NCBI GenBank assembly: GCA_021299695.1
Contig: JAJTEK010000001.1
Location: 1 to 64,000, forward strand
Direction: 5' to 3'
Length of the DNA: 64,000 nucleotides
Source: Pirellula sp.
GTDB lineage: Bacteria > Planctomycetota > Planctomycetia > Pirellulales > Pirellulaceae
Both the position numbers and the translations under genes were made by a program. Positions 1 through 64,000 of this stretch are shown here, in pieces; position 1 is the first letter of the stretch; every line of letters starts with the position of its first letter. The notes below the pieces were generated by a model. That model searched no databases. It was given only the letters and a program-made list of their open reading frames with translations, and had not been told where the DNA came from.

Positions 1-629
1 AGGTCGAGCGTTCCATCGAAATCGTAATCGACATAACGCCATTGGTTGTGGCGAATTTTCGGCCCTTTGGTCTGGGTTCCTTGGGGCTTGTAAAAATTCG
101 CTGGAACACTCAGTTCGATCGAATCCTTAGTCCCTGTTTTTGTGAACTGACGATATTCCTTTCCTGGACTCAGGACCCGCATGCCATCGGTGGTGTAGCT
201 AGGCATGACATAATGCACGGTGCTGCTAAGCCGCACCGGTGGCTGGAATACTGGCAGTTGAAATTCACCGTTGGGGCCGTTTGCGGGATTCTCCTGTCGA
301 TTCTCAAAGAACCAAACGCCATTTGAGGGTTTGTCGGGACACGAGACGATCAAGTCGTAGTCGCCATCGGAATCGGCGTCGCAGGGGATCGGCCAGGCCC
401 ACAGACCGACCCCGAGATCGACGACAAGTCCCGGGTTGTTGTAGGGGAGCTGAACCAGGCCCGAGGATGGCTCGGATGCCCCCGGGGATTGAGCAGATAC
501 CAACGGGGACTGAGCCGATGCCCAAAGTACCGATGCCCAAAGTACCGATGCCCAAAGGGCCGCTTCACAGAGTGCCGTTGTTGCTTGGAGCATCAGGCCT
601 ACGAGCGAGGATCGATTGCGAATTTTCAT
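1..629 (-). CDS. Exported FG-GAP/VCBS-repeat protein, N-terminal part (runs off the left edge)
   Basis: The minus-strand frame opens at the ATG at 629-627 and stays open to base 1, so only the first 209 residues or so are visible. The N-terminus (MKIRNRSS then a hydrophobic stretch rich in A, L and W) looks like a signal peptide. Downstream are calcium-loop-like repeats, CDADSDGDYDLIV near residue 80 and VDYDFDGTLDL at the window edge, typical of FG-GAP/VCBS beta-propeller proteins. The ATG overlaps the uxaE stop as ATGA, indicating translational coupling. The leader region contains a 15-bp tandem repeat (516-560) that gives repeated WASVL. Planctomycetes carry many such secreted or surface proteins; the substrate is unknown. 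Family assignment is firm, function is not. Confidence 0.8.
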   Translation of the reverse strand, partial: MKIRNRSSLVGLMLQATTALCEAALWASVLWASVLWASAQSPLVSAQSPGASEPSSGLVQLPYNNPGLVVDLGVGLWAWPIPCDADSDGDYDLIVSCPDKPSNGVWFFENRQENPANGPNGEFQLPVFQPPVRLSSTVHYVMPSYTTDGMRVLSPGKEYRQFTKTGTKDSIELSVPANFYKPQGTQTKGPKIRHNQWRYVDYDFDGTLD

Positions 630-1876
630 CCGAGGAATAGGGGTTTCATGTGTCGAGTGTAGAGGTTGTCGAAGACATTTTGACCGATGACATCCGAGTG
701 TTTTTTGAGAAGATCGGTATATCGTGTTCCTTTTTTTGCGGCGAGTTTGAACGAGACATGGAGCAACTGCCGGACATTGGAATTGTACTGCGGATGCGAG
801 GGGATATGTCGCAAGGTATTTGCCCAGCGGGGGCCGTCCCAAGATGCCACTTCGGTCGCATCGGGAAGTTCCGACATGCGGATATCGATAACGCTGGCGT
901 AGGGTTCCGTCAGGGCACCGATTTGTTCCAACGCCAGCGCGTAGATCTCTCGAACGAAAGCGACCCCCTCCTGACCCGATTCGGATAGTCCGATAAGCTC
1001 TTCGAGCCAAGTCGTTCCGGCCGTTTTGATATGCAAGCCCGCTCCGCTTTTGGCCAAGGCTTGGCGGATAATCGGATAGATGGAAAACTTGTCGCTCCCG
1101 CTGTGGACGCTGAGTTTGAGGTTGCTCGGTAGTCCGTAGCGTGCGACTCCATGCGCAAGGACGCAAAGATCCTCGTGGAACTCCTTGGCAAACCGATCAA
1201 GGTCCCCGACGTAATCGACCCCTTTGTTGAAGCGACCGGTGAATTTCGGTGCGATCGTTTGCAGGGCGACCCCTTCGTCGGCCAGGGCGACTAGGATCAC
1301 CAGGAGTTCTTGGGGGGTCTGTGGCAAGTCGGTCTCATCCATCGAGACCTCGGCGATGAAGTTCCCTGAACCGAGCTTGTGCTCGATGTAGCGGAAGATT
1401 CGACCGGCCTCTTGGACCGCCATCAGGTACTTCGAAGCGATCTCTTCGAGCGCATCGCCGGAGAGAAAAATCGATTCTTCGATTCCCTGGATGTCAAGCG
1501 TACCGAAGAGCTCCGGATGGTGCTTGAGAAAACGATGGACGTCGTCCGACGGGGCTTGCTTGCCGATCGAGTCGGCCACATCGATCGTAAAGAAATCCGA
1601 ACTGCCCAGGAAACGATCGACGGTTTCGAGGCGGATATGGTCCGCATCGGTGTGCCAGGGAAGGGACCAACCCGATTCCCGAACAGCTTGCTCGGCGGCG
1701 GCTCGAACGCTCGAGGGTTCGGAGCCGATGAAGGAGTGTTCGCGGTTCGATTTATTCCAAACGGGAACCACCTCGATTCCTTGGGCTCGAATCTTCTCAA
1801 AAGCCCGCAACTGCGAGGAAGCTTGGTGTGCAAAACGATCGCCAACGCCGAACGAGAACCGGGAGAGTCGAAGCAT
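626..1876 (-). CDS. uxaE: Tagaturonate epimerase family protein UxaE
   Basis: Predicted metal-dependent epimerase interconverting D-tagaturonate and D-fructuronate in hexuronate catabolism. The 416-residue product has the family blocks: SFGVGDRF (8-15), DADH (77-80), FTIDVAD (96-102), EVSMDETD (176-183), SVHSGSDKF (256-264) and HIKTAGTTW (282-290); they resemble my recollection of the Thermotoga enzyme. The frame stays open upstream to a TTG at 1990 and an ATG at 1939. I prefer the ATG at 1876 because AGAAGG lies six bases before it and the conserved SFGVGDR block follows at once. The N-terminus is shorter than in the Thermotoga protein as I recall it. The stop overlaps the next gene as ATGA. 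No other uronate catabolic gene is visible, so pathway use is inferred. Confidence 0.8.
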   Translation of the reverse strand: MLRLSRFSFGVGDRFAHQASSQLRAFEKIRAQGIEVVPVWNKSNREHSFIGSEPSSVRAAAEQAVRESGWSLPWHTDADHIRLETVDRFLGSSDFFTIDVADSIGKQAPSDDVHRFLKHHPELFGTLDIQGIEESIFLSGDALEEIASKYLMAVQEAGRIFRYIEHKLGSGNFIAEVSMDETDLPQTPQELLVILVALADEGVALQTIAPKFTGRFNKGVDYVGDLDRFAKEFHEDLCVLAHGVARYGLPSNLKLSVHSGSDKFSIYPIIRQALAKSGAGLHIKTAGTTWLEELIGLSESGQEGVAFVREIYALALEQIGALTEPYASVIDIRMSELPDATEVASWDGPRWANTLRHIPSHPQYNSNVRQLLHVSFKLAAKKGTRYTDLLKKHSDVIGQNVFDNLYTRHMKPLFLG

Positions 1877-2051
1877 CAGAGGCCTTCTTGGGGCAGGGGA
1901 AAGGGAATTCGATCCCGAGATACTAACGTTTTTTTGCATTTTTTCCAGTTTGGGACGATTTCGTCCAAGCCCAGTGACCAGACGTGTCAAACCTTCAGGC
2001 GATATTCCATGGGTAGAGCAAGTTCAACCATTGGAAAAATGAGGGATGATC

Positions 2052-2372
2052 ATGGGAAGCAGCGAATACACGATTTTGAAACAAGCGATGGTCTGTCCAG
2101 ACGATTATGCGGTTCGATTGCGATACCGCAGCAAAAGTGGTGAGCTGACCGAGCGGGTCGTCAGTCCGATCAAGATGACCGACTCGCGGTCCCTCTTGGC
2201 GTTATGTTTGTGTAGAGAGAACCCTCGGCGATTCGAACTGGAGCGATGCTCTCATCTCGAATTGGTCCCCGCCCATGAGGTCCTTATGCCGATGGAGATG
2301 CGGGTCCTCGAAGCGGCCCCGATCCGACCGTCTAAGCCCAAGAAAACTCCTGCCGAGCAAGTACCCGCCTAA
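2052..2372 (+). CDS. Small WYL-domain-like protein
   Basis: A 106-residue soluble protein. The central part (VRLRYRSKSGELTERVVSPIK, then SRSLLALCLCRENPRRFEL) follows the beta-strand pattern of WYL ligand-sensing domains found in transcription regulators, but no helix-turn-helix is present and the match is judged by eye only. Two starts are possible, ATG at 2046 and ATG at 2052. The second has GAGGG at 2041-2045 with a six-base gap and is preferred. The gene runs opposite to its neighbours: it is divergent from uxaE and its stop lies three bases from the end of the convergent UnbV gene. It could be a stand-alone sensor or adaptor; function unknown. Confidence 0.6.
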   Translation: MGSSEYTILKQAMVCPDDYAVRLRYRSKSGELTERVVSPIKMTDSRSLLALCLCRENPRRFELERCSHLELVPAHEVLMPMEMRVLEAAPIRPSKPKKTPAEQVPA

Positions 2373-2375
2373 CTT

Positions 2376-5362
2376 TCATCGGAGATTTACCTCAGCAAGG
2401 TCTATCTGGCCTTCGACGGCTCGGTATCGGCAGTTGACGGCAACATTCTCCCATCGGGAAATTTGACCGCTCGGCCATGCGATCTCCAAGGAATCGATGT
2501 TCGAGGCGACTCCGAGTCCCAGGTGGATGAAGTCCTCGTTCGAGCACTCGAATCCGTTTCCCGCCAAGCGCTGATGTACCCAACTTTCCTGGCCGACTCG
2601 GACCGTAACGGTCGCTCCTATCGCATCGCGTTCCGATTGCGTTCCGGTCAGCTCGATCGAGAACCAAGTTCCATCGGTGATGGTCTGGTTTTTTAGGATC
2701 GACATCGGATGGTCCAAGTGCGTTATGTAGCAATCGACAAGCCCATCGCGATTGAAGTCCCACAGCCCCAAACTTCGCGACAGGTACTCTTTGTTAAAAA
2801 ACTCCCCTAGAGATTCGTTCGGCTGTTGGGCGAAAATTGCGTCGCGTTGCAGGAAAACCTCGGGCCGCATCGTGTAAGGTTGGCCCTTGGACCGGTAATC
2901 ATCGACATGACCGTTGACGACCATGAGGTCCTGCCAGCCATCGCAATCGATATCCAGGCATTGAGCACCAAAACCGAGCGTTTTCTTTTTGGGATCGATC
3001 AGTCGGTAACGCCGCGAGGCATCAGAAAAAAACCCCATAGGGTTCTGAAGATAGACCGCGTTGTATTCATCGATGAAATTCGTCATGAAGAGATCGAGCG
3101 TACCGTTGCGATCGATGTCTGCGCACCCGACCCCCATGCTCGCTTGCGGCTTGCCTTGGTTATCGACCGCACATCCCCTGCGCAGAGCTTCGTCTGCCAC
3201 CAAAAACCTGCTAGGGCGTTTGGGGTCCTGGGCGCTAAGGTAGAGATTGTTCGCCTACATGTCGTTGGCGATGTAGATCAGTCTTGGTTGGCTAAGCTGA
3301 AACCTCCTTGGCCATCGCTCAAGTAAATGAAGTCCTCGGAGGCTGGAAACTCCGTCGGACGGCAAACCTGGGGTACATTTTCCTTGGAGATACAGAGGTG
3401 GGTAATGACATCGATTCCCGAGGCGTAGTTGACCTCGACCAGATCGGGCAAACCATCTCCGTTGATATCGGCAATCGCGCCGCTGACACTCCAGACCGGG
3501 TGGTTGGCGATATCCCTTTTCATCAGTTCGATCGCGATGGCTTCAAAGGTCCCGTCCCCTTGGTTCCTCAGAAGCTGATTTTGTCCAAAGTTCAGAACGA
3601 ACAGGTCTGCCAATCCATCTTGGTCCCAATCCCCGACGGCAACGCCTTGGCCGTACGCGCGTTGTTCGAGTTTTGCGTTATTGGCTACATTCTGAAAATC
3701 GGATCCGGCGAGGTTTCGCAAGAGGATATTTGGATCATTCGATTCAGGTGCTCTTGGGTCCGAGCCACCTTGCAAGACGAATAAATCGGGCCAACCGTCG
3801 CGATCGTAATCGATGACTCCGGCACCGGCACCGTTGCTTTGGTAGGTCTGCATGCCGAGGGTTTTCGGATCGTCCCCGTTTCGATAAAGGATGTCTGCAT
3901 GGAGCTCTTTGGCCACGTCGGTCCATCCAAGCTTGGCTTGGACCCGCCCGGACTTTCCAAGCAACTCCGTCGAGCTATTGGCAGAGCTTGAGGAGTCTTT
4001 GGCATAGTTGGGCGAAAGGGTCAATGACTTCCAATCGATTTCGGGGTAAGAACCCGAGGGTCGCTCGAGTCGGGTTTGGAGCAACGCGGGTTCGGATTGA
4101 CTCAAGTTGCTTCGAAGGGCCTCTAGTTCTTTGATTCGGGTCGAGTTTGGATTGATGGATCGTTCGTTGAACTCCCGCCACAAGGTCGCTTCGAGTACCC
4201 TGCCACGGCTCTCAAGGGTATCGGCGACTTGAAGCATCCATTCGGAGCGTCGATTGCCATCGCGGCAATAATTGAGATTCCGATTGGCAAGCTGGGTTTC
4301 TTGGAAGGCTCGCTCGGCGATCGCCGCACCGGAGGTATCGCCGAGAATGGCAAGGGTCTGTGCTAGGTGCCCGGCTGCAAGATGGTTCATCGGATCGAGT
4401 TCGAGGCTCTTGGTAAAGCACTTTGCCGCCTCTTGATGTTTGTTTTGGTGGAGGAACCAAAGCCCCATGGCACGCCAGTAGTCCGGGAACGGTTCCATTC
4501 CAGTTCTGGGAGCTTGTTGGAACCAATCGCTCAATTCACTCCATTTCTCTTGGTCGATCAGCGAGAGCCCAAGTCCGATCCAGAGTGCTGGGACCGATCG
4601 GTCAGCTTGCAAGATTTCGCCGAAGAGAGCTTGAGCCAATTCGGGTTTCTTTTCGTACAAGGCGCCGAAGGCCAGAGAACTTTTGAGTCGAATCTCCGTT
4701 GGATTTTGCTCAAGCTTCTTGAGACTCAATTCGTCTCCAGCTACGGGTTTGACCGTGTCGATAGCAAGTACCAGGTTGGTCATGTCTAAGGGGCTGGATC
4801 GAACCAGTTTTTGCATGAGCAACGAGGATTCGAAACGTCGTCCCTGAAGATCCAGCACAGCGGCAAGAAATCGGTTGGTTTCGTAGTCATCGGGTTTTCG
4901 ATCGAGGATTTTCAAGGCGCGCTCTTCGGCAGCAACCACCCTCGATCGATCGTAACACCAATTCATGGCCGAGCGGTGCGCAAGTAGCCCGTACTCCGGA
5001 TCGCCAATCGCGATTCGATCGACCATTGCCAAGGCTTGGTCGATCTTCTTGCGATGGATCAGGACCTCGGCCGAGACATACAGCGCTCGCGCGTCATTAG
5101 GCGCGTTGAATAAGACCTTTTGGCATTCTTCCCATGCATCGTCGAATCGACCAGCTTCGAGCAATTTCAGGGCCTTCAAAGAACTGGCTCGGCCTGCCTC
5201 TGGCCGTAAAGTCGAACCCGATGGCTGCGAACTCAAAGGCTTCGATAGGTTTTGGGCCCCGGGGCGCTCTTGAGCAGGAGGGGTTGGTGAGGGATCGCAA
5301 CCCAATGGCGAAAGGAGGAATAACCCCAGGAGGATTCGAAGTCTATTCGAATTGGATTTCAT
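2376..5362 (-). pseudogene. TPR plus FG-GAP plus ASPIC/UnbV lipoprotein gene, broken
   Basis: The two halves of one gene lie in different frames. The first (5362 to 3278) starts at an ATG with GGAAGGAG eight bases upstream. It encodes a lipoprotein-like leader ending near SPLGC, TPR-type helices (roughly residues 60-420) and FG-GAP loops such as DYDRDGWPDLF and DINGDGLPDLV, then stops after SLANQD. The second (about 3280 to 2376) resumes in another frame as LIYIANDM, meets an in-frame TAG, then continues ANNLYLS and ends in an ASPIC/UnbV domain (IELTG...GATVTVRVG...LEIAWPSGQ). Relatives normally have extra residues before the IYIANDM segment, so a short deletion with frameshift plus a nonsense codon is likely. 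The first ATG overlaps the upstream stop as ATGA. Sequencing error cannot be excluded. Confidence 0.75.
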
Positions 5363-6072
5363 GATGCGAACTCCTTCCATGGGTTCAATGTGCATTGAAA
5401 GATGCGAATTTCTCTCTGACCATCCTTGAGGTCGATCAAACACGAATTGCATTGCCAGCCAGCCTGTCTAATCCAGTTTTCGAAGCGGTCGCCGGTATGC
5501 CTTTGGGGTTCGCTGAGCAAGACCACGCCGTTGGGTTCCAAGACTTGTCGCATGCAAGGTTCAAGGATGGGATAGAGCGATGGGTTGTAAACGATGTCGG
5601 AACCTAGGACGATGGGGAACCGTTCGTGGAAGCCTGCGAGGTTTGCCCAGTCGAGTTTTCGGACGGTCACTCGATCCGCAACGAACCGAGAGTTAAATCG
5701 GCACATGATCAGTGCCATCCTCGATGCGTCGGTGATGCAGACGCTGGCGCCTCGTAGCGCTGCTGAGATTCCCGCCCGGCCACTTCCGCCGCCGAGTTCC
5801 AAAATTCGTGTGCCGGTCGGTAATTGTAGCATTCCGAGGAAACGATCGAGTCCCTGGGCCGCTCTCCAGGTAGCGGCCCAAAATGGATCGATCGAAGCGG
5901 ATTCAGGTTGGTCGTTGCGAAGCGTCTGTTCGAGCAGTTGGTCTGGATTGACGACACGAGCCCAAGGGTACGAGGTTCCAGCGATCTCGGCATGAACGTG
6001 TTCGAGTTCGACCATACGTTCTAGGCGCTTGAGCAACTTCAGCGCGTATCTCGGGTCGCCCTGTCGTTGCAT
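5359..6072 (-). CDS. Class I SAM-dependent methyltransferase (METTL21/Methyltransf_16-like)
   Basis: A 237-residue cytoplasmic protein with a Rossmann-fold SAM site (ILELGGGSGRAGI, about residues 93-105), an acidic strand end (VCITDAS) and a DIVYNPSLYP block near residue 160. That DxVY block is typical of the METTL21/nicotinamide-N-methyltransferase-like group, which often modifies protein lysines; the substrate here is unknown. The ATG at 6072 is chosen although the frame is open further upstream, because the response regulator stop lies two bases before it. The end overlaps the UnbV gene start as ATGA, so regulator, methyltransferase and lipoprotein gene form one tight operon. Confidence 0.75.
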   Translation of the reverse strand: MQRQGDPRYALKLLKRLERMVELEHVHAEIAGTSYPWARVVNPDQLLEQTLRNDQPESASIDPFWAATWRAAQGLDRFLGMLQLPTGTRILELGGGSGRAGISAALRGASVCITDASRMALIMCRFNSRFVADRVTVRKLDWANLAGFHERFPIVLGSDIVYNPSLYPILEPCMRQVLEPNGVVLLSEPQRHTGDRFENWIRQAGWQCNSCLIDLKDGQREIRIFQCTLNPWKEFAS

Positions 6073-6073
6073 T

Positions 6074-6508
6074 TCAAGTTTTCTCTTCCATCTCCCGGAT
6101 GTAGGCGCGCAGTCTTTCGAGTTCATCCTCGGTCCCTTTGAGTTTGAGCATGTTGCGAACTCGTTTCTGGAATTCCAGAGAGTTGACCGGTTTGGAAAGG
6201 AAGTCGTCGGTGCCAGCTTCGACAGCCCGTTCGACATCCCCTAGTTCGCTCAGTGCGGTGACCATGAGGATCATGATTCGCGACGTGGCAGGATCGCTCT
6301 TAAGTGCGCGGCAGACTTCGAAACCGTTCTTTTTGGGCATCATGACATCGAGCAGGATCAAGTCTGGCTGAAAACTCTTGACCTTATCGAGCGTGTCTTG
6401 GCCATCGACGGCGATTTGCGTATCGCAATCGACTTTGGCCAAAAGAGCTTCGAGCAGTTCGCGGTTCGCGGAATTGTCGTCGGCGATGAGGATGCGGGGG
6501 GTTGGCAT
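6074..6508 (-). CDS. CheY-like single-domain response regulator
   Basis: A 144-residue receiver domain with the acidic pair at residues 10-11 (IADDN), the phosphoacceptor Asp at about 54 (LILLDVMMP), the conserved Thr at about 84 (VTALSE) and the switch Lys at about 107 (LSKPV). There is no output domain; the tail (about 120-144) is a charged, coiled-coil-like helix. It should be phosphorylated by a histidine kinase that is not encoded nearby. It starts 24 bases after the glyA stop and is followed one base after its own stop by a methyltransferase, so cotranscription is likely. Confidence 0.9.
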   Translation of the reverse strand: MPTPRILIADDNSANRELLEALLAKVDCDTQIAVDGQDTLDKVKSFQPDLILLDVMMPKKNGFEVCRALKSDPATSRIMILMVTALSELGDVERAVEAGTDDFLSKPVNSLEFQKRVRNMLKLKGTEDELERLRAYIREMEEKT

Positions 6509-6532
6509 GAGTTTTCGGTTTTCAGAGGAGAC

Positions 6533-7810
<1,278 letters not shown>

Positions 7811-8100
7811 AGGCGGCTTTCGCGATTAGAAAAGGTGATCCGATTGGGATTGGTTTGGTGTTCTAGTGCCCGCATCCGTCGTGCATTGTTCACCATTCGA
7901 TTTGGTCCGTCAACCAAGTTGGATTATGCTGGCCGAAGCGTTTGGTTGGAAGTGGAAAAAAAAACGCGGAATCGTTCACCGGACTGTCGATAGTCACCGA
8001 GCATGGAGGTTTGGCAAGCGGCACTTGAGATTTTTACGCCGCCACAGAGCCAGTCGGCCTGGAAGGCAATTTTCAACCATCCAACGTTTGGACAACGCAA
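7811..8100. other. Divergent intergenic region between glyA and the Flp-like gene
   Basis: These 290 bases must hold the promoters of the minus-strand glyA and the plus-strand small gene at 8101. No clear sigma70 boxes, riboswitch or long hairpin was recognised by eye. Open frames across it have no family features. Confidence 0.4.
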
Positions 8101-8265
8101 ATGCTTGATCGAATTTTCAAAAGCGACGCAGGCCCCGGACCGGTCGAGTACGTCGTGATGCTCATGGTCCTGACGGTCATGGGCCTTGTGGTTATGAGCA
8201 GCGCCCCGGGGATCGCGGGAGTTCCGATGACCCAAAAACCCGTCGCGGTCGATTCAAAGGGTTAG
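8101..8265 (+). CDS. Flp-type pilin-like small membrane protein
   Basis: A 54-residue frame from ATG 8101 to TAG 8265. Residues 11-17 read GPGPVEY and are followed by one hydrophobic helix (about 18-37). Flp/Fap pilins are cut after a Gly, leaving Glu at +5 and Tyr at +6 before a hydrophobic helix; cleavage after G11 puts E16 at +5 and Y17 at +6, an exact fit. The size also fits. No TadA, TadV or secretin gene is in view, so the pilin would be an orphan or would be served by genes elsewhere. The upstream GGA at about -10 is a weak ribosome site. It could instead be a generic small membrane protein. Confidence 0.5.
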   Translation: MLDRIFKSDAGPGPVEYVVMLMVLTVMGLVVMSSAPGIAGVPMTQKPVAVDSKG

Positions 8266-8295
8266 TAGGGTCCGTCGGAATGAAGGGCCAGTCGG

Positions 8296-9141
8296 CTACG
8301 AGGCCGGAATCGTTCGTTGAGGATTTGCATCGCGATCGATGTTGGCGATCAGTCCTGCGACATATCCCCCTTTGAAGCCTGCGTCGATATTGACGACGGT
8401 GACATTTGCAGCGCAGCTATTGAGCATGCTGAGCAGGGCGGCGAGCCCGCCGAGATTTGCACCGTATCCGACGCTCGTAGGGACCGCGATGACGGGGCAT
8501 CCGACATGCCCGGCCAAGGCGCTAGGTAGGGCGGCTTCCATCCCGGCAACACAGATCAATGCCGCGCAGCGGCGAAGATCCGGGACTCGGGAAAGGAGCC
8601 GATAAGGCCCTGCGACCCCTACGTCTTGGATCAAATCCGAGGCCACGCCCATCCAAGCAAGCGTTTCGCGAGCCTCAAGGGCGACCGATTCGTCGGTCGT
8701 TCCTGCCGTGACCACTCCCACGCGGCGAGCGCTTTGCACCGAGTCGGGGTCTAGTGGGACCTGCGAGCATGAGACTCGGAGGGTTTTGGCAAGATGGTTC
8801 CAGCGAGTTGATGGGAACACATCGGCAAGCACGCGGACTTGTTCTGGCAAAATTCTTGTAATAAGAATTTCGTCGGTTGTCTCTAAGAGACGCTCGGTGA
8901 CTCGTCGGATCGATTCGGTGGATTTGCCCTGCCCAAAAACGACTTCGGGGTATCCGGTCCGTTTCAAGCGATCGAGGTCAGGGGTTAGATTACCGTCCGA
9001 GGGGATCGACGCGGCGAGTACCTTTTGCCCGAATTCCAGAGCCGAGAGTTGGCCGGATTGGAATCGTCGAAAGAGCTCTTCGATGAGGGAATCGCCAACA
9101 TGTTTGCTGGCAGTGAGATCTTCGGAGGAAGGTTTTTCCAT
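8296..9141 (-). CDS. larB: Nickel-pincer cofactor biosynthesis protein LarB
   Basis: LarB carboxylates the pyridinium ring of nicotinic acid adenine dinucleotide and hydrolyses the product, the first step to the nickel-pincer nucleotide used by lactate racemase and relatives. The 281-residue protein has the N-terminal family block ([14 protein letters not shown], about 60-73) and a PurE-like C-terminal domain with [19 protein letters not shown], the [16 protein letters not shown] loop and a terminal [10 protein letters not shown]. LarC and LarE are not in the window. The next gene upstream (pcp) ends 20 bases before it. LarB-only genomes exist, so the nickel cofactor role is probable rather than certain. 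Confidence 0.9.
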
Positions 9142-9161
9142 CGTGTTGGGGGTTTGTGTGT

Positions 9162-9788
9162 TTAAGCGATTAGCGAGTCTTTAGGATCAAGGCTTTGGCT
9201 GCGGACCGTGCCGACCATCATAGCGATCGCCTTGGCCAATTCCAGCTTGGTTAGCGAAGGCATCTCGCGCCCCTTTTCGACGACTTGTTCGGTGATCAAG
9301 GGGAAATGGGCGAATCCGACTCGGCAGGCGCGCCCCTGCTGGGCGTGCCAGTGCTGGCTGAGGTAGAAAATCGCGTTGCACAGGTAGGTTCCGGCGTGGT
9401 AGGTAATCGAGGTCGGGATTTTTTCGCTCAGGAGTTCATCACGTATTTTGTTCAAGGGCAGGCTGCTTTGGTAGGCCGTAGGAGCCCCTGGGATCAAGGG
9501 TCCCCAGAGCCGCCCTGAGTTGTAGGTGACTCCAGCGATATTCACGGCGATCGTCTCGAGATGGATCGAAGATGCCCCTGGGGATTGCCCCAGATGCAAG
9601 ACCGCATCGAAGCCGGCTTCGAGGTCTTTGTACAGACGGGCCTCGAGGCGTTGAAGATCGACCGGATAGCGGCGCGTGGTGAGTCCTTCGGGCAAGCCGT
9701 AGAGTTTGAGCATCTCCGAGAGGGCTTCCCAACTGGAATTTTCGCTCCACTGGTCGTAGGGTTCAAAGGCAGTAACCAGGATTTTCAA
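9162..9788 (-). CDS. pcp: Pyroglutamyl-peptidase I (peptidase family C15)
   Basis: Cytoplasmic cysteine peptidase removing N-terminal pyroglutamate from peptides. The 208-residue length matches the family. The start (ILVTAFEPYDQWSENSSW) is the family opening block, and the catalytic triad can be placed at E78 (HLETIA), C137 (HAGTYLCN) and H161 (GFAHFP), with normal spacing. It lies between the sialidase-like gene and larB on the same strand with short gaps, so cotranscription is likely, though no functional link is obvious. Confidence 0.92.
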   Translation of the reverse strand: MKILVTAFEPYDQWSENSSWEALSEMLKLYGLPEGLTTRRYPVDLQRLEARLYKDLEAGFDAVLHLGQSPGASSIHLETIAVNIAGVTYNSGRLWGPLIPGAPTAYQSSLPLNKIRDELLSEKIPTSITYHAGTYLCNAIFYLSQHWHAQQGRACRVGFAHFPLITEQVVEKGREMPSLTKLELAKAIAMMVGTVRSQSLDPKDSLIA

Positions 9789-9817
9789 AGCTTGTCTCGC
9801 GAGTTAAGGAGTCTTGG

Positions 9818-10981
9818 CTATAGCTTAGTTGGATCCAGTACCACATGTTTGATTTTCTTGCGGTTCCACGTGTACGTGATGTGAACGAGCCCATCGCTAG
9901 ACTGGATAACGGCCGGGTAGCTGAATTCTCCAGGGGTGTCTTCGAGGACGACCGATGGGGTCCAGGAGACGGAGTCTACCGAGAGCGAGACGTTCAGGGG
10001 GGTCCGTTTGCCCCCCCATTGACCAGGAGTGCCACCGATGTGGTTATAGACGACTAGGTGCCGTCGATCTTGTAGCGTCAATGCATCGAGACCTGAATTG
10101 TTGTTGGGAAGGGTTCCGAGACTCAGCGGTTTCCAGGTCGCTCCATCATCGTCGGAGGTGGTTTCAAAAATCTTGTTTTGGCGACTCCGACCGATGGCCT
10201 TCCATTTTCCTGCCTTGCCCGGACTGCCCGGCGCTATTTTGAGCAGCGTCGGCTGAATGGCCTGGATCTCGATTCCATCGTTGATCGAAGGGGTCTTGCT
10301 CCATGAGTTATCTGCATGGCTTCGTCTCTCGAAGTGGACTTGCCATTTGCTCGGTTCTTCTTCGGTCTCGGTGCTCGATGGGCATAGCCAATCGCCATTT
10401 TCAAGCTCTAGAGGTTTGTTTTTGATTGGACCGAGAATTCCCTCGGGCAAAGCAACTGGCTTGGTCCAGGTTTTCCCACCGTCGTAACTAAGGGTTTCCA
10501 TACCCCACCATGTTTCTGGAGTCGGTCCGAGCTTGTAGAACAGTACCAGGGGCGCTGGCTTTCCATCGCGAGTTTTTTTCGGTTGGAACAGAACCGGGTT
10601 CCAGGTTGGCAGTTGGGTTCCATTGGGCCCTGCGCCCTTGCCATTGGCAGCTTCGATCGGTTCGGTCCATTTCCCCTCTTTCAAGCAGGAGACCCAAATT
10701 CCCACATCAGGATGTTTTTCGTGGGTACCGCCGAACCACGCAGCGACGATCCCAGAAGGTGTATCCTCGATGGTTGAGGCATGGCAACTTGGAAACGGAG
10801 CCGTTTCGTAGACAAAGCCAGAGGACTTTAGTGCTGGATGGGGCTTGGGTTCCTGGGCTTGGAGTCTCACAGGGGCCAAGCCCAGATTGAGCACAGAGAC
10901 TAACCCCAGCGAGCCTGCGACAAGGCAGGCAAATAGGGACCGGTTACGGAATGGGTGTCGGATTGGACGACTTGTATTCAT
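9818..10981 (-). CDS. Exported sialidase-like (BNR/Asp-box) protein
   Basis: The 387-residue product begins with a signal peptide (basic start, hydrophobic core SLFACLVAGSLGLVSVL, then LQAQ). The mature part is a sialidase-type beta-propeller with HASTIEDTPSG, AAWFGGTHE, repeated S-x-D-x-G-x-T-W boxes (SYDGGKTWTKP, TSDDDGATWKP) and FSYPAVIQSSDGLVHITYTWNRKKIKHV near the end. This is the planctomycete exo-alpha-sialidase-like group, whose substrates are mostly unproven. The ATG at 10981 has AGGA six bases upstream and lies inside the 3' end of the preceding kinase-fold gene (38-base overlap). The frame is open further upstream to 11116, but that extension has no leader features. Confidence 0.85.
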   Translation of the reverse strand: MNTSRPIRHPFRNRSLFACLVAGSLGLVSVLNLGLAPVRLQAQEPKPHPALKSSGFVYETAPFPSCHASTIEDTPSGIVAAWFGGTHEKHPDVGIWVSCLKEGKWTEPIEAANGKGAGPNGTQLPTWNPVLFQPKKTRDGKPAPLVLFYKLGPTPETWWGMETLSYDGGKTWTKPVALPEGILGPIKNKPLELENGDWLCPSSTETEEEPSKWQVHFERRSHADNSWSKTPSINDGIEIQAIQPTLLKIAPGSPGKAGKWKAIGRSRQNKIFETTSDDDGATWKPLSLGTLPNNNSGLDALTLQDRRHLVVYNHIGGTPGQWGGKRTPLNVSLSVDSVSWTPSVVLEDTPGEFSYPAVIQSSDGLVHITYTWNRKKIKHVVLDPTKL

Positions 10982-11645
10982 GATTTTCCTGAGGGCAAAG
11001 CAGGGTGGGAGCAAGAAGTTTCTGATTCCATTCGGTCGTATGATAAACCAGATAGGTATCAAGGTGCCATTCTGCGGGACGGTTTTTTGCAAGGGTTTCG
11101 ATTTGGGGATCGACAAGCCCTCTGCGGGCCGCTTGTTCGAGCGTCTGGATCGATGAGCAATCGGGTTTTTTCAGCAGGTGCAATTCGTCTGCACCGAGGC
11201 GAAGCGCAAGGAGCCATGCGAGGGTATCGGAAGTGGTGTCCCAGTTTTCTACAGGCCGTAAAGAGGCCGGTAGCCAGCTCAAGTTATCTGGGTGGTAAAA
11301 GGTGGATACTTGCACCAAGTAGCATCCCGGATTCGGATCGAGGATAGCTTGTGCGAGATCCGCGGGTGTATCCAAGCAGTTCTCGAAACCGAACAGTTCC
11401 TTTGCGGCGTCTGCTGTGGCTCTCAGGAGATCGACACATCGCCAATGCATGCGTTGGGAATCGAGTTGTGGGTGAAGTCGGTGGAGTGTCCGCATCGACT
11501 CGACCGTATCGCCCCCTCCGAGGATAACGAACCATTTGCGGGAGCTGTCTGTCTGAATTTTACGGATCAAGTGGTGCAAGGGATCCGATGCGGTAGGGCT
11601 TGAAAAGACAGAGGCTCCGCCGATTTTCAGAACGCCGGTTCGCAT
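10944..11645 (-). CDS. Amino acid kinase-fold protein (MfnE-like)
   Basis: A 233-residue small-molecule kinase of the aspartate/glutamate/uridylate kinase fold. It shows VLKIGGASVF at the start, VILGGGDTVE (about 42-51), HWRCVDLLRATA and the C-terminal block WDTTSDTLAWLLALRLGADELHLLKK. That last block is characteristic of the small amino-acid-kinase proteins encoded near tetrahydromethanopterin and methanofuran C1 genes, such as MfnE, in methylotrophs and planctomycetes. The substrate is inferred only. The ATG at 11645 puts the glycine-rich loop at the normal distance; the frame is open upstream into the kinase gene. It follows the Ser/Thr kinase stop by 11 bases and overlaps the sialidase-like gene. 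Confidence 0.7.
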   Translation of the reverse strand: MRTGVLKIGGASVFSSPTASDPLHHLIRKIQTDSSRKWFVILGGGDTVESMRTLHRLHPQLDSQRMHWRCVDLLRATADAAKELFGFENCLDTPADLAQAILDPNPGCYLVQVSTFYHPDNLSWLPASLRPVENWDTTSDTLAWLLALRLGADELHLLKKPDCSSIQTLEQAARRGLVDPQIETLAKNRPAEWHLDTYLVYHTTEWNQKLLAPTLLCPQENHEYKSSNPTPIP

Positions 11646-11656
11646 GGCTCGTGTGC

Positions 11657-13258
11657 TTAAGGCTTCAGAAGCACCACCGCGGCGATAAACCCACCTAGTG
11701 CTAACAATGCGACAAGAAGGATGAGAGTCCAAACCCACCAGGGTAAACCATCTGAGCCCTGATCGCTATCCTCCTGGGATGGCTGGGCTTGTGGCTGTTT
11801 TTTCGTGGGGCTTGGAAGTTTCGTTTGCGATCCAGGGGTTTTGGAATCGGTGGTTTTTCGCTCGACGGGTCGGGTCAAGGGTGAGGGATCCGAGGAACTC
11901 GGATGGGATTTTCCCGACGCTTGCTGGATCGCTTGGGATTTGGATTTGGTTTGGTTCGGTTGGCTCGAATCGTGAATCAGATCGATTCGGCTATCGATTG
12001 AGGAGGCGTCGCTTTTGACGATCGCACGCAGGACACCGCTATCGGAACTCGAAAGGACTTGGCCTGCCTGCGCGGATTTGCGATTCGATTCGATCGTCGT
12101 GTCATCGAGTTGGTTGTTGACGGTTTCCGAGCGATAGATGTCTTTGGATTTGGCTCCTTCGAGCAGGTCATCGAGGGTCATGCCACGGGCAGGCTTGGTC
12201 GAGACATCAGGATTGTCGGCTTTGTATTTTCGCAGCCAAGCCTCCAGTGCCGAGGCGACTTGGTTGCAGTCCTGGTACCGGAACTTGGGATCTTTCTGCA
12301 TCATCTTAACGCAGATCCCGTCAAGTTCGCCGGGGCAATCGGGTCGATCCTTACGGATATCCTCAGGCATGGAATTTTGGTGTTTTACGATGCGGCTAGG
12401 GATGCTTCCATCGGGGAACGGAGGGTGCCCTGTGAGCAGGAAGTACATCGTGCAACCTAACCCGTAGATATCGGCGCGGTTGTCTACGGTATGGCTGTTG
12501 ATGGCTTGTTCGGGTGCAAGGTAATCGGCAGTACCGAGGACTTTATCGTTGTACTCCATCGTCAGCGACGCGTCGCTTTGGTCCTGGTACAGTGCCAAGC
12601 CCAGGTCGAGTACCTTGATGACTCCCTCGGTATTGATCAGGAAGTTTGCGGGTTTCACATCGCGATGGATCAAGCCTTGTTCATGGGCGTGTTGAAGTCC
12701 ATGGGCCGCTTGGGCGATGTAATCGGCGACGATCGCATAGGGGAGTGGCCCGTGCTTTTTGACCAAGATTTGCAGATCGACCCCTTCGATGTACTCCATG
12801 ACGATGTAATGGGTGTCTTTTTCATGGTCGATGTCATAGGCTCGAACGATATTCGGATGGTTTAGCGAAGCGATCGCTTTGGCTTCCCGCTGGAAGCGTT
12901 CCAAGTAAGAGGAATTCCCAAGTTTGGATTTGGGCAAGACTTTGACGGCCCTGCGGTGCTTCAAGACCAAATGCTCGCCGAGGTAAACACTGCTCATACC
13001 ACCGGTGCCGATATGGCCTAGCAACTTATGCTTCCCCAGGAAGAACCCTTTGTATTTACCTTGGAGGATCTTCTCTGATTGCCACCGGGTCAGAAGACCG
13101 GCATCTTCAAAGGATTTGCAAACGGCAACTGGGTCTTCGAGGATCGCCGCATCTGCCGATTTCATCAGAGATTCTTTTCGCGCAACGAAAGCCTCTGGAT
13201 CGACGAGTTTGCTCTTTTCGATCAAATCGAAAACTTTGTCGGCGGTGATCTGCGTCAT
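11657..13258 (-). CDS. Ser/Thr protein kinase with C-terminal membrane anchor
   Basis: PknB-type kinase of 533 residues. An N-terminal domain (1-75, ending LTRWQSEKILQGKYKGFFLGKHKLL) of the type common in planctomycete kinases precedes the catalytic domain (about 76-350): glycine loop GHIGTGGMSSVYLG, K106 (RAVKVL), E126, HRDVKPAN (catalytic D200) and DLG (D218). A low-complexity polar linker rich in S, Q, K and T follows, then one membrane helix (WVWTLILLVALLALGGFIAAVVLL). The catalytic domain should be cytoplasmic and the tail is only a few residues. The start at 13258 (MTQITADKVF) is preferred over the upstream one at 13294. It heads the minus-strand run ending at pcp or larB. Confidence 0.9.
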   Translation of the reverse strand: MTQITADKVFDLIEKSKLVDPEAFVARKESLMKSADAAILEDPVAVCKSFEDAGLLTRWQSEKILQGKYKGFFLGKHKLLGHIGTGGMSSVYLGEHLVLKHRRAVKVLPKSKLGNSSYLERFQREAKAIASLNHPNIVRAYDIDHEKDTHYIVMEYIEGVDLQILVKKHGPLPYAIVADYIAQAAHGLQHAHEQGLIHRDVKPANFLINTEGVIKVLDLGLALYQDQSDASLTMEYNDKVLGTADYLAPEQAINSHTVDNRADIYGLGCTMYFLLTGHPPFPDGSIPSRIVKHQNSMPEDIRKDRPDCPGELDGICVKMMQKDPKFRYQDCNQVASALEAWLRKYKADNPDVSTKPARGMTLDDLLEGAKSKDIYRSETVNNQLDDTTIESNRKSAQAGQVLSSSDSGVLRAIVKSDASSIDSRIDLIHDSSQPNQTKSKSQAIQQASGKSHPSSSDPSPLTRPVERKTTDSKTPGSQTKLPSPTKKQPQAQPSQEDSDQGSDGLPWWVWTLILLVALLALGGFIAAVVLLKP

Positions 13259-13626
13259 ACTGCGAATTCTCAAGAACCCATCCAGAGGCCCCACACGAAA
13301 CCCCTGCGCCCTGCACCAAGTGTACTAGAATTCCCTGTCGCAAGTGCCACAGATAGAGGAAAGTCCCCCAATTTCGTTTTATTTTTAGGGAGCTTGTATT
13401 GACCTTGGAATCCCCTTGCAACAACCTTACAACCTGGAGAACTCTGCTAATCCACAAATTGGGACCCAACACGATGAGCGTTTTTTCCATCAAGTGGACT
13501 CCCCCCGCACAACACCCACGATAAACTACTGAAATTCCTGTCCTGACACGAATCCTTGCGCTGGCTGCCGAAGCTTCAGCGCTAGAAATCAAGTCCTAAT
13601 TAACGATCAACCCCACCGAACCGATC
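13259..13626. other. Divergent intergenic region between the kinase and xylA
   Basis: About 370 bases separating the divergent kinase and xylose isomerase genes. Overlapping frames in it have no recognisable family features. No confident promoter boxes, riboswitch or operator was seen; transcription of both genes presumably starts here. Confidence 0.4.
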
Positions 13627-14937
13627 ATGCAGTTTTTTCCGGAAATTGAGAAAATCCAATACGAGGGCCCCGAGTCGAGGAACCCCTTGGCATTCAGGTT
13701 CTACAACCCCGACGAGATGATCGAAGGACGCTCGATGCGCGATCACATGCGTTTCAGCATTGTCTATTGGCACACGATGCGAGGGGGCGGAGCGGACCCT
13801 TTCGGTCCGGCGACTGCTGAGCGTCCATGGGATGATGGTACCGATTCGATCGACAATGCCCTCAAACGGGTCGAAGTGGCCTTCGAAATTTTCGAAAAAC
13901 TCCAGGTCCCCTACTATGCCTTTCACGATCGGGATGTTGCTCCCGAGGGCAAGAACATTCGTGAGTCGCACAAGAACCTCCAAAGGATCGCCGAGTCGCT
14001 AAAGGCCCATCAGCAGAAAAGCGGAATCAAGCTTCTCTGGGGGACAGCCAACATGTTTAGCAACCCTCGTTTCATGCATGGGGCTTCGACAACCTGCAAT
14101 GCCGATGTGTTCGCTTACGCGGCCTCGCAAGTCAAAACCGCGATGGAAGTCACCAAAGAACTCGGCGGGGAGAACTATGTGTTCTGGGGTGGTCGAGAAG
14201 GCTACATGACACTTCTGAACACCGATATGAAACGGGAAGTCGATCATCTAGGACACTTCATGCACCTTGCCGTCGACTACGCCAAGAAGATCGGCTTCAA
14301 AGGCCAGTTTCTGATCGAACCGAAGCCGAAAGAGCCGACCAAGCACCAGTATGACAGCGATGCGGCTGCCTGTTGCAATTTCCTTCGCGCCTACGACTTG
14401 ACCCCGTACTTCAAGCTCAATCTCGAGACCAACCACGCCACCCTGGCCGGTCACACCATGATGCACGAATTGGACTACGCCGGGATGCAAGGGATGCTCG
14501 GTTCGATCGATGCGAACACCGGCGACTTGCTCCTGGGTTGGGACACGGATCAGTTTCCAACGGATTTCTACCTTACCGCCCAGTGCATGCTCATGATCCT
14601 CAAGTACGGTGGATTCACCACCGGAGGCGTGAACTTCGACGCCAAAGTGCGACGCGAAAGCTTCGAACCGATCGACTTGTTCCATGCCCATGTCGGCGGC
14701 ATGGACGCCTTTGCAAGAGGCCTACGAATCGCCGCCGATATTCGCAAAGACGGTGTCCTCTCGGATTTCGTCAAAAACCGCTACCGAAGCTGGGATTCAG
14801 GGATCGGCAAAGAAATCGAATCCGGTAAGGCCACCTTCGAGTCCCTCGATCAGTACATCTGCCAAAAGGGCGAAGCAGACAAGAACGAAAGCGGTCGCCA
14901 AGAGTTCCTCGAAAACGTCTTCAACCGTTACCTCTAA
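13627..14937 (+). CDS. xylA: Xylose isomerase
   Basis: Converts D-xylose to D-xylulose with two divalent metals. The 436-residue length and sequence are typical of the long (class II) enzymes: [12 protein letters not shown], the catalytic His near residue 100 in [60 protein letters not shown] and GSIDANTGD. The ATG is preceded by only weak ribosome-site sequence. No xylulokinase or transporter is adjacent, so the enzyme is either regulated alone or works with genes elsewhere. Confidence 0.97.
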
Positions 14938-15008
14938 GGTAGTTGAACCTGTGCATCTTCGATCCAAGAATCGCTAAGCGGACAAGAACGCGATCCAAGT
15001 AGGTAGTC

Positions 15009-16139
15009 GTGAAAAAAGTAGGAATAGTAGGCTGGCGTGGAATGGTCGGTTCGGTCCTCATGGACCGAATGCAAAGCGAGCATGACTTCGATCTGTTCGA
15101 ACCGATCTTCTTTTCAACCTCCAACCCAGGCGGACCCTCTCCGAGCTTACTTGGATCGGCATCTGCTGGGGTTCTCCAAGACGCCCATGACCTTCAAAGG
15201 CTCGCCCAGATGGATGCGATCCTCACGGCCCAAGGTGGCGATTACACCACAGCCGTCTACGAGAGACTTCGCAGCCAGGGTTGGAACGGCTATTGGATCG
15301 ATGCGGCTTCCTCACTGCGAATGCGAGAGGACTCGATCATCATCCTCGACCCCGTCAATGAAAACGTCATCCGCGAGGGCATCCAACGCAAAATCAGGAC
15401 GTTCGCAGGCGGCAATTGCACGGTCTCTTTGATGCTCATGGCACTCCATGGACTGTTTCGCGAGGGACTCGTTCAATGGATGACGAGCATGACCTACCAA
15501 GCAGCTTCCGGGGCTGGCGCAGCGAACATGAAGGAACTGCTCGTCCAAATGCAACGACTTGCAAACCCTGTCGCCGACCTCGCTGCCAACCCCAGCTCGG
15601 CAATCCTCCAGATCGACCACCTGGTGACGCAGACCATGCGAAGCGCGGAGTTTCCGACCGAAAATTTCGGGGTCCCTCTGGCAGGAGGACTCATCCCCTG
15701 GATCGATAAAGATCTCGGCAAGGGTCAAAGCCGCGAGGAATGGAAAGGCCAAGCCGAAACCAATAAGATTCTCGGAAATCGCCAAACACAAATCCCCGTC
15801 GATGGAATCTGCGTCAGGATCGGAGCCATGCGCTGCCATAGCCAAGCTCTGACGATCCGCCTAACCAAAAACGTACCCCTCGACGAACTTTGCGAAATCA
15901 TCGATTCTGCGAACCCTTGGTCCAAAGTGATCCCGAACGAAAAAGAAAAAACCATACGGGAACTCAGTCCCGCCGCCGTTTCCGGAACCCTGATTTGCCC
16001 CGTGGGCCGATTGCGCAAACTCGAACTCGATCCGCTCCACGAAGGTTGTTATCTCTCGGCCTTTACCGTCGGCGATCAATTGCTCTGGGGCGCTGCCGAA
16101 CCGCTTCGAAGAATGCTTCGAATCGCACTCGAGGATTAA
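15009..16139 (+). CDS. asd: Aspartate-semialdehyde dehydrogenase
   Basis: NADPH-dependent reduction of aspartyl phosphate to aspartate semialdehyde, the branch point to lysine/DAP, threonine and methionine. The 376-residue product has the Rossmann start [21 protein letters not shown], the catalytic C137 in [19 protein letters not shown] and [11 protein letters not shown], matching the gamma-proteobacterial-type subgroup. It starts with GTG at 15009. It is 71 bases after xylA, and dapL for the same pathway follows after one intervening sulfatase gene. Confidence 0.95.
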
Positions 16140-16168
16140 CTCCCAGATCCAGCCCTAGGAGCTTTGCC

Positions 16169-18070
16169 ATGCAAGTGCCAGGAAAACCTATGCTCGGCTG
16201 GCTCGATCCGTATCGCCTAGCCCCTCGAAATAGGAGAATCCAGACTACACTTTTCATACTGGTCGTCCTACTGGAGGTCGTTTCCGGGCGGCTTGTGGCC
16301 CAGACTCCCGAGCGCCCCAATGTCCTTTGGATCACCTGCGAAGATACCGGCCCGCAACTAGGTTGCTACAACGACCCTTACGCAAAGACTCCCAACCTCG
16401 ATGCCTTTGCTCAATCCGCACTAAAATTCACCCGATGTTGGTCGAATGCACCGGTCTGCGCGCCGGCACGGACGACCCTGATCTCAGGCCTCTACCCGAC
16501 TTCCTTCGGGGCTCAGCACATGCGGTCCTCGGTCCGGCTCCCCGAAGGTGCTCAAACCCTACCGGAGATCTTGAGCAAGGCTGGCTACTATTGCTCGAAC
16601 AACAGCAAGGAAGACTACAACTTTCCCAAACCTTCTCGCATGTGGAACGATTCGAGCAACAAAGCGCATTGGAAAAATCGGCAGTCGGGGCAACCGTTTT
16701 TCTCGGTATTCAACAGCACGCTTACTCACGAAGGCCAGATTCGCAAACGACCCTATTCTCCCAAGCACGACCCAAAACTCGCACCCGTGCCCCCTTATCA
16801 GCCCGACGACGAACAAGTCCGATTGGATTGGGCGCAGTACTACGACCGAATCACCGAAATGGATGCTTGGGTTGGTAAGCAACTCCAAGATTTAAAAGAC
16901 GCGGGTTTAGAGGAATCGACCATCGTGTTTTTTTTCGGGGACCATGGCTGTGGGCTCCCACGAGGCAAGCGTTGGTTGTACCAATCAGGACTTCATGTGC
17001 CGATGATTGTCCATGTGCCAAAGGCTTTTGCAGGACGTTTCGAGGCGATCTACCAACCCGGTGCCTCAAGCGACCGGCTCGTTGCGTTCGTCGACCTTCT
17101 CCCTACCGTCTTGGACCTATGCCAAATCCCGCTGCCTCAAGGATTGCACGGCCGGTCCTTCTTCGCTCCGGATGACTCACGCAACCACCACTTGTTCGGT
17201 TTCCGCGATCGTATGGACGAACGGATCGACAGCTCCCGTGCCATCCGCAGTGATCGGTACCTGTACATCCGCAATTTCATGCCTGATCGACCCCAAGGCT
17301 CTTATCTGAATTACATGTTCCAGACCCCCACAACTCGGGTCTGGAAAGAAAAATTTGATCAAGGATTATTGAACTCAGTGCAGCGAGTTTTTTGGGAGCC
17401 CAAGGCGATCGAAGAACTCTACGACCTTCAGAATGACCCCCATCAAATCGCGAATCTCGCCTCGGAACCGACTCTAGCCAGCCTTCGGCAGGAATTAGCC
17501 GATTCGCTCCAATCGAAAATGATCGAGCTTAGAGATACTGGATCGCTTCCGGAAGATTGGATACTCAACGAGGATCTGGCCGACACCGAACTTGCGATAC
17601 GCGCCGCTTGGAGATCGGGACAAGCCCAATCGGACCCAATGGAACTCCTGACGATGCTTCAAAGTTCGCACGTCCTAGAACGCTACTGGGGTGCCATCGC
17701 GCTGAGAGCGAGCAAGGCAATGGGTGCTGAGCCGAAAGTTGCAGATTTGGCACAAGGTCTACTCAATGACCCGAGCTTGGTGGTCCGAGCAGCGGTGGCC
17801 GAGTCGCTAGCCCGGCAAGGGCCTTCCAAGCAGGTGCAAGACAACTCGATGGAGATACTTACGGAAATCTCGCTCCAGGAAGAGGCCCCTTGGGGAGCCA
17901 GAATGCTCGCCTTGAATGCCCTTTGCGATCTGGGTGTTTCGAGCGAGCTAGCCGCGGCGATCCAGGAAGTCTTCGATGCCAATGCCAAATCCTGGAACAG
18001 CACCCTACCTGAGCGATACTCCGAATACCTTGCCCGGTTGGTCGACCGACTGGTAGAAACAGCCAAGTAA
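16169..18070 (+). CDS. Exported sulfatase with C-terminal HEAT-like tail
   Basis: A 633-residue arylsulfatase-family protein. The leader (basic residues, then TTLFILVVLLEVVSG to about residue 45) targets it for export. The catalytic domain begins NVLWITCEDTGPQLGCYND with metal ligands, and the sulfatase signature CAPARTTLISG (97-107) puts the formylglycine-precursor Cys at 97. FFFGDHGCGLPRGKRWLYQSGLHVPMIVH follows, as in the planctomycete S1 group. The last 120 residues are helical (LVVRAAVAESLARQG) and resemble HEAT repeats. The ATG at 16169 has CTAGGAG nine bases upstream; the open frame extends further up inside asd without merit. A sulfatase-maturing enzyme is not in the window. Confidence 0.92.
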   Translation: MQVPGKPMLGWLDPYRLAPRNRRIQTTLFILVVLLEVVSGRLVAQTPERPNVLWITCEDTGPQLGCYNDPYAKTPNLDAFAQSALKFTRCWSNAPVCAPARTTLISGLYPTSFGAQHMRSSVRLPEGAQTLPEILSKAGYYCSNNSKEDYNFPKPSRMWNDSSNKAHWKNRQSGQPFFSVFNSTLTHEGQIRKRPYSPKHDPKLAPVPPYQPDDEQVRLDWAQYYDRITEMDAWVGKQLQDLKDAGLEESTIVFFFGDHGCGLPRGKRWLYQSGLHVPMIVHVPKAFAGRFEAIYQPGASSDRLVAFVDLLPTVLDLCQIPLPQGLHGRSFFAPDDSRNHHLFGFRDRMDERIDSSRAIRSDRYLYIRNFMPDRPQGSYLNYMFQTPTTRVWKEKFDQGLLNSVQRVFWEPKAIEELYDLQNDPHQIANLASEPTLASLRQELADSLQSKMIELRDTGSLPEDWILNEDLADTELAIRAAWRSGQAQSDPMELLTMLQSSHVLERYWGAIALRASKAMGAEPKVADLAQGLLNDPSLVVRAAVAESLARQGPSKQVQDNSMEILTEISLQEEAPWGARMLALNALCDLGVSSELAAAIQEVFDANAKSWNSTLPERYSEYLARLVDRLVETAK

Positions 18071-18241
18071 ACGGACTTCGAGCAGCCGACATCGATTTCG
18101 ACCCGCTTTATTCGGTTTTCAGGGCCGTTGTTTGCAATAGATGGAAACCGCAGTTTATCTACAATGGGGGCTCGACGAGGGGAGAAACATGCCCCTCGTG
18201 CCCCTCCCCTTCCCAATCTGATTTCCGGTACGAATTCGCCA

Positions 18242-19498
18242 ATGAGCACAACTCCCAACCAGACGGTCTCGGACCCCTATTTCCAGCAACTCTTCGCCGA
18301 GCGGATCGGTGGAGCGCAGTACGGCAAGGCCAACGAGATCTACAAGTTTGAGAAGATCAAGCGAGCCAAGCGAAAGGCACTTGCCGATTATCCAGACCGC
18401 CAATTGTTGGACTTTGGGATCGGCGAGAATGATTCCATGGCCGACCTATCGGTACGGGATGCTTTGCATGTCCAAGCCAACCGGTCCGAGAATCGTGGCT
18501 ACATGGACAACGGTACTGCAGAATACAAGCAAGCCGTCTCGCGATTCATGAAGCGTCAATTTCATGTCGACCTAGATCCCAACTCGGAAATCAATCACTG
18601 CATCGGAAGTAAGACGGCTCTGTCGATGCTGCCAGCTTGCTTTATCAACCCCGGGGACATCACCATGATGACCGTCCCGGGATACCCGGTTGCCGGGACC
18701 CATACGCGCTACTACGGCGGAACGGTCCATCGACTGCCATTGCTTGCCAAGAACCACTTCTATCCGGACTTTTCATCCGTGACGCCAGAGATTTGGGAAC
18801 GTACCAAATTGCTGGTCCTGAACTATCCGAACAGCCCGACGGGCCAAGTCGCTACGCGAGAGTTCTATTCGGAAATCGTCGCCATGGCCAAAAAATATCA
18901 ATTCGTCGTGGTCCAAGACGCCGCGCATATTTTGTTGTCCTTCAAAGGAAAACCACTGAGTTTTCTTGAGGTACCCGGCGCCATGGACGTCGGGGTCGAA
19001 GTCCACTCGATGAGCAAGGGCTTTGATATGATCGGCTGGCGGATCGGCTGGGTCTGCGGCAACGCAAAGATTGTCCAAGCGTTCTCGGACGTCAAAGACA
19101 ACTGCGACAGTGGGCAATTCGGGGCGATTCAAAGGGCAGCCGTCAGCGCCCTGGACAATCCTGATATTCCCAATCGGATAAGGTCAAAGTACCAAAGGCG
19201 GCTCGAGAAACTCGTCGCAACCTTGCGGCGCTGCGGGTTCACCTGCGAGCTACCCGGAGGTAGCTATTTCCTCTACGTCCAAGCTCCCACAGGAGTATCA
19301 GGTGGTGCGAAATTCAATAACGCCGAGGAAGCCTCACAGTACTTCATCACCGAACACTCCATCGTGATCGTTCCCTGGGATGATGCCGGTAGTCACCTAA
19401 GATTCTCGGTAACCTACGAAGCTGCCGACGAAGCGGCCGAAGATCTGCTCATGGCCGAAACCGAGCGGCGATTATCGGCTTTGAAACTCACATTTTAG
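18242..19498 (+). CDS. dapL: LL-diaminopimelate aminotransferase
   Basis: PLP aminotransferase making LL-diaminopimelate directly from tetrahydrodipicolinate, bypassing the acyl-DAP route. The 418-residue protein shows GIGENDSMADL (60-70), GYMDNGTAEYKQAV, INHCIGSKTALSMLPACF, NPGDITMMTVPGYPV, NYPNSPTGQVA and the PLP lysine K259 in HSMSKGFDMIGWRIGW, as in bacterial DapL. The ATG at 18242 gives a normal N-terminus; the upstream extension from 18128 has no family features. Colocation with asd supports the lysine/peptidoglycan role. A related class I aminotransferase is the only alternative. Confidence 0.88.
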   Translation: MSTTPNQTVSDPYFQQLFAERIGGAQYGKANEIYKFEKIKRAKRKALADYPDRQLLDFGIGENDSMADLSVRDALHVQANRSENRGYMDNGTAEYKQAVSRFMKRQFHVDLDPNSEINHCIGSKTALSMLPACFINPGDITMMTVPGYPVAGTHTRYYGGTVHRLPLLAKNHFYPDFSSVTPEIWERTKLLVLNYPNSPTGQVATREFYSEIVAMAKKYQFVVVQDAAHILLSFKGKPLSFLEVPGAMDVGVEVHSMSKGFDMIGWRIGWVCGNAKIVQAFSDVKDNCDSGQFGAIQRAAVSALDNPDIPNRIRSKYQRRLEKLVATLRRCGFTCELPGGSYFLYVQAPTGVSGGAKFNNAEEASQYFITEHSIVIVPWDDAGSHLRFSVTYEAADEAAEDLLMAETERRLSALKLTF

Positions 19499-19531
19499 AA
19501 CCAGACTAACTCCATAAAGGCACGGCTCTGT

Positions 19532-20614
19532 ATGACCGATCTTGAACTTCATCAGCAATTGCAAAAGGCCTTGGACTCGTTCAAGGATCCCGAAACGGCC
19601 AGGCCGCTGTCCAAGACCGGACAAGTCACCGATTGGGTCGTTGCAAACGGTCATGCCAAGTGCAAACTGTGCCTTACCTCGATGGTCTCTGCGATTGCTC
19701 CTGAAGTCGCCGAGCGACTCAAGTCCCATCTGCACAGTCAAGTCCCAGGACTCGTGTCGATCGACATTGCGCTCGATCGCTTCGATCGCCCTGCTCAACC
19801 ACTCGGGCAAATCGGGTTGACGGCCAAGGTCGCGATCGCCGTGGCGGCTGGCAAAGGGGGAGTCGGCAAAAGCACGCTTGCAGCAGCCATCGCACTGACA
19901 CTCGAGAGTTTAGGGGCCAAGGTAGGATTGATGGATGCGGATATCTACGGTCCTAGCGTTCCACACCTGCTCGGACTCGAAGGACGCCCTCAGATCGCAG
20001 ATTCCAAAATACAGCCGATCCGCTCAGGAACCATGCCGGTTATGTCGATGGGATTTCTCATCGAGCGCGACCAAGCGGTCGCTTGGAGAGGTCCGATGCT
20101 CAACGGATCTATCACCCAGTTTCTCCGAGATACGGCTTGGGGGGATCTGGATTTTCTGATCATTGACATGCCACCAGGGACCGGTGACGTAGCGATCACA
20201 CTATCGCAATTGATCCCACTGACTGGTGCGATCATCGTGTGCACCCCCCAGGAGGTCGCTCTGCTGGATGCAGGCAAAGCGATCAGTATGTTTGAGAAAA
20301 CCAAGATCCCCATTCTCGGGGTGGTCGAAAACATGAGTGGGTTTACCGACCCAGAGACAGGAAAAACCTTCGACATCTTTGGACGGGGAGGCGCTCGGCA
20401 GAAGGCCGATGAAATCGCCGCTCCGTTTTTGGGGGAGATTCCGATCCAAATGACCCTGCGCAGCGAATCCGACGAGGGACGACTGGCCGAGGCACTCAAG
20501 GATCCAAGGATCGCAAAACCCTTTGAGGATGTCTGCCGAGCATTGGTCCGGTCGATCACTGCCCGGACGGCTGCCGATCCGCTCGGAAAGATCTCCCTAC
20601 CAGTGCTTGGTTAG
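19532..20614 (+). CDS. apbC: Mrp/ApbC-family P-loop ATPase (iron-sulfur carrier type)
   Basis: A 360-residue Mrp/NBP35-type ATPase. Residues 1-95 form a DUF59/MIP18-like domain, followed by the deviant Walker A GKGGVGKS (107-114), MDADIYGPSVPHLLG, DMPPGTGDVA and TPQEVALLDA. Such proteins bind and pass on Fe-S clusters. The usual CxxC of the C-terminal half, expected after ENMS, is replaced here by GFTDPETGK, so cluster binding at that site is doubtful. It begins 33 bases after dapL and is probably cotranscribed. Confidence 0.9.
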   Translation: MTDLELHQQLQKALDSFKDPETARPLSKTGQVTDWVVANGHAKCKLCLTSMVSAIAPEVAERLKSHLHSQVPGLVSIDIALDRFDRPAQPLGQIGLTAKVAIAVAAGKGGVGKSTLAAAIALTLESLGAKVGLMDADIYGPSVPHLLGLEGRPQIADSKIQPIRSGTMPVMSMGFLIERDQAVAWRGPMLNGSITQFLRDTAWGDLDFLIIDMPPGTGDVAITLSQLIPLTGAIIVCTPQEVALLDAGKAISMFEKTKIPILGVVENMSGFTDPETGKTFDIFGRGGARQKADEIAAPFLGEIPIQMTLRSESDEGRLAEALKDPRIAKPFEDVCRALVRSITARTAADPLGKISLPVLG

Positions 20615-20665
20615 TACTAACCCGCTTGATGGCTCACAGTGCAACGCAACCCGTTAGCAATTCGA

Positions 20666-21841
20666 TCAATCGATTGGCTCTTGCTCGATCGCGATTGCAA
20701 CGGCTTCCCCTCCCCCAATGCATAAACTGGCTACCCCTGTGCGCTTTCCGTACCGTTCCATCGCATGCATCAGCGTCACAAGAATACGTGTACCGCTGCA
20801 TCCGATCGGGTGCCCCAAGGCAATCGCTCCCCCATGGACATTGACTCGCTCAGGTGCAAGGCCCAGTTGATCAACGCAAGCGATGACTTGGGCCGCGAAC
20901 GCTTCGTTGATCTCAAACAAATCGACCTCCTTTGGCGCAAGGTCCGCGTATCGGCAGACCTTGCGAATCGCCTCAACCGGTGCAGTAAATAGTTCCGCTG
21001 GACTCTGGCTGTGCTGGGCACAAGCCAAGACTCTAAACGAGCTCTGACTCGATAGCGTTCGGCGTAGAGGCTCATCGACGACCAAAAGACTCGCAGCACC
21101 GTCGGCAAGCCCTGATGCATTCCCCGCTGTGACCGAACCTGAGGAACCGAAGGCAGGTTTGAGCTTTGCTAATTTTTCTAACGATGTGTCCTGGCGAGGA
21201 CAAGCATCGTGTCGAATCGTCGTCTTGGCATCGATGAGCACCGGTGCAATCTCTTGTTCGAAAAATCCTTGATCGGATGCGGCGCAAGCCCGCTGGTGAC
21301 TCAGCAGAGCCCAAGCGTCCTGATCCGATCGACTAACGCTTTGCTGGCAAGCCAGTCGGTCCGCATAAGTCCCCATCGCCACGTTCCCCTGGGAGCACCG
21401 CAATCCGTCCTGTTCGATCGAATCGAGCATCGCTACCGATCCGTACTTGGTTCCCATCCGACTGTTCACAAGCAAATGCGGGGCTTGGCTCATGCTCTCC
21501 ATGCCAGTAGCGATGCAAGCGCTGGCTTGCCCGCTCTGAAGCGCCCGGACGGCCAGAACCACAGCTTGAAGTCCCGATCCACATACCTTACTAACCTGCG
21601 TGCAAGTGACTTCCTCACCAAGCCCCCCCTTCAACGCAGCCTGCCTGGCAGGCGCTTGCCCAAGCCCCGCAGATAGGACGTTTCCAATCCAAAGCTCTTG
21701 AATCCTACTCGGGTCGATTCGAGTCCTTTCGATCGTTCGCCGAATGCTCACTCCAGCCAGCATCGGTGCGGGAATATTCGAAAAATCACCCAGAAACCGG
21801 CCTATCGGTGTGCGACTCGCACCCAGAATCCAAACTTTCAC
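20666..21841 (-). CDS. Acetyl-CoA C-acetyltransferase (thiolase)
   Basis: A 391-residue thiolase catalysing condensation or cleavage of acetoacetyl-CoA. It has the acyl-binding C87 in VSKVCGSGLQA, the EINEAFAAQ block, GGAIALGHPIGCSGTRI and the final GGGEAVAIAIE. Family length is normal. It is divergent from acetoacetyl-CoA synthetase across 99 bases, which suggests a shared role in acetoacetate use or storage-polymer turnover. Whether it is biosynthetic or degradative cannot be told from sequence alone. Confidence 0.93.
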   Translation of the reverse strand: MKVWILGASRTPIGRFLGDFSNIPAPMLAGVSIRRTIERTRIDPSRIQELWIGNVLSAGLGQAPARQAALKGGLGEEVTCTQVSKVCGSGLQAVVLAVRALQSGQASACIATGMESMSQAPHLLVNSRMGTKYGSVAMLDSIEQDGLRCSQGNVAMGTYADRLACQQSVSRSDQDAWALLSHQRACAASDQGFFEQEIAPVLIDAKTTIRHDACPRQDTSLEKLAKLKPAFGSSGSVTAGNASGLADGAASLLVVDEPLRRTLSSQSSFRVLACAQHSQSPAELFTAPVEAIRKVCRYADLAPKEVDLFEINEAFAAQVIACVDQLGLAPERVNVHGGAIALGHPIGCSGTRILVTLMHAMERYGKRTGVASLCIGGGEAVAIAIEQEPID

Positions 21842-21940
21842 AGCAATGCACCTTCTCGAAAACAGATCAAAAGTTTAACTTATTGTAACGACAAGCTGGA
21901 CACGCGATCACGAATCCCCTGTTGAATTAGGAATCCGTTG

Positions 21941-24052
21941 GTGACTGTAAACGAATTTCCAATCGACTCAAGCCAAGACACGGCAGGCAAACCAGCCAGT
22001 TTGCAGCCAGAGCTGGAGCTTTGGAGACCGACGGCCGCTCGGATCGAACAATCGCATTTGAACCGCTTTCTTCGACGCCTCAGCGATGACGGGCTCTGGA
22101 AAGGTCCTGAGCTTACCGAAGATGCGATCGCCAATCGCTCGGTGTTCGATCAACTTCATCGATGGGCTCTGGAGCATTCAGGTCTGTTTTGGGAAAGGGT
22201 CTGGGAGTACGGCCAATTGCGAGGGGAGCTCGGCCCGATCCAGACCAACGGATCGCTCCGTGCCTCGGACCGTCGATTTTTTCCCCAGGGCGCATTGAAT
22301 TTTGCAGAGAACTTGCTCAAGCCCGATTCGTTCGCTCCTTTAGATCCCAGCCGCATGGAATCCCCCGCGCCTCCGGCGCTGGTCGCACTCGATGAGACGT
22401 TGCAGATACAAACTCTCTCCCGGGACCAACTGGCCAAGCGGGTCTATCAATTGGCCAGGTGCTTGGGCTCCTTGGGGGTACATCGCGGGGATTGCGTCGC
22501 AGGGGTGATGCCCAACTCGATCGAAGCGCTGGTGGGCTTCTTGGCCAGCAGTGCGATCGGAGCCGTCTGGACCTGTTGTTCTCCAGAGTTCGGCGACGAT
22601 GCGATTGTCGATCGGTTTGCACAAACCAACCCGAAATTGCTCATCTACGCAACGGTATCGAGGTATCAGGGAAAGCGTTTCGATCAGCGGGCTAGAATCG
22701 CGTCGATCGAGCGTCGACTTGAGAGTTTACAAGCGACGCTGATTGTTGAAAACGATGAGGGTATCGCGAACCTGGACGCATCGGATCGAGCTTGGAGAAC
22801 CTCGCAGATCGCGACGATTTGGTATCGGGATATTCTCAAGACCGAGTCGAGCGAACCGATTCGCTTCGAGCGGTTTGCCTTCAATCACCCTCTGTACATT
22901 TTGTATTCCTCGGGAACGACCGGCGCGCCCAAGTGCATCGTGCACGGAGCGGGAGGAACGCTGCTTCAACATGTCAAAGAGCATCAATTGCACAGCGACA
23001 TCCATCCGCAGGATCGCCTCTTCTATTTCACGACCACCGGTTGGATGATGTGGAATTGGCTCGCAAGTGCTCTGGCATCCGATGCGACGATCTTTCTCTA
23101 CGACGGTTCCCCTGTCTACCCGGACTATGGGGTGTTATGGCGGATGGCCCAGGAGCATCGCATCACCCATTTCGGTGCCAGCGCACGTTATTATGCAGCT
23201 TTGGAAAAACAGCCGTTTGTCCCGAATGCCAACGGCAATACCGATTCGATTCGGGTATTGCTCTCGACAGGTTCGCCGCTGCTGCCAGAGCAATTCGGCT
23301 GGCTCTATCGATCGGTCAGCAAGGACATGCATCTGGCCTCGATCTCGGGTGGCACAGACATCGTTTCATGCTTCGCTTTGGGCAATCCAACAATCCCAGT
23401 TGTCTCTGGTCAAATTCAGTCGAAGGGACTTGGGATGGACGTACGGATTGTCGATGAGCATGGCTCGAAGCTGCTCGGAGTGCCGGGCGAATTGGTCTGT
23501 GCCAATGCCGTTCCCAGCATGCCACTTGGGTTTTGGAACGATCCGGACAACGTCCGGTATCGAAGTACCTACTGGGAACGTTACGAGGAGATGTGGTGGC
23601 ATGGGGATTGGGCCATGGAAACCGAATCGGGAGGCATGATCATCTACGGCCGTTCCGACTCGACCTTGAACCCTGGTGGGGTTCGGATCGGGACGGCTGA
23701 GATTTATAGGCAACTTGAAGCCTTTCCCGAAATTCTCGAATCGGTCGCGACGGCCAAAAAAGAGGATGGTGATGAAAAAATCGCATTGTTCATCAAACTG
23801 AACAAGCCCTCAGCACAGGACTCTCTGGCCAACCCGGATTTCATCGACCGAATCAAACGTCGGATCCGACTCCAATGCTCTCCAAGGCACGTTCCTGCTT
23901 GGATTGTCCCGGTCGAGGACTTGCCCAAAACCATGAATGGTAAAATCTCAGAAATCGCCGTTCGCAATGCGATCAGCGGAATCAGAATCGGAAATGCCGG
24001 GGCACTTGCAAACCCCGAATGCCTAGTTTTCTTTCAAAACTGGAAGCCTTGA
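21941..24052 (+). CDS. aacS: Acetoacetyl-CoA synthetase (acetoacetate-CoA ligase)
   Basis: Activates acetoacetate to acetoacetyl-CoA with ATP. The product is about 703 residues and belongs to the AMP-forming ligase family: YSSGTTGAPKCIVHG (ATP loop), TTGWMMWNWL, ISGGTDIVSCF, WWHGDWAME, YGRSDSTLNPGGVRIGTAEIYR and the catalytic Lys region LPKTMNGKISE near the C-terminus. The N-terminal PTAARIEQSHLNRF block is specific to AacS. Two starts are possible, TTG at 21938 and GTG at 21941; AGGA at 21929-21932 fits GTG slightly better (eight-base gap). It is divergent from the thiolase gene, a sensible pair for acetoacetate metabolism. Confidence 0.92.
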   Translation: MTVNEFPIDSSQDTAGKPASLQPELELWRPTAARIEQSHLNRFLRRLSDDGLWKGPELTEDAIANRSVFDQLHRWALEHSGLFWERVWEYGQLRGELGPIQTNGSLRASDRRFFPQGALNFAENLLKPDSFAPLDPSRMESPAPPALVALDETLQIQTLSRDQLAKRVYQLARCLGSLGVHRGDCVAGVMPNSIEALVGFLASSAIGAVWTCCSPEFGDDAIVDRFAQTNPKLLIYATVSRYQGKRFDQRARIASIERRLESLQATLIVENDEGIANLDASDRAWRTSQIATIWYRDILKTESSEPIRFERFAFNHPLYILYSSGTTGAPKCIVHGAGGTLLQHVKEHQLHSDIHPQDRLFYFTTTGWMMWNWLASALASDATIFLYDGSPVYPDYGVLWRMAQEHRITHFGASARYYAALEKQPFVPNANGNTDSIRVLLSTGSPLLPEQFGWLYRSVSKDMHLASISGGTDIVSCFALGNPTIPVVSGQIQSKGLGMDVRIVDEHGSKLLGVPGELVCANAVPSMPLGFWNDPDNVRYRSTYWERYEEMWWHGDWAMETESGGMIIYGRSDSTLNPGGVRIGTAEIYRQLEAFPEILESVATAKKEDGDEKIALFIKLNKPSAQDSLANPDFIDRIKRRIRLQCSPRHVPAWIVPVEDLPKTMNGKISEIAVRNAISGIRIGNAGALANPECLVFFQNWKP

Positions 24053-24077
24053 CCAACCACTTTTAGGACTAAATCTC

Positions 24078-25187
24078 ATGAGCAAAAAAGATGACATGCC
24101 CATCCGCAAGATCGATCATGTCCGATTCTTCGTAGGCAATGCACGGCAGTCGGCATACTTCTATCGCAACGCCTATGGCTTTGACGTCGTGGCCTATGCC
24201 GGTTTGGAAACCAAGGTCAAGAACGAGGCAGGCTATGTGCTCAAACAAGGTGGAATTCACTTTGTGATGATCTCTCCCTTGCGCGCCAGCCACCCAGACT
24301 CCAAGCGATTGATTCAACATGGCGACGGAGTCTCGGACATCGCGCTGCAAGTTGACGATGTCCAAAGAGCCTATGGAATGGCCATCGAACGAGGCGCGAT
24401 CGGGGTGCTCGAACCCCAAAGCACCCAGGACGCCTACGGCATCTACGAACACGCAACCATCCAAGCTTACGGTGATACCACCCACACATTCGTCAATCGG
24501 GATCGCTACCACGGCGCTTTCGCTCCAGGCTTCGACCCGATCGACCCCTCGAGATACAACCCGGCAACCTATCACTCAACCGGATTGCTTGCCATCGATC
24601 ATATCGTCGGAAACGTCGAAGAAGGACGCATGGACCAGTGGGTCGAGTTCTATCGCCGTGTGCTCGGCTTTGAACAACTTGTATCCTTCGACGATAAAGA
24701 TATTTCGACAGAGTATTCGGCATTGATGTCCAAGGTCGTCGAGGGTGGAAGGGGTCGAATCAAGTTCCCGATCAACGAACCGGCCAGCGGCAAACGACGC
24801 AGCCAAATCGAAGAGTACATCGACTTCTACGGTGGGGCGGGGGTCCAACACATCGCCCTGGCGACCAACGACATCATCAAGACAGTCCGAGCTCTGCGTG
24901 ACAACGATGTCTCCTTTTTGCGTGTTCCCCGGACCTACTACGATACGCTCAAGGATCGAATCGGTTCGATCAAAGAGGACATCGAAGAACTTGCCGAACT
25001 TGGAATCCTGGTCGATCGCGACGACGAAGGCTACATGCTGCAAATCTTTACCAAGCCCGTTCAGGACCGACCCACGCTGTTCTTTGAAATCATCCAGCGC
25101 GAGGGGGCCAAAAGCTTCGGTAAAGGGAACTTCAAAGCCCTCTTCCAAGCGATCGAGCGGGAGCAAGAGATCCGAGGGACGCTCTAA
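24078..25187 (+). CDS. hppD: 4-hydroxyphenylpyruvate dioxygenase
   Basis: Fe(II) dioxygenase converting 4-hydroxyphenylpyruvate to homogentisate in tyrosine degradation. The 369-residue protein has two vicinal-oxygen-chelate halves. The iron ligands can be placed at H175 (AIDHIVGN), H258 (GVQHIALATNDI) and E337 (LFFEIIQREGA), and the N-terminal IDHVRFFVGNARQSAYFYRN block is typical. It starts 25 bases after aacS. Since tyrosine breakdown yields acetoacetate, grouping with aacS and the thiolase makes a coherent catabolic unit, although homogentisate dioxygenase is not here. Confidence 0.95.
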   Translation: MSKKDDMPIRKIDHVRFFVGNARQSAYFYRNAYGFDVVAYAGLETKVKNEAGYVLKQGGIHFVMISPLRASHPDSKRLIQHGDGVSDIALQVDDVQRAYGMAIERGAIGVLEPQSTQDAYGIYEHATIQAYGDTTHTFVNRDRYHGAFAPGFDPIDPSRYNPATYHSTGLLAIDHIVGNVEEGRMDQWVEFYRRVLGFEQLVSFDDKDISTEYSALMSKVVEGGRGRIKFPINEPASGKRRSQIEEYIDFYGGAGVQHIALATNDIIKTVRALRDNDVSFLRVPRTYYDTLKDRIGSIKEDIEELAELGILVDRDDEGYMLQIFTKPVQDRPTLFFEIIQREGAKSFGKGNFKALFQAIEREQEIRGTL

Positions 25188-25591
25188 CGTCCCATTGGAT
25201 TCAGAGCTATATTGTCAGAGTAATACAGTTGTTCGTGCCTCGCATCGGATTTCGTCGTACTCGTACTCAGCGAGGCGGTACTCAGTGAAACGGTACTCGT
25301 ACTCGATGGCTGTTTGAACTGCGGCGATGCCGATCGTTGATCGAAGAGGTTCGCGGTAACTTGCGGACCAATAGGTCGGATTGCTACACTAGGTCACTTC
25401 GAGTACGAGTACGAGTACCGCGATGCTGAGTACGAGTACGAGAAGAAGCACGAACAAAGCATTGGACCGAAGTGCTCGATCGAGCGTTTTTGATTTGTGT
25501 AAAGTCCCCTCATCGAACTCGGTCAATGTGTGTCGGTATCCAACGCCCCTGACGCCCAATTCAGCCCCCAACCTCGAACCGAACTCGTGCC
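25188..25591. repeat. Nested inverted repeat of GAGTAC words
   Basis: The 404 bases between hppD and the DUF1501 gene hold no credible gene. Bases 25255-25271 and 25425-25441 are a 17-base inverted pair, with arm GCTGAGTACGAGTACGA. Inside it, 25291-25305 and 25406-25420 form a 15-base inverted pair, with arm CGAGTACGAGTACCG. The arms are nested in register and enclose a spacer of about 100 bases, so a long interrupted hairpin or cruciform is possible. The words are six-base GAGTAC iterations, so short reading frames across them give low-complexity repeats and are not genes. Confidence 0.75.
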
Positions 25592-27058
25592 ATGTCTCCA
25601 AATCCGAACCGTGAACCGCAATCGACCGTCGAAGTCCGGCGCGATTGGCTCTTGCGCGCAGGGATGGGACTCGGCACGATCGCCTTGGCGGATGTTTTGC
25701 ATCGAGATCGAGCTTTCGCCGACCAAGGGATACCAAGTTCCGGTATTCTCAATCCCACGCACCATCGACCGACGGCCAAGCGCGTCATTTACCTTTTCAT
25801 GGCCGGGGGGCCTTCGCAACTCGAAACCTTCGACTACAAACCGCTGCTCAACGAGCGACAAGGCCAACCGCTGCCCGACTCGGTCCGAGCAGGCCAAAGA
25901 CTCACCGGGATGTCAGGCAATCAAGCGACCCTACCTTTGGCAGGCTCGATCTTTACGTTCAAACAACATGGCAAAAGTGGGGCTTGGGTCAGCGAGCTGC
26001 TGCCCCAGACGGCCAAGTATGTCGACGACATGGCAATCCTACGCTCGATGACCACCGAGGCGATCAATCACGACCCGGCAATCACTTTTTTACAGACAGG
26101 CAACCAGATTTCAGGTCGCCCGAGCATGGGCGCTTGGATGCACTACGGACTAGGGAGCGACAATGAAAACCTTCCGAGTTTCGTCGTCTTGATCACGAAA
26201 GGTAAGGTAGATCAGCCGTTGTACTCTCGCCTCTGGGGCTCAGGGTTTCTCCCGGCCCGCTACCAAGGAGTTCAGTTCCGGTCCGGCAAAGAACCCGTAC
26301 TCTACCTTACGAACCCACCGGGGATCGACGCGGCAAGTCGCCGACAGATGCTCGACCGGCTCAAGCAATTGCATGAGGTCCAGGCCGAGCGGACTGCCGA
26401 CCCGGAACTCACAGCCCGGATCGCTCAGTACGAGATGGCTTACCGCATGCAAACCAGCGTACCGGAGGTCACCGATCTATCGACCGAGAGCCAATCGACG
26501 TTGGACCGCTATGGCGACCAAGCCAAAACTCCGGGAACTTTTGCTGCAAATTGTTTGCTTGCGCGTCGGCTGGCCGAACGCGGGGTGAAATTCATCCAGT
26601 TGTACCATCAGGGATGGGACCATCATGGCGGGGTGCCAGGCGGGATGCGAACCCAGTGCTCAGAGACCGACCAACCCACTGGAGCTTTGCTAGAGGACTT
26701 GAAGGATCGCGGGATGCTCGACGACACCTTGGTGGTCTGGGGCGGGGAGTTTGGTCGAACGAATTACTCTCAGGGCAAGCTTACGGCGGACAATTATGGA
26801 AGAGATCACCATCCGAGATGTTTCACGATGTGGATGGCAGGAGGAGGGGTCCAAGGGGGTGTGGTTTACGGGGAAACATGTCCTTTTGGGTACAACATCG
26901 TAGAGAATCCGGTCCATGTTCGTGATTTCCACGCCACGCTTCTCCATGCATTGGGAATCGATCACGAGCGTTTCACCGCCAAATTTCAGGGTCTCGATGC
27001 GCGCCTAACAGGCGTCGACCCGGCTCGCGTGGTAAGCGAAATCCTCAAAAAAGCTTAG
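25592..27058 (+). CDS. DUF1501 domain-containing protein
   Basis: A 488-residue exported protein of the large planctomycete DUF1501 family, related to alkaline-phosphatase/sulfatase folds. The N-terminus carries a twin-arginine-like leader (VRRDWLLRAGMGLGTIALADVL, residues 15-36). Family blocks are VIYLFMAGGPSQLETFDYKP, TEAINHDPAITFLQTG, GRPSMGAWMHYGLGS, KFIQLYHQGWDHHG, VWGGEFGRTNYSQG, GRDHHPRCFTMWMAGGG and HVRDFHATLLHALGID. It is usually encoded beside a DUF1549/DUF1553 cytochrome-like partner, which is missing here. Its biochemical role is unknown. Confidence 0.92.
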   Translation: MSPNPNREPQSTVEVRRDWLLRAGMGLGTIALADVLHRDRAFADQGIPSSGILNPTHHRPTAKRVIYLFMAGGPSQLETFDYKPLLNERQGQPLPDSVRAGQRLTGMSGNQATLPLAGSIFTFKQHGKSGAWVSELLPQTAKYVDDMAILRSMTTEAINHDPAITFLQTGNQISGRPSMGAWMHYGLGSDNENLPSFVVLITKGKVDQPLYSRLWGSGFLPARYQGVQFRSGKEPVLYLTNPPGIDAASRRQMLDRLKQLHEVQAERTADPELTARIAQYEMAYRMQTSVPEVTDLSTESQSTLDRYGDQAKTPGTFAANCLLARRLAERGVKFIQLYHQGWDHHGGVPGGMRTQCSETDQPTGALLEDLKDRGMLDDTLVVWGGEFGRTNYSQGKLTADNYGRDHHPRCFTMWMAGGGVQGGVVYGETCPFGYNIVENPVHVRDFHATLLHALGIDHERFTAKFQGLDARLTGVDPARVVSEILKKA

Positions 27059-27110
27059 CAGCCACATATACCAATAGCGCCGTCCGAGGCTTAAAGGGCG
27101 GCGGCTCCCA

Positions 27111-27617
27111 GTGTAGAGCTATTGTCCCCAATAGCTCTACACGACGCGCAAGCGGAGGCGTCTTACGGTTTTTTCTGGGCTGGTGGTCTTACGGGTCGCG
27201 CGGTCTTATCGCGCCGATCGATTGGGGACAATCGATCTACCATGCAAGAGGCATCCCCCAGTGTAGAGCTATTGTCCCCAATAGCTCTACACGACGCGCA
27301 AGCGGAGGTGTCTTACGGTTTTTTTCTGGGCTGGTGGTCTTACAGGTCGCGCGGTCTTATCGCTCCGATCGATTGGGGACAATCGATCTACCATGCAACC
27401 ATGCAAGAGGCATCCCCCAGTGTAGAGCTATTGTCCCCAATAGCTCTACACGACGCGCAAGCGGAGGCGTCTTACGGTTTTTTCTGAGCTGGTGGTCTTA
27501 CAGGTCGCGCGGTCTTATCGCGCCGATCGATTGGGGACAATCGATCTACCATGCAAGAGGCATCCCCAGTGTAGAGCTATTGTCCCCAATGGCTCTACAC
27601 GACGCGCAAGCGGAGGC
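27111..27617. repeat. Tandem array of about 150-bp units, each with two perfect hairpins
   Basis: Four copies begin at 27111, 27261, 27420 and 27569 (steps 150, 159, 149); the last is cut off at 27617. Hairpin 1 (27111-27142, 27261-27292, 27420-27451, 27569-27600) has 14-base arms starting GTGTAGAGCTATTG around a TCCC loop; the last copy has one changed base. Hairpin 2 (27216-27237, 27367-27388, 27525-27546) has arms GATCGATTG around GGGA. The central ATTGTCCCCAAT of hairpin 1 is the exact reverse complement of the centre of hairpin 2. The array lies tail-to-tail between the DUF1501 gene and dprA and ends one base before the dprA stop codon. Open frames through it come from the repeat and are not genes. 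Confidence 0.9.
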
Positions 27618-27618
27618 C

Positions 27619-28830
27619 TTAACTCCATTTTCGAGCATAGCTGCGGCCACCGGTCCGTCGGATCGCTGATTTGAGCTCCAGGACGCTCAAGGTGCTTAGC
27701 ACCTGCGAGACGGCCAGGTTGGTGCGTTGGACGATCCGATCGATATCGGTTGGCAAGACATCGATCGATTGGAGGACCGTTTTCTCGATCTCGTTCAATA
27801 CCAGTTCCTTGGGTTGTTGGACAATTTGGCCAGAGCTGAGTTTGGCACTTTTTGAAAGAGGTCCAAGGTGCTCAAGGATATCTTCGGCATCTTGGACCAG
27901 CAGTGCGCCGTCGCGGATCAGGCGGTTCGAGCCGCGGGCTGTCGGCGCGCAGGCTTGGCCAGGAACCGCGAAGACATCCCGCCCCTGCTCGCCGGCGTGG
28001 CGAGCGGTGATCAGTGAACCAGACCGTTCGGCAGCTTCGACGACGACGACCCCGAGGCTCAGTCCGCTGATGATGCGATTTCGCTGGGGGAAAACCCCTG
28101 GTTTGGGTTTAGCCAACGGCGGCGTTTCGCTGACCAGGGCACCTTGGCTGCGAATTTTCTTCGCTAAATCCTTGTGCTCTGGCGGGTAGATTTCCGTCAA
28201 GCTACTACCGAGTACCGCGATGGTTCGCCCCGAGGACTCCAGCGCCGATCGATGGCACACTCCGTCGATTCCGCGTGCCAGACCGCTGACGACCGTGCAT
28301 CCGTAGGAGCAAAGGCCTCGGGTAAGGCGTTCGGCCATGAGACGGCCGTAAGCCGTCGCGTGACGGGTTCCGACCATGCCGACCGATAGGGCATCTTCAG
28401 GTTGAAAGTCGCCTTGAAGGTACAGCACCAACGGGGGATTGCTGATCTCGGAAAGTAGGCTGGGAATCCGCGGATCGCCAGGGAAAAGCAGATCTATATG
28501 CTGCTCTTTGCAGATTTTTAAGACCTCGGTCGCATAAACACCAGACGCCGGATCACGGATGGCCGAAGCGATCTTTGGGCCGACTCGTTCGACTTGACTC
28601 AATTGCCCCAAGGTCGCATTAAGCACCCTTGAAGCGTTTCCAAAACATTGGATCAGCCTGCACATGGTCCGATATCCGACCCCATCGACCAGCGATAAAC
28701 GCAGAAAAGCATCTTGGTCCTCAAGGGGCACACACCCGAGCGTATCGGCAGAAATGCCCGATTCGCACCCTTGGGAATCCACCTCATCGAATTCCGTGAG
28801 CCTCTGTTGGAAATGTTCCGAATCCATCAT
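27619..28830 (-). CDS. dprA: DNA-processing protein DprA
   Basis: Loads RecA onto incoming single-stranded DNA during natural transformation. The 403-residue protein has an N-terminal helix-hairpin-helix/SAM-like region (about 40-110), the Rossmann-like DprA domain with VGMVGTRHATAYGR, VVSGLARGIDGVCHRSAL, PQRNRIISGLS, VVVEAAERSGSLITARHAGEQGRDVFAVPG and GSNRLIRDGA, and a C-terminal winged helix (ETVLQSIDVLPTDIDRIV analogue). The length is usual. Its 3' end abuts the hairpin repeat array, and its 5' side is divergent from the PEP-CTERM gene. Confidence 0.96.
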   Translation of the reverse strand: MMDSEHFQQRLTEFDEVDSQGCESGISADTLGCVPLEDQDAFLRLSLVDGVGYRTMCRLIQCFGNASRVLNATLGQLSQVERVGPKIASAIRDPASGVYATEVLKICKEQHIDLLFPGDPRIPSLLSEISNPPLVLYLQGDFQPEDALSVGMVGTRHATAYGRLMAERLTRGLCSYGCTVVSGLARGIDGVCHRSALESSGRTIAVLGSSLTEIYPPEHKDLAKKIRSQGALVSETPPLAKPKPGVFPQRNRIISGLSLGVVVVEAAERSGSLITARHAGEQGRDVFAVPGQACAPTARGSNRLIRDGALLVQDAEDILEHLGPLSKSAKLSSGQIVQQPKELVLNEIEKTVLQSIDVLPTDIDRIVQRTNLAVSQVLSTLSVLELKSAIRRTGGRSYARKWS

Positions 28831-29104
28831 ACCCCCTGTCCTTTCGTGAAAATGTGCTGACTTTTCCGATTGTCATTTTCGGGTGTGACACGTCTGGTCA
28901 AAAAATGGAGATTTTCGCGTTTTCGAAGCACTCTAACCTGAACCTCACGACGCTTGGTGCTGTATTGCAGCGAAAAAAGCTTTGGAAACGGGCCATAAAG
29001 TGCCGATAGCGTAGACAATAAGAGAGTTAGCTAAGCTACCTCGGAACATTTTTTAGATTTTTTGGTTTCTTTTGTCGTTTTCGATCCAATCCCGTAGCGA
29101 ACGA
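28831..29104. other. Divergent intergenic region upstream of dprA
   Basis: This is the part of the 404-base dprA/PEP-CTERM intergenic region beyond the recognisable PEP-CTERM promoter. The dprA promoter should lie here. No clear boxes, hairpins or reading frames of interest were seen. Confidence 0.35.
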
Positions 29105-29133
29105 TTGACACCCAATCTCCAGAAAGTTACAGT
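29105..29133 (+). promoter_or_regulatory. Sigma70-like promoter of the PEP-CTERM gene
   Basis: TTGACA at 29105-29110, a 17-base spacer and TACAGT at 29128-29133. The -35 box is perfect and the -10 matches four of six. Transcription would start near 29140, giving an untranslated leader of about 95 bases before the ATG at 29235. Confidence 0.65.
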
Positions 29134-29234
29134 AGTGGGATCTATAGAGGCTTCGGGGGCCGTATAAGCGAAAGCGGTGTTCTGTTTTCTACTTGGTCCT
29201 TGTTTCGGAAATCGGTTTTTAGAGGGGTAAATTC

Positions 29235-29876
29235 ATGAGATTTTTTGGATTGATTTTGGCGGTAGTCGCCATGGCCCAGTCGGCCAATGCCGCACTGCTT
29301 AGCACTTGGAATTTCGACAGTAATGCTGATGCTGTGGTGTCGGCTGGTGTTGCGGGTACTGGTACAGCATTCACCAATGTTGGAACGGCCGGTTCGAACG
29401 GTATCAACGGCGCGATCAGTTCCCAGCGTTGGGCAACTGCAACAAACGTAACTAACACTTCCGCCGCTGCCGGCGATTCGAAGTACAACACGTTTTCGTT
29501 CACGAACACTGGCTCGAACCCGTATGTTCTTACCGACATGGCGTTTGATTTGGGTAGAGTCGGCGGGTCCGGCACGAACGTGATCCGGGTTTTGGTTACT
29601 CAGCAGATAGGCACTGGGTCTGAGGATGAAGTTTTCTCCGTGACCGCGAACAGTGGTACGCTCTCCTCGAAAGGCGATAGTTTGGTTAATACCCTCCTCT
29701 CCCCTGGAGAGACAGTAACCTACAGGTTCTACTACTCGCGCTCAGGTTCTACTAGCGGTGGTTTGATCGACAACATCATGTTGAACGGCGAGTTGGTTCC
29801 TGAGCCTGCCTCGATGGCGATTTTCGGCCTGCTCGGGGTCGGTGCAGCAGCACGGCGCTTCCGTCGCAAGAAGTAG
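29235..29876 (+). CDS. PEP-CTERM sorting-domain protein
   Basis: A 213-residue secreted protein with a signal peptide (MRFFGLILAVVAMAQSANAA, cleavage near ANA), a Gly/Ser/Thr/Asn-rich beta body and a C-terminal PEP-CTERM tag: VPEPASMAIFGLLG at about 188-201, a short hydrophobic helix and the basic end ARRFRRKK. Such proteins are cut and exported by exosortase, and family members are usually linked to exopolysaccharide formation. Here the gene sits immediately before a polysaccharide locus, but no exosortase gene is in the window. It has its own promoter (29105-29133) and terminator (29908-29937), so it is a single-gene unit. Confidence 0.92.
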   Translation: MRFFGLILAVVAMAQSANAALLSTWNFDSNADAVVSAGVAGTGTAFTNVGTAGSNGINGAISSQRWATATNVTNTSAAAGDSKYNTFSFTNTGSNPYVLTDMAFDLGRVGGSGTNVIRVLVTQQIGTGSEDEVFSVTANSGTLSSKGDSLVNTLLSPGETVTYRFYYSRSGSTSGGLIDNIMLNGELVPEPASMAIFGLLGVGAAARRFRRKK

Positions 29877-29907
29877 TTCAAGATCGCTTACAAAGGTCTA
29901 CGTAGCG

Positions 29908-29937
29908 AAAAGGCCCGGGTACTCCCGGGCCTTTTTT
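29908..29937 (+). terminator. Rho-independent terminator after the PEP-CTERM gene
   Basis: A perfect 12-base stem (29908-29919 with 29924-29935, GGCCCGGG core) around a TACT loop, running into a T tract at 29932-29937. This is the clearest intrinsic terminator in the window. Confidence 0.9.
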
Positions 29938-30067
29938 CATTTCTACGGTGATGCTTGAAAACTCAGTCGGCTCTTGCAAGCGCAAGCTGGGCGCGCAGGG
30001 CTGTCGGTGCGTGCGAGCTTGCTTAACAGCGCCCTGCGGATTCAGGATTTAAAATCCCGTTTTTTCT

Positions 30068-30096
30068 CTTCCAGGTTTCGTTTACTAGTGTAAACT
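30068..30096 (+). promoter_or_regulatory. Shared promoter-like motif, copy A
   Basis: CTTCCA at 30068-30073, 17 bases, then TAAACT at 30091-30096, preceded by AAAATCCCG and a run of T. The same arrangement occurs before the genes at 33395 and 37772, so it is probably the promoter of the dehydrogenase gene. The -35 box is not the standard TTGACA. Confidence 0.55.
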
Positions 30097-30193
30097 ACCC
30101 GTCCGGTCGTGGTAACGCTCTAATACCCGATCCGACGGCTTGTGGGGACGTCGTTTTCTGTCGCTCCTCGCTTGTTTTTCAATCAGATAGAGT

Positions 30194-30225
30194 CGGTATC
30201 ACCGACCACAACGAAGCTTTGGACC
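30194..30225 (+). promoter_or_regulatory. Shared leader box, copy A
   Basis: TCACCGAC, five bases, CGAAGC, within 30194-30225, about 100 bases after the promoter-like motif and 43 bases before the dehydrogenase ATG. Copies B and C have identical internal spacing. It may be an RNA leader or protein-binding site for the polysaccharide genes. Confidence 0.5.
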
Positions 30226-30267
30226 TCGAAATCGCACCTTCGACGTCCGGAACAAGAAGAATTGATC

Positions 30268-31557
30268 ATGGAAAATCCTATAGCAATTGTTGGTCTCGGG
30301 TATGTGGGGCTTCCCTTAAGCCTCCAGTTTTGTCGCAAAGGCATGTCGATCGTTGGTCTCGATATCGACCAAGCCAAAGTCGAGAAACTCAACCGAGGAG
30401 AAAGCTTCATCCATCACATTCCTTCGGCGAGTGTTGCTCAGGAAGTGACCTCAGGACGTTTTCGAGCCAGTTGCGAGTTTGCCGAGGTCAGCAAGTGCGG
30501 TGCTGTCGTTATCTGCGTACCTACTCCACTGAACAAGAATCGAGAGCCCGACATCTCTTACATCATCGCGACGGGCAAGGCCATCGCTCCGCACCTGCGA
30601 AAAGGGGTGCTGGTGGTACTCGAGTCGACAACCTATCCCGGGACGACCGACGAAGATTTGCGAAAGGTGCTCGAGGAGGGATCGGGGCTAAAGGCCGGAA
30701 CCGATTTCCATCTAGCATTCTCTCCAGAACGCGAAGATCCGGGGAACCCAGACAGTGTGGTTGCAAAGATCCCCAAGGTCGTCGGTGGTTTGACCCCTGA
30801 GTGCCTCAAACGGGCAACGGAGCTATATGGCTCGGCGCTCAATACAGTGGTCCCTGTTTCGAGCTGCCGTGCGGCCGAGGCGACCAAGTTGCTCGAGAAC
30901 ATCTTCCGAGGGGTGAACATTGCCCTGGTCAATGAGTTGAAAGTCGTCTACGACGCCATGGGGATCGATGTTTGGGAAGTGATCGAGGCGGCCAAGACTA
31001 AGCCGTTTGGATTCATGGCGTTTTATCCCGGCCCGGGCCTCGGGGGGCACTGCATCCCGATCGATCCGTTTTACCTGACTTGGAAGGCTCGAGAGTTTGG
31101 GATGTCGACGCGGTTTATTGAGCTTGCCGGCGAAGTCAACACCGCAATGCCTGAGCATGTCATCCACCGTTTATCGGACGCGCTGAACGATGCGGGTAAA
31201 CCTCTGAGAGGCAGCAAAGTGTTGCTTGTTGGTTTGGCCTACAAAGCCAACGTCGACGACGATCGCGAGTCGCCCGGTTATGTGTTGCTTGACAAGATGA
31301 AGTCTAAGGGGTGTGAGGTTGCATATTATGACCCTTATATCCCGGTGATCCGACCGAGTCGCGAGCATGGCCATTGGGCTGGGACCAGTTGTGTTTCTTG
31401 GGATCAGAAGACGATTTCGGGTTTCGATGCGGTGTTGATTGCCACGGCGCATGCGAATGTCGATTACGCCCAGTTGGGACAATGGGCCAAGTTGATCGTC
31501 GATACCCGAAATGCGATGAAGAACATCCAGACCAACGGTGTCATTATCAAGGCTTAA
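30268..31557 (+). CDS. wbpA: UDP-N-acetylglucosamine 6-dehydrogenase (WbpA/WecC family)
   Basis: NAD-dependent four-electron oxidation of a UDP-HexNAc to the uronic acid. The 429-residue protein has the N-terminal Rossmann motif IVGLGYVGLP (7-16), CVPTPLNKNREPDIS, ESTTYPGTT, FSPEREDPGN, AAEATKLLENIFRGVNIALVNEL and the catalytic C262 in GPGLGGHCIPIDPFYL, then the C-terminal GLAYKANVDDDRESP. The AFSPERED-type pattern favours UDP-HexNAc over UDP-glucose. The ATG at 30268 matches the family start. The product would feed a HexNAcA residue into the polymer; an AsnB-like amidotransferase later in the locus could amidate it. Confidence 0.9.
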   Translation: MENPIAIVGLGYVGLPLSLQFCRKGMSIVGLDIDQAKVEKLNRGESFIHHIPSASVAQEVTSGRFRASCEFAEVSKCGAVVICVPTPLNKNREPDISYIIATGKAIAPHLRKGVLVVLESTTYPGTTDEDLRKVLEEGSGLKAGTDFHLAFSPEREDPGNPDSVVAKIPKVVGGLTPECLKRATELYGSALNTVVPVSSCRAAEATKLLENIFRGVNIALVNELKVVYDAMGIDVWEVIEAAKTKPFGFMAFYPGPGLGGHCIPIDPFYLTWKAREFGMSTRFIELAGEVNTAMPEHVIHRLSDALNDAGKPLRGSKVLLVGLAYKANVDDDRESPGYVLLDKMKSKGCEVAYYDPYIPVIRPSREHGHWAGTSCVSWDQKTISGFDAVLIATAHANVDYAQLGQWAKLIVDTRNAMKNIQTNGVIIKA

Positions 31558-31651
31558 CAAATTCAATCTGCGGATCAGAATCAACTATGCGGTGGTAGAT
31601 TTCAACTTCCCGTGTATCAGAAAGAAGGACGTGCCATCGGCACCGATGGCG

Positions 31652-33012
31652 TCACTTCTGCTTGATATAGACGTCGAGCATGGGAACCACAGAATCTCCA
31701 ATTTCCGTACCGAGAAGCGTCTGGATCTTTGAAAATCCTAGCCCCGGCAACTGATCGGTGAGTTTATTCTCCATCCGCTGATGGACGGCAACCGCTTTAC
31801 CCTCCTGAGATCGCTGCACCAGTACCGCATCGATCTTGTTCTTCTCTAAAAACACAGCTAGATCGTCTTTTTCATTGAGTTGCACGGTGCCACGAAAAAT
31901 TCGGAACGAACGGCTAGGATCCTGGCTGCGTACGGTGAAGATAAACCGGGCATCGAAAGTGCCGGAGTACAGTAGATTTTTCCTTTCTTTCACCAATTCG
32001 AATGCGCGTTGCATGTCGACCGGTTCGGTGATAAATCGCTTAGAATAGTCTCGCGTTCCGGACTCGATGAGCACCAAGCAGCCGATGGGTATGCACAGGA
32101 CCGCTTGCCAAGATCTCGGAGCGATTCGACCCGTTAGCCAGCCGAGGAATTCGGCCACCCAGAGCACCGATGGAATGACGATAACCTGCCCTCCGGCCGC
32201 AACCTTCAACTGGTCTTGGCCCAGCAACAGCGTGAAGATTACCAAGGGAAGAAGCAGGACGAAAAACCCAAGTGCGATCCGCAGATATCCGGCAAAAGGT
32301 TCCCGAGCACTGGAATGGGAAAAATCGGCTTTCGGCCACCTCCAAAGAAACCCAGCTACTGCAAACATCGCCACAATCAGAAAGAGAGATAGTTGGTAGG
32401 TGTACAGAGCGCAAAGACTGCAGATTGCAAAAACGACTCCGTGGGTAATCCGCGACTCGGTCCGCCATAGATCCCAAAAGTACAGCCCCCAGATCGCCCA
32501 AGCCATCGTTGGCACATCGAGCCAGACTTCTTGGATCGCGCCGATTCTGCAAGTGAGCGCCAGCAGGATCAAATTAGCAGTGATGGCCAAGGCACTGTCC
32601 TTAAAGTAACGGTGTGCGAGGAGAAAAAAACCCACGCTCCAGGCAACGGTAAAAGCCAAAGTGAAAGTCTGGCGATGACATAATTGGTTCCAAAGAGAGC
32701 GAAAAATCCACCTTCTAACGCAAAAAACAGTGGTGGATGCCTTCTTAGAGATATTGCCGGATACTGTTTATAGTATTCTTTGGACCATCCGGCAGGGGAT
32801 TTGAGAAAGCCCCCGAGCTCTTCAAAAGCCGAGGAAAAATAGGTGCCCGTTGCAAGAAATACCGACTCGTCATAATTGTATTGCTCTTTGTCGATCAGGA
32901 ACGAGGGGCTTGCAAGAGCGATAGCGATCATCGCGACGAAAGCCAAACTCCAAAAACGGTATTTGGCTGGTTCGATGCCAACGGGGCTCTCTGAGATTCT
33001 AGAAGCTTTCAT
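31652..33012 (-). pseudogene. GT39-like membrane glycosyltransferase, single frameshift
   Basis: Two overlapping frames together encode one multi-membrane-span protein of about 450 residues. The first (ATG at 33012) has a membrane helix, then DKEQYNYDESVFLATGTYF and RRHPPLFFALEGGFFALFGTNYVIARLSLWLLPLPGAWVFF, the acidic first-loop pattern of dolichyl-phosphate-mannose-type (GT39/PMT) transferases. The second continues LLAHRYFKDSALAITANLILLALT with further helices and ends at 31652. Adding one base to the seven-A run at 32624-32630 joins the frames smoothly. It is the only minus-strand gene in the locus. Either a recent pseudogene, phase variation in a homopolymer, or a sequencing error. Confidence 0.7.
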
Positions 33013-33212
33013 TAATTATCCTGCAATCTGCATTTCTTTCGATAGGGGCGGATTGTCGATCCACTCCGCGGGGAGGGTTACGTTACTCGAAAGCCTGAAA
33101 TAAATCATCCCGTTTTTTGTTCGTCCGCGGGGTTTTTGGGTGGCCGAATTTGTCTGATGCGATCTCCCAGCGTTTTGAAACGTGCGGCAAATTCAAAATC
33201 CGTTTTTTCTCT

Positions 33213-33241
33213 CTTCCAGCTTCCTTTTCCTGAGGTAGACT
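33213..33241 (+). promoter_or_regulatory. Shared promoter-like motif, copy B
   Basis: CTTCCA at 33213-33218, a 17-base spacer, then TAGACT at 33236-33241, preceded by AAAATCCG and a T run as in copy A. It probably drives the methyltransferase-rfbB-rfbA unit. Confidence 0.55.
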
Positions 33242-33359
33242 ATCGTCGCTCAGCGATAGCTGGCTGGAAATTTGCTCCTTTCGGTCGATGGGAGCTTGAC
33301 TTCCGAAGACAAAACGTGCCCTCCACTTCTCCTCTCGGTCCAAACACCAATTCTTAATT

Positions 33360-33391
33360 CGGTGTCACCGACCCTAGCGAAGCTACAGACT
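33360..33391 (+). promoter_or_regulatory. Shared leader box, copy B
   Basis: TCACCGAC, five bases, CGAAGC, at about 119 bases after the promoter-like motif and ending only a few bases before the ATG at 33395. The position right at the ribosome-binding region suggests possible translational control. Confidence 0.5.
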
Positions 33392-33394
33392 CCA

Positions 33395-34252
33395 ATGACG
33401 ACTCCGCTCTCCGACCGACAACTCAGGGAAATCGAGTACCATCGCAAGCGTGCAGAACAATTTCGAGCGATCATCGACAAGCCAATTTCCTGGCAAGTGC
33501 TTGAAAACCCCTCTGTCCGTTGGTGGAATTCGGCATGGCAGATGTTCCACCACTTGAAAAAATGCGACATCCAAGGCAAAAACGTTTTGGTGATCGGATG
33601 CGGTTTCGGTGACGATGCTCTCTTCGCCGCGAAGATGGGTGCTTGTGTTTCCGCTTTTGACATATGCCCTGAATCCCTGGAAATTGCAAAACTCCGAGCT
33701 GAAAAGTATCAATTGGAGATCGATTTCCGAGAGTCCCCGGCTGAGTCGACCCCATTTCCGAGCGGATTCTTTGATGTCGTGCTGGCTCGTGATATCATTC
33801 ACCACATCGAGATAGAACTTGCGATGAAGGAGGTTTGCAGGATCTCGAAACCGGATGCTGTTTTCATCGCATCGGAGATCTACACCCATACGCTTCTGGA
33901 AAAATTCAGGCGAACGAAGCTGGTCGACAAATTTCTATACCCTCGCATGAGGAAATTTATCTACCGTAACCCGATCGAAGATTACACCACGGAAGACGAA
34001 GAAAAGCTGACGCAGAAGGATGTGCGAGTTCTTCAGTCCTACCTTAAACCAGGTGGGACCACCCAATACTTCAATTTTTTAATTGCCCGCATCGTACCCA
34101 AAGGCTCCCCATGGATCGCGAAAATGGACAGGCTGTTTCTGAAGTTGGTCGGGCCTCTGGGAGCTCTTCTGGCTGGACGCGTTCTTCTTTGCCATCGACT
34201 TGCCTCTACCCCCCGTGATTCCGCTGGTGAATCGCCTCGGGCATTCGCGTAA
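33395..34252 (+). CDS. Class I SAM-dependent methyltransferase
   Basis: A 285-residue cytoplasmic protein. The SAM site is VLVIGCGFGDDALFAAKMG (about 64-82), followed by VSAFDICPESLEIAK and the motif II region FFDVVLARDIIHHIEIE. The C-terminal third (ITHTLLEKFRRTKLV onward) is helical and may pack on a membrane or glycan substrate. As part of the sugar locus it may methylate a nucleotide sugar or glycan; the target is not known. The ATG at 33395 directly follows leader box B; the open frame upstream to 33272 lies in the leader. Confidence 0.8.
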   Translation: MTTPLSDRQLREIEYHRKRAEQFRAIIDKPISWQVLENPSVRWWNSAWQMFHHLKKCDIQGKNVLVIGCGFGDDALFAAKMGACVSAFDICPESLEIAKLRAEKYQLEIDFRESPAESTPFPSGFFDVVLARDIIHHIEIELAMKEVCRISKPDAVFIASEIYTHTLLEKFRRTKLVDKFLYPRMRKFIYRNPIEDYTTEDEEKLTQKDVRVLQSYLKPGGTTQYFNFLIARIVPKGSPWIAKMDRLFLKLVGPLGALLAGRVLLCHRLASTPRDSAGESPRAFA

Positions 34253-34314
34253 CACTTTCGGTGCGTTTTTCGGCGGTTGTTTTTTTGTTTGATTTCATCA
34301 CCTAGAAGTTCGGT

Positions 34315-35370
34315 ATGCGTTGTTTAATCACCGGTGGTGCTGGCTTTATCGGCTCAAACTTGGTTCGGTATTTGCTCGGCCGAGGCCACGAGGTTTTGAA
34401 TGTCGATGCGCTGACCTATGCGGGGAACCTCGGTTCTCTTGAAGATCTTGGCTCCCTGCCGAAGTATCGATTCGTACAAGCCGACATCGCAACCGATGGG
34501 AGGCTCTTTGGATGGCTCGAAGACTTCGCTCCGGATTGCGTAATGCACCTTGCGGCCGAAAGTCACGTCGACCGGTCGATCGATGGCCCGGGCCAATTCA
34601 TTCAAACCAATATTGTCGGTACCTATGAGGTACTTCAGGCTAGCCTGAAGTATTACCGGGCGCTCGATGGAGAGGGCCAGAAGAGGTTCCGATTTCTGCA
34701 CGTTTCGACCGACGAAGTTTTTGGATCTCTAGGGTCTGAGGGGCACTTCTCCGAGACGACCCCCTACGATCCACATTCTCCGTACTCTGCGAGCAAAGCC
34801 GCATCGGATCACTTGGTCCGGGCTTGGTGGCACGCCTACGGCCTTCCAATCCTGATCACCAACTGCTCGAACAACTATGGCCCTTATCAGTTCCCCGAAA
34901 AGCTCATCCCGGTGGTGATCTTAAAGTGCATCCACCAAGAGTCGATCCCGGTTTACGGCTCCGGGAAAAATGTTCGGGATTGGTTGTACGTACTGGACCA
35001 CTGCAAAGCGATCGAGACGGTCGTTTCAAAGGGCCGCGTCGGCGAAACCTACACCGTCGGTGGGAACAACGAGATGACAAATATCGACTTGGTCCGAACG
35101 CTCTGCCGGATCATGGATCGAATGCGCCCCCGCCAAGGGGGAGCAATCCATGAGGATTTGATCACCTTCGTCACCGACCGACCCGGCCACGACATGCGTT
35201 ACGCGATCGACGCGAGCAAACTCAAACGGGAGCTAGGATGGGAACCGAATCATGATCACGAGGCGCTCCTAGGCTCGACAGTCACATGGTATCTAGATAA
35301 CCAATCTTGGTGGCAATCGATCCTGACGGGAGACTACAAACTCGCCCGCCAAGGCCTCGAGAGAAGTTAA
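34315..35370 (+). CDS. rfbB: dTDP-glucose 4,6-dehydratase
   Basis: Converts dTDP-glucose to dTDP-4-keto-6-deoxyglucose. The 351-residue SDR protein has GGAGFIGSNLVRYLL (7-21), HLAAESHVDRSID, the catalytic TDE at 132-134 (HVSTDEVFG), Y157 and K161 (SPYSASKAASDH), NNYGPYQFPEKLIP and TFVTDRPGHDMRYAID. These are the RmlB/RfbB specificity blocks. It pairs with rfbA downstream; the aminotransferase that would use the product (wecE) is decayed at 36488. Confidence 0.96.
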   Translation: MRCLITGGAGFIGSNLVRYLLGRGHEVLNVDALTYAGNLGSLEDLGSLPKYRFVQADIATDGRLFGWLEDFAPDCVMHLAAESHVDRSIDGPGQFIQTNIVGTYEVLQASLKYYRALDGEGQKRFRFLHVSTDEVFGSLGSEGHFSETTPYDPHSPYSASKAASDHLVRAWWHAYGLPILITNCSNNYGPYQFPEKLIPVVILKCIHQESIPVYGSGKNVRDWLYVLDHCKAIETVVSKGRVGETYTVGGNNEMTNIDLVRTLCRIMDRMRPRQGGAIHEDLITFVTDRPGHDMRYAIDASKLKRELGWEPNHDHEALLGSTVTWYLDNQSWWQSILTGDYKLARQGLERS

Positions 35371-35479
35371 GGCGATAGACCGTACCGAATCTAATTGAAG
35401 CGATGCCCGAAACTCCCCGCCGCACCGTTTCTGAATTGCTAATTGAAAGGCCATCGAGATCGTCGAGCTAGACCAAATC

Positions 35480-36376
35480 ATGAATAGAAAGGGAATCATT
35501 CTTGCCGGGGGTAGTGGGACGCGGTTGCACCCGGTAACCAAAGCGGTATCGAAGCAACTCTTGCCGATTTACGACAAGCCGATGATTTATTACCCAATGT
35601 CGGTCCTGATGTTGGCTGGGATGCGGGAAGTGCTGATAATCTCAACACCCCATGACTTGCCCGCATTCGAGAGGCTTTTTGGGGATGGCAGTCAGTTTGG
35701 GATGCGGATCGAGTATTGCCAGCAGCCTAGCCCCGATGGGTTGGCCCAAGCGTTTGTGCTGGGTGAAAAGTTCATTGATGGCCAACCGAGTTGTTTAATT
35801 TTAGGAGACAACTTGTTTTATGGCCAAGGATTCAAGCCCCTGTTGCAACGAGCCGGCAACCAGGAGCAAGGTGCGACGGTATTTGCGTATCCAGTGCGGG
35901 ATCCTGAACGATTTGGAGTTGTTGAGTTTGACCTCGAAACCGGGATCGCCCAGTCCCTCGAAGAGAAGCCGGCAAAACCCAAGTCGAACTATGCAGTGCC
36001 TGGTCTTTATTTTTACGATTCTGATGTTTGCGAGATTGCCAAAAATCTCAAGCCATCTCCGCGGGGTGAACTGGAGATCACCGATTTGAATCGTGTCTAC
36101 ATGCAAAGAGGGGATTTGCAGGTACAACCCTTGGGCCGAGGGTTTGCTTGGTTTGACACCGGCACTCATCGCAGTTTGATTGAAGCTAGTAATTTTGTCG
36201 AAGCGCTCGAAGAACGCCAGGGTCTCAAAATTGCCTGTCTTGAGGAAATTGCCCTGGATCAGGGGTGGATGAGTCTTGAGCAATTAAGAGAACACACAAA
36301 GGCAATCGGCAAAAGCACCTATGCTGAATACCCACAATACCTTGCGAATAAACATTTATTTTATTCCCAACTGTAA
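35480..36376 (+). CDS. rfbA: Glucose-1-phosphate thymidylyltransferase
   Basis: Makes dTDP-glucose from dTTP and glucose-1-phosphate. The 298-residue product has [35 protein letters not shown] (5-39), [28 protein letters not shown]-type ELEITDLN and [10 protein letters not shown], all standard for RmlA/RfbA. It lies 109 bases after rfbB on the same strand. The RfbA-RfbB pair supplies dTDP-4-keto-6-deoxyglucose, normally for rhamnose or amino-deoxysugars; rfbC and rfbD are not in this window. Confidence 0.96.
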
Positions 36377-36487
36377 ATCCACTTTTCTTATTGGGCATGC
36401 TGTTTTTTATCACGGCAAATATCCTTTGGCTTTACAGGTTAGGCTCGGTACGCGTATGGTCAGCGTCGGAATAATGTTAATTGTGCA

Positions 36488-37429
36488 ATGAACAGTAAAA
36501 TTCACCTGTCGATAGTTACTCCTGCCTACAAGTGCGAAGATTGCATTGAGGAATTGCATCGACGTCTGACGGCCGTGTTACCCAAACTCACGGATAGCTA
36601 CGCGATCATCTTCGTTGAAGACGGGAGCCCTCAAAAGGACTGGGAAGTGATCTCGCGATTGTGCTTCGTGGAGCCAAACCGGTTTTCGTCGATATCCGGC
36701 CCGATACGCTCAATATCGATGAAAACATCGCCTCATGGTCGTCGAGGCGCTGCACAAGGCGTCAACGCGTTCTACAAAGGCAGAGCCCTTGGCTCCATCG
36801 GGCATCTCGGGACCTAAAGCTTCCATGAAACCAAAAACTATGTATGCGGTGAAGGTGGCGCCCTGTGCATTAACGACGAACGATTCTTTGAAAGATCGGA
36901 AATCATCCGCGAAAAAGGGACCAATCGATCCCAGTTCATCCGCGGGGTCGTCGATAAATACACTTGGGTCGATACAGGATCGTCGTTCCTTCCGAGTGAA
37001 ATTGCTTGTGCGTTTCTTGCCGGACAACTCGAAAACCTCGAGCCCATCAACGATCAACGCCGAAGAGTTTTCGAGACCTACAATCGAGAGCTGTCCACTT
37101 TGTTTGAGCAAGGAAAATTGAGAGGTCCACGCATCCCAACAGACTGCAAGCCGAATTACCATATGTATTACATCTTGCTCGAGTCCCAGCCAGTCCGGGA
37201 TGCGTTGATGCAGCACCTTAGATCCCAGGGAATCCTCGCGGTTTTTCATTACATCCCCCTGCACCGCTCGCCGTTTGCGACCACCCTTGGCTCAAATCAC
37301 TACCATTTACCCTATACCGATGATCTCAGCGGTCGTTTGCTTCGATTGCCGCTCTATGCAAGCCTCACAGACGATCAATGCCGCAGCATCGTCCAAGCGA
37401 TTGGGGCGTTTAGCCAGTCAATGCAATAA
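36488..37429 (+). pseudogene. wecE: Chimeric remnant: GT2 glycosyltransferase start joined to a decayed wecE aminotransferase
   Basis: The first 58 or so codons are a GT2 glycosyltransferase N-terminus (LSIVTPAYKCEDCIEELH, FVEDGSPQKDWEVI). Near 36664 the sequence becomes, in another frame, VLRGAKPVFVDIRPDTLNIDE, which belongs to dTDP-4-keto-6-deoxyglucose transaminases (WecE/RffA). At about 36731 roughly 50 codons including the middle of the enzyme are missing. At about 36745 one base is lost in what should read VVEDAAQGVNAF. At 36815-36817 a TAA replaces the expected Tyr codon. The rest (SFHETKNYVCGEGG to QAIGAF) is an intact wecE tail. Four separate lesions make a functional product very unlikely. 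Confidence 0.85.
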
Positions 37430-37582
37430 CAATTTGAGACAGGTAATCACTCAACCGCAAGCCACGAATGCCCACGAGCATCTCTTTGTCCGATCATGGA
37501 AGAAGCTAACCCCCAGCCCACGTTTAAGATGTCTACGCTGGGCCAGATCACTTCGTCCGTGGTGAAATTTACGGTTTTACTC

Positions 37583-37611
37583 CTTCCAAATTCGGACTTC
37601 CGATGTATCCT
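37583..37611 (+). promoter_or_regulatory. Shared promoter-like motif, copy C
   Basis: CTTCCA at 37583-37588, 17 bases, then TATCCT at 37606-37611. The T-rich upstream segment is less conserved than in copies A and B, but box sequence and spacing agree. Confidence 0.5.
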
Positions 37612-37732
37612 ACTGACCAATCGGAGGGTTGAACTTGCCCATGATCGCCCCGGTTGACTTTTCCTAATCCGACTGCTGAGTTCCGAGTTGCTCGGTAAGC
37701 AATCCATGGATCGGCTTCCAAAGACTATGGTT

Positions 37733-37766
37733 CTTGGTCACCGACAACGGCGAAGCCTTGCACCTA
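37733..37766 (+). promoter_or_regulatory. Shared leader box, copy C
   Basis: TCACCGAC, five bases, CGAAGC, about 122 bases after the promoter-like motif and immediately before the ATG at 37772, as in copy B. Confidence 0.5.
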
Positions 37767-37771
37767 CCGAG

Positions 37772-38287
37772 ATGCACGATCGATTGCGATTGTCGGGAAG
37801 TTGTCCTGCACGGGTCGCGGCTAGCGGTTCGGATTTGGTTCCGGAACGATATAAGTTCTACGGCTATCGCCACGGGTTGGGTGTCCGAATCCTAAGGGGA
37901 GTGATCACTCACCACCCATTGAAATTGACTATCGGGGACAATTCCGGAATCTCATCGGGAACTCAAATCAATGCGGCGGCAGGAATAGCGATTGGAAAAG
38001 GTGTGTTGATAGGGCCAAACTGCATTATCTGGAGCCAGAACCACCGTTACCAGTCTTTGGACAAGGAGATAAGAGGTCAAGGATATGAGTATAGTCCTGT
38101 GAATATAGAGGATGACGTTTGGATTGCTGCATCCTGCGTGATCCTACCGGGCGTAACTCTCGGAAAAGGATTCATCTTTGCTGCTGGTGCCGTTGCCACC
38201 AAGCCATTGCCACCGGGAGTCATAGCTGCAGGGGTGCCCGCAAGAGTTATTGGTCGACGAGACGGATTAACCCCGCCGCAGCTATAA
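37772..38287 (+). CDS. Hexapeptide-repeat (left-handed beta-helix) acyltransferase
   Basis: A 171-residue trimer-forming O- or N-acyltransferase. From about residue 55 the sequence falls into hexapeptide repeats ([35 protein letters not shown]), with the loop [17 protein letters not shown] carrying the likely catalytic His, then [35 protein letters not shown] and the closing [13 protein letters not shown]. This is the CatB/maltose-acetyltransferase group used to acetylate sugars in polysaccharide loci. The ATG at 37772 is chosen because the upstream frame overlaps leader box C. Confidence 0.85.
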
Positions 38288-38344
38288 AAGTCAGAACCGT
38301 TCTTAGCAACACGTCCGAACGAAAGGTTTTAGGCAGTAGTTCCT

Positions 38345-39883
38345 TTGGTATCCTCCTCGGTAATCCTTCGAAACATAGGGTCTGTCTGGTTGGGGTTTGC
38401 TGTCCAACTGGCGATCACTCTGTATTTGACCCCCATTCTGATCTCGAAGCTTGGACCTGAGGGATATGGAATCTGGATCCTTATCCAAAGTCTCACAGGC
38501 TACTACGGCCTAATCGACATGGGGCTCAGAGCTGGCGTGACACAAACGGTCACCAAACGCATTGCGTCTGGCGACATGTCTACACTGGTTAATTACATCG
38601 GAGGTGTCTTGCCCCATTTGGCGAAAGCATCGGCTTTGATTTTAATCGCTGGGATTTTCATTGGATATACGTTATCCAACACCCTGGACGTTCGCCGAGC
38701 GCTCCGGGACATTCTGTTTCCAATGGTCTTTGTTCAAGTAGTTGGGATCGGTTTCACGCTGTTGAGCTTTCCGTTTGCTTCCGTCTTGGTCGGAACGCAA
38801 CGGTACGACATCGCAGAAGGCCTTGCTGTGGTCACTCGATTGATTTCATTGGCGGGTACTCTCATCGTACTTACCTACACAAACAATTTGTTCTACCTCG
38901 CGTTAACCCACCTTGGGGTTAACGTATTCGACCAATTTGCAAGATGTATTATTGCCGTCAAGTTAATCCCTGAACTGACGGGTATTCGCCTGAAAAGCAA
39001 TCGGTCTGAATTGCGCGAATTGTATCGGGTGGGTGGCTGGAACTTTGTTGTCAGTATTAGCCAGCAAATCCTGCAGCGATTCAATACGCTTCTTGCTGCC
39101 TACTTATTTTCTGTATCGAATCTCGTACCATTTAGTCTTGCCGGATCGCTTGCAGAACACTCTGGAAAAATCACCACTCTGGCTGCTCGCGTGCTTTTCC
39201 CAACATTTTCCCATCTGTCTCAAAACGAACAAGCAAGCCATACACAGAGGCTATTCCAGATCGCTTCGAGAATTAGTTTGACGGTGTCTTTAATCGCAAT
39301 CACCGTTGGTCTTATATGGTTTGAACCTTTCATGAATTTATGGCTTAAAAATGTCAATCAGAAGGAGGATGTTATCGCTTCGGCCAAACCGTTGTTTCTG
39401 GCGTTTGGTTTGATCAACGTTCTGAATTCCATTCGGAACGTGGGTTGGCAATTGATCATGGGTAACGATCGGGTAGAGTTTATGGGAAAAACGATGATGC
39501 TCGAATCGATTATGGCGATCGTGCTCTCGTTGGTGTTAGGGATAGGGATAGGAGTCATTGGATTGGTTCTCGGAAATCTTATGGCGATCTGCATTTCTAC
39601 ATTTTGGATTTGTCTTCCGACGTTCTCCAAGATGATCAATGTCTCTAATGCGAGCAATTTGCAAGCCGTATTCCTTCGACCAATAGCCTACAGCATCGCG
39701 ATCGGCGTAGGGCTTCTTAGTTGGTCACGATTCGTGACCAACCCCGAAAATTGGCTTGAACTATTGACATTCTGTGCATTTCCCACGATCGTTGTTTTGA
39801 TCATTGCAATGCCCATTTTATTGACGAAAGCAGAGAGAGCGATCGTTTCCAGTCGGCTTTTTCGTTTATTGAAACCGACCTAG
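38345..39883 (+). CDS. Wzx-like polysaccharide flippase
   Basis: A 512-residue integral membrane protein with about 12-14 hydrophobic helices, beginning VILRNIGSVWLGFAVQLAITLYLTPILISKLGPEGYGIWIL. The LGPEGYGIW block and the DMGLRAGVTQTVTK segment are typical of the MOP-superfamily oligosaccharide flippases, which move lipid-linked repeat units across the cytoplasmic membrane. The apparent start is a TTG at 38345; no strong ribosome site precedes it. With the Wzy-like protein at 46913 it implies a Wzx/Wzy-type assembly route. Confidence 0.88.
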   Translation: MVSSSVILRNIGSVWLGFAVQLAITLYLTPILISKLGPEGYGIWILIQSLTGYYGLIDMGLRAGVTQTVTKRIASGDMSTLVNYIGGVLPHLAKASALILIAGIFIGYTLSNTLDVRRALRDILFPMVFVQVVGIGFTLLSFPFASVLVGTQRYDIAEGLAVVTRLISLAGTLIVLTYTNNLFYLALTHLGVNVFDQFARCIIAVKLIPELTGIRLKSNRSELRELYRVGGWNFVVSISQQILQRFNTLLAAYLFSVSNLVPFSLAGSLAEHSGKITTLAARVLFPTFSHLSQNEQASHTQRLFQIASRISLTVSLIAITVGLIWFEPFMNLWLKNVNQKEDVIASAKPLFLAFGLINVLNSIRNVGWQLIMGNDRVEFMGKTMMLESIMAIVLSLVLGIGIGVIGLVLGNLMAICISTFWICLPTFSKMINVSNASNLQAVFLRPIAYSIAIGVGLLSWSRFVTNPENWLELLTFCAFPTIVVLIIAMPILLTKAERAIVSSRLFRLLKPT

Positions 39884-39952
39884 ATTCGCGCCCCTGCCTT
39901 ACTTACTAACATTGATACATATCAAGTACAGAGTGTTTAATAGGAGCATCCA

Positions 39953-42286
39953 TTGAACGATTTTATTCAACGCGCGACTGCCAAAGTTCGCCGGATCGCA
40001 TTGGCTAAAACGGCAAAGTTTCGGTCGACAATACCCGTAGCAATCGCCGGGGCAGGACGTATATCCCCAACCCACATCGACGGGTTCTTTGATTCTGGTT
40101 ACTGCGATCCTATCGCTGTGTTTGATCCGAGCGTCTCGACGCTCGGTGACCTGATGGGACGCAATTCGATGGTCCGCGGATTCATTGATCCCAACCATAT
40201 GTACCAAGTCGTCAAACCCCAAATCGTCAGCGTTTGTACCTGGCCGCAAGCCCACCTCGAGGTCGTCAAACAGGCCGTCGATTCCGGCGCACGGGGCGTC
40301 CTTTGCGAAAAGCCCTTGACCCTACGACTCGATGAAGCCATCGCGATGAAGCAGTATTGCGAGGCCAATCGAGTCAAACTAGCCGGTGCCCATCAATACC
40401 GCTTCAGCGATCCGTTCAAAATCATACGACAAGCTATCGCCAACGGAAACCTCGGTAAAATCCAATCGATTCGCGGTTGCATCCAAAGCACCGTCGCTAA
40501 CAACGGTCCTCACCTGATCGATGCCATTCGATTCATTCTGGGCGATCGCCCCCTGAAACGTATCCGATGCAAAATGGATCGCGTCAAAATGGAGGACAAC
40601 CGAGGCTACCCAGCCGAAGATGCCTCATCGAGCGACCTGCTATTCGATGGCGATGTCCAAGTGCATCTGGATATGGGGGAAGCCGCCTGGGATTTCTTCA
40701 AAATCGAAATCCAGTCGGATCGAGGGGCCGTCTCGTTTTCTCCCAAAGGAATCCAGTCGACTATCTCACTACCCAAACCAAATCCTAACCCGAAACATGC
40801 ACATCCCCGCATGTTCAAGGAGTTTGTCGAATGGGTCCTAGGTAAACGTCAACATTTCGCTGCATCCGCCGAACAATCCGTGCTCAGCGTTGAAGCCATG
40901 CTGGCCCACTACGAAGCCGCTAAGCACGATCAGTGGCTCGAATTGCCCTTGATGAATCATGGGAATGTGATCAAGGAACTTTACCCTGAAATCCAATCGG
41001 AAAAAAAACACTTCGAGACGAACAGACCATGCTCAGTTTCAGAAGGCCTAAAACCCCTGGCTGAGCGTTCCCTGGCCGTCGATGGTCTTAATAAATCCGT
41101 TGAAAATTGGTTCACTGTCAAGCCTACGATCGGCAAAAAAGAAGCCGATCGAGTGGCCAAGGTCATTGCCACCGGTCAACTGTCCTCAACGGCTGGAACC
41201 GAGGTCAAAAAACTCGAAGCAGCCATGGCCAAGATGTACCAAGTTCCCGGTGCGGTCGCCTCCACCTCGGGAACCTCGGCGCTGCACGTCGCTCTAGCGA
41301 CTTGGAACCCAGACCCGGGTAGTGAAATCATCACCACTCCTGTGACCGATATGGGAAGCATCATCCCAATTCTTGCATGCAATTGTATCCCTGTCTTTGC
41401 CGACATCGATCCGATCACCGGGAACATGACGGCAGAGACCATCGCTTCGAAATTAACGGACAAGACCCGAGCCGTCATTCTGGTACACCTTTTCGGTCGC
41501 CCAGCCGATGTGCATGGCATCAAAGCACTGCTCAAAGATCGGAATATCGCCTTGATCGAAGATTGCTCCCAGGCACACTACGCTGATGTTCCTGGAGCGA
41601 AGATCGGATCTGTCGGGGACTTTGGCTGCTTTAGCTTTCAGCAATCCAAACAGATCACCTCGGGCGACGGAGGCGTCACCTTGATCAACCGTCCAGATCT
41701 GCTCAAACGCGCTCAATTGTTCATCGACAAAGGCTGGGATCGAACCGGTGGTGGGCGAGCCCACCTGTTCTTTGGAATGAACTACCGTATGACCGAAATG
41801 CAAGGTGCAGTCGCCAACGTCCAACTCGAACGACTGCCGGGATTGATCGAGGCACGTCGCAAGACGGCCGATTCACTGATGGCCAAACTCAAAGGGATCG
41901 AGGGAATCGTCTTGCCAAACGAGATCGGATCGTCAAGGTCGTCTTGGTGGATTTTCCACCTCATCTTCCAAGCATCCAAATACTTGCTCAATACGGAGAC
42001 GGTCTGTGGATTGCTCGGTAGCGAAGGGATCAAATGCAAGAATGGGTATCTACCACGGCCGATGTTCCAGGAAACGGTTTTGGTGGATCGCCAAACTTAT
42101 GGAAATTCAGGTTATCCGCTTACGACTTATGGGTATGTGGATCCGAGGCCCGAGGATTATCCTGGAACGATCGCATTCCTTAGGGATTCCATCTTGATGG
42201 GCTGGTCGCCAAATGTTCCCGATAAAACGATCGATCAAGTGGCCTCTGGAATCCAGAGGGTTATGAAATCGCTTCGGACTCGTTGA
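39953..42286 (+). CDS. Fusion: Gfo/Idh/MocA oxidoreductase plus DegT/StsC-type aminotransferase
   Basis: A 777-residue two-enzyme fusion. Residues about 28-370 are an NAD(P)-dependent sugar oxidoreductase (VAIAGAGRISPTHIDGF, VCTWPQAHLEVV, CEKPLTLRLDEA, AGAHQYRF, NNGPHLIDAIRF). Residues about 383-777 are a PLP aminotransferase (TSGTSALHVAL, TTPVTDMGSIIPIL, FADIDPITGNM, LVHLFGRPADVHGI, IEDCSQAHYAD) with PLP lysine K566 in FSFQQSKQITSGDGG. The TDMGSIIPIL and QQSKQ blocks resemble inosose aminotransferases (StsC group) more than WecE. Together they could oxidise a hydroxyl of a sugar or cyclitol and aminate the ketone. The TTG start at 39953 has AGGAG seven bases upstream. Confidence 0.88.
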   Translation: MNDFIQRATAKVRRIALAKTAKFRSTIPVAIAGAGRISPTHIDGFFDSGYCDPIAVFDPSVSTLGDLMGRNSMVRGFIDPNHMYQVVKPQIVSVCTWPQAHLEVVKQAVDSGARGVLCEKPLTLRLDEAIAMKQYCEANRVKLAGAHQYRFSDPFKIIRQAIANGNLGKIQSIRGCIQSTVANNGPHLIDAIRFILGDRPLKRIRCKMDRVKMEDNRGYPAEDASSSDLLFDGDVQVHLDMGEAAWDFFKIEIQSDRGAVSFSPKGIQSTISLPKPNPNPKHAHPRMFKEFVEWVLGKRQHFAASAEQSVLSVEAMLAHYEAAKHDQWLELPLMNHGNVIKELYPEIQSEKKHFETNRPCSVSEGLKPLAERSLAVDGLNKSVENWFTVKPTIGKKEADRVAKVIATGQLSSTAGTEVKKLEAAMAKMYQVPGAVASTSGTSALHVALATWNPDPGSEIITTPVTDMGSIIPILACNCIPVFADIDPITGNMTAETIASKLTDKTRAVILVHLFGRPADVHGIKALLKDRNIALIEDCSQAHYADVPGAKIGSVGDFGCFSFQQSKQITSGDGGVTLINRPDLLKRAQLFIDKGWDRTGGGRAHLFFGMNYRMTEMQGAVANVQLERLPGLIEARRKTADSLMAKLKGIEGIVLPNEIGSSRSSWWIFHLIFQASKYLLNTETVCGLLGSEGIKCKNGYLPRPMFQETVLVDRQTYGNSGYPLTTYGYVDPRPEDYPGTIAFLRDSILMGWSPNVPDKTIDQVASGIQRVMKSLRTR

Positions 42287-42588
42287 CTTGATTTCCTTTA
42301 CGTTTCCTTCTCCTTCTAGTTGGCGTAATCGGGATTTTTTGGGCGTAAACAGTAGCTCTTAGCTGACGATCAGTCTCACACAACCAGGAGGTTTGAACAT
42401 GTTTCTTTGCGCGTTACGACCATACCTTTACCCGCCATGTTACGGCAAGACACGTGTTTTGAGAGGGGGGCATAAATTCTTTTTCTTGCTGTCAGGCAGG
42501 GATCCATTCGGGATGAATCCGAATGTTGCCAGCAACGTTCATCCAATCGCATCACTACATAGATTTATTAAATTGCCATAAAATCACT
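42287..42588. other. Intergenic region before an AT-rich methyltransferase gene
   Basis: About 300 bases with no convincing gene. The frame open from 42523 is not kept upstream of 42589. AACCAGGAGG at about 42380-42390 precedes an ATG at 42399, but the 62-codon frame there has no recognisable features. No copy of the shared leader box was found. Confidence 0.4.
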
Positions 42589-43257
42589 ATGAATACTTTT
42601 AAAAAATTGATTCGAAAGATAGCCGGAAATAAGGAGCTGAGTGTCTCACGTGACGCCGAAGCACCTTCGGATTTCTATGACCAAGCCTATTCAAGTACAA
42701 GTGAGTATTTCAAGCACTACACAAATTCCAGATATTATTTTATTTGGACCGTACTTTTAGATCGTGTAATTCGCATTTCGCAACATGCCCGCGTCCTGGA
42801 AATAGGATGTGGTCCCGGGCAATTTGCACAAATGCTAGTCGATAATGAAATAAAAAGTTATTATGGCTTCGACTTTAGCGCGAAAGCAATTGAGCTAGCC
42901 CAAGGGAAATCCCTACAGACTGCGAATTTTCATGTCGGCAACGCATATGAGGAACCTCTAATGCAGAGATCAGCATCGATGTTTGATGTAGTAATTTGCA
43001 CAGAGGTACTAGAGCATATTGATCGCGATTTGGAAGTCATCAATCGCTTGGAGCCTGGAACTCGTCTATTAGCAACAGTTCCCAATTTTCCCTACGTTAG
43101 TCACGTTAGACACTTTGATACTGTACAAAGCGTACGAGAGCGGTATGCTACTTATTTCAACCATTTCACTGTGGTTGGCTTAAAGCAACCTCATCCATCG
43201 ACAAATGTCTACTGGGTTTTCGAAGGCATTGTCTCAAACGGTAAATCCAACCAATAA
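42589..43257 (+). CDS. Class I SAM-dependent methyltransferase (AT-rich)
   Basis: A 222-residue protein with SAM motif VLEIGCGPGQFAQMLVD (about 71-87), acidic strand YYGFDFSAKAIELA and motif region FDVVICTEVLEHIDRDLEVINRL. The C-terminal half (LATVPNFPYVSHVRHF) is typical of small O- or C-methyltransferases of glycan loci. By eye the gene and its upstream sequence are clearly more AT-rich than the neighbours, which suggests recent acquisition. The substrate is unknown. Confidence 0.8.
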   Translation: MNTFKKLIRKIAGNKELSVSRDAEAPSDFYDQAYSSTSEYFKHYTNSRYYFIWTVLLDRVIRISQHARVLEIGCGPGQFAQMLVDNEIKSYYGFDFSAKAIELAQGKSLQTANFHVGNAYEEPLMQRSASMFDVVICTEVLEHIDRDLEVINRLEPGTRLLATVPNFPYVSHVRHFDTVQSVRERYATYFNHFTVVGLKQPHPSTNVYWVFEGIVSNGKSNQ

Positions 43258-43354
43258 TTCTCTCAAACGTGGGTGTCCGCCAGAGGAATGATCCTACCTA
43301 AACAATCAACGGTTATTCAAGAATCTGCGACTTCGATTATCGATTCGTATCATT

Positions 43355-44161
43355 GTGTGGAAATCTAGAATTAAAAAAATGATCAAAGGCACGTTGCGTG
43401 CTTGGTTCGCGCCCAAGATCCGTGCGTCAGATTTCCAGCGTGGACTCGAGGCCTTGCAGGTCCCTAAGGATAAACCCGTACTTGTCCACAGCTCGCTGAG
43501 CACTTTTGGATTCGTTCCAGGGGGGCCGCAGACGATGCTCGAGGGTATCCAGAATTATCTCCAACCAGGAATGACGATTGTCCTGCCGACGCATTCATGG
43601 AATCTTGTAAGTCGTGGCCTGCGGAACTTTGATGCGAATTCAACGCCTAGTTGCGTCGGGACCGTTACCCAGTGGTTCCGACAACAACCCGGCGTGATCC
43701 GTAGCCTGCATCCTACACATTCGGTCGCAGCGATCGGACGAGGGGCCGAAGAACTTGTCTCTGACCACGACCAATGCGATACTCCTTGTGGTTCAGGCAC
43801 GCCCTACCATAAACTGCTGTCTTCCAACGGGACCATACTGCTCCTTGGGGCTCCCCTGGAATCCAACACTTGCTACCACACCCTAGAGGCACTAGCGGGA
43901 GTGGACTATCTGCTTCAAAAGGAACCAACGCAGTTTGATATCACGGATAGTCATGGACGCAGCTTTTCAAGAGCTTTCCGACTGCATCAGGCAGGTATTC
44001 GACGCGATCTAAGTTCTCTGTACCGCAATCTCCAGGAAAGCGGCGGGATATCGGTAAGTCAAGTCGGCGGTGCTAAGATCACCGCAATGGATGGCCGAAA
44101 GCTGTTAAAGGTTGGTATGGATCTTTTGGTAAATAATCCTCGCGCCTTGCTTGATGCCTAG
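43355..44161 (+). CDS. AAC(3)-family N-acetyltransferase
   Basis: A 268-residue acetyl-CoA-dependent N-acetyltransferase of the aminoglycoside-3-N-acetyltransferase fold: VLVHSSLSTFGFVPGGPQTMLEGI, TIVLPTHSWN, SLHPTHSVAAIGRGAEEL, CGSGTPYHKLLSSNGTILLLGA and NTCYHTLEALAGVDYL. In sugar loci these enzymes acetylate amino sugars rather than antibiotics, and an amino group could come from the fusion enzyme at 39953. Two starts are possible, GTG at 43355 and ATG at 43379; both leave the domain intact. A resistance role is not supported by context. Confidence 0.85.
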   Translation: MWKSRIKKMIKGTLRAWFAPKIRASDFQRGLEALQVPKDKPVLVHSSLSTFGFVPGGPQTMLEGIQNYLQPGMTIVLPTHSWNLVSRGLRNFDANSTPSCVGTVTQWFRQQPGVIRSLHPTHSVAAIGRGAEELVSDHDQCDTPCGSGTPYHKLLSSNGTILLLGAPLESNTCYHTLEALAGVDYLLQKEPTQFDITDSHGRSFSRAFRLHQAGIRRDLSSLYRNLQESGGISVSQVGGAKITAMDGRKLLKVGMDLLVNNPRALLDA

Positions 44162-44381
44162 CGGGAGTCGAAATCGCTCACCGGATTTCCGAATGACTAG
44201 AAACTCTCTCGACGAATTTCTGGCTGTCCGAGTCCAATAGGGGCAACTTTTTTAAACATGGGTATCTAACGGTTTTAGACAAGGAAACAGCCGTTACGGG
44301 AACGAGAGCGATCAAAGGCAATGACTAGGTCCTTTGCTTTCGGTAAAAAAATATACGCTCTCCTAAACAACGAACATCACT

Positions 44382-45674
44382 TTGCGAAACTGCTTACTAC
44401 TGCTGACTGAATTTCCGCCCAAGACCACCCCTGGTGTGCATCGATCTTTGCGTTGCTGTCGGCACCTGCGCGAGTTTGGATGGAACCCTATTGTCCTGAC
44501 GATGGGCGACTGGGTCGACAACACGCCTGAGTTGTTTCGGTCTTTGCCCGAAGGTATGGTCGTCGATCGCTTGAATGACAAGAGAGCCCCAGCCCGGGAA
44601 ACCCCTGAGACTCCCAACGCCTCGACTGCTTCTGTTTCCGATTCCACACGCGATTCTGGGCTCAAAGCGATTCTGAAAAATTCGCTCCGCCCTTTCCTTC
44701 GATTGCTCACGGAGACACCCGATAAAAATTACGGCTGGGCGAAGCTCGCGGCAAAGCGCGGGTCATTTCTAGCTAAAGAACACAACGCCCAATTGGTCTT
44801 CTCAAGTGGCCCACCCCACTCAACCCATCTTGCAGCCCTTGCAATTTCCAAGCAGTGTAAAATCCCAATGGTGACCGATCTGCGGGACCCCTGGGGACGT
44901 AAACCTTGGAAAAATCACGACAACCCACTTCGAGACTACGTTCTACCCTGGTACGAAAGCCGAGCGGTTCGGGGGGCCAGTCAAGTGATCCTCAATACCG
45001 AATCGAGCCTCATCGATTTCCAAAAGCACTACCCATCGCAATCCTCGAAATTCTCTTGCATCCCCAACGGCCTCGATGCGCACCTTGTCGACCAAGTCGC
45101 GACGCTACAAAAGCAGCCGAGTTCACACCCGTTTCCCGTCTTCATCCATCCCGGAAATCTCTACGGACATCGCGATCCAGTCCCGCTGATCAAAGCGGTC
45201 GCGAAACTCAGAGACCAAGGCAAAAGGATTGCCTTTCGTCAAGTCGGTTCGATCGATCCGCATTACAACACCGAAGCTATCGTAGAGGAACTGGGACTCC
45301 AGGACCAAGTATTCATCGAGCCACCGATGTCCCATGGCCACGTCCTACAAGCCATGCGGAACTCGGATGCATTGGTCATCATTCAACCCGACGCTCCCTT
45401 TATGGTCCCAGCCAAAGTGTTTGAGATGATGGCCTTCGATCAGCCCATCCTCTCGGTGAGCGACAGCCCATGCACCGAAGCGATCGTACGTCGCTCCGGG
45501 GGAGCATGCGCCCCGAGCCGAGACGTCGAGGGTATTGCGGCTTCGATCGAAAAGATTTTGGACATGCTCTCGAGCCCCGAACTCCAGGCCGCTCGGGATT
45601 TAGCTCGTACGACCTATGACGCCAAACGGCTTACAGGTCAACTCGCTCTTGTTTTCAACAGGGCCTTATCGTGA
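44382..45674 (+). CDS. Glycosyltransferase family 4-like protein
   Basis: A 430-residue GT-B glycosyltransferase with NCLLLLTEFPPKTTPGVHRSLR at the start, LVFSSGPPHSTHLAALAI and VTDLRDPWGRKPWKN in the middle, and a nucleotide-sugar domain with FIHPGNLYGHRDPVPLIKAV, VIIQPDAPFMVPAKVFEMMAFDQPIL. The last segment stands in place of the usual E-x7-E motif and lacks the first Glu. The TTG at 44382 is the first usable start. The stop overlaps the next gene start as GTGA. The acceptor is unknown. Confidence 0.85.
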   Translation: MRNCLLLLTEFPPKTTPGVHRSLRCCRHLREFGWNPIVLTMGDWVDNTPELFRSLPEGMVVDRLNDKRAPARETPETPNASTASVSDSTRDSGLKAILKNSLRPFLRLLTETPDKNYGWAKLAAKRGSFLAKEHNAQLVFSSGPPHSTHLAALAISKQCKIPMVTDLRDPWGRKPWKNHDNPLRDYVLPWYESRAVRGASQVILNTESSLIDFQKHYPSQSSKFSCIPNGLDAHLVDQVATLQKQPSSHPFPVFIHPGNLYGHRDPVPLIKAVAKLRDQGKRIAFRQVGSIDPHYNTEAIVEELGLQDQVFIEPPMSHGHVLQAMRNSDALVIIQPDAPFMVPAKVFEMMAFDQPILSVSDSPCTEAIVRRSGGACAPSRDVEGIAASIEKILDMLSSPELQAARDLARTTYDAKRLTGQLALVFNRALS

Positions 45675-46909
45675 GTCGCAAGATCCATATCGGATTTGTT
45701 GTCCTGAGGATGGACATCGGTGGCGTTGAACGATCTATCGCCCGATTGCTGGATGGACTCCCCAAGGATCGCTTTCGCATGACGGTCATCTGCTTAGATC
45801 GATCGGGCAAAGCGATGGATTGGGTGGAAAACCAAGAGGTTCAGGTCATCGAACTGCGCAAATCACCAGGATGGGACTTCCGAACGATTCGGAAGCTTGC
45901 AGACCTGATCGAGTCCCAGCGGATCGATATCCTTCAATCGCACAATTGGGGTACACTTTTCGAAAGCGTTTGGGCGAATCGAAAAAGGCGGGTACATCAT
46001 ATTCATGCGGAACGGGGCACTGTTCTAGGGCCTCCATCACATAGTCGAATCAAAACCGCGCTCAAGGCCCGTTTGATGAGGCATTTGATCGGCCGTGTGG
46101 ATTTGGTCATGAGCAATTCGTATGCAACGGCTCTAAAGGTCAGGGAAACAACCGGCCTTGCGAATCTTCCCATCGAAGTAATCCCCAACGGTTTGGTCAA
46201 TCCCTATTCGGATAATCCACTGTCAGACCCCAACTGGGATGCGATGCGGAAAAGAACACGGGGTGATTTAGGGGTCGGGCCATGTGACTTGCTCTTGGGC
46301 GTGGTTGGAAGGCTCTCGCCGGTAAAGAATTTTGAATTGGCACTCACGGGCTTTGCTGCGTATTTAACATCGGGGCCGGACCAAATAGTCCAAGGGGAGT
46401 TGTCGAATCTTCGCAGCAATCATGGGCTCTCAAGTCGTTCGCACTTGATCCTTGTTGGGGATGGCCCCTGCCGAGATTCTCTTGAAAAATTATCGCAGGA
46501 TTTGGGGATCACCCAATCCGTACAATTCATTGGCGAAAAAAAAGACGCTTGGCCTTATTATGCTGCGATGGATGTTTTTATGAGTACCAGCCACAGCGAG
46601 GGTATGAGTCAATCGATCCTCGAGGCAATGGCCTCGGGAAAAGCGATCATCTCGACCGATGCCGGAGATGCGAAAAGGATGCTGGACTCGGAACGCTGCG
46701 GCCGAACACTTTTCGAACCCACTGCGGAAGCCCTAAAAACACAATTGATTTTTTTTGCATCGCGCCAGGAGCATCGAAAAGACGCGGGCGAAAATGCTCA
46801 TATCCGATTCCAAAACGTCTACAGATTGTCCTCAATGCTCGATCGTTTCTGCGATTTGTACGAGCGATTGATGTCCAACACATCTCTACGCCTAGAAACC
46901 AACCGGTAA
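45671..46909 (+). CDS. Glycosyltransferase family 4
   Basis: A 412-residue GT4 enzyme with IGFVVLRMDIGGVERSIARLL at the N-terminus, SHNWGTLFESVWANRKRRVHHIHAERGTV, VEVIPNGL-type IEVIPNGLVNPY and the C-terminal VVGRLSPVKNFELAL, GDGPCRDSLEKL and HSEGMSQSILEAMASGKAII, which contains a complete E-x7-E motif. It starts with a GTG overlapping the previous stop. It should add one sugar to the lipid-linked repeat unit at the cytoplasmic membrane face. Confidence 0.92.
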   Translation: MSRKIHIGFVVLRMDIGGVERSIARLLDGLPKDRFRMTVICLDRSGKAMDWVENQEVQVIELRKSPGWDFRTIRKLADLIESQRIDILQSHNWGTLFESVWANRKRRVHHIHAERGTVLGPPSHSRIKTALKARLMRHLIGRVDLVMSNSYATALKVRETTGLANLPIEVIPNGLVNPYSDNPLSDPNWDAMRKRTRGDLGVGPCDLLLGVVGRLSPVKNFELALTGFAAYLTSGPDQIVQGELSNLRSNHGLSSRSHLILVGDGPCRDSLEKLSQDLGITQSVQFIGEKKDAWPYYAAMDVFMSTSHSEGMSQSILEAMASGKAIISTDAGDAKRMLDSERCGRTLFEPTAEALKTQLIFFASRQEHRKDAGENAHIRFQNVYRLSSMLDRFCDLYERLMSNTSLRLETNR

Positions 46910-46912
46910 CCC

Positions 46913-48334
46913 ATGAGTAGTACAGCGGTTGTTTGGCTGTTGATTTATCTATTTTTAATTCTGAAGGGACTCGGACGACCCGGTTTGTTGGTCTGTGCCT
47001 ATGTCCTTTCATTCTACGTCGCTCCTAATTTCTGGTGGTGGGGCAAGGACGGGCTTTTAGCAACCACTAGCCGATGGAGTTTGTACACTGCTATCCTACT
47101 GATCGTCGGGATCCTACTGAATTCCCATAAGTCGAATGCTCTGTTGGGTGCAGATAAGCTGGTTCTTTTTTTGCTGAGCCTCTATACCCTTAACTGCACC
47201 ATGGTGCACTTCTTTTTGGCGGATTATCCGATCGTCAGTTATGACGAGTGGAATCTATTGTGGAAAACGATGCTGACTGCGATATTGTTTCGACTTGCGA
47301 TCCAATCGATCGAGGACTTGAACTGGATCCTCGCGACGAGTGTGATTGCTTGTGGCTACATCGGATACGAAATCGTCATCAATGATGCTGGTAAGTCGAT
47401 TCGTGGGCGACTTGAAGGGATTGACTTTCCAGGAGCCTCTGGCTCCAACGGCGCTGCGACGATCATGTCGATGGTATTCCCCTACCTTGCCTATTTGGTG
47501 ATTTGCAAACCCTTCAAATACTCACGGATCATCGGGTTTCTGTGCGCCCCATTGGTTTTGGATTCGGTGCTCCGATTCAATAGCCGTGGTGCCTTCCTCG
47601 GCATGATTGTCTCGGGCATAATGATGTTGGTCATGGCAAGGGGCAAATCCCGTCGCCATGCCTTTGTTGCGGTTTTTTTTGGCGTCCTTGCATTCCTATA
47701 CCAAGCTCAGGATCCGAAGATCTGGGAACGCTTCTTTTCGATCGGAGCAAGCGAAACGGAAAGGGATAACTCTGCAGCGAGTCGGATCGATTCTTGGAAA
47801 GCAGGGATCCAAATGATCGCCGATTACCCATTGGGTTCTGGAGGACGCGCCGCATTCATCAGTCCCCGCGGAAACCTTTACAGCTCAGTAGCATTGGGCC
47901 GCGATGATCTACGATCGGTTCACAACGGATACATCAGTATCGCCGCCGGTTGGGGGATCCAAGGATTTTTGTTGGTAACCTTGGCATTCCTGATCGCCAT
48001 GGGAAGAACATGGTTAGCCGTCAAGTATTTCCAGGAAATGGGAAATGAGAATATGGTCTTTCTGGGTGCCGCGATTTTGGCATCTTTTTTCGGACAGGCT
48101 GTTACGACCATTTTTGGAGACTACTACGATGGCGAATGGTTCGTTTGGATTTCGATTTATGGGTTGGCTTATGCGACTTTTGAAACGACCGAACGTGAGC
48201 GTTTCAATCGGGAGAGGGAATCCCCGGAACAGATTGAGACATTTTCAGACGACCCGATTGAATTCGATTGGGAACATCGTTCGGTAACCGAACGGATGGA
48301 TCGCATCAGTTCTCAGGGTGTCTCTCGGAACTAG
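46913..48334 (+). CDS. O-antigen polymerase/ligase-like membrane protein (Wzy_C family)
   Basis: A 473-residue protein with about 10-12 membrane helices, beginning VVWLLIYLFLILKGLGRPGLLVCAYVLSFY, and a large periplasmic loop containing RFNSRGAFLGMIVS, AASRIDSWKAGIQMIADYPLGSGGRAAF and VHNGYISIAAGWGIQGFLLV. The R-x3-W-x-A-G and H-N-x-Y pattern is the signature of O-antigen ligase/Wzy-type polymerases. It starts three bases after the preceding GT4 stop and is followed 13 bases later by asnB, so it is within one operon. Polymerase is more likely than ligase given the flippase and GT genes. Confidence 0.88.
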   Translation: MSSTAVVWLLIYLFLILKGLGRPGLLVCAYVLSFYVAPNFWWWGKDGLLATTSRWSLYTAILLIVGILLNSHKSNALLGADKLVLFLLSLYTLNCTMVHFFLADYPIVSYDEWNLLWKTMLTAILFRLAIQSIEDLNWILATSVIACGYIGYEIVINDAGKSIRGRLEGIDFPGASGSNGAATIMSMVFPYLAYLVICKPFKYSRIIGFLCAPLVLDSVLRFNSRGAFLGMIVSGIMMLVMARGKSRRHAFVAVFFGVLAFLYQAQDPKIWERFFSIGASETERDNSAASRIDSWKAGIQMIADYPLGSGGRAAFISPRGNLYSSVALGRDDLRSVHNGYISIAAGWGIQGFLLVTLAFLIAMGRTWLAVKYFQEMGNENMVFLGAAILASFFGQAVTTIFGDYYDGEWFVWISIYGLAYATFETTERERFNRERESPEQIETFSDDPIEFDWEHRSVTERMDRISSQGVSRN

Positions 48335-48347
48335 GGATTGAAGAAAT

Positions 48348-50243
48348 ATGTGCGGCATCGTAGGATTTGTTGACTTCGGGGGCCAGACATCGCATGGGAT
48401 TCTCTCATCGATGACCGATGCATTGGTGCATCGTGGGCCCGATGCCAGGGGTGAAAAGGAATTTCGCATATCTGAGGCCCAGGTTGGATTAGGACATCGA
48501 CGCCTATCGATTTTAGATCTATCCGAGGCTGGAAGCCAACCGATGGTTCGTGGTCATTTATGGATCGTCTTCAATGGCGAGGTCTACAATTTTGAGGAGA
48601 TCGCAACCGAGTTGTCGGAATTGGGGCATTCGTTCAAGAGCCACAGCGACACCGAGGTCATTCTCGCGAGCGTTCTGCAATGGGGCTTTGCGGAGGCCGT
48701 AAAAAAATTCAATGGCATGTTCGCAATTGCTCTTTTGGACACCGCTACGAAAACGCTGTACTTTGCAAGGGACCGCGTAGGGGTCAAGCCCCTGTATTTT
48801 TATCGCTCTGGTTCACTGATTCTGTTTGCTTCTGAACTCAAGGCGATGCACGCACACCCGAGTTTTTCAAAAGACATTTGCCCACGGGCTACGGCGAATT
48901 ACTTTCGCTTTGGATATGTGCCAGCGAGCCAATGCATTTATAAAAACACCAGACAAATCGCACCAGCGGAGCTGCTGGAGATAAACTTGCTCGATGGCAC
49001 GGAACGCTCATCCCGCTACTGGCGTCCGGAGGAGATGTTTGGTTCCGAAAAACTTGCAATCGATTTCGACCAAGGGGTAAGCCTGCTGACCGAAAGCTTT
49101 TATAAAGCGTTCGAGTATCGAATGGTAAGCGATGTAGAGGTGGGGGTGTTTTTGAGTGGCGGCTATGATAGCACATTGGTTGCGGCTTTATTGCAAAGCA
49201 AGCCAGGGCGTCAGCTTCGAACATTTACCATCGGTTTTAAAAATGAAAAATACGACGAATCCGTTTACGCTAGTGCCATCGCTCAGCATATAGGGAGCAA
49301 ACATCACGAATTGATCTGCGATGAACAAGCAGCGCAAGGGATCATTGTTCAACTCCCCGATATTTTCGATGAGCCCTTTGGTGATTCCTCTGCCATCCCG
49401 ACAATTCTAGTCAGCAGGCTCGCTAGAGAGCATGTCAAGGTTGCGCTAAGTGCCGACGGTGGCGATGAATTGTTCGGAGGTTACAATCGTTACGCATACT
49501 GGCAGAGGTTGGAGCGACAAGCTAAGCGGATTCCTGGGATGCTATCGCGGAGTATTCCCTCCGGATGGATCAAAAAATCATGGGGCGGCGGGTTTCCCGG
49601 TAAACGCACTTTGGATTTTATTCAACGTTACCATGATCCGACGACGAGTTTCGAAACAAAAGTTCTGCGTACGTCTCAGATTGTGCAGGAGAGCTTCGTC
49701 AACGAACTGCTCGGGGAAACTTACGATCCGTGGTTCGACCTGTCGACCAACTGCGATCTTCCGAAGTTTGATGCGAGAGGTCACGGTGTGCAACAGATGA
49801 TGCAAATGGACTATTTGCTCTATTTGCCTGGAGATATTCTGACGAAGGTCGATAGAGCCACGATGTCGGTTTCGCTCGAGGGGCGTGAACCTCTGCTGGA
49901 TTACCAATTGGCTGAATTGGCATTTCGAATGCCGATGGACTGGAAAATCCGCGGTAGCGAGCGCAAACGCATCCTCAAAACCGTCACGGAACAGTACATA
50001 CCTCGGTCCCTGCTCGATCGTCCCAAGAAGGGTTTTAGCATACCTTACGCAGAATGGCTTCGTGGAAAACTTAGGAATTTGCTGTATGAAAATTTATCCA
50101 ATTTATCGGTAAGGCGACATGGCATTTTGAACCCGAAGCAGGTCGACCAAGTATGCCAAAGATTTTTGAAGGGGGATGCGACAACCAACGCACCGGTCTG
50201 GAATATCTTGATGTTCCAGATGTGGTGCAATCGATGGTTATAA
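48348..50243 (+). CDS. asnB: Asparagine synthetase-type glutamine amidotransferase
   Basis: A 631-residue two-domain enzyme. The N-terminal glutaminase starts MCGIVGFVDFGG with nucleophile Cys2, followed by DALVHRGPDARG, GHRRLSILDLSEAG and FNGEVYNFEEI. The C-terminal ATP-pyrophosphatase domain has GVFLSGGYDSTLVAALL, DEPFGDSSAIPT, LSADGGDELFGGYNRY and EGREPLLDYQLAELAF, ending with RPKKGFSIPYAEWLRG. Paralogues of AsnB in polysaccharide loci (for example WbpS) amidate uronic acid residues; the HexNAcA made by the dehydrogenase at 30268 is a candidate. Ordinary asparagine synthesis remains possible. Confidence 0.92.
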   Translation: MCGIVGFVDFGGQTSHGILSSMTDALVHRGPDARGEKEFRISEAQVGLGHRRLSILDLSEAGSQPMVRGHLWIVFNGEVYNFEEIATELSELGHSFKSHSDTEVILASVLQWGFAEAVKKFNGMFAIALLDTATKTLYFARDRVGVKPLYFYRSGSLILFASELKAMHAHPSFSKDICPRATANYFRFGYVPASQCIYKNTRQIAPAELLEINLLDGTERSSRYWRPEEMFGSEKLAIDFDQGVSLLTESFYKAFEYRMVSDVEVGVFLSGGYDSTLVAALLQSKPGRQLRTFTIGFKNEKYDESVYASAIAQHIGSKHHELICDEQAAQGIIVQLPDIFDEPFGDSSAIPTILVSRLAREHVKVALSADGGDELFGGYNRYAYWQRLERQAKRIPGMLSRSIPSGWIKKSWGGGFPGKRTLDFIQRYHDPTTSFETKVLRTSQIVQESFVNELLGETYDPWFDLSTNCDLPKFDARGHGVQQMMQMDYLLYLPGDILTKVDRATMSVSLEGREPLLDYQLAELAFRMPMDWKIRGSERKRILKTVTEQYIPRSLLDRPKKGFSIPYAEWLRGKLRNLLYENLSNLSVRRHGILNPKQVDQVCQRFLKGDATTNAPVWNILMFQMWCNRWL

Positions 50244-50247
50244 TGCC

Positions 50248-51426
50248 ATGAAAATACTTTACCATCATCGTACTATGGGGGATGGAGCCGAAGGGATCCA
50301 CATCACGGAAATTGTCAATGCTTTTAGGGAATCCGGACATGAAGTAATGGTCATTTGCCCGAGAGCAGCACGCAGGGAAACGGGATTAGAAGCCTCGCAC
50401 GCGAAGAAAGTCCATTCGGGTAGGGTGTTTCGAACATTTGTTAAGCAGTCCGCCGAGCTAATCTATAATTCCATCACCTATTCACGAGCACTTTGGGGAA
50501 TATCAAAATTCAAACCCGAATTCATTTACGAAAGATATTCACCACTGAATTTTGGAGGTGTGTTGGCGGCAAAACGATCTGGTATCCCATTAATTCTCGA
50601 GGTTAATGCAACCTATGCCGGCCGCTTGGGCTGCGATATCGAGATGGCGTACCCAGGTGTTGCAAAATGGGCCGAACGGAAAGTGCTTCAATGGGCTGAT
50701 GGAATCGTTGTCGTCAGCGGACCATTGAAAGAATGCGTCATGGATCGGGTCGGCGATCCATCCAAAATCCTGATAACCCCCAATGCGATCAATCTGCGAA
50801 AAATCAGCCAAATCGATCCGAATTTGGAACGCCAACGCATTCGCCAGAAGTACGGTATCGAACAGGATTTTGTCGTTGGTTTTGTAGGTTCGATGCGGCG
50901 TTGGCACGGGTTGGATTTCCTTGCCGATTGCATCCCCAAGATCCTACAGAACCATCCGGACACCCATTTTTTATTGGTGGGAACAGGGGAGATGGAGGCC
51001 GAGCTACGAGAAATCGTAGCTCAACAAGACTTGGAGGCAAACGTGACTATCACTGGAGCGGTAAAACACGATGACGTTTATCCATTGATTGCTGCGATGG
51101 ACATCGGCGTCTCTCCAGATACACCACCTTACGCCTCACCGATGAAACTCTTGGAATATATGGCACTCGGGGCCGTTCCGATCGCTCCGGATTATCTACC
51201 GATCCGCGAAATAATCGACGATGGTCAAACAGGATTGGTCTTTGAACCAAGAAATCCCGATCGGTTTGCTGGAGCGATACTAGAGTTAGCCAAGGACGAT
51301 TCCATGCGGGCGCGATTGTCCAACGCGGCCAGAAACGAAGTGATTCAACGCAGAAATTGGCCGAGAAATGCAGCCGAGATTCTTGATTTGGTGTCCAGAG
51401 TTTCCAAAGGTTCACCAGAAAAATAG
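50248..51426 (+). CDS. Glycosyltransferase family 4
   Basis: A 392-residue GT4 enzyme with KILYHHRTMGDGAEGIHITEIVNAF at the start, FIYERYSPLNFGGVLAAKRSGIPLILEVNA, GIVVVSGPLKECVMDRVG and IPNAINLRKI-type ITPNAINLRKISQ, then FVGSMRRWHGLDFL, GTGEMEAELREIV and DTPPYASPMKLLEYMALGAVPIA. The ATG lies only four bases after the asnB stop. It is a different subgroup from the following tandem pair. Confidence 0.9.
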   Translation: MKILYHHRTMGDGAEGIHITEIVNAFRESGHEVMVICPRAARRETGLEASHAKKVHSGRVFRTFVKQSAELIYNSITYSRALWGISKFKPEFIYERYSPLNFGGVLAAKRSGIPLILEVNATYAGRLGCDIEMAYPGVAKWAERKVLQWADGIVVVSGPLKECVMDRVGDPSKILITPNAINLRKISQIDPNLERQRIRQKYGIEQDFVVGFVGSMRRWHGLDFLADCIPKILQNHPDTHFLLVGTGEMEAELREIVAQQDLEANVTITGAVKHDDVYPLIAAMDIGVSPDTPPYASPMKLLEYMALGAVPIAPDYLPIREIIDDGQTGLVFEPRNPDRFAGAILELAKDDSMRARLSNAARNEVIQRRNWPRNAAEILDLVSRVSKGSPEK

Positions 51427-51428
51427 TT

Positions 51429-52622
51429 ATGTCGCATCCAATGGAATCATCGGATTTACGCTTGAACGTTCTAAGTGTCTCCACCAACTACCCCACACTA
51501 GAGTGTCCAACTCGAGGAATTTTTGTTCAAAGGCGACTCGCTGCGTTGTCGCGGCTAGCAAACGTTCGTGTATTGGTTCCAAGGCCCACTTTCCCAATCC
51601 TGAGGCCCTGGATCGTCGACGAACCACTCCAGACAGAAATGCAACCTGTCGACATCCGACGAATGTTTTATATCCCCAAGATTGCAAGTATGCTGAACGG
51701 ATTATGGATGGAGCGATGCATTGAAAAATGGGTCAGCAGCCTACCGATTGCCTCATTGAAAAATCCAATCCTCGATGCACATTTCGGATTTCCCGAAGGT
51801 GTAGGAGTATCCCGAGTCGCCCAACGAAGAAAACTACCTTTCTTCATCACATTGAGGGGTCTTGAAACGGATCTTTTTAAAAGCAAGTTCATTCGAAGCC
51901 AAATGGTACGTGCATTGAACTCCGCAACTGGGGTGATTGCAGTTAGCCACTCATTAAAAGCAACAGCTATTGAAAATGGGATCTGCGAATCCAAGATTCA
52001 AGTGATCTCTAACGGTGTGGACAACTCCTTTTTCCATCCTGGCAGTAAAGAACAAAGCCGATCCAAACTCGGAATCAAGAACTCAGCGAAACTGATCGTC
52101 TCGGTCGGCTCAATACGGCGACTCAAAGGCTTCGATATCCTGTTGGACGCTATTGAGCATTTTCGAAACGACTCGGATTTCAGATGCGTGATCCTTGGTA
52201 CAGTCATGGAACAGTCTTGTCATCATGAGCTCCTCGATCGAATCTCCGCTTTGGGAATGGAATCCTGTGTCAAACTCATCGGTGCAAAGCCACCAGACGA
52301 GCTCATCGATTGGCTTCGTGCGGCCGACTTGTTCGTTCTACCGACTCGCCGTGAGGGATGTTGTAATGCTGTTTTGGAAGCTCTCTCCACTGGAATTCCG
52401 GTGATCACCACTCCTGCTGGTGACAATGTCCACTATGTTGCAAACGGGTTCAATGGCTTTATCGTTCCGCACGAATCGCCGACCGCACTCTATGACGCGA
52501 TTGCCAAGTCTTTTAGCCATCCCTGGGATACAAAATTGATATCGGAATCCGTTCGAAACTCAACTTGGGATGGCGCAGCCGAAAACGTAGTTCGTTACAT
52601 GAAGGAGCAATCGTCTCAATGA
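51429..52622 (+). CDS. Glycosyltransferase family 4 (tandem paralogue 1)
   Basis: A 397-residue GT4 enzyme: VLSVSTNYPTLECPTRGIFVQRRL, ILDAHFGFPEGVGVSRVA, FITLRGLETDLF, GVIAVSHSLK, VISNGVDNSFF, LIVSVGSIRRLKGFDIL and VLPTRREGCCNAVLEALSTGIPVITTPAGDN with a full E-x7-E. It follows the previous stop by two bases. It aligns block by block with the next gene, so the two arose by tandem duplication. It is less GC-rich than its partner by eye. Confidence 0.92.
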   Translation: MSHPMESSDLRLNVLSVSTNYPTLECPTRGIFVQRRLAALSRLANVRVLVPRPTFPILRPWIVDEPLQTEMQPVDIRRMFYIPKIASMLNGLWMERCIEKWVSSLPIASLKNPILDAHFGFPEGVGVSRVAQRRKLPFFITLRGLETDLFKSKFIRSQMVRALNSATGVIAVSHSLKATAIENGICESKIQVISNGVDNSFFHPGSKEQSRSKLGIKNSAKLIVSVGSIRRLKGFDILLDAIEHFRNDSDFRCVILGTVMEQSCHHELLDRISALGMESCVKLIGAKPPDELIDWLRAADLFVLPTRREGCCNAVLEALSTGIPVITTPAGDNVHYVANGFNGFIVPHESPTALYDAIAKSFSHPWDTKLISESVRNSTWDGAAENVVRYMKEQSSQ

Positions 52623-52677
52623 GAGACGTTTCCCTTGAACGAAATCAGCAAGTTAGGGGGCTGGGCCGATTAGAACG

Positions 52678-53850
52678 ATGTCCGAATTAAGAATCCTGAG
52701 CGTCTGCACGAATTTTCCGACGCGAAACCGACCGACACTGGGATTGTTTGTTTACCGTCGATTGAGCAAACTTTCTGGTTACGGCGATCTGCGCCTGCTC
52801 GTCCCACAACCCTATTTTCCATTCCTAAGGCCGAGGCCTGCCGATGCGTTGCTTGCAGGCAATAACATGCCTGTTTCCATTAAGCGAATGTTCTATTTGC
52901 CTGGCGTTGCCAAGAGTTGGGATGGAGGGTGGCTAGAGCGAGTCGTTTCAAGATGGGTTTCCTCGATGAAGGACCTGGATCGGGGTACGACCATTCTTGA
53001 CGCTCACTTTGGCTATCCCGAGGGGGTGGGTTGCTACCGAGTTGCCAAGCGCCTTGGGGTTCCTCTGTTCATCACTGTCCGTGGTTTGGAGACAGAGTTG
53101 ATGGAGTTTCCTGCGATCCGCAAGCAGATGCTCGAGGCCTTTGATTACTGCACTGGGGTCATTGCGGTAAGCCAATCGCTCAAGGACATGCTCGTTGAGC
53201 AGGGTCTCGAGGCGAAGAAAATCCGAGTCATCAGCAACGGTGTGGATTCAGATATCTACAGTCCTCGGGATAAGTTGCAAAGTCGGCAGCAGTTGGGGGT
53301 CCGAATCGATGCGAAGTTGATCGTTTCTCTCGGTAATGTTCAACGCCGAAAAGGCTACGATCTGCTGGTCGAAGCGATCGCTCCGTATCGCGATACGCCA
53401 AGCTTTCGCTGTGTCATCCTTGGAGGTGTCAACGAAACGGCGACGATGGCGAGTTTGGAGGCAAGAGTAGCGCAATTAGGAATGAGCGACCAAGTCCAGT
53501 TTCTGGGGCAAGCAACCCCGGATGTGGTCGTGCAGTGGTTGCGTGCAGCAGATGCCTTCGTGTTGCCGACCAGACGCGAGGGGTGCTGCAATGCCGTTCT
53601 AGAGGCGCTCTCGAGCGGTGTGCCCGTTATTACAACACCTGCAGGTGACAATACGAAATTTGTCGTCGATGGAAAGAACGGATTCATCGTGCCGCATGAG
53701 GATCCCAGGGGACTCCACCGGGCGATCGAGCAGGCATCGGAACACCCATGGGATTCGAGGGCAATATCCCAGTCCGTTCACCAGTACACTTGGGATGGAA
53801 CGGCTGAGAAGGTCCACATGTTTTTCCAAGAGCGACTCGGCCGAGGATAA
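52678..53850 (+). CDS. Glycosyltransferase family 4 (tandem paralogue 2)
   Basis: A 390-residue GT4 enzyme: ILSVCTNFPTRNRPTLGLFVYRRL, ILDAHFGYPEGVGCYRVA, FITVRGLETELM, GVIAVSQSLKDML, VISNGVDSDIY, LIVSLGNVQRRKGYDLL and VLPTRREGCCNAVLEALSSGVPVITTPAGDN. The strongest similarity to the preceding gene lies in the nucleotide-sugar-binding half, so both probably use the same donor, with acceptor specificity differing in the N-terminal half. The 55-base gap from paralogue 1 is the longest in this part of the operon. Confidence 0.92.
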   Translation: MSELRILSVCTNFPTRNRPTLGLFVYRRLSKLSGYGDLRLLVPQPYFPFLRPRPADALLAGNNMPVSIKRMFYLPGVAKSWDGGWLERVVSRWVSSMKDLDRGTTILDAHFGYPEGVGCYRVAKRLGVPLFITVRGLETELMEFPAIRKQMLEAFDYCTGVIAVSQSLKDMLVEQGLEAKKIRVISNGVDSDIYSPRDKLQSRQQLGVRIDAKLIVSLGNVQRRKGYDLLVEAIAPYRDTPSFRCVILGGVNETATMASLEARVAQLGMSDQVQFLGQATPDVVVQWLRAADAFVLPTRREGCCNAVLEALSSGVPVITTPAGDNTKFVVDGKNGFIVPHEDPRGLHRAIEQASEHPWDSRAISQSVHQYTWDGTAEKVHMFFQERLGRG

Positions 53851-53851
53851 A

Positions 53852-54850
53852 TTGGTTCATTCATCTAGGACAATCTGTGTGACGGTCGATACCGAGGAAG
53901 AAGGACTCTGGGGGGGGACCTTTCCGGTGCGCAATTGCACCACGGAAAACCTTCGGGGTTTGGAGCGATTTCAAAATCTATGCAATAGGTTCTCTTTGTC
54001 CCCGACATACCTCATCTCTGCCCCTGTGCTTGAAGATCAAAGGGCCATCAATGATTTGAAGAAATGGATGCTTCAAGGACGGTGCGAGATCGGAGCCCAC
54101 ACTCACCCGTGGTGCAACCCGCCGCTTGTTGCTCAAAACGTCTCGAATCGAGATAGTTTTTTTTGCAATCTACCCAACGACCTACAGTTCGAAAAACTTC
54201 AATGGTTGACCGACCGAATCACCGACGTATTCGATCAGCCACCCCGGACCTACCGAGCCGGCCGTTATGGCTTCTCCAAGGCAAGTATTCCGCACCTGTG
54301 CGAACTCGGTTACGTTCTGGATTCGAGTGTGTTGCCCTTTTTTGACTATAGCGCCGAGGACGGTCCCGATTATCGACAAAGCGAAAGAAAACCTCATGTG
54401 ATTTCGGATCCTGTTTCCAAACACTCCATTTGGGAACTACCTGTTTCAACCGGATTTTCCAGGCCAGGATACTATAGCTTGAGGAAAAAACTTTGGCGAT
54501 GCGTTGGCGGCCCGCTTGGACGAAAAACGAAATTGGCAGGACTTTCCGTCAGGCTCGGTCTGACCCGTCATCTGAAACTATCCCCCGAAGGGACTCAATG
54601 GAGAGAACTCAAGGGGCTCGTCGACGGACTAGTCCAAGATGGAATAAACCATATCGTGCTGATGCTCCACAGCACTTCGCTGATGCCTGGGTTTTCCCCC
54701 TATTGCAAAACGCCAGAAGCAATTGAGAACCTGTACGATCGTTTGGAAAAAACGCTCCGCTACGCAATCGAACATCATCATTTCGAAGGTTTAGCCTTGC
54801 TTGATGTCGCTACCAAACTGAATACCACTTTTGACCCCAATCACTACTAA
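53852..54850 (+). CDS. Polysaccharide deacetylase-family protein
   Basis: A 332-residue protein with the family opening ICVTVDTEEEGLWGG (about 8-22), whose acidic residues mark the metal site, then GRCEIGAHTHPWCNPP with the metal-binding His-x-His, TYRAGRYGFSKASIPHLCELGYVLDSSV and HIVLMLHSTSLMPGFSPYC near the end. Related proteins are frequent in PEP-CTERM-linked exopolysaccharide loci, where they N-deacetylate the polymer or a precursor. The start is a TTG at 53852, one base after the preceding stop, with GAGGAT as ribosome site; an upstream frame exists only inside the GT4 gene. Confidence 0.8.
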   Translation: MVHSSRTICVTVDTEEEGLWGGTFPVRNCTTENLRGLERFQNLCNRFSLSPTYLISAPVLEDQRAINDLKKWMLQGRCEIGAHTHPWCNPPLVAQNVSNRDSFFCNLPNDLQFEKLQWLTDRITDVFDQPPRTYRAGRYGFSKASIPHLCELGYVLDSSVLPFFDYSAEDGPDYRQSERKPHVISDPVSKHSIWELPVSTGFSRPGYYSLRKKLWRCVGGPLGRKTKLAGLSVRLGLTRHLKLSPEGTQWRELKGLVDGLVQDGINHIVLMLHSTSLMPGFSPYCKTPEAIENLYDRLEKTLRYAIEHHHFEGLALLDVATKLNTTFDPNHY

Positions 54851-54868
54851 TTAAAGCATTCTCAAGAG

Positions 54869-57800
54869 ATGCGAGTATCGAACGAACAAGTTCTTGAATT
54901 TGCACGATGGACCGGGGACTCCAATCCGATCCACGTCGATCCGGTGGCTGCCAAAGAATCGGCATTCGGTGGCACGATCTGCCACGGCATGCTCGTGCTG
55001 ATCGAGGCATTTTCCCAATCGGATTTTGGGTTCGATCGCTTTGCGACACCTCTTGCAAATATCGATGTGCAGTTCCGTAGCGAGGTCCGACCCGAATCGC
55101 TGAGCCAAATCGACTTTGTCCGAACCGAATCGGGCCTGGGAGGCAAAGTCACCTCCAATGCAGGGCTCCAAATGGAAATCGCAGCCCGCTGGCAAAATTC
55201 AATCGCAAATCAGGGCTCAACACCCCAAGAGCATTCCTTTTCCTGGATGTCCAACGCGCTTGACCATGGCACAAGAACATCCATCGAGGAACGCCCCGAA
55301 CCCTGGACCACCGATGATTTTTACGCGGGACAGCAAACCCTCGGTGTCCATCGCTTCGGTTTCCATGAACCCTCAGAAAAAAGCAAGTTCAGCACCGTTC
55401 AGGAACAAGTCTTCGGGCTTTGCAGTTTTATCGTCGGTATGAGAGTCCCAGGACTCTCTTCGCTGTTCACCAAATTGAAAGCCCAGTTCCTAGACGATCC
55501 ACCCGCCACCGAGGAACTACTCTATCGGTTGACCTTGAGAAACTATGATGACAATTTCCGGATTTTGGAAATGCATCTAGAAATTGCCACCGCTAACCTC
55601 CGTCCGGTAGCCAACTGCCAAATCGAATGCTACGTCCGATTCCCTCAACGCGATCCCCAACTGGCGACCTACGAGACGGTTATATCCGATTCGGAAAAAC
55701 AAGCGATCCGAGGTCGAATCGCTCTGGTCTGTGGAGCAAGCCGCGGCTTGGGAGCCGATATCGCCGCTGCCCTGGCTTCTGCCGATTGCATCACCTACTT
55801 GGCCAGCCGCCGACGCTCCCCTACGACCGATCAACTGGTATCCCAAATCCAGCAGCGAGGGGGAATAGTTCACGTAATTCTTGGAGACGTAGGCGATCCA
55901 AAATGGTGCCAAAGCACTCGCACCGTTATCGAACAAAACCATGGACACCTGGATCTGCTTGTTCTCAACGCCTGCGAGCTGCCGCTTCTCCAACAGATCG
56001 CCGATTCGAATCCACTCGACTCTGCCAATTACATCCAGCGAAATATCGCACTTTACCAGCAACCGCTGATGCATTTCTTAGGGCTTCTCAAGAAAGCCGA
56101 CGGAACGCTCGTCGCGATCTCCTCTTCTGCAGTCGAAGATCCACCCTCTGGGTTCGGGGACTACGTTTCGGTGAAGCTTGCTCTCGAGGGTTCCATTCGG
56201 ACCTTGGCCAAGGAAAATAGCAATCTCCGCTGCTTGATCGTCAGACCTCCCCAATTGCAGACCGCTTGGAATGATACTCCGATTCGTGCCGTAGGATCGG
56301 TCAGCTTACCGGCAGTAGCCTCCGAGGTACTCGTTGCAATCAGCTCGCCGACTTGGGATCGCAATCTCAAGTTGCTTACCAAGTTTCCTAAGCGGAAGGC
56401 GCCTCGAGATAAACGCAACGGTCAAATCGATTTGGCGCTTGTGGCAAGTTTCACATTGGATCCAATCCATCCGGGGTTTGAAGGCTGGAGCGAACTTCTC
56501 GACATCGCGGTCCGACCCAATGTCGCACCCTATGCTCAGATCCTTCAACAAGCTCTCGATCCAACCAGCCTCGCATCAAGATCGACTTTCGGAAGCGTTT
56601 TCCTCCTCCGAAGTGAGGATTGGTTCCACGAACTAGCCCCCGAGTTGCTCTCCTCGAGCGATCAGGTGTCGAAAATCCTAAGCAAGAGTGTCTCTGAATT
56701 TGTCAGCGCGATGAAAACGCATCGCGCTTTGGCCAAAGGACCAACGCTGCTATTGCTCTGCCCATCGTTTGCAGAGCCCGCAATTGCGCCGCTGTTTGAG
56801 CAAGCCGAGTTGGAAATCCAAACAGCACTCAAAGGATTAGCCGGCTTGACGGTTTGGCGAGCCGACGCTTTTCACGCCCGTTATGACATTCGAGACCTGA
56901 GCTTTCGCGATGTATTGCGAAATACGATCGGGCATATCCCCTACACCGACGCATATTATGATTTCCTATCTACCCTATGCGTCAGACATCTGCAGCGTAG
57001 GCTCGATACCCCAAAGAAAGTCGTTGTCCTGGACTGCGATAACACCCTCTGGCGTGGAGTGGTTGGGGAACTGGGGGTCGAAGGTATCGGCTTTGATCCA
57101 GCGCACCGGCGACTCCAAGAAAAACTCGTCGAGCTAGCCCAAAGCGGAGTACTGCTGTGCCTCTGTAGCAAGAACGAACCCGAGGACGTTTGGGAGGTTT
57201 TCGACAAACGAAAGGATTTTGGGATCCGACGCGATCAAATCGTTGCATCGAAAATCAACTGGATGCCCAAGGGGCAAAACATTCAAGAGTTGGCCCGGTC
57301 CCTCAATCTCGGACTCGATAGCTTCATCTTTCTCGATGACAATCCAGTCGAATGCGCCGAGGTTCGCGCTACTTGCCCAAGCGTACTTACCCTTCAATGG
57401 CATCATGAGAACAATCGAGCCATGCAACTGCTCGATCATCTCTGGGAACTCGATGTTCACGCGACGACCAACGAAGACCGCGAGCGGACAAAAATGTACC
57501 GCGAGGAATTTCAGCGTCAGGAAGTCCAAGCCAATGCGGCCAACTTCCAAGCATTTATCGATTCACTCGAGTTGCAAGTGGTCTACCATGAAGTCACCCC
57601 AGAGAATCTCCAAAGAGCTTCCCAATTAACACTGCGAACCAACCAATTCAATTTCACCACCATCCGCCGTAACGAATCTGAAATTCTTGAACTGCTCAAT
57701 GACCCTACTGTCGATATACAGATTGTCCAGGTTCAAGATCGATTCGGAGATTACGGCATCGTCGGGCTCTTTATCGCAAAAACGCTCTCTTCTGGGTACT

Positions 57801-60800
57801 CCATCGATACTTTCTTGCTCAGTTGCCGTGTTCTAGGAAGAGGTGTGGAACATCGAATGGCCTCGCACATCGCAACCCTCGCCGAACGACGTGGGCTGAG
57901 CGAAGTTCTTTGGACATACAAACCAAGCGAAAAAAATGCTCCCGCGCGTATGTTCCTAGAGAAAATCGCGGAACAAATCCAAGTAGATCCCAAGGGGACT
58001 GAAGTTCCCATCGCCGTTGCGACCCTCAAGAATCTTCAATTCCAAGCCGACCACGATTACCAGGTGGTCGATGCCCCCTCTCCGCAAGATCCACAACCCA
58101 AAAAAGAATCGCAAAGTACCAAGAAGCGATCAGCAAGAGTCCGCGAAGAGCAAATCCGAAAAAGCGCCGAGGAACTTGCGACTTGGCAGAATTTATCCAA
58201 ATCGTTTCGAGGCGGTTTTCAGACCAGCACATCATATCCTCCTTCCAACCTTGACGTCGAGAGCCATGTGCTCGAAACATTTTCGAGCGTACTGGGAATC
58301 GAAACCGAAAAAGTCAAAAGCGTCGATCGGCTTGATGCTCTTGGATGCGACTCGCTTCAAATCGTCGGTATAACCGTCTCGCTGACGAGAATTTTCACCG
58401 ATCTGCCCCCGACTTTGCTTTTCGAATACCGGAGCGTCTCGGAAATCATCGAGCAAATCAAAAGGATTACGACTCCATCTTTTGATCGTTCCTTGCACGC
58501 TACTTCGGGTACGTCGGTAACACTAGATAGAAACCAATCTCGAACCTCCCCGGTCGATAATCAAATCGCGATCGTTGGAATAGGAATCCAGTGCGCAGCC
58601 GGAAAAGACCCGGGTTCTTTATGGAATGCATTGCTCAATCAAAAATCGATGGTCGTCCCTCTGCCAGAGCATCGAGACGGTTACGTCGGCGAAACCGAAT
58701 TTCAGCATCCTTATTTCGCTTCATTGATGCCAGAGGTTACCGGGTTTGATCCTGAATTCTTCGGTATCTCCCCACGCGAAGCGCAATACATGGATCCGCA
58801 AATGCGGATGGTGCTACAAAGCTCATGGCATGCTCTGGAAGATGCGGGCTCCTTCGGTGCACACTACGATCGATCCATGGGGATATTTATAGGAGTGATG
58901 TACCAATGTTACGGACGTTTGGCAAACGTCATCGCAACGAGCAATGCCAGTGTTTATCGATGCTGGGAAGGCTTTGGAGTTGCCAATAGGCTTTCCCAAG
59001 TCCTAGGAGTTTCAGGTCCTAGCCTTGCGATCGATACAGCTTGCTCCTCATCTGCAACAGCACTCCATTATGCTGTGCAATCGCTCCGAAATGGCGAGTG
59101 CCAAAGCGCCGTCGTCAGCGGAGTGAACCTGATTCTCGATCCAGCTCGAATCGCACAACTAGATAACTTGGGAATCCTGACACGCTCAGGAAAATGTGTA
59201 CCCTTTGGGGATCAAGCCGATGGAACCGTCATCGGAGAGGGAGCCGTCGCGATCGTGATCAAGCGACTTTCCGATGCGGTGCGCGATTCGCAGCGTATCT
59301 ATGCGATCATCAAAGGAACGGGCCTGAGTGTCGGAGCCGGAAGCGTCGGATTCACCGCACCGAATCCCGTCGCACAATCCCTTGCGATCCGGGCCGCACT
59401 TGCCGATGCCCAGGTCGACCCTCGCACGATCGGATACGTAGAAACCCATGGAACCGGTACGCAACTTGGCGATCCCATCGAAGTCCGTGGCCTAGAGATG
59501 GCCTACTGCGACACGACCCTCTGGGACCAAGATCTCGAGTGCCAAGCCCATACAGGGATCGGCTCGATCAAGCCCAACATCGGACACCTCGAAGCCGGTG
59601 CAGGGCTCATCGGAGTGGTCAAGGCAGCCCTCCAACTCCATCACAAGACCCTCTTGCCGAGCCTCACCTCGGATCGCCCCAACCCCCAAATCCCATTCGA
59701 CAAACTCCCCTTTAAAATCCAACGCACAACCCAAAACTGGGAACCGCTCGAAGTATTCCGAAAAAGCCTGCAAGCCTCTGAAACCCTGCCGCGTCGAGCC
59801 GCAGTCAACTCCTTTGGCGTCGGTGGCTCAAACGCTCACATCGTCCTCCAAGAGGCTCCTAGGCTCGAGTCCCCCTCCTCGGGGACGGATCGCTCCTGGC
59901 ACCTGCTAACCCTGCAAGCAACAAATCTAGAGGGACTCAAACTCCAAGCCAGAGGTTGGTCGAAATTCCTAAAAGTACAGAACCAACCGTCGATCGGAAA
60001 TGCGATCTATTCCAACATCGATGGACGTAAAAGTTTTGAATTCCGAGCCGCCTTACTGGTCGATGACCTTCAGGCCGCTTCGAACAGCCTCGACCGCTGG
60101 GGTACTGAATCCAGCGACCTGTGCGAATCGAACCCACATTCCGAAGATTTATTTTGGGGCAATGCGATCTGGAAAAAATCCAATCGCATCGCATATCTCT
60201 TTACAGGCCAAGGCGCCCAGTATCCTGGTATGCTCGGGCAGCTTTATGAGGAAAACCCAATCTTCAAGAATGCCATCGATCAATGCGCCAAGCTGCTCGA
60301 CCCACTGCTCGGAGTGCCGATACTGCATATCCTCTTCGGGCAAAATTCTGACCCCAATCCATCGATTCATCAAACTCGCTATACCCAACCAGCAATGTTT
60401 GTGATTCAGTACAGCCTGTTCAAACTTTGGGAGTCCTACGGAATTAAGCCCGATGTCGTACTTGGGCATAGCATCGGAGAAATCGCAGCCTACTGTACAA
60501 GCGGAGGGTGCTCTCTTGCCGATGCTCTTCGACTCGTCAGTGCTCGTGGCGAATTGATGCAACGTTTGGACTCAGGGGGTGGGATGATGTCGGTCTCGAC
60601 CTCGGCTCAGGCAGTCGAATCGCTCCTAACCCAAAGCGGTGCAGATCTATCGATCGCTGCGTATAACGGTCCGAACCAGACGGTTGTCTCTGGTTCGCTT
60701 GTGCAAATCGCGAGATTCGCAGAACAAGCTCTTTCCGCCGGGATCAAAACCCAAGCATTGAAGGTTTCTCATGCTTTCCATTCGAAACTCATGGAGCCCA

Positions 60801-63800
60801 TGCTCGATGAATTTCGTTCGGTTGTCTCCAAACTAGGGCTCGGGGTCCCAAGCATCGAATTGATTTCCACGGTGAGCGCAAAGCCCGCTGCTATCGAGCT
60901 CGCCTCGTCGGAGTACTGGGTCGACCAAGTGCGTCAGCCTGTGCGATTCATGCAAGCGATGGAAACCCTCGCGAGCAAAGAACTTTCACACTGCGTTGAG
61001 ATCGGACCACATCCGGTACTCGTTACAATGGCTCAGACGATGGAACTGGCTGATTTTCATGAGACAACTCGGTGGTTACCGAGCGCTCGTCGAGGAGAAA
61101 AAGACTGGCCGGTTTTTCTAAAAAGCATCGCGCAATTCTACGTCGACGGATATCGAGTCGATTGGAAGACGGCCGAGGCACCCTATGCAAGGCAAAGGGT
61201 GAGTGTTCCAGGCTATGAATTCTCCAATCGCAGGATTTGGCTCGATGAAATCAAATCGCTGGTAGCCAACCAAAACACCGTCGAGCATACTAAACCAGAA
61301 ACCCTAGGCCAAAACTCCCCGGAACGACTTCTTTACCAACTCGGCTGGACACGCTCGGCAACCTGTGAGGAGACGTTGGCAAACCCAGCCAAGCCTATGG
61401 TCTCGGACAAGCCCTGGCTCGTGCTCTCGGTGGGCGATGCTGCACTCGGAGCAGATCTGGAAAAACAACTTCAGAGCCTCGCATACCAAGTACGCCTGGC
61501 TCATTGGAATCCCGAAAAAAGGGACTGGCATCTCCAGCCTAGCGATCTGACGGGGGTTGAACGCATCATCCTGGCTGCAGGAGAGGCTTCTGGGAGTTTG
61601 GAAAACCACGACGATGTCCAATCGCTTTGCGATTCGCAAATTGAGGCCTTTTCTCAGGCGCTCAGGCTGGCCCAAGCAGCCGAGGCCTCTGAACCGTCCA
61701 AAACCGATCGTTCAAGAGTTTTTTGGTTGGTAACCAATGGAGCATCGATGCTCGTGAATTCGCCGGCTCTCTCACCACTATCTGCCGTCCTCTGGGGTGG
61801 TGCCAAAGTCGCTTCGATCGAACTTCCCGAGTACTGGGGAGGATCGATCGATGCGGGAGATAGGGTGCTAGAGGCAGTCCGATGGATCGCTGGAAAATTC
61901 GATGAAGACCAAGTCATCCTCGATGGCCAAAGAGCGTGGGTGCCTCGACTCGAACCGCTGCGAGTCGATTCGGATACGAATGCCCACCCCCTCGGACGTA
62001 GCGTGTTGATCAGCGGCGGACTCGGAGCGATCGGATTGCGATTGGCCAAATATGCCCTCGAACAAGGCGCCGTGGAATTGATCCTGGTCGGCCGCAACGC
62101 AAAACCAACCGACCAGCAACACAGAAGGCTTGAAGGATTGCAGCGCAACGGGTGCTCGATTCGCTACCTATCTGCCGATGTTTCAAGCGAACAAGGACTT
62201 GCCAAACTAGACTCTGCCCTGGAAGGGACACAAATCGAGTCGATCTTCCATACCGCTGGGATCGATTTCCTTTCTCCGATCGCTCAATGGACTGGCGAAG
62301 ATATTCGTCGGGTCACTCAGGCCAAAATCCAAGGAGCATGGAACCTCCATCGATGGAGCTTGAAGCACCCGATCAAACAATTTGTGTTGACCTCTTCGAT
62401 CGCCTCGGTATGGGGAGCCCCCGAGCGGTTCCTCTATGCCTCTGCAAATGCGTTTCTCGATGCACTCGGGGATTCAAGAACTTTCCTTAAGCTTCCAGTG
62501 ACTGTGCTGAATTTTGGCCCCTGGGCAGACGGCGGCATGGCCGATCGAGCGTCGCTCGAAGAATACCAACGGGTTGGAATGCAAGGATTGGATCCTACCG
62601 AGACACTTCGAGCGATCGATCTGGTTCTCAAACGAGGAGTTTCAAAAGCGGTCATCACCGACACGCGATGGGAACGCTTTGTATCGGTCATGTCAGCTCG
62701 CAGAGCGAGATGCGTTTTCAACTCGGTACTCCTGGATAAAGATCAAATCCGAATTCCCCAAAAGGCTCTATCCAAAGAACCTTGGTTGACCGAACTCCGC
62801 ATTCTGGACCAGAAACTCCAAGAGACCGAACTCAAGCGGTTGATCCGTAAAGAACTTTCAGAGGTACTAAAATCTCAAGAGGAGCGAATCCATTCAGATC
62901 GAAATCTATTCCGTTTGGGATTGGATTCGATCACCGCCGTGGAGTTATCGATGCGGATAAAAAAGGGGACCGGAATCGTTGCAGGAAAATGGCTCTCGGG
63001 AGAACCTACGATCGACTCGGTCGCAAAAGCTTTATTGGACCATTGGAGAGCAGAGACTTCAGCCAATCCAACATCTGTCGGTGCAGAAATTGCAAGACCA
63101 CTGGTCACCGGACCATGGACCAAAGAGCTCATGGCACTCTCAAGTATCGAGGAAAAAAAACGCAAAATGCTCGATTGGCTCGCCAGGGACCTCGAACGCC
63201 TCTTCGGGAAACCCACGTCCGGGCTTGCTCTTGAAACTCGAATGTCCGATCTAGGACTCGATTCGCTCGGCTCCGTTGATTTCGCAACCCACCTTAGGAA
63301 ACAGTTGGGCCTTTCCTCCCCGCCACGCCTGATGCAGTACCCAACGATCGGTGATTGGATCCTATCGATCTTGAACCAACCCAATTGGAAACGCACCGAA
63401 GAAGCCCCTCCAAGTGGACAAACCGCTGATCAAGGAGCCGAAATCCTATTGTTCGAGCCCTCACTCCATGCAGATGTAATGGACTTTTGTGCCCAAGGTT
63501 GGCAGGACCGCGTACCGGAGATCCAACAAAAGCGTTGGGATTGGATGTTCGTTGGCTCTGCAACAAGATTGCAAACCACTCCGAAGGTATGGTTGGCTCG
63601 CGACCAGAATAAAATCGTCGGCCAAATGGGGGTTCAGTTCACAGGCCTCAAGCTAGCCAAGGAAGAAATTCGATCGGGTTGGTTTGTCGAAACGATGGTT
63701 CTAGATCGCTATCGCTCGCAAGGCCTCGGTGCGCAGATCCTACTGCAGGCAGAAGAACAGATGCCTCAGGCACTCTCACTGGGCCAAACGCCCGAGGTTC

Positions 63801-64000
63801 GTAAAATCCTCGATTCACTCGGATGGAAACAAATTTGCCCTTTAAATATTCATGTGTTCATGACCAATCCTCAGAGCATTCTCAAGGGTAAATTTCCGAT
63901 GGGTTTAGACCGACTCGCGGCTGCATATTTCAGCCTCCATCGCGCTCGTCGTAACGCCCTGCAAACAAGTCGAGATAGCCGGATCGAATTTCGTAGGATC
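54869..64000 (+). CDS. Type I polyketide synthase with FkbH-type loading module (partial, runs off the right edge)
   Basis: At least 3,044 codons without a stop. Domains by eye: MaoC-like hotdog (5-115, GDSNPIHVD) and a second hotdog-like stretch (150-270); SDR reductase (281-480, CGASRGLGAD, Y432 and K436); FkbH-like region (520-1080) with HAD motif D722-x-D724 (LDCDNTLWRG); ACP1 (1125-1203, S1162); KS (1232-1645, C1392, H1527, H1573, complete); AT (1775-2060, S1868 in GHSIGE, HAFH at 1968-1971, malonyl type); post-AT linker; KR (2150-2560, GGLGAIG, Y2523); ACP2 (S2687); ACP3 (S2799); GNAT-like domain (2855 onward, RSQGLGAQ). It starts 18 bases after the deacetylase stop and is probably cotranscribed. 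No DH or TE is visible in the extension module. Product unknown. Confidence 0.92.
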   Translation, partial: MRVSNEQVLEFARWTGDSNPIHVDPVAAKESAFGGTICHGMLVLIEAFSQSDFGFDRFATPLANIDVQFRSEVRPESLSQIDFVRTESGLGGKVTSNAGLQMEIAARWQNSIANQGSTPQEHSFSWMSNALDHGTRTSIEERPEPWTTDDFYAGQQTLGVHRFGFHEPSEKSKFSTVQEQVFGLCSFIVGMRVPGLSSLFTKLKAQFLDDPPATEELLYRLTLRNYDDNFRILEMHLEIATANLRPVANCQIECYVRFPQRDPQLATYETVISDSEKQAIRGRIALVCGASRGLGADIAAALASADCITYLASRRRSPTTDQLVSQIQQRGGIVHVILGDVGDPKWCQSTRTVIEQNHGHLDLLVLNACELPLLQQIADSNPLDSANYIQRNIALYQQPLMHFLGLLKKADGTLVAISSSAVEDPPSGFGDYVSVKLALEGSIRTLAKENSNLRCLIVRPPQLQTAWNDTPIRAVGSVSLPAVASEVLVAISSPTWDRNLKLLTKFPKRKAPRDKRNGQIDLALVASFTLDPIHPGFEGWSELLDIAVRPNVAPYAQILQQALDPTSLASRSTFGSVFLLRSEDWFHELAPELLSSSDQVSKILSKSVSEFVSAMKTHRALAKGPTLLLLCPSFAEPAIAPLFEQAELEIQTALKGLAGLTVWRADAFHARYDIRDLSFRDVLRNTIGHIPYTDAYYDFLSTLCVRHLQRRLDTPKKVVVLDCDNTLWRGVVGELGVEGIGFDPAHRRLQEKLVELAQSGVLLCLCSKNEPEDVWEVFDKRKDFGIRRDQIVASKINWMPKGQNIQELARSLNLGLDSFIFLDDNPVECAEVRATCPSVLTLQWHHENNRAMQLLDHLWELDVHATTNEDRERTKMYREEFQRQEVQANAANFQAFIDSLELQVVYHEVTPENLQRASQLTLRTNQFNFTTIRRNESEILELLNDPTVDIQIVQVQDRFGDYGIVGLFIAKTLSSGYSIDTFLLSCRVLGRGVEHRMASHIATLAERRGLSEVLWTYKPSEKNAPARMFLEKIAEQIQVDPKGTEVPIAVATLKNLQFQADHDYQVVDAPSPQDPQPKKESQSTKKRSARVREEQIRKSAEELATWQNLSKSFRGGFQTSTSYPPSNLDVESHVLETFSSVLGIETEKVKSVDRLDALGCDSLQIVGITVSLTRIFTDLPPTLLFEYRSVSEIIEQIKRITTPSFDRSLHATSGTSVTLDRNQSRTSPVDNQIAIVGIGIQCAAGKDPGSLWNALLNQKSMVVPLPEHRDGYVGETEFQHPYFASLMPEVTGFDPEFFGISPREAQYMDPQMRMVLQSSWHALEDAGSFGAHYDRSMGIFIGVMYQCYGRLANVIATSNASVYRCWEGFGVANRLSQVLGVSGPSLAIDTACSSSATALHYAVQSLRNGECQSAVVSGVNLILDPARIAQLDNLGILTRSGKCVPFGDQADGTVIGEGAVAIVIKRLSDAVRDSQRIYAIIKGTGLSVGAGSVGFTAPNPVAQSLAIRAALADAQVDPRTIGYVETHGTGTQLGDPIEVRGLEMAYCDTTLWDQDLECQAHTGIGSIKPNIGHLEAGAGLIGVVKAALQLHHKTLLPSLTSDRPNPQIPFDKLPFKIQRTTQNWEPLEVFRKSLQASETLPRRAAVNSFGVGGSNAHIVLQEAPRLESPSSGTDRSWHLLTLQATNLEGLKLQARGWSKFLKVQNQPSIGNAIYSNIDGRKSFEFRAALLVDDLQAASNSLDRWGTESSDLCESNPHSEDLFWGNAIWKKSNRIAYLFTGQGAQYPGMLGQLYEENPIFKNAIDQCAKLLDPLLGVPILHILFGQNSDPNPSIHQTRYTQPAMFVIQYSLFKLWESYGIKPDVVLGHSIGEIAAYCTSGGCSLADALRLVSARGELMQRLDSGGGMMSVSTSAQAVESLLTQSGADLSIAAYNGPNQTVVSGSLVQIARFAEQALSAGIKTQALKVSHAFHSKLMEPMLDEFRSVVSKLGLGVPSIELISTVSAKPAAIELASSEYWVDQVRQPVRFMQAMETLASKELSHCVEIGPHPVLVTMAQTMELADFHETTRWLPSARRGEKDWPVFLKSIAQFYVDGYRVDWKTAEAPYARQRVSVPGYEFSNRRIWLDEIKSLVANQNTVEHTKPETLGQNSPERLLYQLGWTRSATCEETLANPAKPMVSDKPWLVLSVGDAALGADLEKQLQSLAYQVRLAHWNPEKRDWHLQPSDLTGVERIILAAGEASGSLENHDDVQSLCDSQIEAFSQALRLAQAAEASEPSKTDRSRVFWLVTNGASMLVNSPALSPLSAVLWGGAKVASIELPEYWGGSIDAGDRVLEAVRWIAGKFDEDQVILDGQRAWVPRLEPLRVDSDTNAHPLGRSVLISGGLGAIGLRLAKYALEQGAVELILVGRNAKPTDQQHRRLEGLQRNGCSIRYLSADVSSEQGLAKLDSALEGTQIESIFHTAGIDFLSPIAQWTGEDIRRVTQAKIQGAWNLHRWSLKHPIKQFVLTSSIASVWGAPERFLYASANAFLDALGDSRTFLKLPVTVLNFGPWADGGMADRASLEEYQRVGMQGLDPTETLRAIDLVLKRGVSKAVITDTRWERFVSVMSARRARCVFNSVLLDKDQIRIPQKALSKEPWLTELRILDQKLQETELKRLIRKELSEVLKSQEERIHSDRNLFRLGLDSITAVELSMRIKKGTGIVAGKWLSGEPTIDSVAKALLDHWRAETSANPTSVGAEIARPLVTGPWTKELMALSSIEEKKRKMLDWLARDLERLFGKPTSGLALETRMSDLGLDSLGSVDFATHLRKQLGLSSPPRLMQYPTIGDWILSILNQPNWKRTEEAPPSGQTADQGAEILLFEPSLHADVMDFCAQGWQDRVPEIQQKRWDWMFVGSATRLQTTPKVWLARDQNKIVGQMGVQFTGLKLAKEEIRSGWFVETMVLDRYRSQGLGAQILLQAEEQMPQALSLGQTPEVRKILDSLGWKQICPLNIHVFMTNPQSILKGKFPMGLDRLAAAYFSLHRARRNALQTSRDSRIEFRRI

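Follow-up and report, generated by a model that had tools for sequence, protein, structure and literature searches.

BryA, the synthase with which bryostatin assembly begins, starts with a dehydratase, a reductase, an FkbH domain and an acyl carrier protein (ACP), which serve a D-lactyl starter. In FR901464 a C5 acyl amide derives from lactate plus malonate; like bryostatin, this compound is a free metabolite made by a multi-module trans-AT line. The FR901464 cluster is described as an AT-less polyketide synthase (PKS) using glycerate starter units in a title cited in PMC7901079, and the accessible part of that pathway-modelling paper, citing the same cluster, writes FkbH loading as 1,3-bPG + ACP -> D-lactate-ACP. 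In the open-licence literature we found no paper on the FkbH lactate starter of bryostatin or the lactate loading module of BryA, nor on a planctomycete PKS with FkbH, and none of the matches listed there placed FkbH in a polysaccharide context. A 'lactyl' lead, PMC12184294, was set aside, as its accessible part concerns lactylates; those of PMC8636102 and PMC4849084 hold nothing on the loading module.

Here we describe a PKS gene of Pirellula sp. in a stretch of DNA, called the window, that comprises positions 1-64000 of a 125,144-base contig. We propose tentatively, giving it somewhat less than an even chance, that its product is a single-protein synthase and transferase, which would build an acyl group from a lactyl starter drawn from glycolysis, extend it and, by a built-in GNAT, pass it on to an amino sugar in a planctomycete surface polysaccharide that varies like a serotype.

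Gene, domain order and conservation

The giant reading frame (54869..64000, forward strand) is open up to the end of the window. Reading on along the contig gave a stop codon ending at position 64522; 522 bases of the gene, stop included, thus lie beyond the window, and the protein has 3217 amino acids. The gene is intact and encodes one chain, and only 18 bases separate its start (54869) from the stop of the upstream gene (54850). Both points had been made in the original prediction, as had the order of domains, which profile searches upheld as MaoC hotdog, SDR, FkbH, ACP, KS, AT, KR, ACP, ACP and two-lobed GNAT, with strong scores for FkbH, KS and AT and a weak one for the GNAT. Three parts had escaped that prediction: the possible second hotdog half, the FkbH N-terminal domain and the second GNAT lobe, most of which lies beyond the window. 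The domains are as follows.

54869..55183, +, first MaoC hotdog (aa 1-105), hydratase motif D17..H22; PF01575 at aa 3-88, 49.7 bits (cut-off 27)
55286..55663, +, possible second hotdog half (aa ~140-265), from the weak second part of a match to human HTD2 (3ir3)
55700..56368, +, SDR (aa 278-500), Rossmann motif GASRGLG and S-Y-K; PF00106 at aa 284-467, 78.4 bits on the fragment (cut-off 26.6)
56408..57007, +, FkbH N-terminal domain (aa ~514-713), conserved; no Pfam match
57014..57976, +, FkbH domain; TIGR01686 at aa 716-1036, 312.7 bits (cut-off 146.65)
58268..58456, +, ACP1 (aa 1134-1196), putative starter carrier, Ser in LGCDSLQIVG; PF00550, 38.7 bits
58559..60046, +, ketosynthase (KS, aa 1231-1599) with DTACSSS, HGTGT and NIGH; PF00109 and PF02801 (218.3 and 116.3 bits), PF16197
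60194..61138, +, acyltransferase (AT, aa 1776-2090) with GHSIGE and HAFH; PF00698, 214.9 bits
61316..61978, +, AT-KR interval, probably a structural part of the KR
62003..62530, +, ketoreductase (KR, aa 2379-2554), Ser-Tyr-Asn; PF08659, 172.3 bits
62813..62968, +, ACP2; PF23297 at aa 2649-2700, plus one of three PF00550 stretches
63173..63358, +, ACP3; PF00550 at aa 2769-2830
63446..63868, +, GNAT lobe 1; PF00583 at aa 2892-2968, 20.9 bits (cut-off 20.7), E 0.0002-0.0005
63986..64000, +, first bases of GNAT lobe 2, which runs to contig position ~64483; aligns with stand-alone two-lobed proteins; no Pfam match

KS, AT and ACP thus share one chain and have their active-site residues (Cys-His-His, Ser and Ser, respectively), as in a type I cis-AT PKS; a trans-AT PKS has no AT inside the module, whereas PF00698 matches here, with GHSIGE. 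FkbH scores above its cut-off and stands ahead of an ACP and the first KS, as in an FkbH-type loading module. It is preceded, together with its ACP, by a dehydratase and a reductase with intact active sites (D17 and H22 are invariant in 10 of 10 aligned homologues, and the S-Y-K motif is present in the aligned homologues), which is the order that, from general knowledge of such systems, defines a lactyl loading module. The chain scored 1129.5 bits with NF045894 (PKS_plus_SDR), which requires 1740, and 331.1 bits with the PUFA synthase profile PfaA (TIGR02813), which requires 1010.1. It also differs from the CurA-type GNAT loading module, in which the GNAT stands at the start, ahead of the first ACP; here it follows the last ACP.

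A profile of ten hotdog regions matched human HTD2 (3ir3) strongly over positions 3-43 and only weakly over 182-256 (i-E 2), making a double hotdog likely but tentative. The FkbH N-terminal domain is matched by other FkbH proteins, for instance that of genome G047 over query aa 519-1032 (sampled genomes are given here by G numbers), and the FkbH domain has the HAD motifs DCDNTLW, SKN and DDNP and the C-terminal motifs RTNQFN and LSCRVLGRG. HAFH in the AT is presumably a malonyl-type motif. The KR lacks LDD and has a Trp eight residues before its Tyr, which we take to indicate the A-type, and the AT-KR interval is the least conserved long segment (27-51% identity). Pfam searches found no dehydratase inside the KS-AT-KR module. 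Nor did they find a thioesterase in the chain, so that release is probably the work of the C-terminal GNAT.

Full-length orthologues of 3220-3301 aa are present in 3 of 26 other sampled genomes of the genus (G001, G013 and G014), and G907, of another genus, has one of 3233 aa. In two further genera of the family (G545 and G932) the N-terminal block is cut by a contig end; a second contig of G545 encodes KS-AT-KR-ACP-GNAT-GNAT, with a single ACP. The original prediction had held the key catalytic residues to be visible and the gene to be probably functional. Consistent with this, the active-site motifs (MaoC D..H, SDR S-Y-K, FkbH HAD, ACP Ser, KS C-H-H, AT GHSIGE-like and HAFH, KR S-Y-N) are kept in the five full-length copies and in the available parts of G545 and G932, and dN is low throughout (0.15-0.56 over 14 segments, compared with G001 and G013). 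In the nine segments with dS computable in at least one of these comparisons, dN/dS was 0.05-0.29; dS was saturated in both for FkbH_N, AT, ACP2, ACP3 and GNAT2. A Cys before the FkbH SKN motif is Ala in G014 and Streptomyces anulatus; the Cys of LSCRVLGRG is invariant.

In the family sample, 16 of 149 genomes matched aa 1-1110. Five of them cover the block (the window, G014, G907, G545 and G932), and the remaining 11 match from aa 507 on, that is, the FkbH part. In the order sample, FkbH (TIGR01686) was found in 33 of 296 genomes, and four of the 36 matches lie in open frames of more than 1000 aa (the window, G014, G545 and G611). A search of the phylum sample with aa 1-484 returned the window itself as the one match among 392 genomes, a negative that is weak because only a few best candidates were scored per genome. 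A 3.2 kb contig 100% identical to the gene occurs in a MAG labelled Alphaproteobacteria (L015). We rejected horizontal transfer to that class as its explanation: the contig is the sole match to the PKS gene in this 1.4 Mb bin and therefore looks misbinned. In the searches made, the full chain appears restricted to one planctomycete family.

The loading block and its starter

Domains, their order, intact motifs, conservation and locus are read directly from the sequence, and from them we infer the starter chemistry, the number of cycles, release by the GNAT and the acceptor. FkbH would take a phosphoglyceryl unit, probably from 1,3-bisphosphoglycerate, strip the phosphate and load the glyceryl group on ACP1. 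The MaoC part would dehydrate it, and the SDR would reduce the resulting pyruvyl or enol form, giving lactyl-ACP1. KS and AT would extend the lactyl group once with malonyl, and the KR would reduce the ketone to leave a 3,4-dihydroxypentanoyl-type group on ACP2 or ACP3. Finally, the two-lobed GNAT would move this acyl group from the ACP to an amino group as an amide, the acceptor most probably being an amino sugar in the Wzx/Wzy-type polysaccharide whose synthesis the locus would direct. The MaoC-SDR-FkbH-ACP block is accordingly read as a putative lactyl loading module of the bryostatin/FR901464 kind, a parallel drawn in part from general knowledge of those systems.

Another reading, which we consider unlikely, is that glyceryl is kept as the starter and that MaoC and SDR work on the chain after its extension, so that the same glycan would receive a trihydroxy or hydroxy-enoyl C5 acid. 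It agrees with the described parts of tetronate pathways, in which FkbH loads glyceryl (PMC7489565), and of the corramycin and vioprolide pathways, in which it loads glycerate (PMC10099666), and with the lack of a dehydratase match inside the extension module. The distribution of the block bears on this question. Among 72,556 plasmid records, 125 matched aa 1-1110 and four covered at least 80% of it. Two of these four have the block in one chain and the other two have it split. The fused copies are those of Ensifer canadensis pT173a (34% identity over 97% of aa 1-1110), where the gene spans 15 kb and an NRPS gene comes next, and of Streptomyces anulatus NBC 01759 (33% over 98%), where it spans 12 kb; on account of the PfaD and fabD genes next to the latter, its chain probably belongs to a trans-AT line. 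FkbH and ACP1 are evident in the alignment of both, and the first 2500 aa scanned contain KS, KR and ACP matches but none to an AT. In Streptomyces NBC_01224 the unit is dispersed over a MaoC-SDR gene (504 aa), an ACP gene and an FkbH gene, with an oppositely oriented MFS gene between the first two. In the planctomycete G658, a MaoC-SDR-ACP protein adjoins an AAC(3)-FkbH fusion, the FkbH of which falls with stand-alone types (56-row tree, topology only).

MaoC, SDR, FkbH and ACP thus appear to form a unit used with varied partners, a distribution that speaks for the starter as the substrate of MaoC and SDR. That MaoC-SDR occurs with FkbH and ACP even as separate genes, and precedes FkbH-ACP1 in the aligned fused copies, speaks against the glyceryl group being kept and favours the lactyl starter.

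Phylogenetic trees of the KS connected the same proteins. The KS of the window family and the first KS (KS1) of Ensifer and S. anulatus formed one clade among 26 KS sequences (97/97); of the KS compared from outside the family, these two KS1 were the closest to it. The clade was recovered (87/80) in a second, 25-row tree, which leaves out the long-branch Ensifer KS2 and KS3 and, with a lower length limit, adds one more KS of NBC_01224; a KS of that locus, with its split unit, joined next (93/88). The KS of planctomycete FkbH-KS proteins devoid of MaoC-SDR (G911, G920, G936, G952, G965, G969 and G611) were placed elsewhere. The FkbH domains of the fused MaoC-SDR carriers did not form one clade in the best tree of 22 chosen rows; with a p-AU of 0.065, a single clade appears neither shown nor firmly rejected, and the tree counts against the reading proposed here.

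The class to which the L015 bin is labelled gave 15 matches in 190 genomes: one is the misbinned contig and the other 14 start only from aa 513 on. The MaoC-SDR part was found in none of these 190 genomes, few candidates having been scored per genome, and the KS-to-GNAT part, at 80% coverage, in none of 709 matching plasmid records. These results bear on the assertion that the domain order was undescribed. For the whole chain it stands in the collections searched, where no identical architecture was linked to a known product either; for the N-terminal half it falls, since MaoC-SDR-FkbH-ACP-KS is also present on the Ensifer and Streptomyces plasmids. The union of this block with a cis-AT module and a terminal GNAT was not found elsewhere in the same collections.

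The sugar locus and the terminal GNAT

The PKS gene lies among genes for a UDP-sugar dehydrogenase, a GDP-mannose/dTDP-glucose-type dehydratase, a nucleotidyltransferase, an asparagine-synthase-like protein and eight glycosyltransferases, five before the PKS and three after. It had been taken for the end of a polysaccharide operon; this was incorrect, as more sugar genes lie downstream of it, among them those for glycosyltransferases and a UDP-GlcNAc 2-epimerase. Further features of the locus are as follows.

38345-39883, Wzx flippase-like protein, assigned by eye; no Pfam match
39953..42286, +, Gfo/Idh oxidoreductase and DegT aminotransferase in one frame (PF01408, PF01041), a possible amino-sugar source
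43355..44161, +, AAC(3)-type acyltransferase (PF02522, 175.3 bits), also in G001
46913..48334, +, Wzy/O-antigen-ligase-type membrane protein (PF04932, 57.3 bits)
53849..54850, +, deacetylase-like gene directly upstream of the PKS, start codon uncertain; motifs DTEEE, HxHPWC, RAGR and MLHS

DNA identity to G014 is 96% in the flank (contig 75.7-84.2 kb) and falls stepwise (97, 90, 80, 75%) to 68-70% in the PKS. Because of this drop from the flank into the PKS, the locus seems to vary like a serotype locus.

The motifs of the upstream gene are, we assume, NodB-like, and the resemblance is one of motifs only, the polysaccharide deacetylase profile PF01522 (Polysacc_deac_1) giving 13.1 bits against the required 23.1 (E 0.094). 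This gene adjoins the PKS in the window, G001, G014 and G545 and is ~8 kb off in G907; the contig of G013 is too short to judge. No such gene was found in the 3.3 kb preceding the G932 PKS or in the examined parts beside the GNAT genes of G452 and G027, which makes transfer to a sugar slightly less likely.

The two-lobed GNAT also occurs alone. In G047 it comes after genes that Pfam identifies as Fe-ADH, AMP-ligase, LuxE and LuxC; the G452 and G600 copies lie, by eye, in an operon like that of G047. Two such stand-alone proteins are without any Pfam match. The deacetylase-like gene also precedes the GNAT operons in G047 and G600. Two different acyl-supply routes thus end in the same type of GNAT, often together with the same putative deacetylase, which would fit a scheme in which the latter exposes an amine and the GNAT acylates it anew. 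The sole solved relatives of the GNAT profile in the PDB are AAC(2') amino-sugar acetyltransferases (five distinct sequences, E 2e-5). The kinship is weak, since the aminoglycoside 2'-N-acetyltransferase profile NF000108 gave 26 bits against 350.

We considered the possibility that the PKS makes a free small polyketide, a signal or an antibiotic, and that the sugar locus is a mere neighbourhood or glycosylates the product. Related loading blocks do open PKS chains beside an NRPS gene or beside P450 and regulator genes. Yet the PKS is embedded among glycosyltransferase, Wzy-type, nucleotide-sugar and epimerase genes, homologues of which recur in the loci of G001, G014, G545 and G907, and the chain ends in a GNAT with no thioesterase match, so that we regard a free product as improbable. 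Equally doubtful is an iterative PKS making a longer polyhydroxy acyl chain. Single-module synthases can be iterative, and tandem ACPs, which would suit repeated cycles, are found in 5 of 5 full-length copies, but the KS groups with KS1 of multi-KS chains and the G545 copy has one ACP.

Comparison with known systems

To our knowledge, planctomycete surface polysaccharides are little characterised. If correct, the proposed transfer of a lactyl-derived acyl group to a surface amino sugar would join natural-product assembly lines with bacterial surface glycans and predict an acyl sugar in planctomycetes, detectable by NMR and mass spectrometry. It would also provide a compact single-gene test system for lactyl loading, with starter, extender and release step in one protein, and would suggest that PKS chains with an AT of their own and chains lacking one draw on the same loading block and on related KS.

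On the glycan side, the R-group genes of Flavobacterium psychrophilum are alike, KS, KR, ACP and an acyltransferase being predicted to make a 3,5-dihydroxyhexanoyl group and attach it as an amide to an amino sugar of the O-antigen (PMC6519341); the accessible part of PMC3210612 also gives this structure. They differ in being separate type II proteins with a PglD-like transferase, and FkbH is not mentioned in PMC6519341. On the side of assembly lines, the first module of the oocydin protein OocJ (DH-MT-FkbH-ACP) resembles the present PKS in having a dehydratase-like domain ahead of FkbH; it has a methyltransferase instead of the SDR, and the authors consider the module inactive (PMC4552970). 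In vioprolide and corramycin biosynthesis, FkbH is likewise proposed or shown to activate a phosphoglycerate-derived unit, but, as far as the available part of PMC10099666 goes, its modules stand in NRPS lines and the glycerate is kept.

The plasmid-borne PKSs of E. canadensis pT173a and S. anulatus NBC 01759 have MaoC-SDR-FkbH-ACP-KS in one chain, as here, and, unlike the present PKS, no AT match in their first 2500 aa. BryA and the FR901464 synthase, likened here by the generally known order of their domains, share a dehydratase, a reductase, FkbH and ACP before the first KS; unlike them, the window PKS has one cis-AT module and then a GNAT. The loading block is thus of a known kind; what seems new is that a single cis-AT KS-AT-KR module and a terminal GNAT are joined to it.

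Sequence variability around the PKS and a probably misbinned contig

DNA identity between 67.6–84.2 kb of the contig (L002, L004) and G014:C81, from the same genus, was 75% close to the PKS and climbed to 96% in the flanking DNA. The locus is thus hypervariable, and its gradient of identity is recombination-like. The window also carries a two-enzyme frame:

39953–42286: Gfo/Idh oxidoreductase and DegT aminotransferase in a single open frame

Nucleotides 1–3221 of CANGYM010000106.1 (L015), binned in a MAG labelled 'Alphaproteobacteria', matched a stretch of the window gene with 100% identity. Since no other match to this gene was found in that bin, the contig is probably misbinned.

Two-lobed GNAT and AAC(3) partners

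Three planctomycete genomes contained the operon Fe-ADH, AMP-ligase, LuxE, LuxC, SDR and stand-alone two-lobed GNAT, as assigned with Pfam or by eye:

L069, 1508–8829 (Pfam)
L070, 4613–11744 (by eye)
L071, 2044–9094 (by eye)

These operons putatively represent another acyl-supply route to the same transferase, the two-lobed GNAT. The deacetylase-like gene that precedes the window's PKS was also present upstream of the operon in L069 and L071. At L053 (1810–5636), in another planctomycete, a MaoC-SDR-ACP protein (494 aa) adjoins an AAC(3)-FkbH fusion (782 aa), a pair that may constitute a minimal lactyl-to-amino-sugar system lacking a PKS.

FkbH cysteines and other FkbH-PKS proteins

The Cys of the FkbH motif LSCRVLGRG was invariant, unlike the one preceding the SKN motif, which is replaced by Ala in the G014 orthologue and in the Streptomyces anulatus plasmid PKS. 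This difference is relevant to which Cys, if any, carries the acyl intermediate.

FkbH-KS proteins form a second planctomycete family (L092–L097), with open frames of 1648–1723 aa in five genomes and a shorter one in G965. A large protein starting with an ACP adjoins FkbH-KS, or lies one gene off, at each of the six loci analysed, for example:

L093, 8383–13326: FkbH-KS
L093, 13307–19003: ACP-starting protein

The C-terminal end of an annotated Rhodococcus plasmid PKS chain (L058, 8001–9485) is an FkbH domain. In Ensifer canadensis, a plasmid typed as conjugative has the window-type loading block (MaoC-SDR-FkbH-ACP) in a PKS gene of 15 kb (L055, 13941–29015), and a large NRPS gene comes next.
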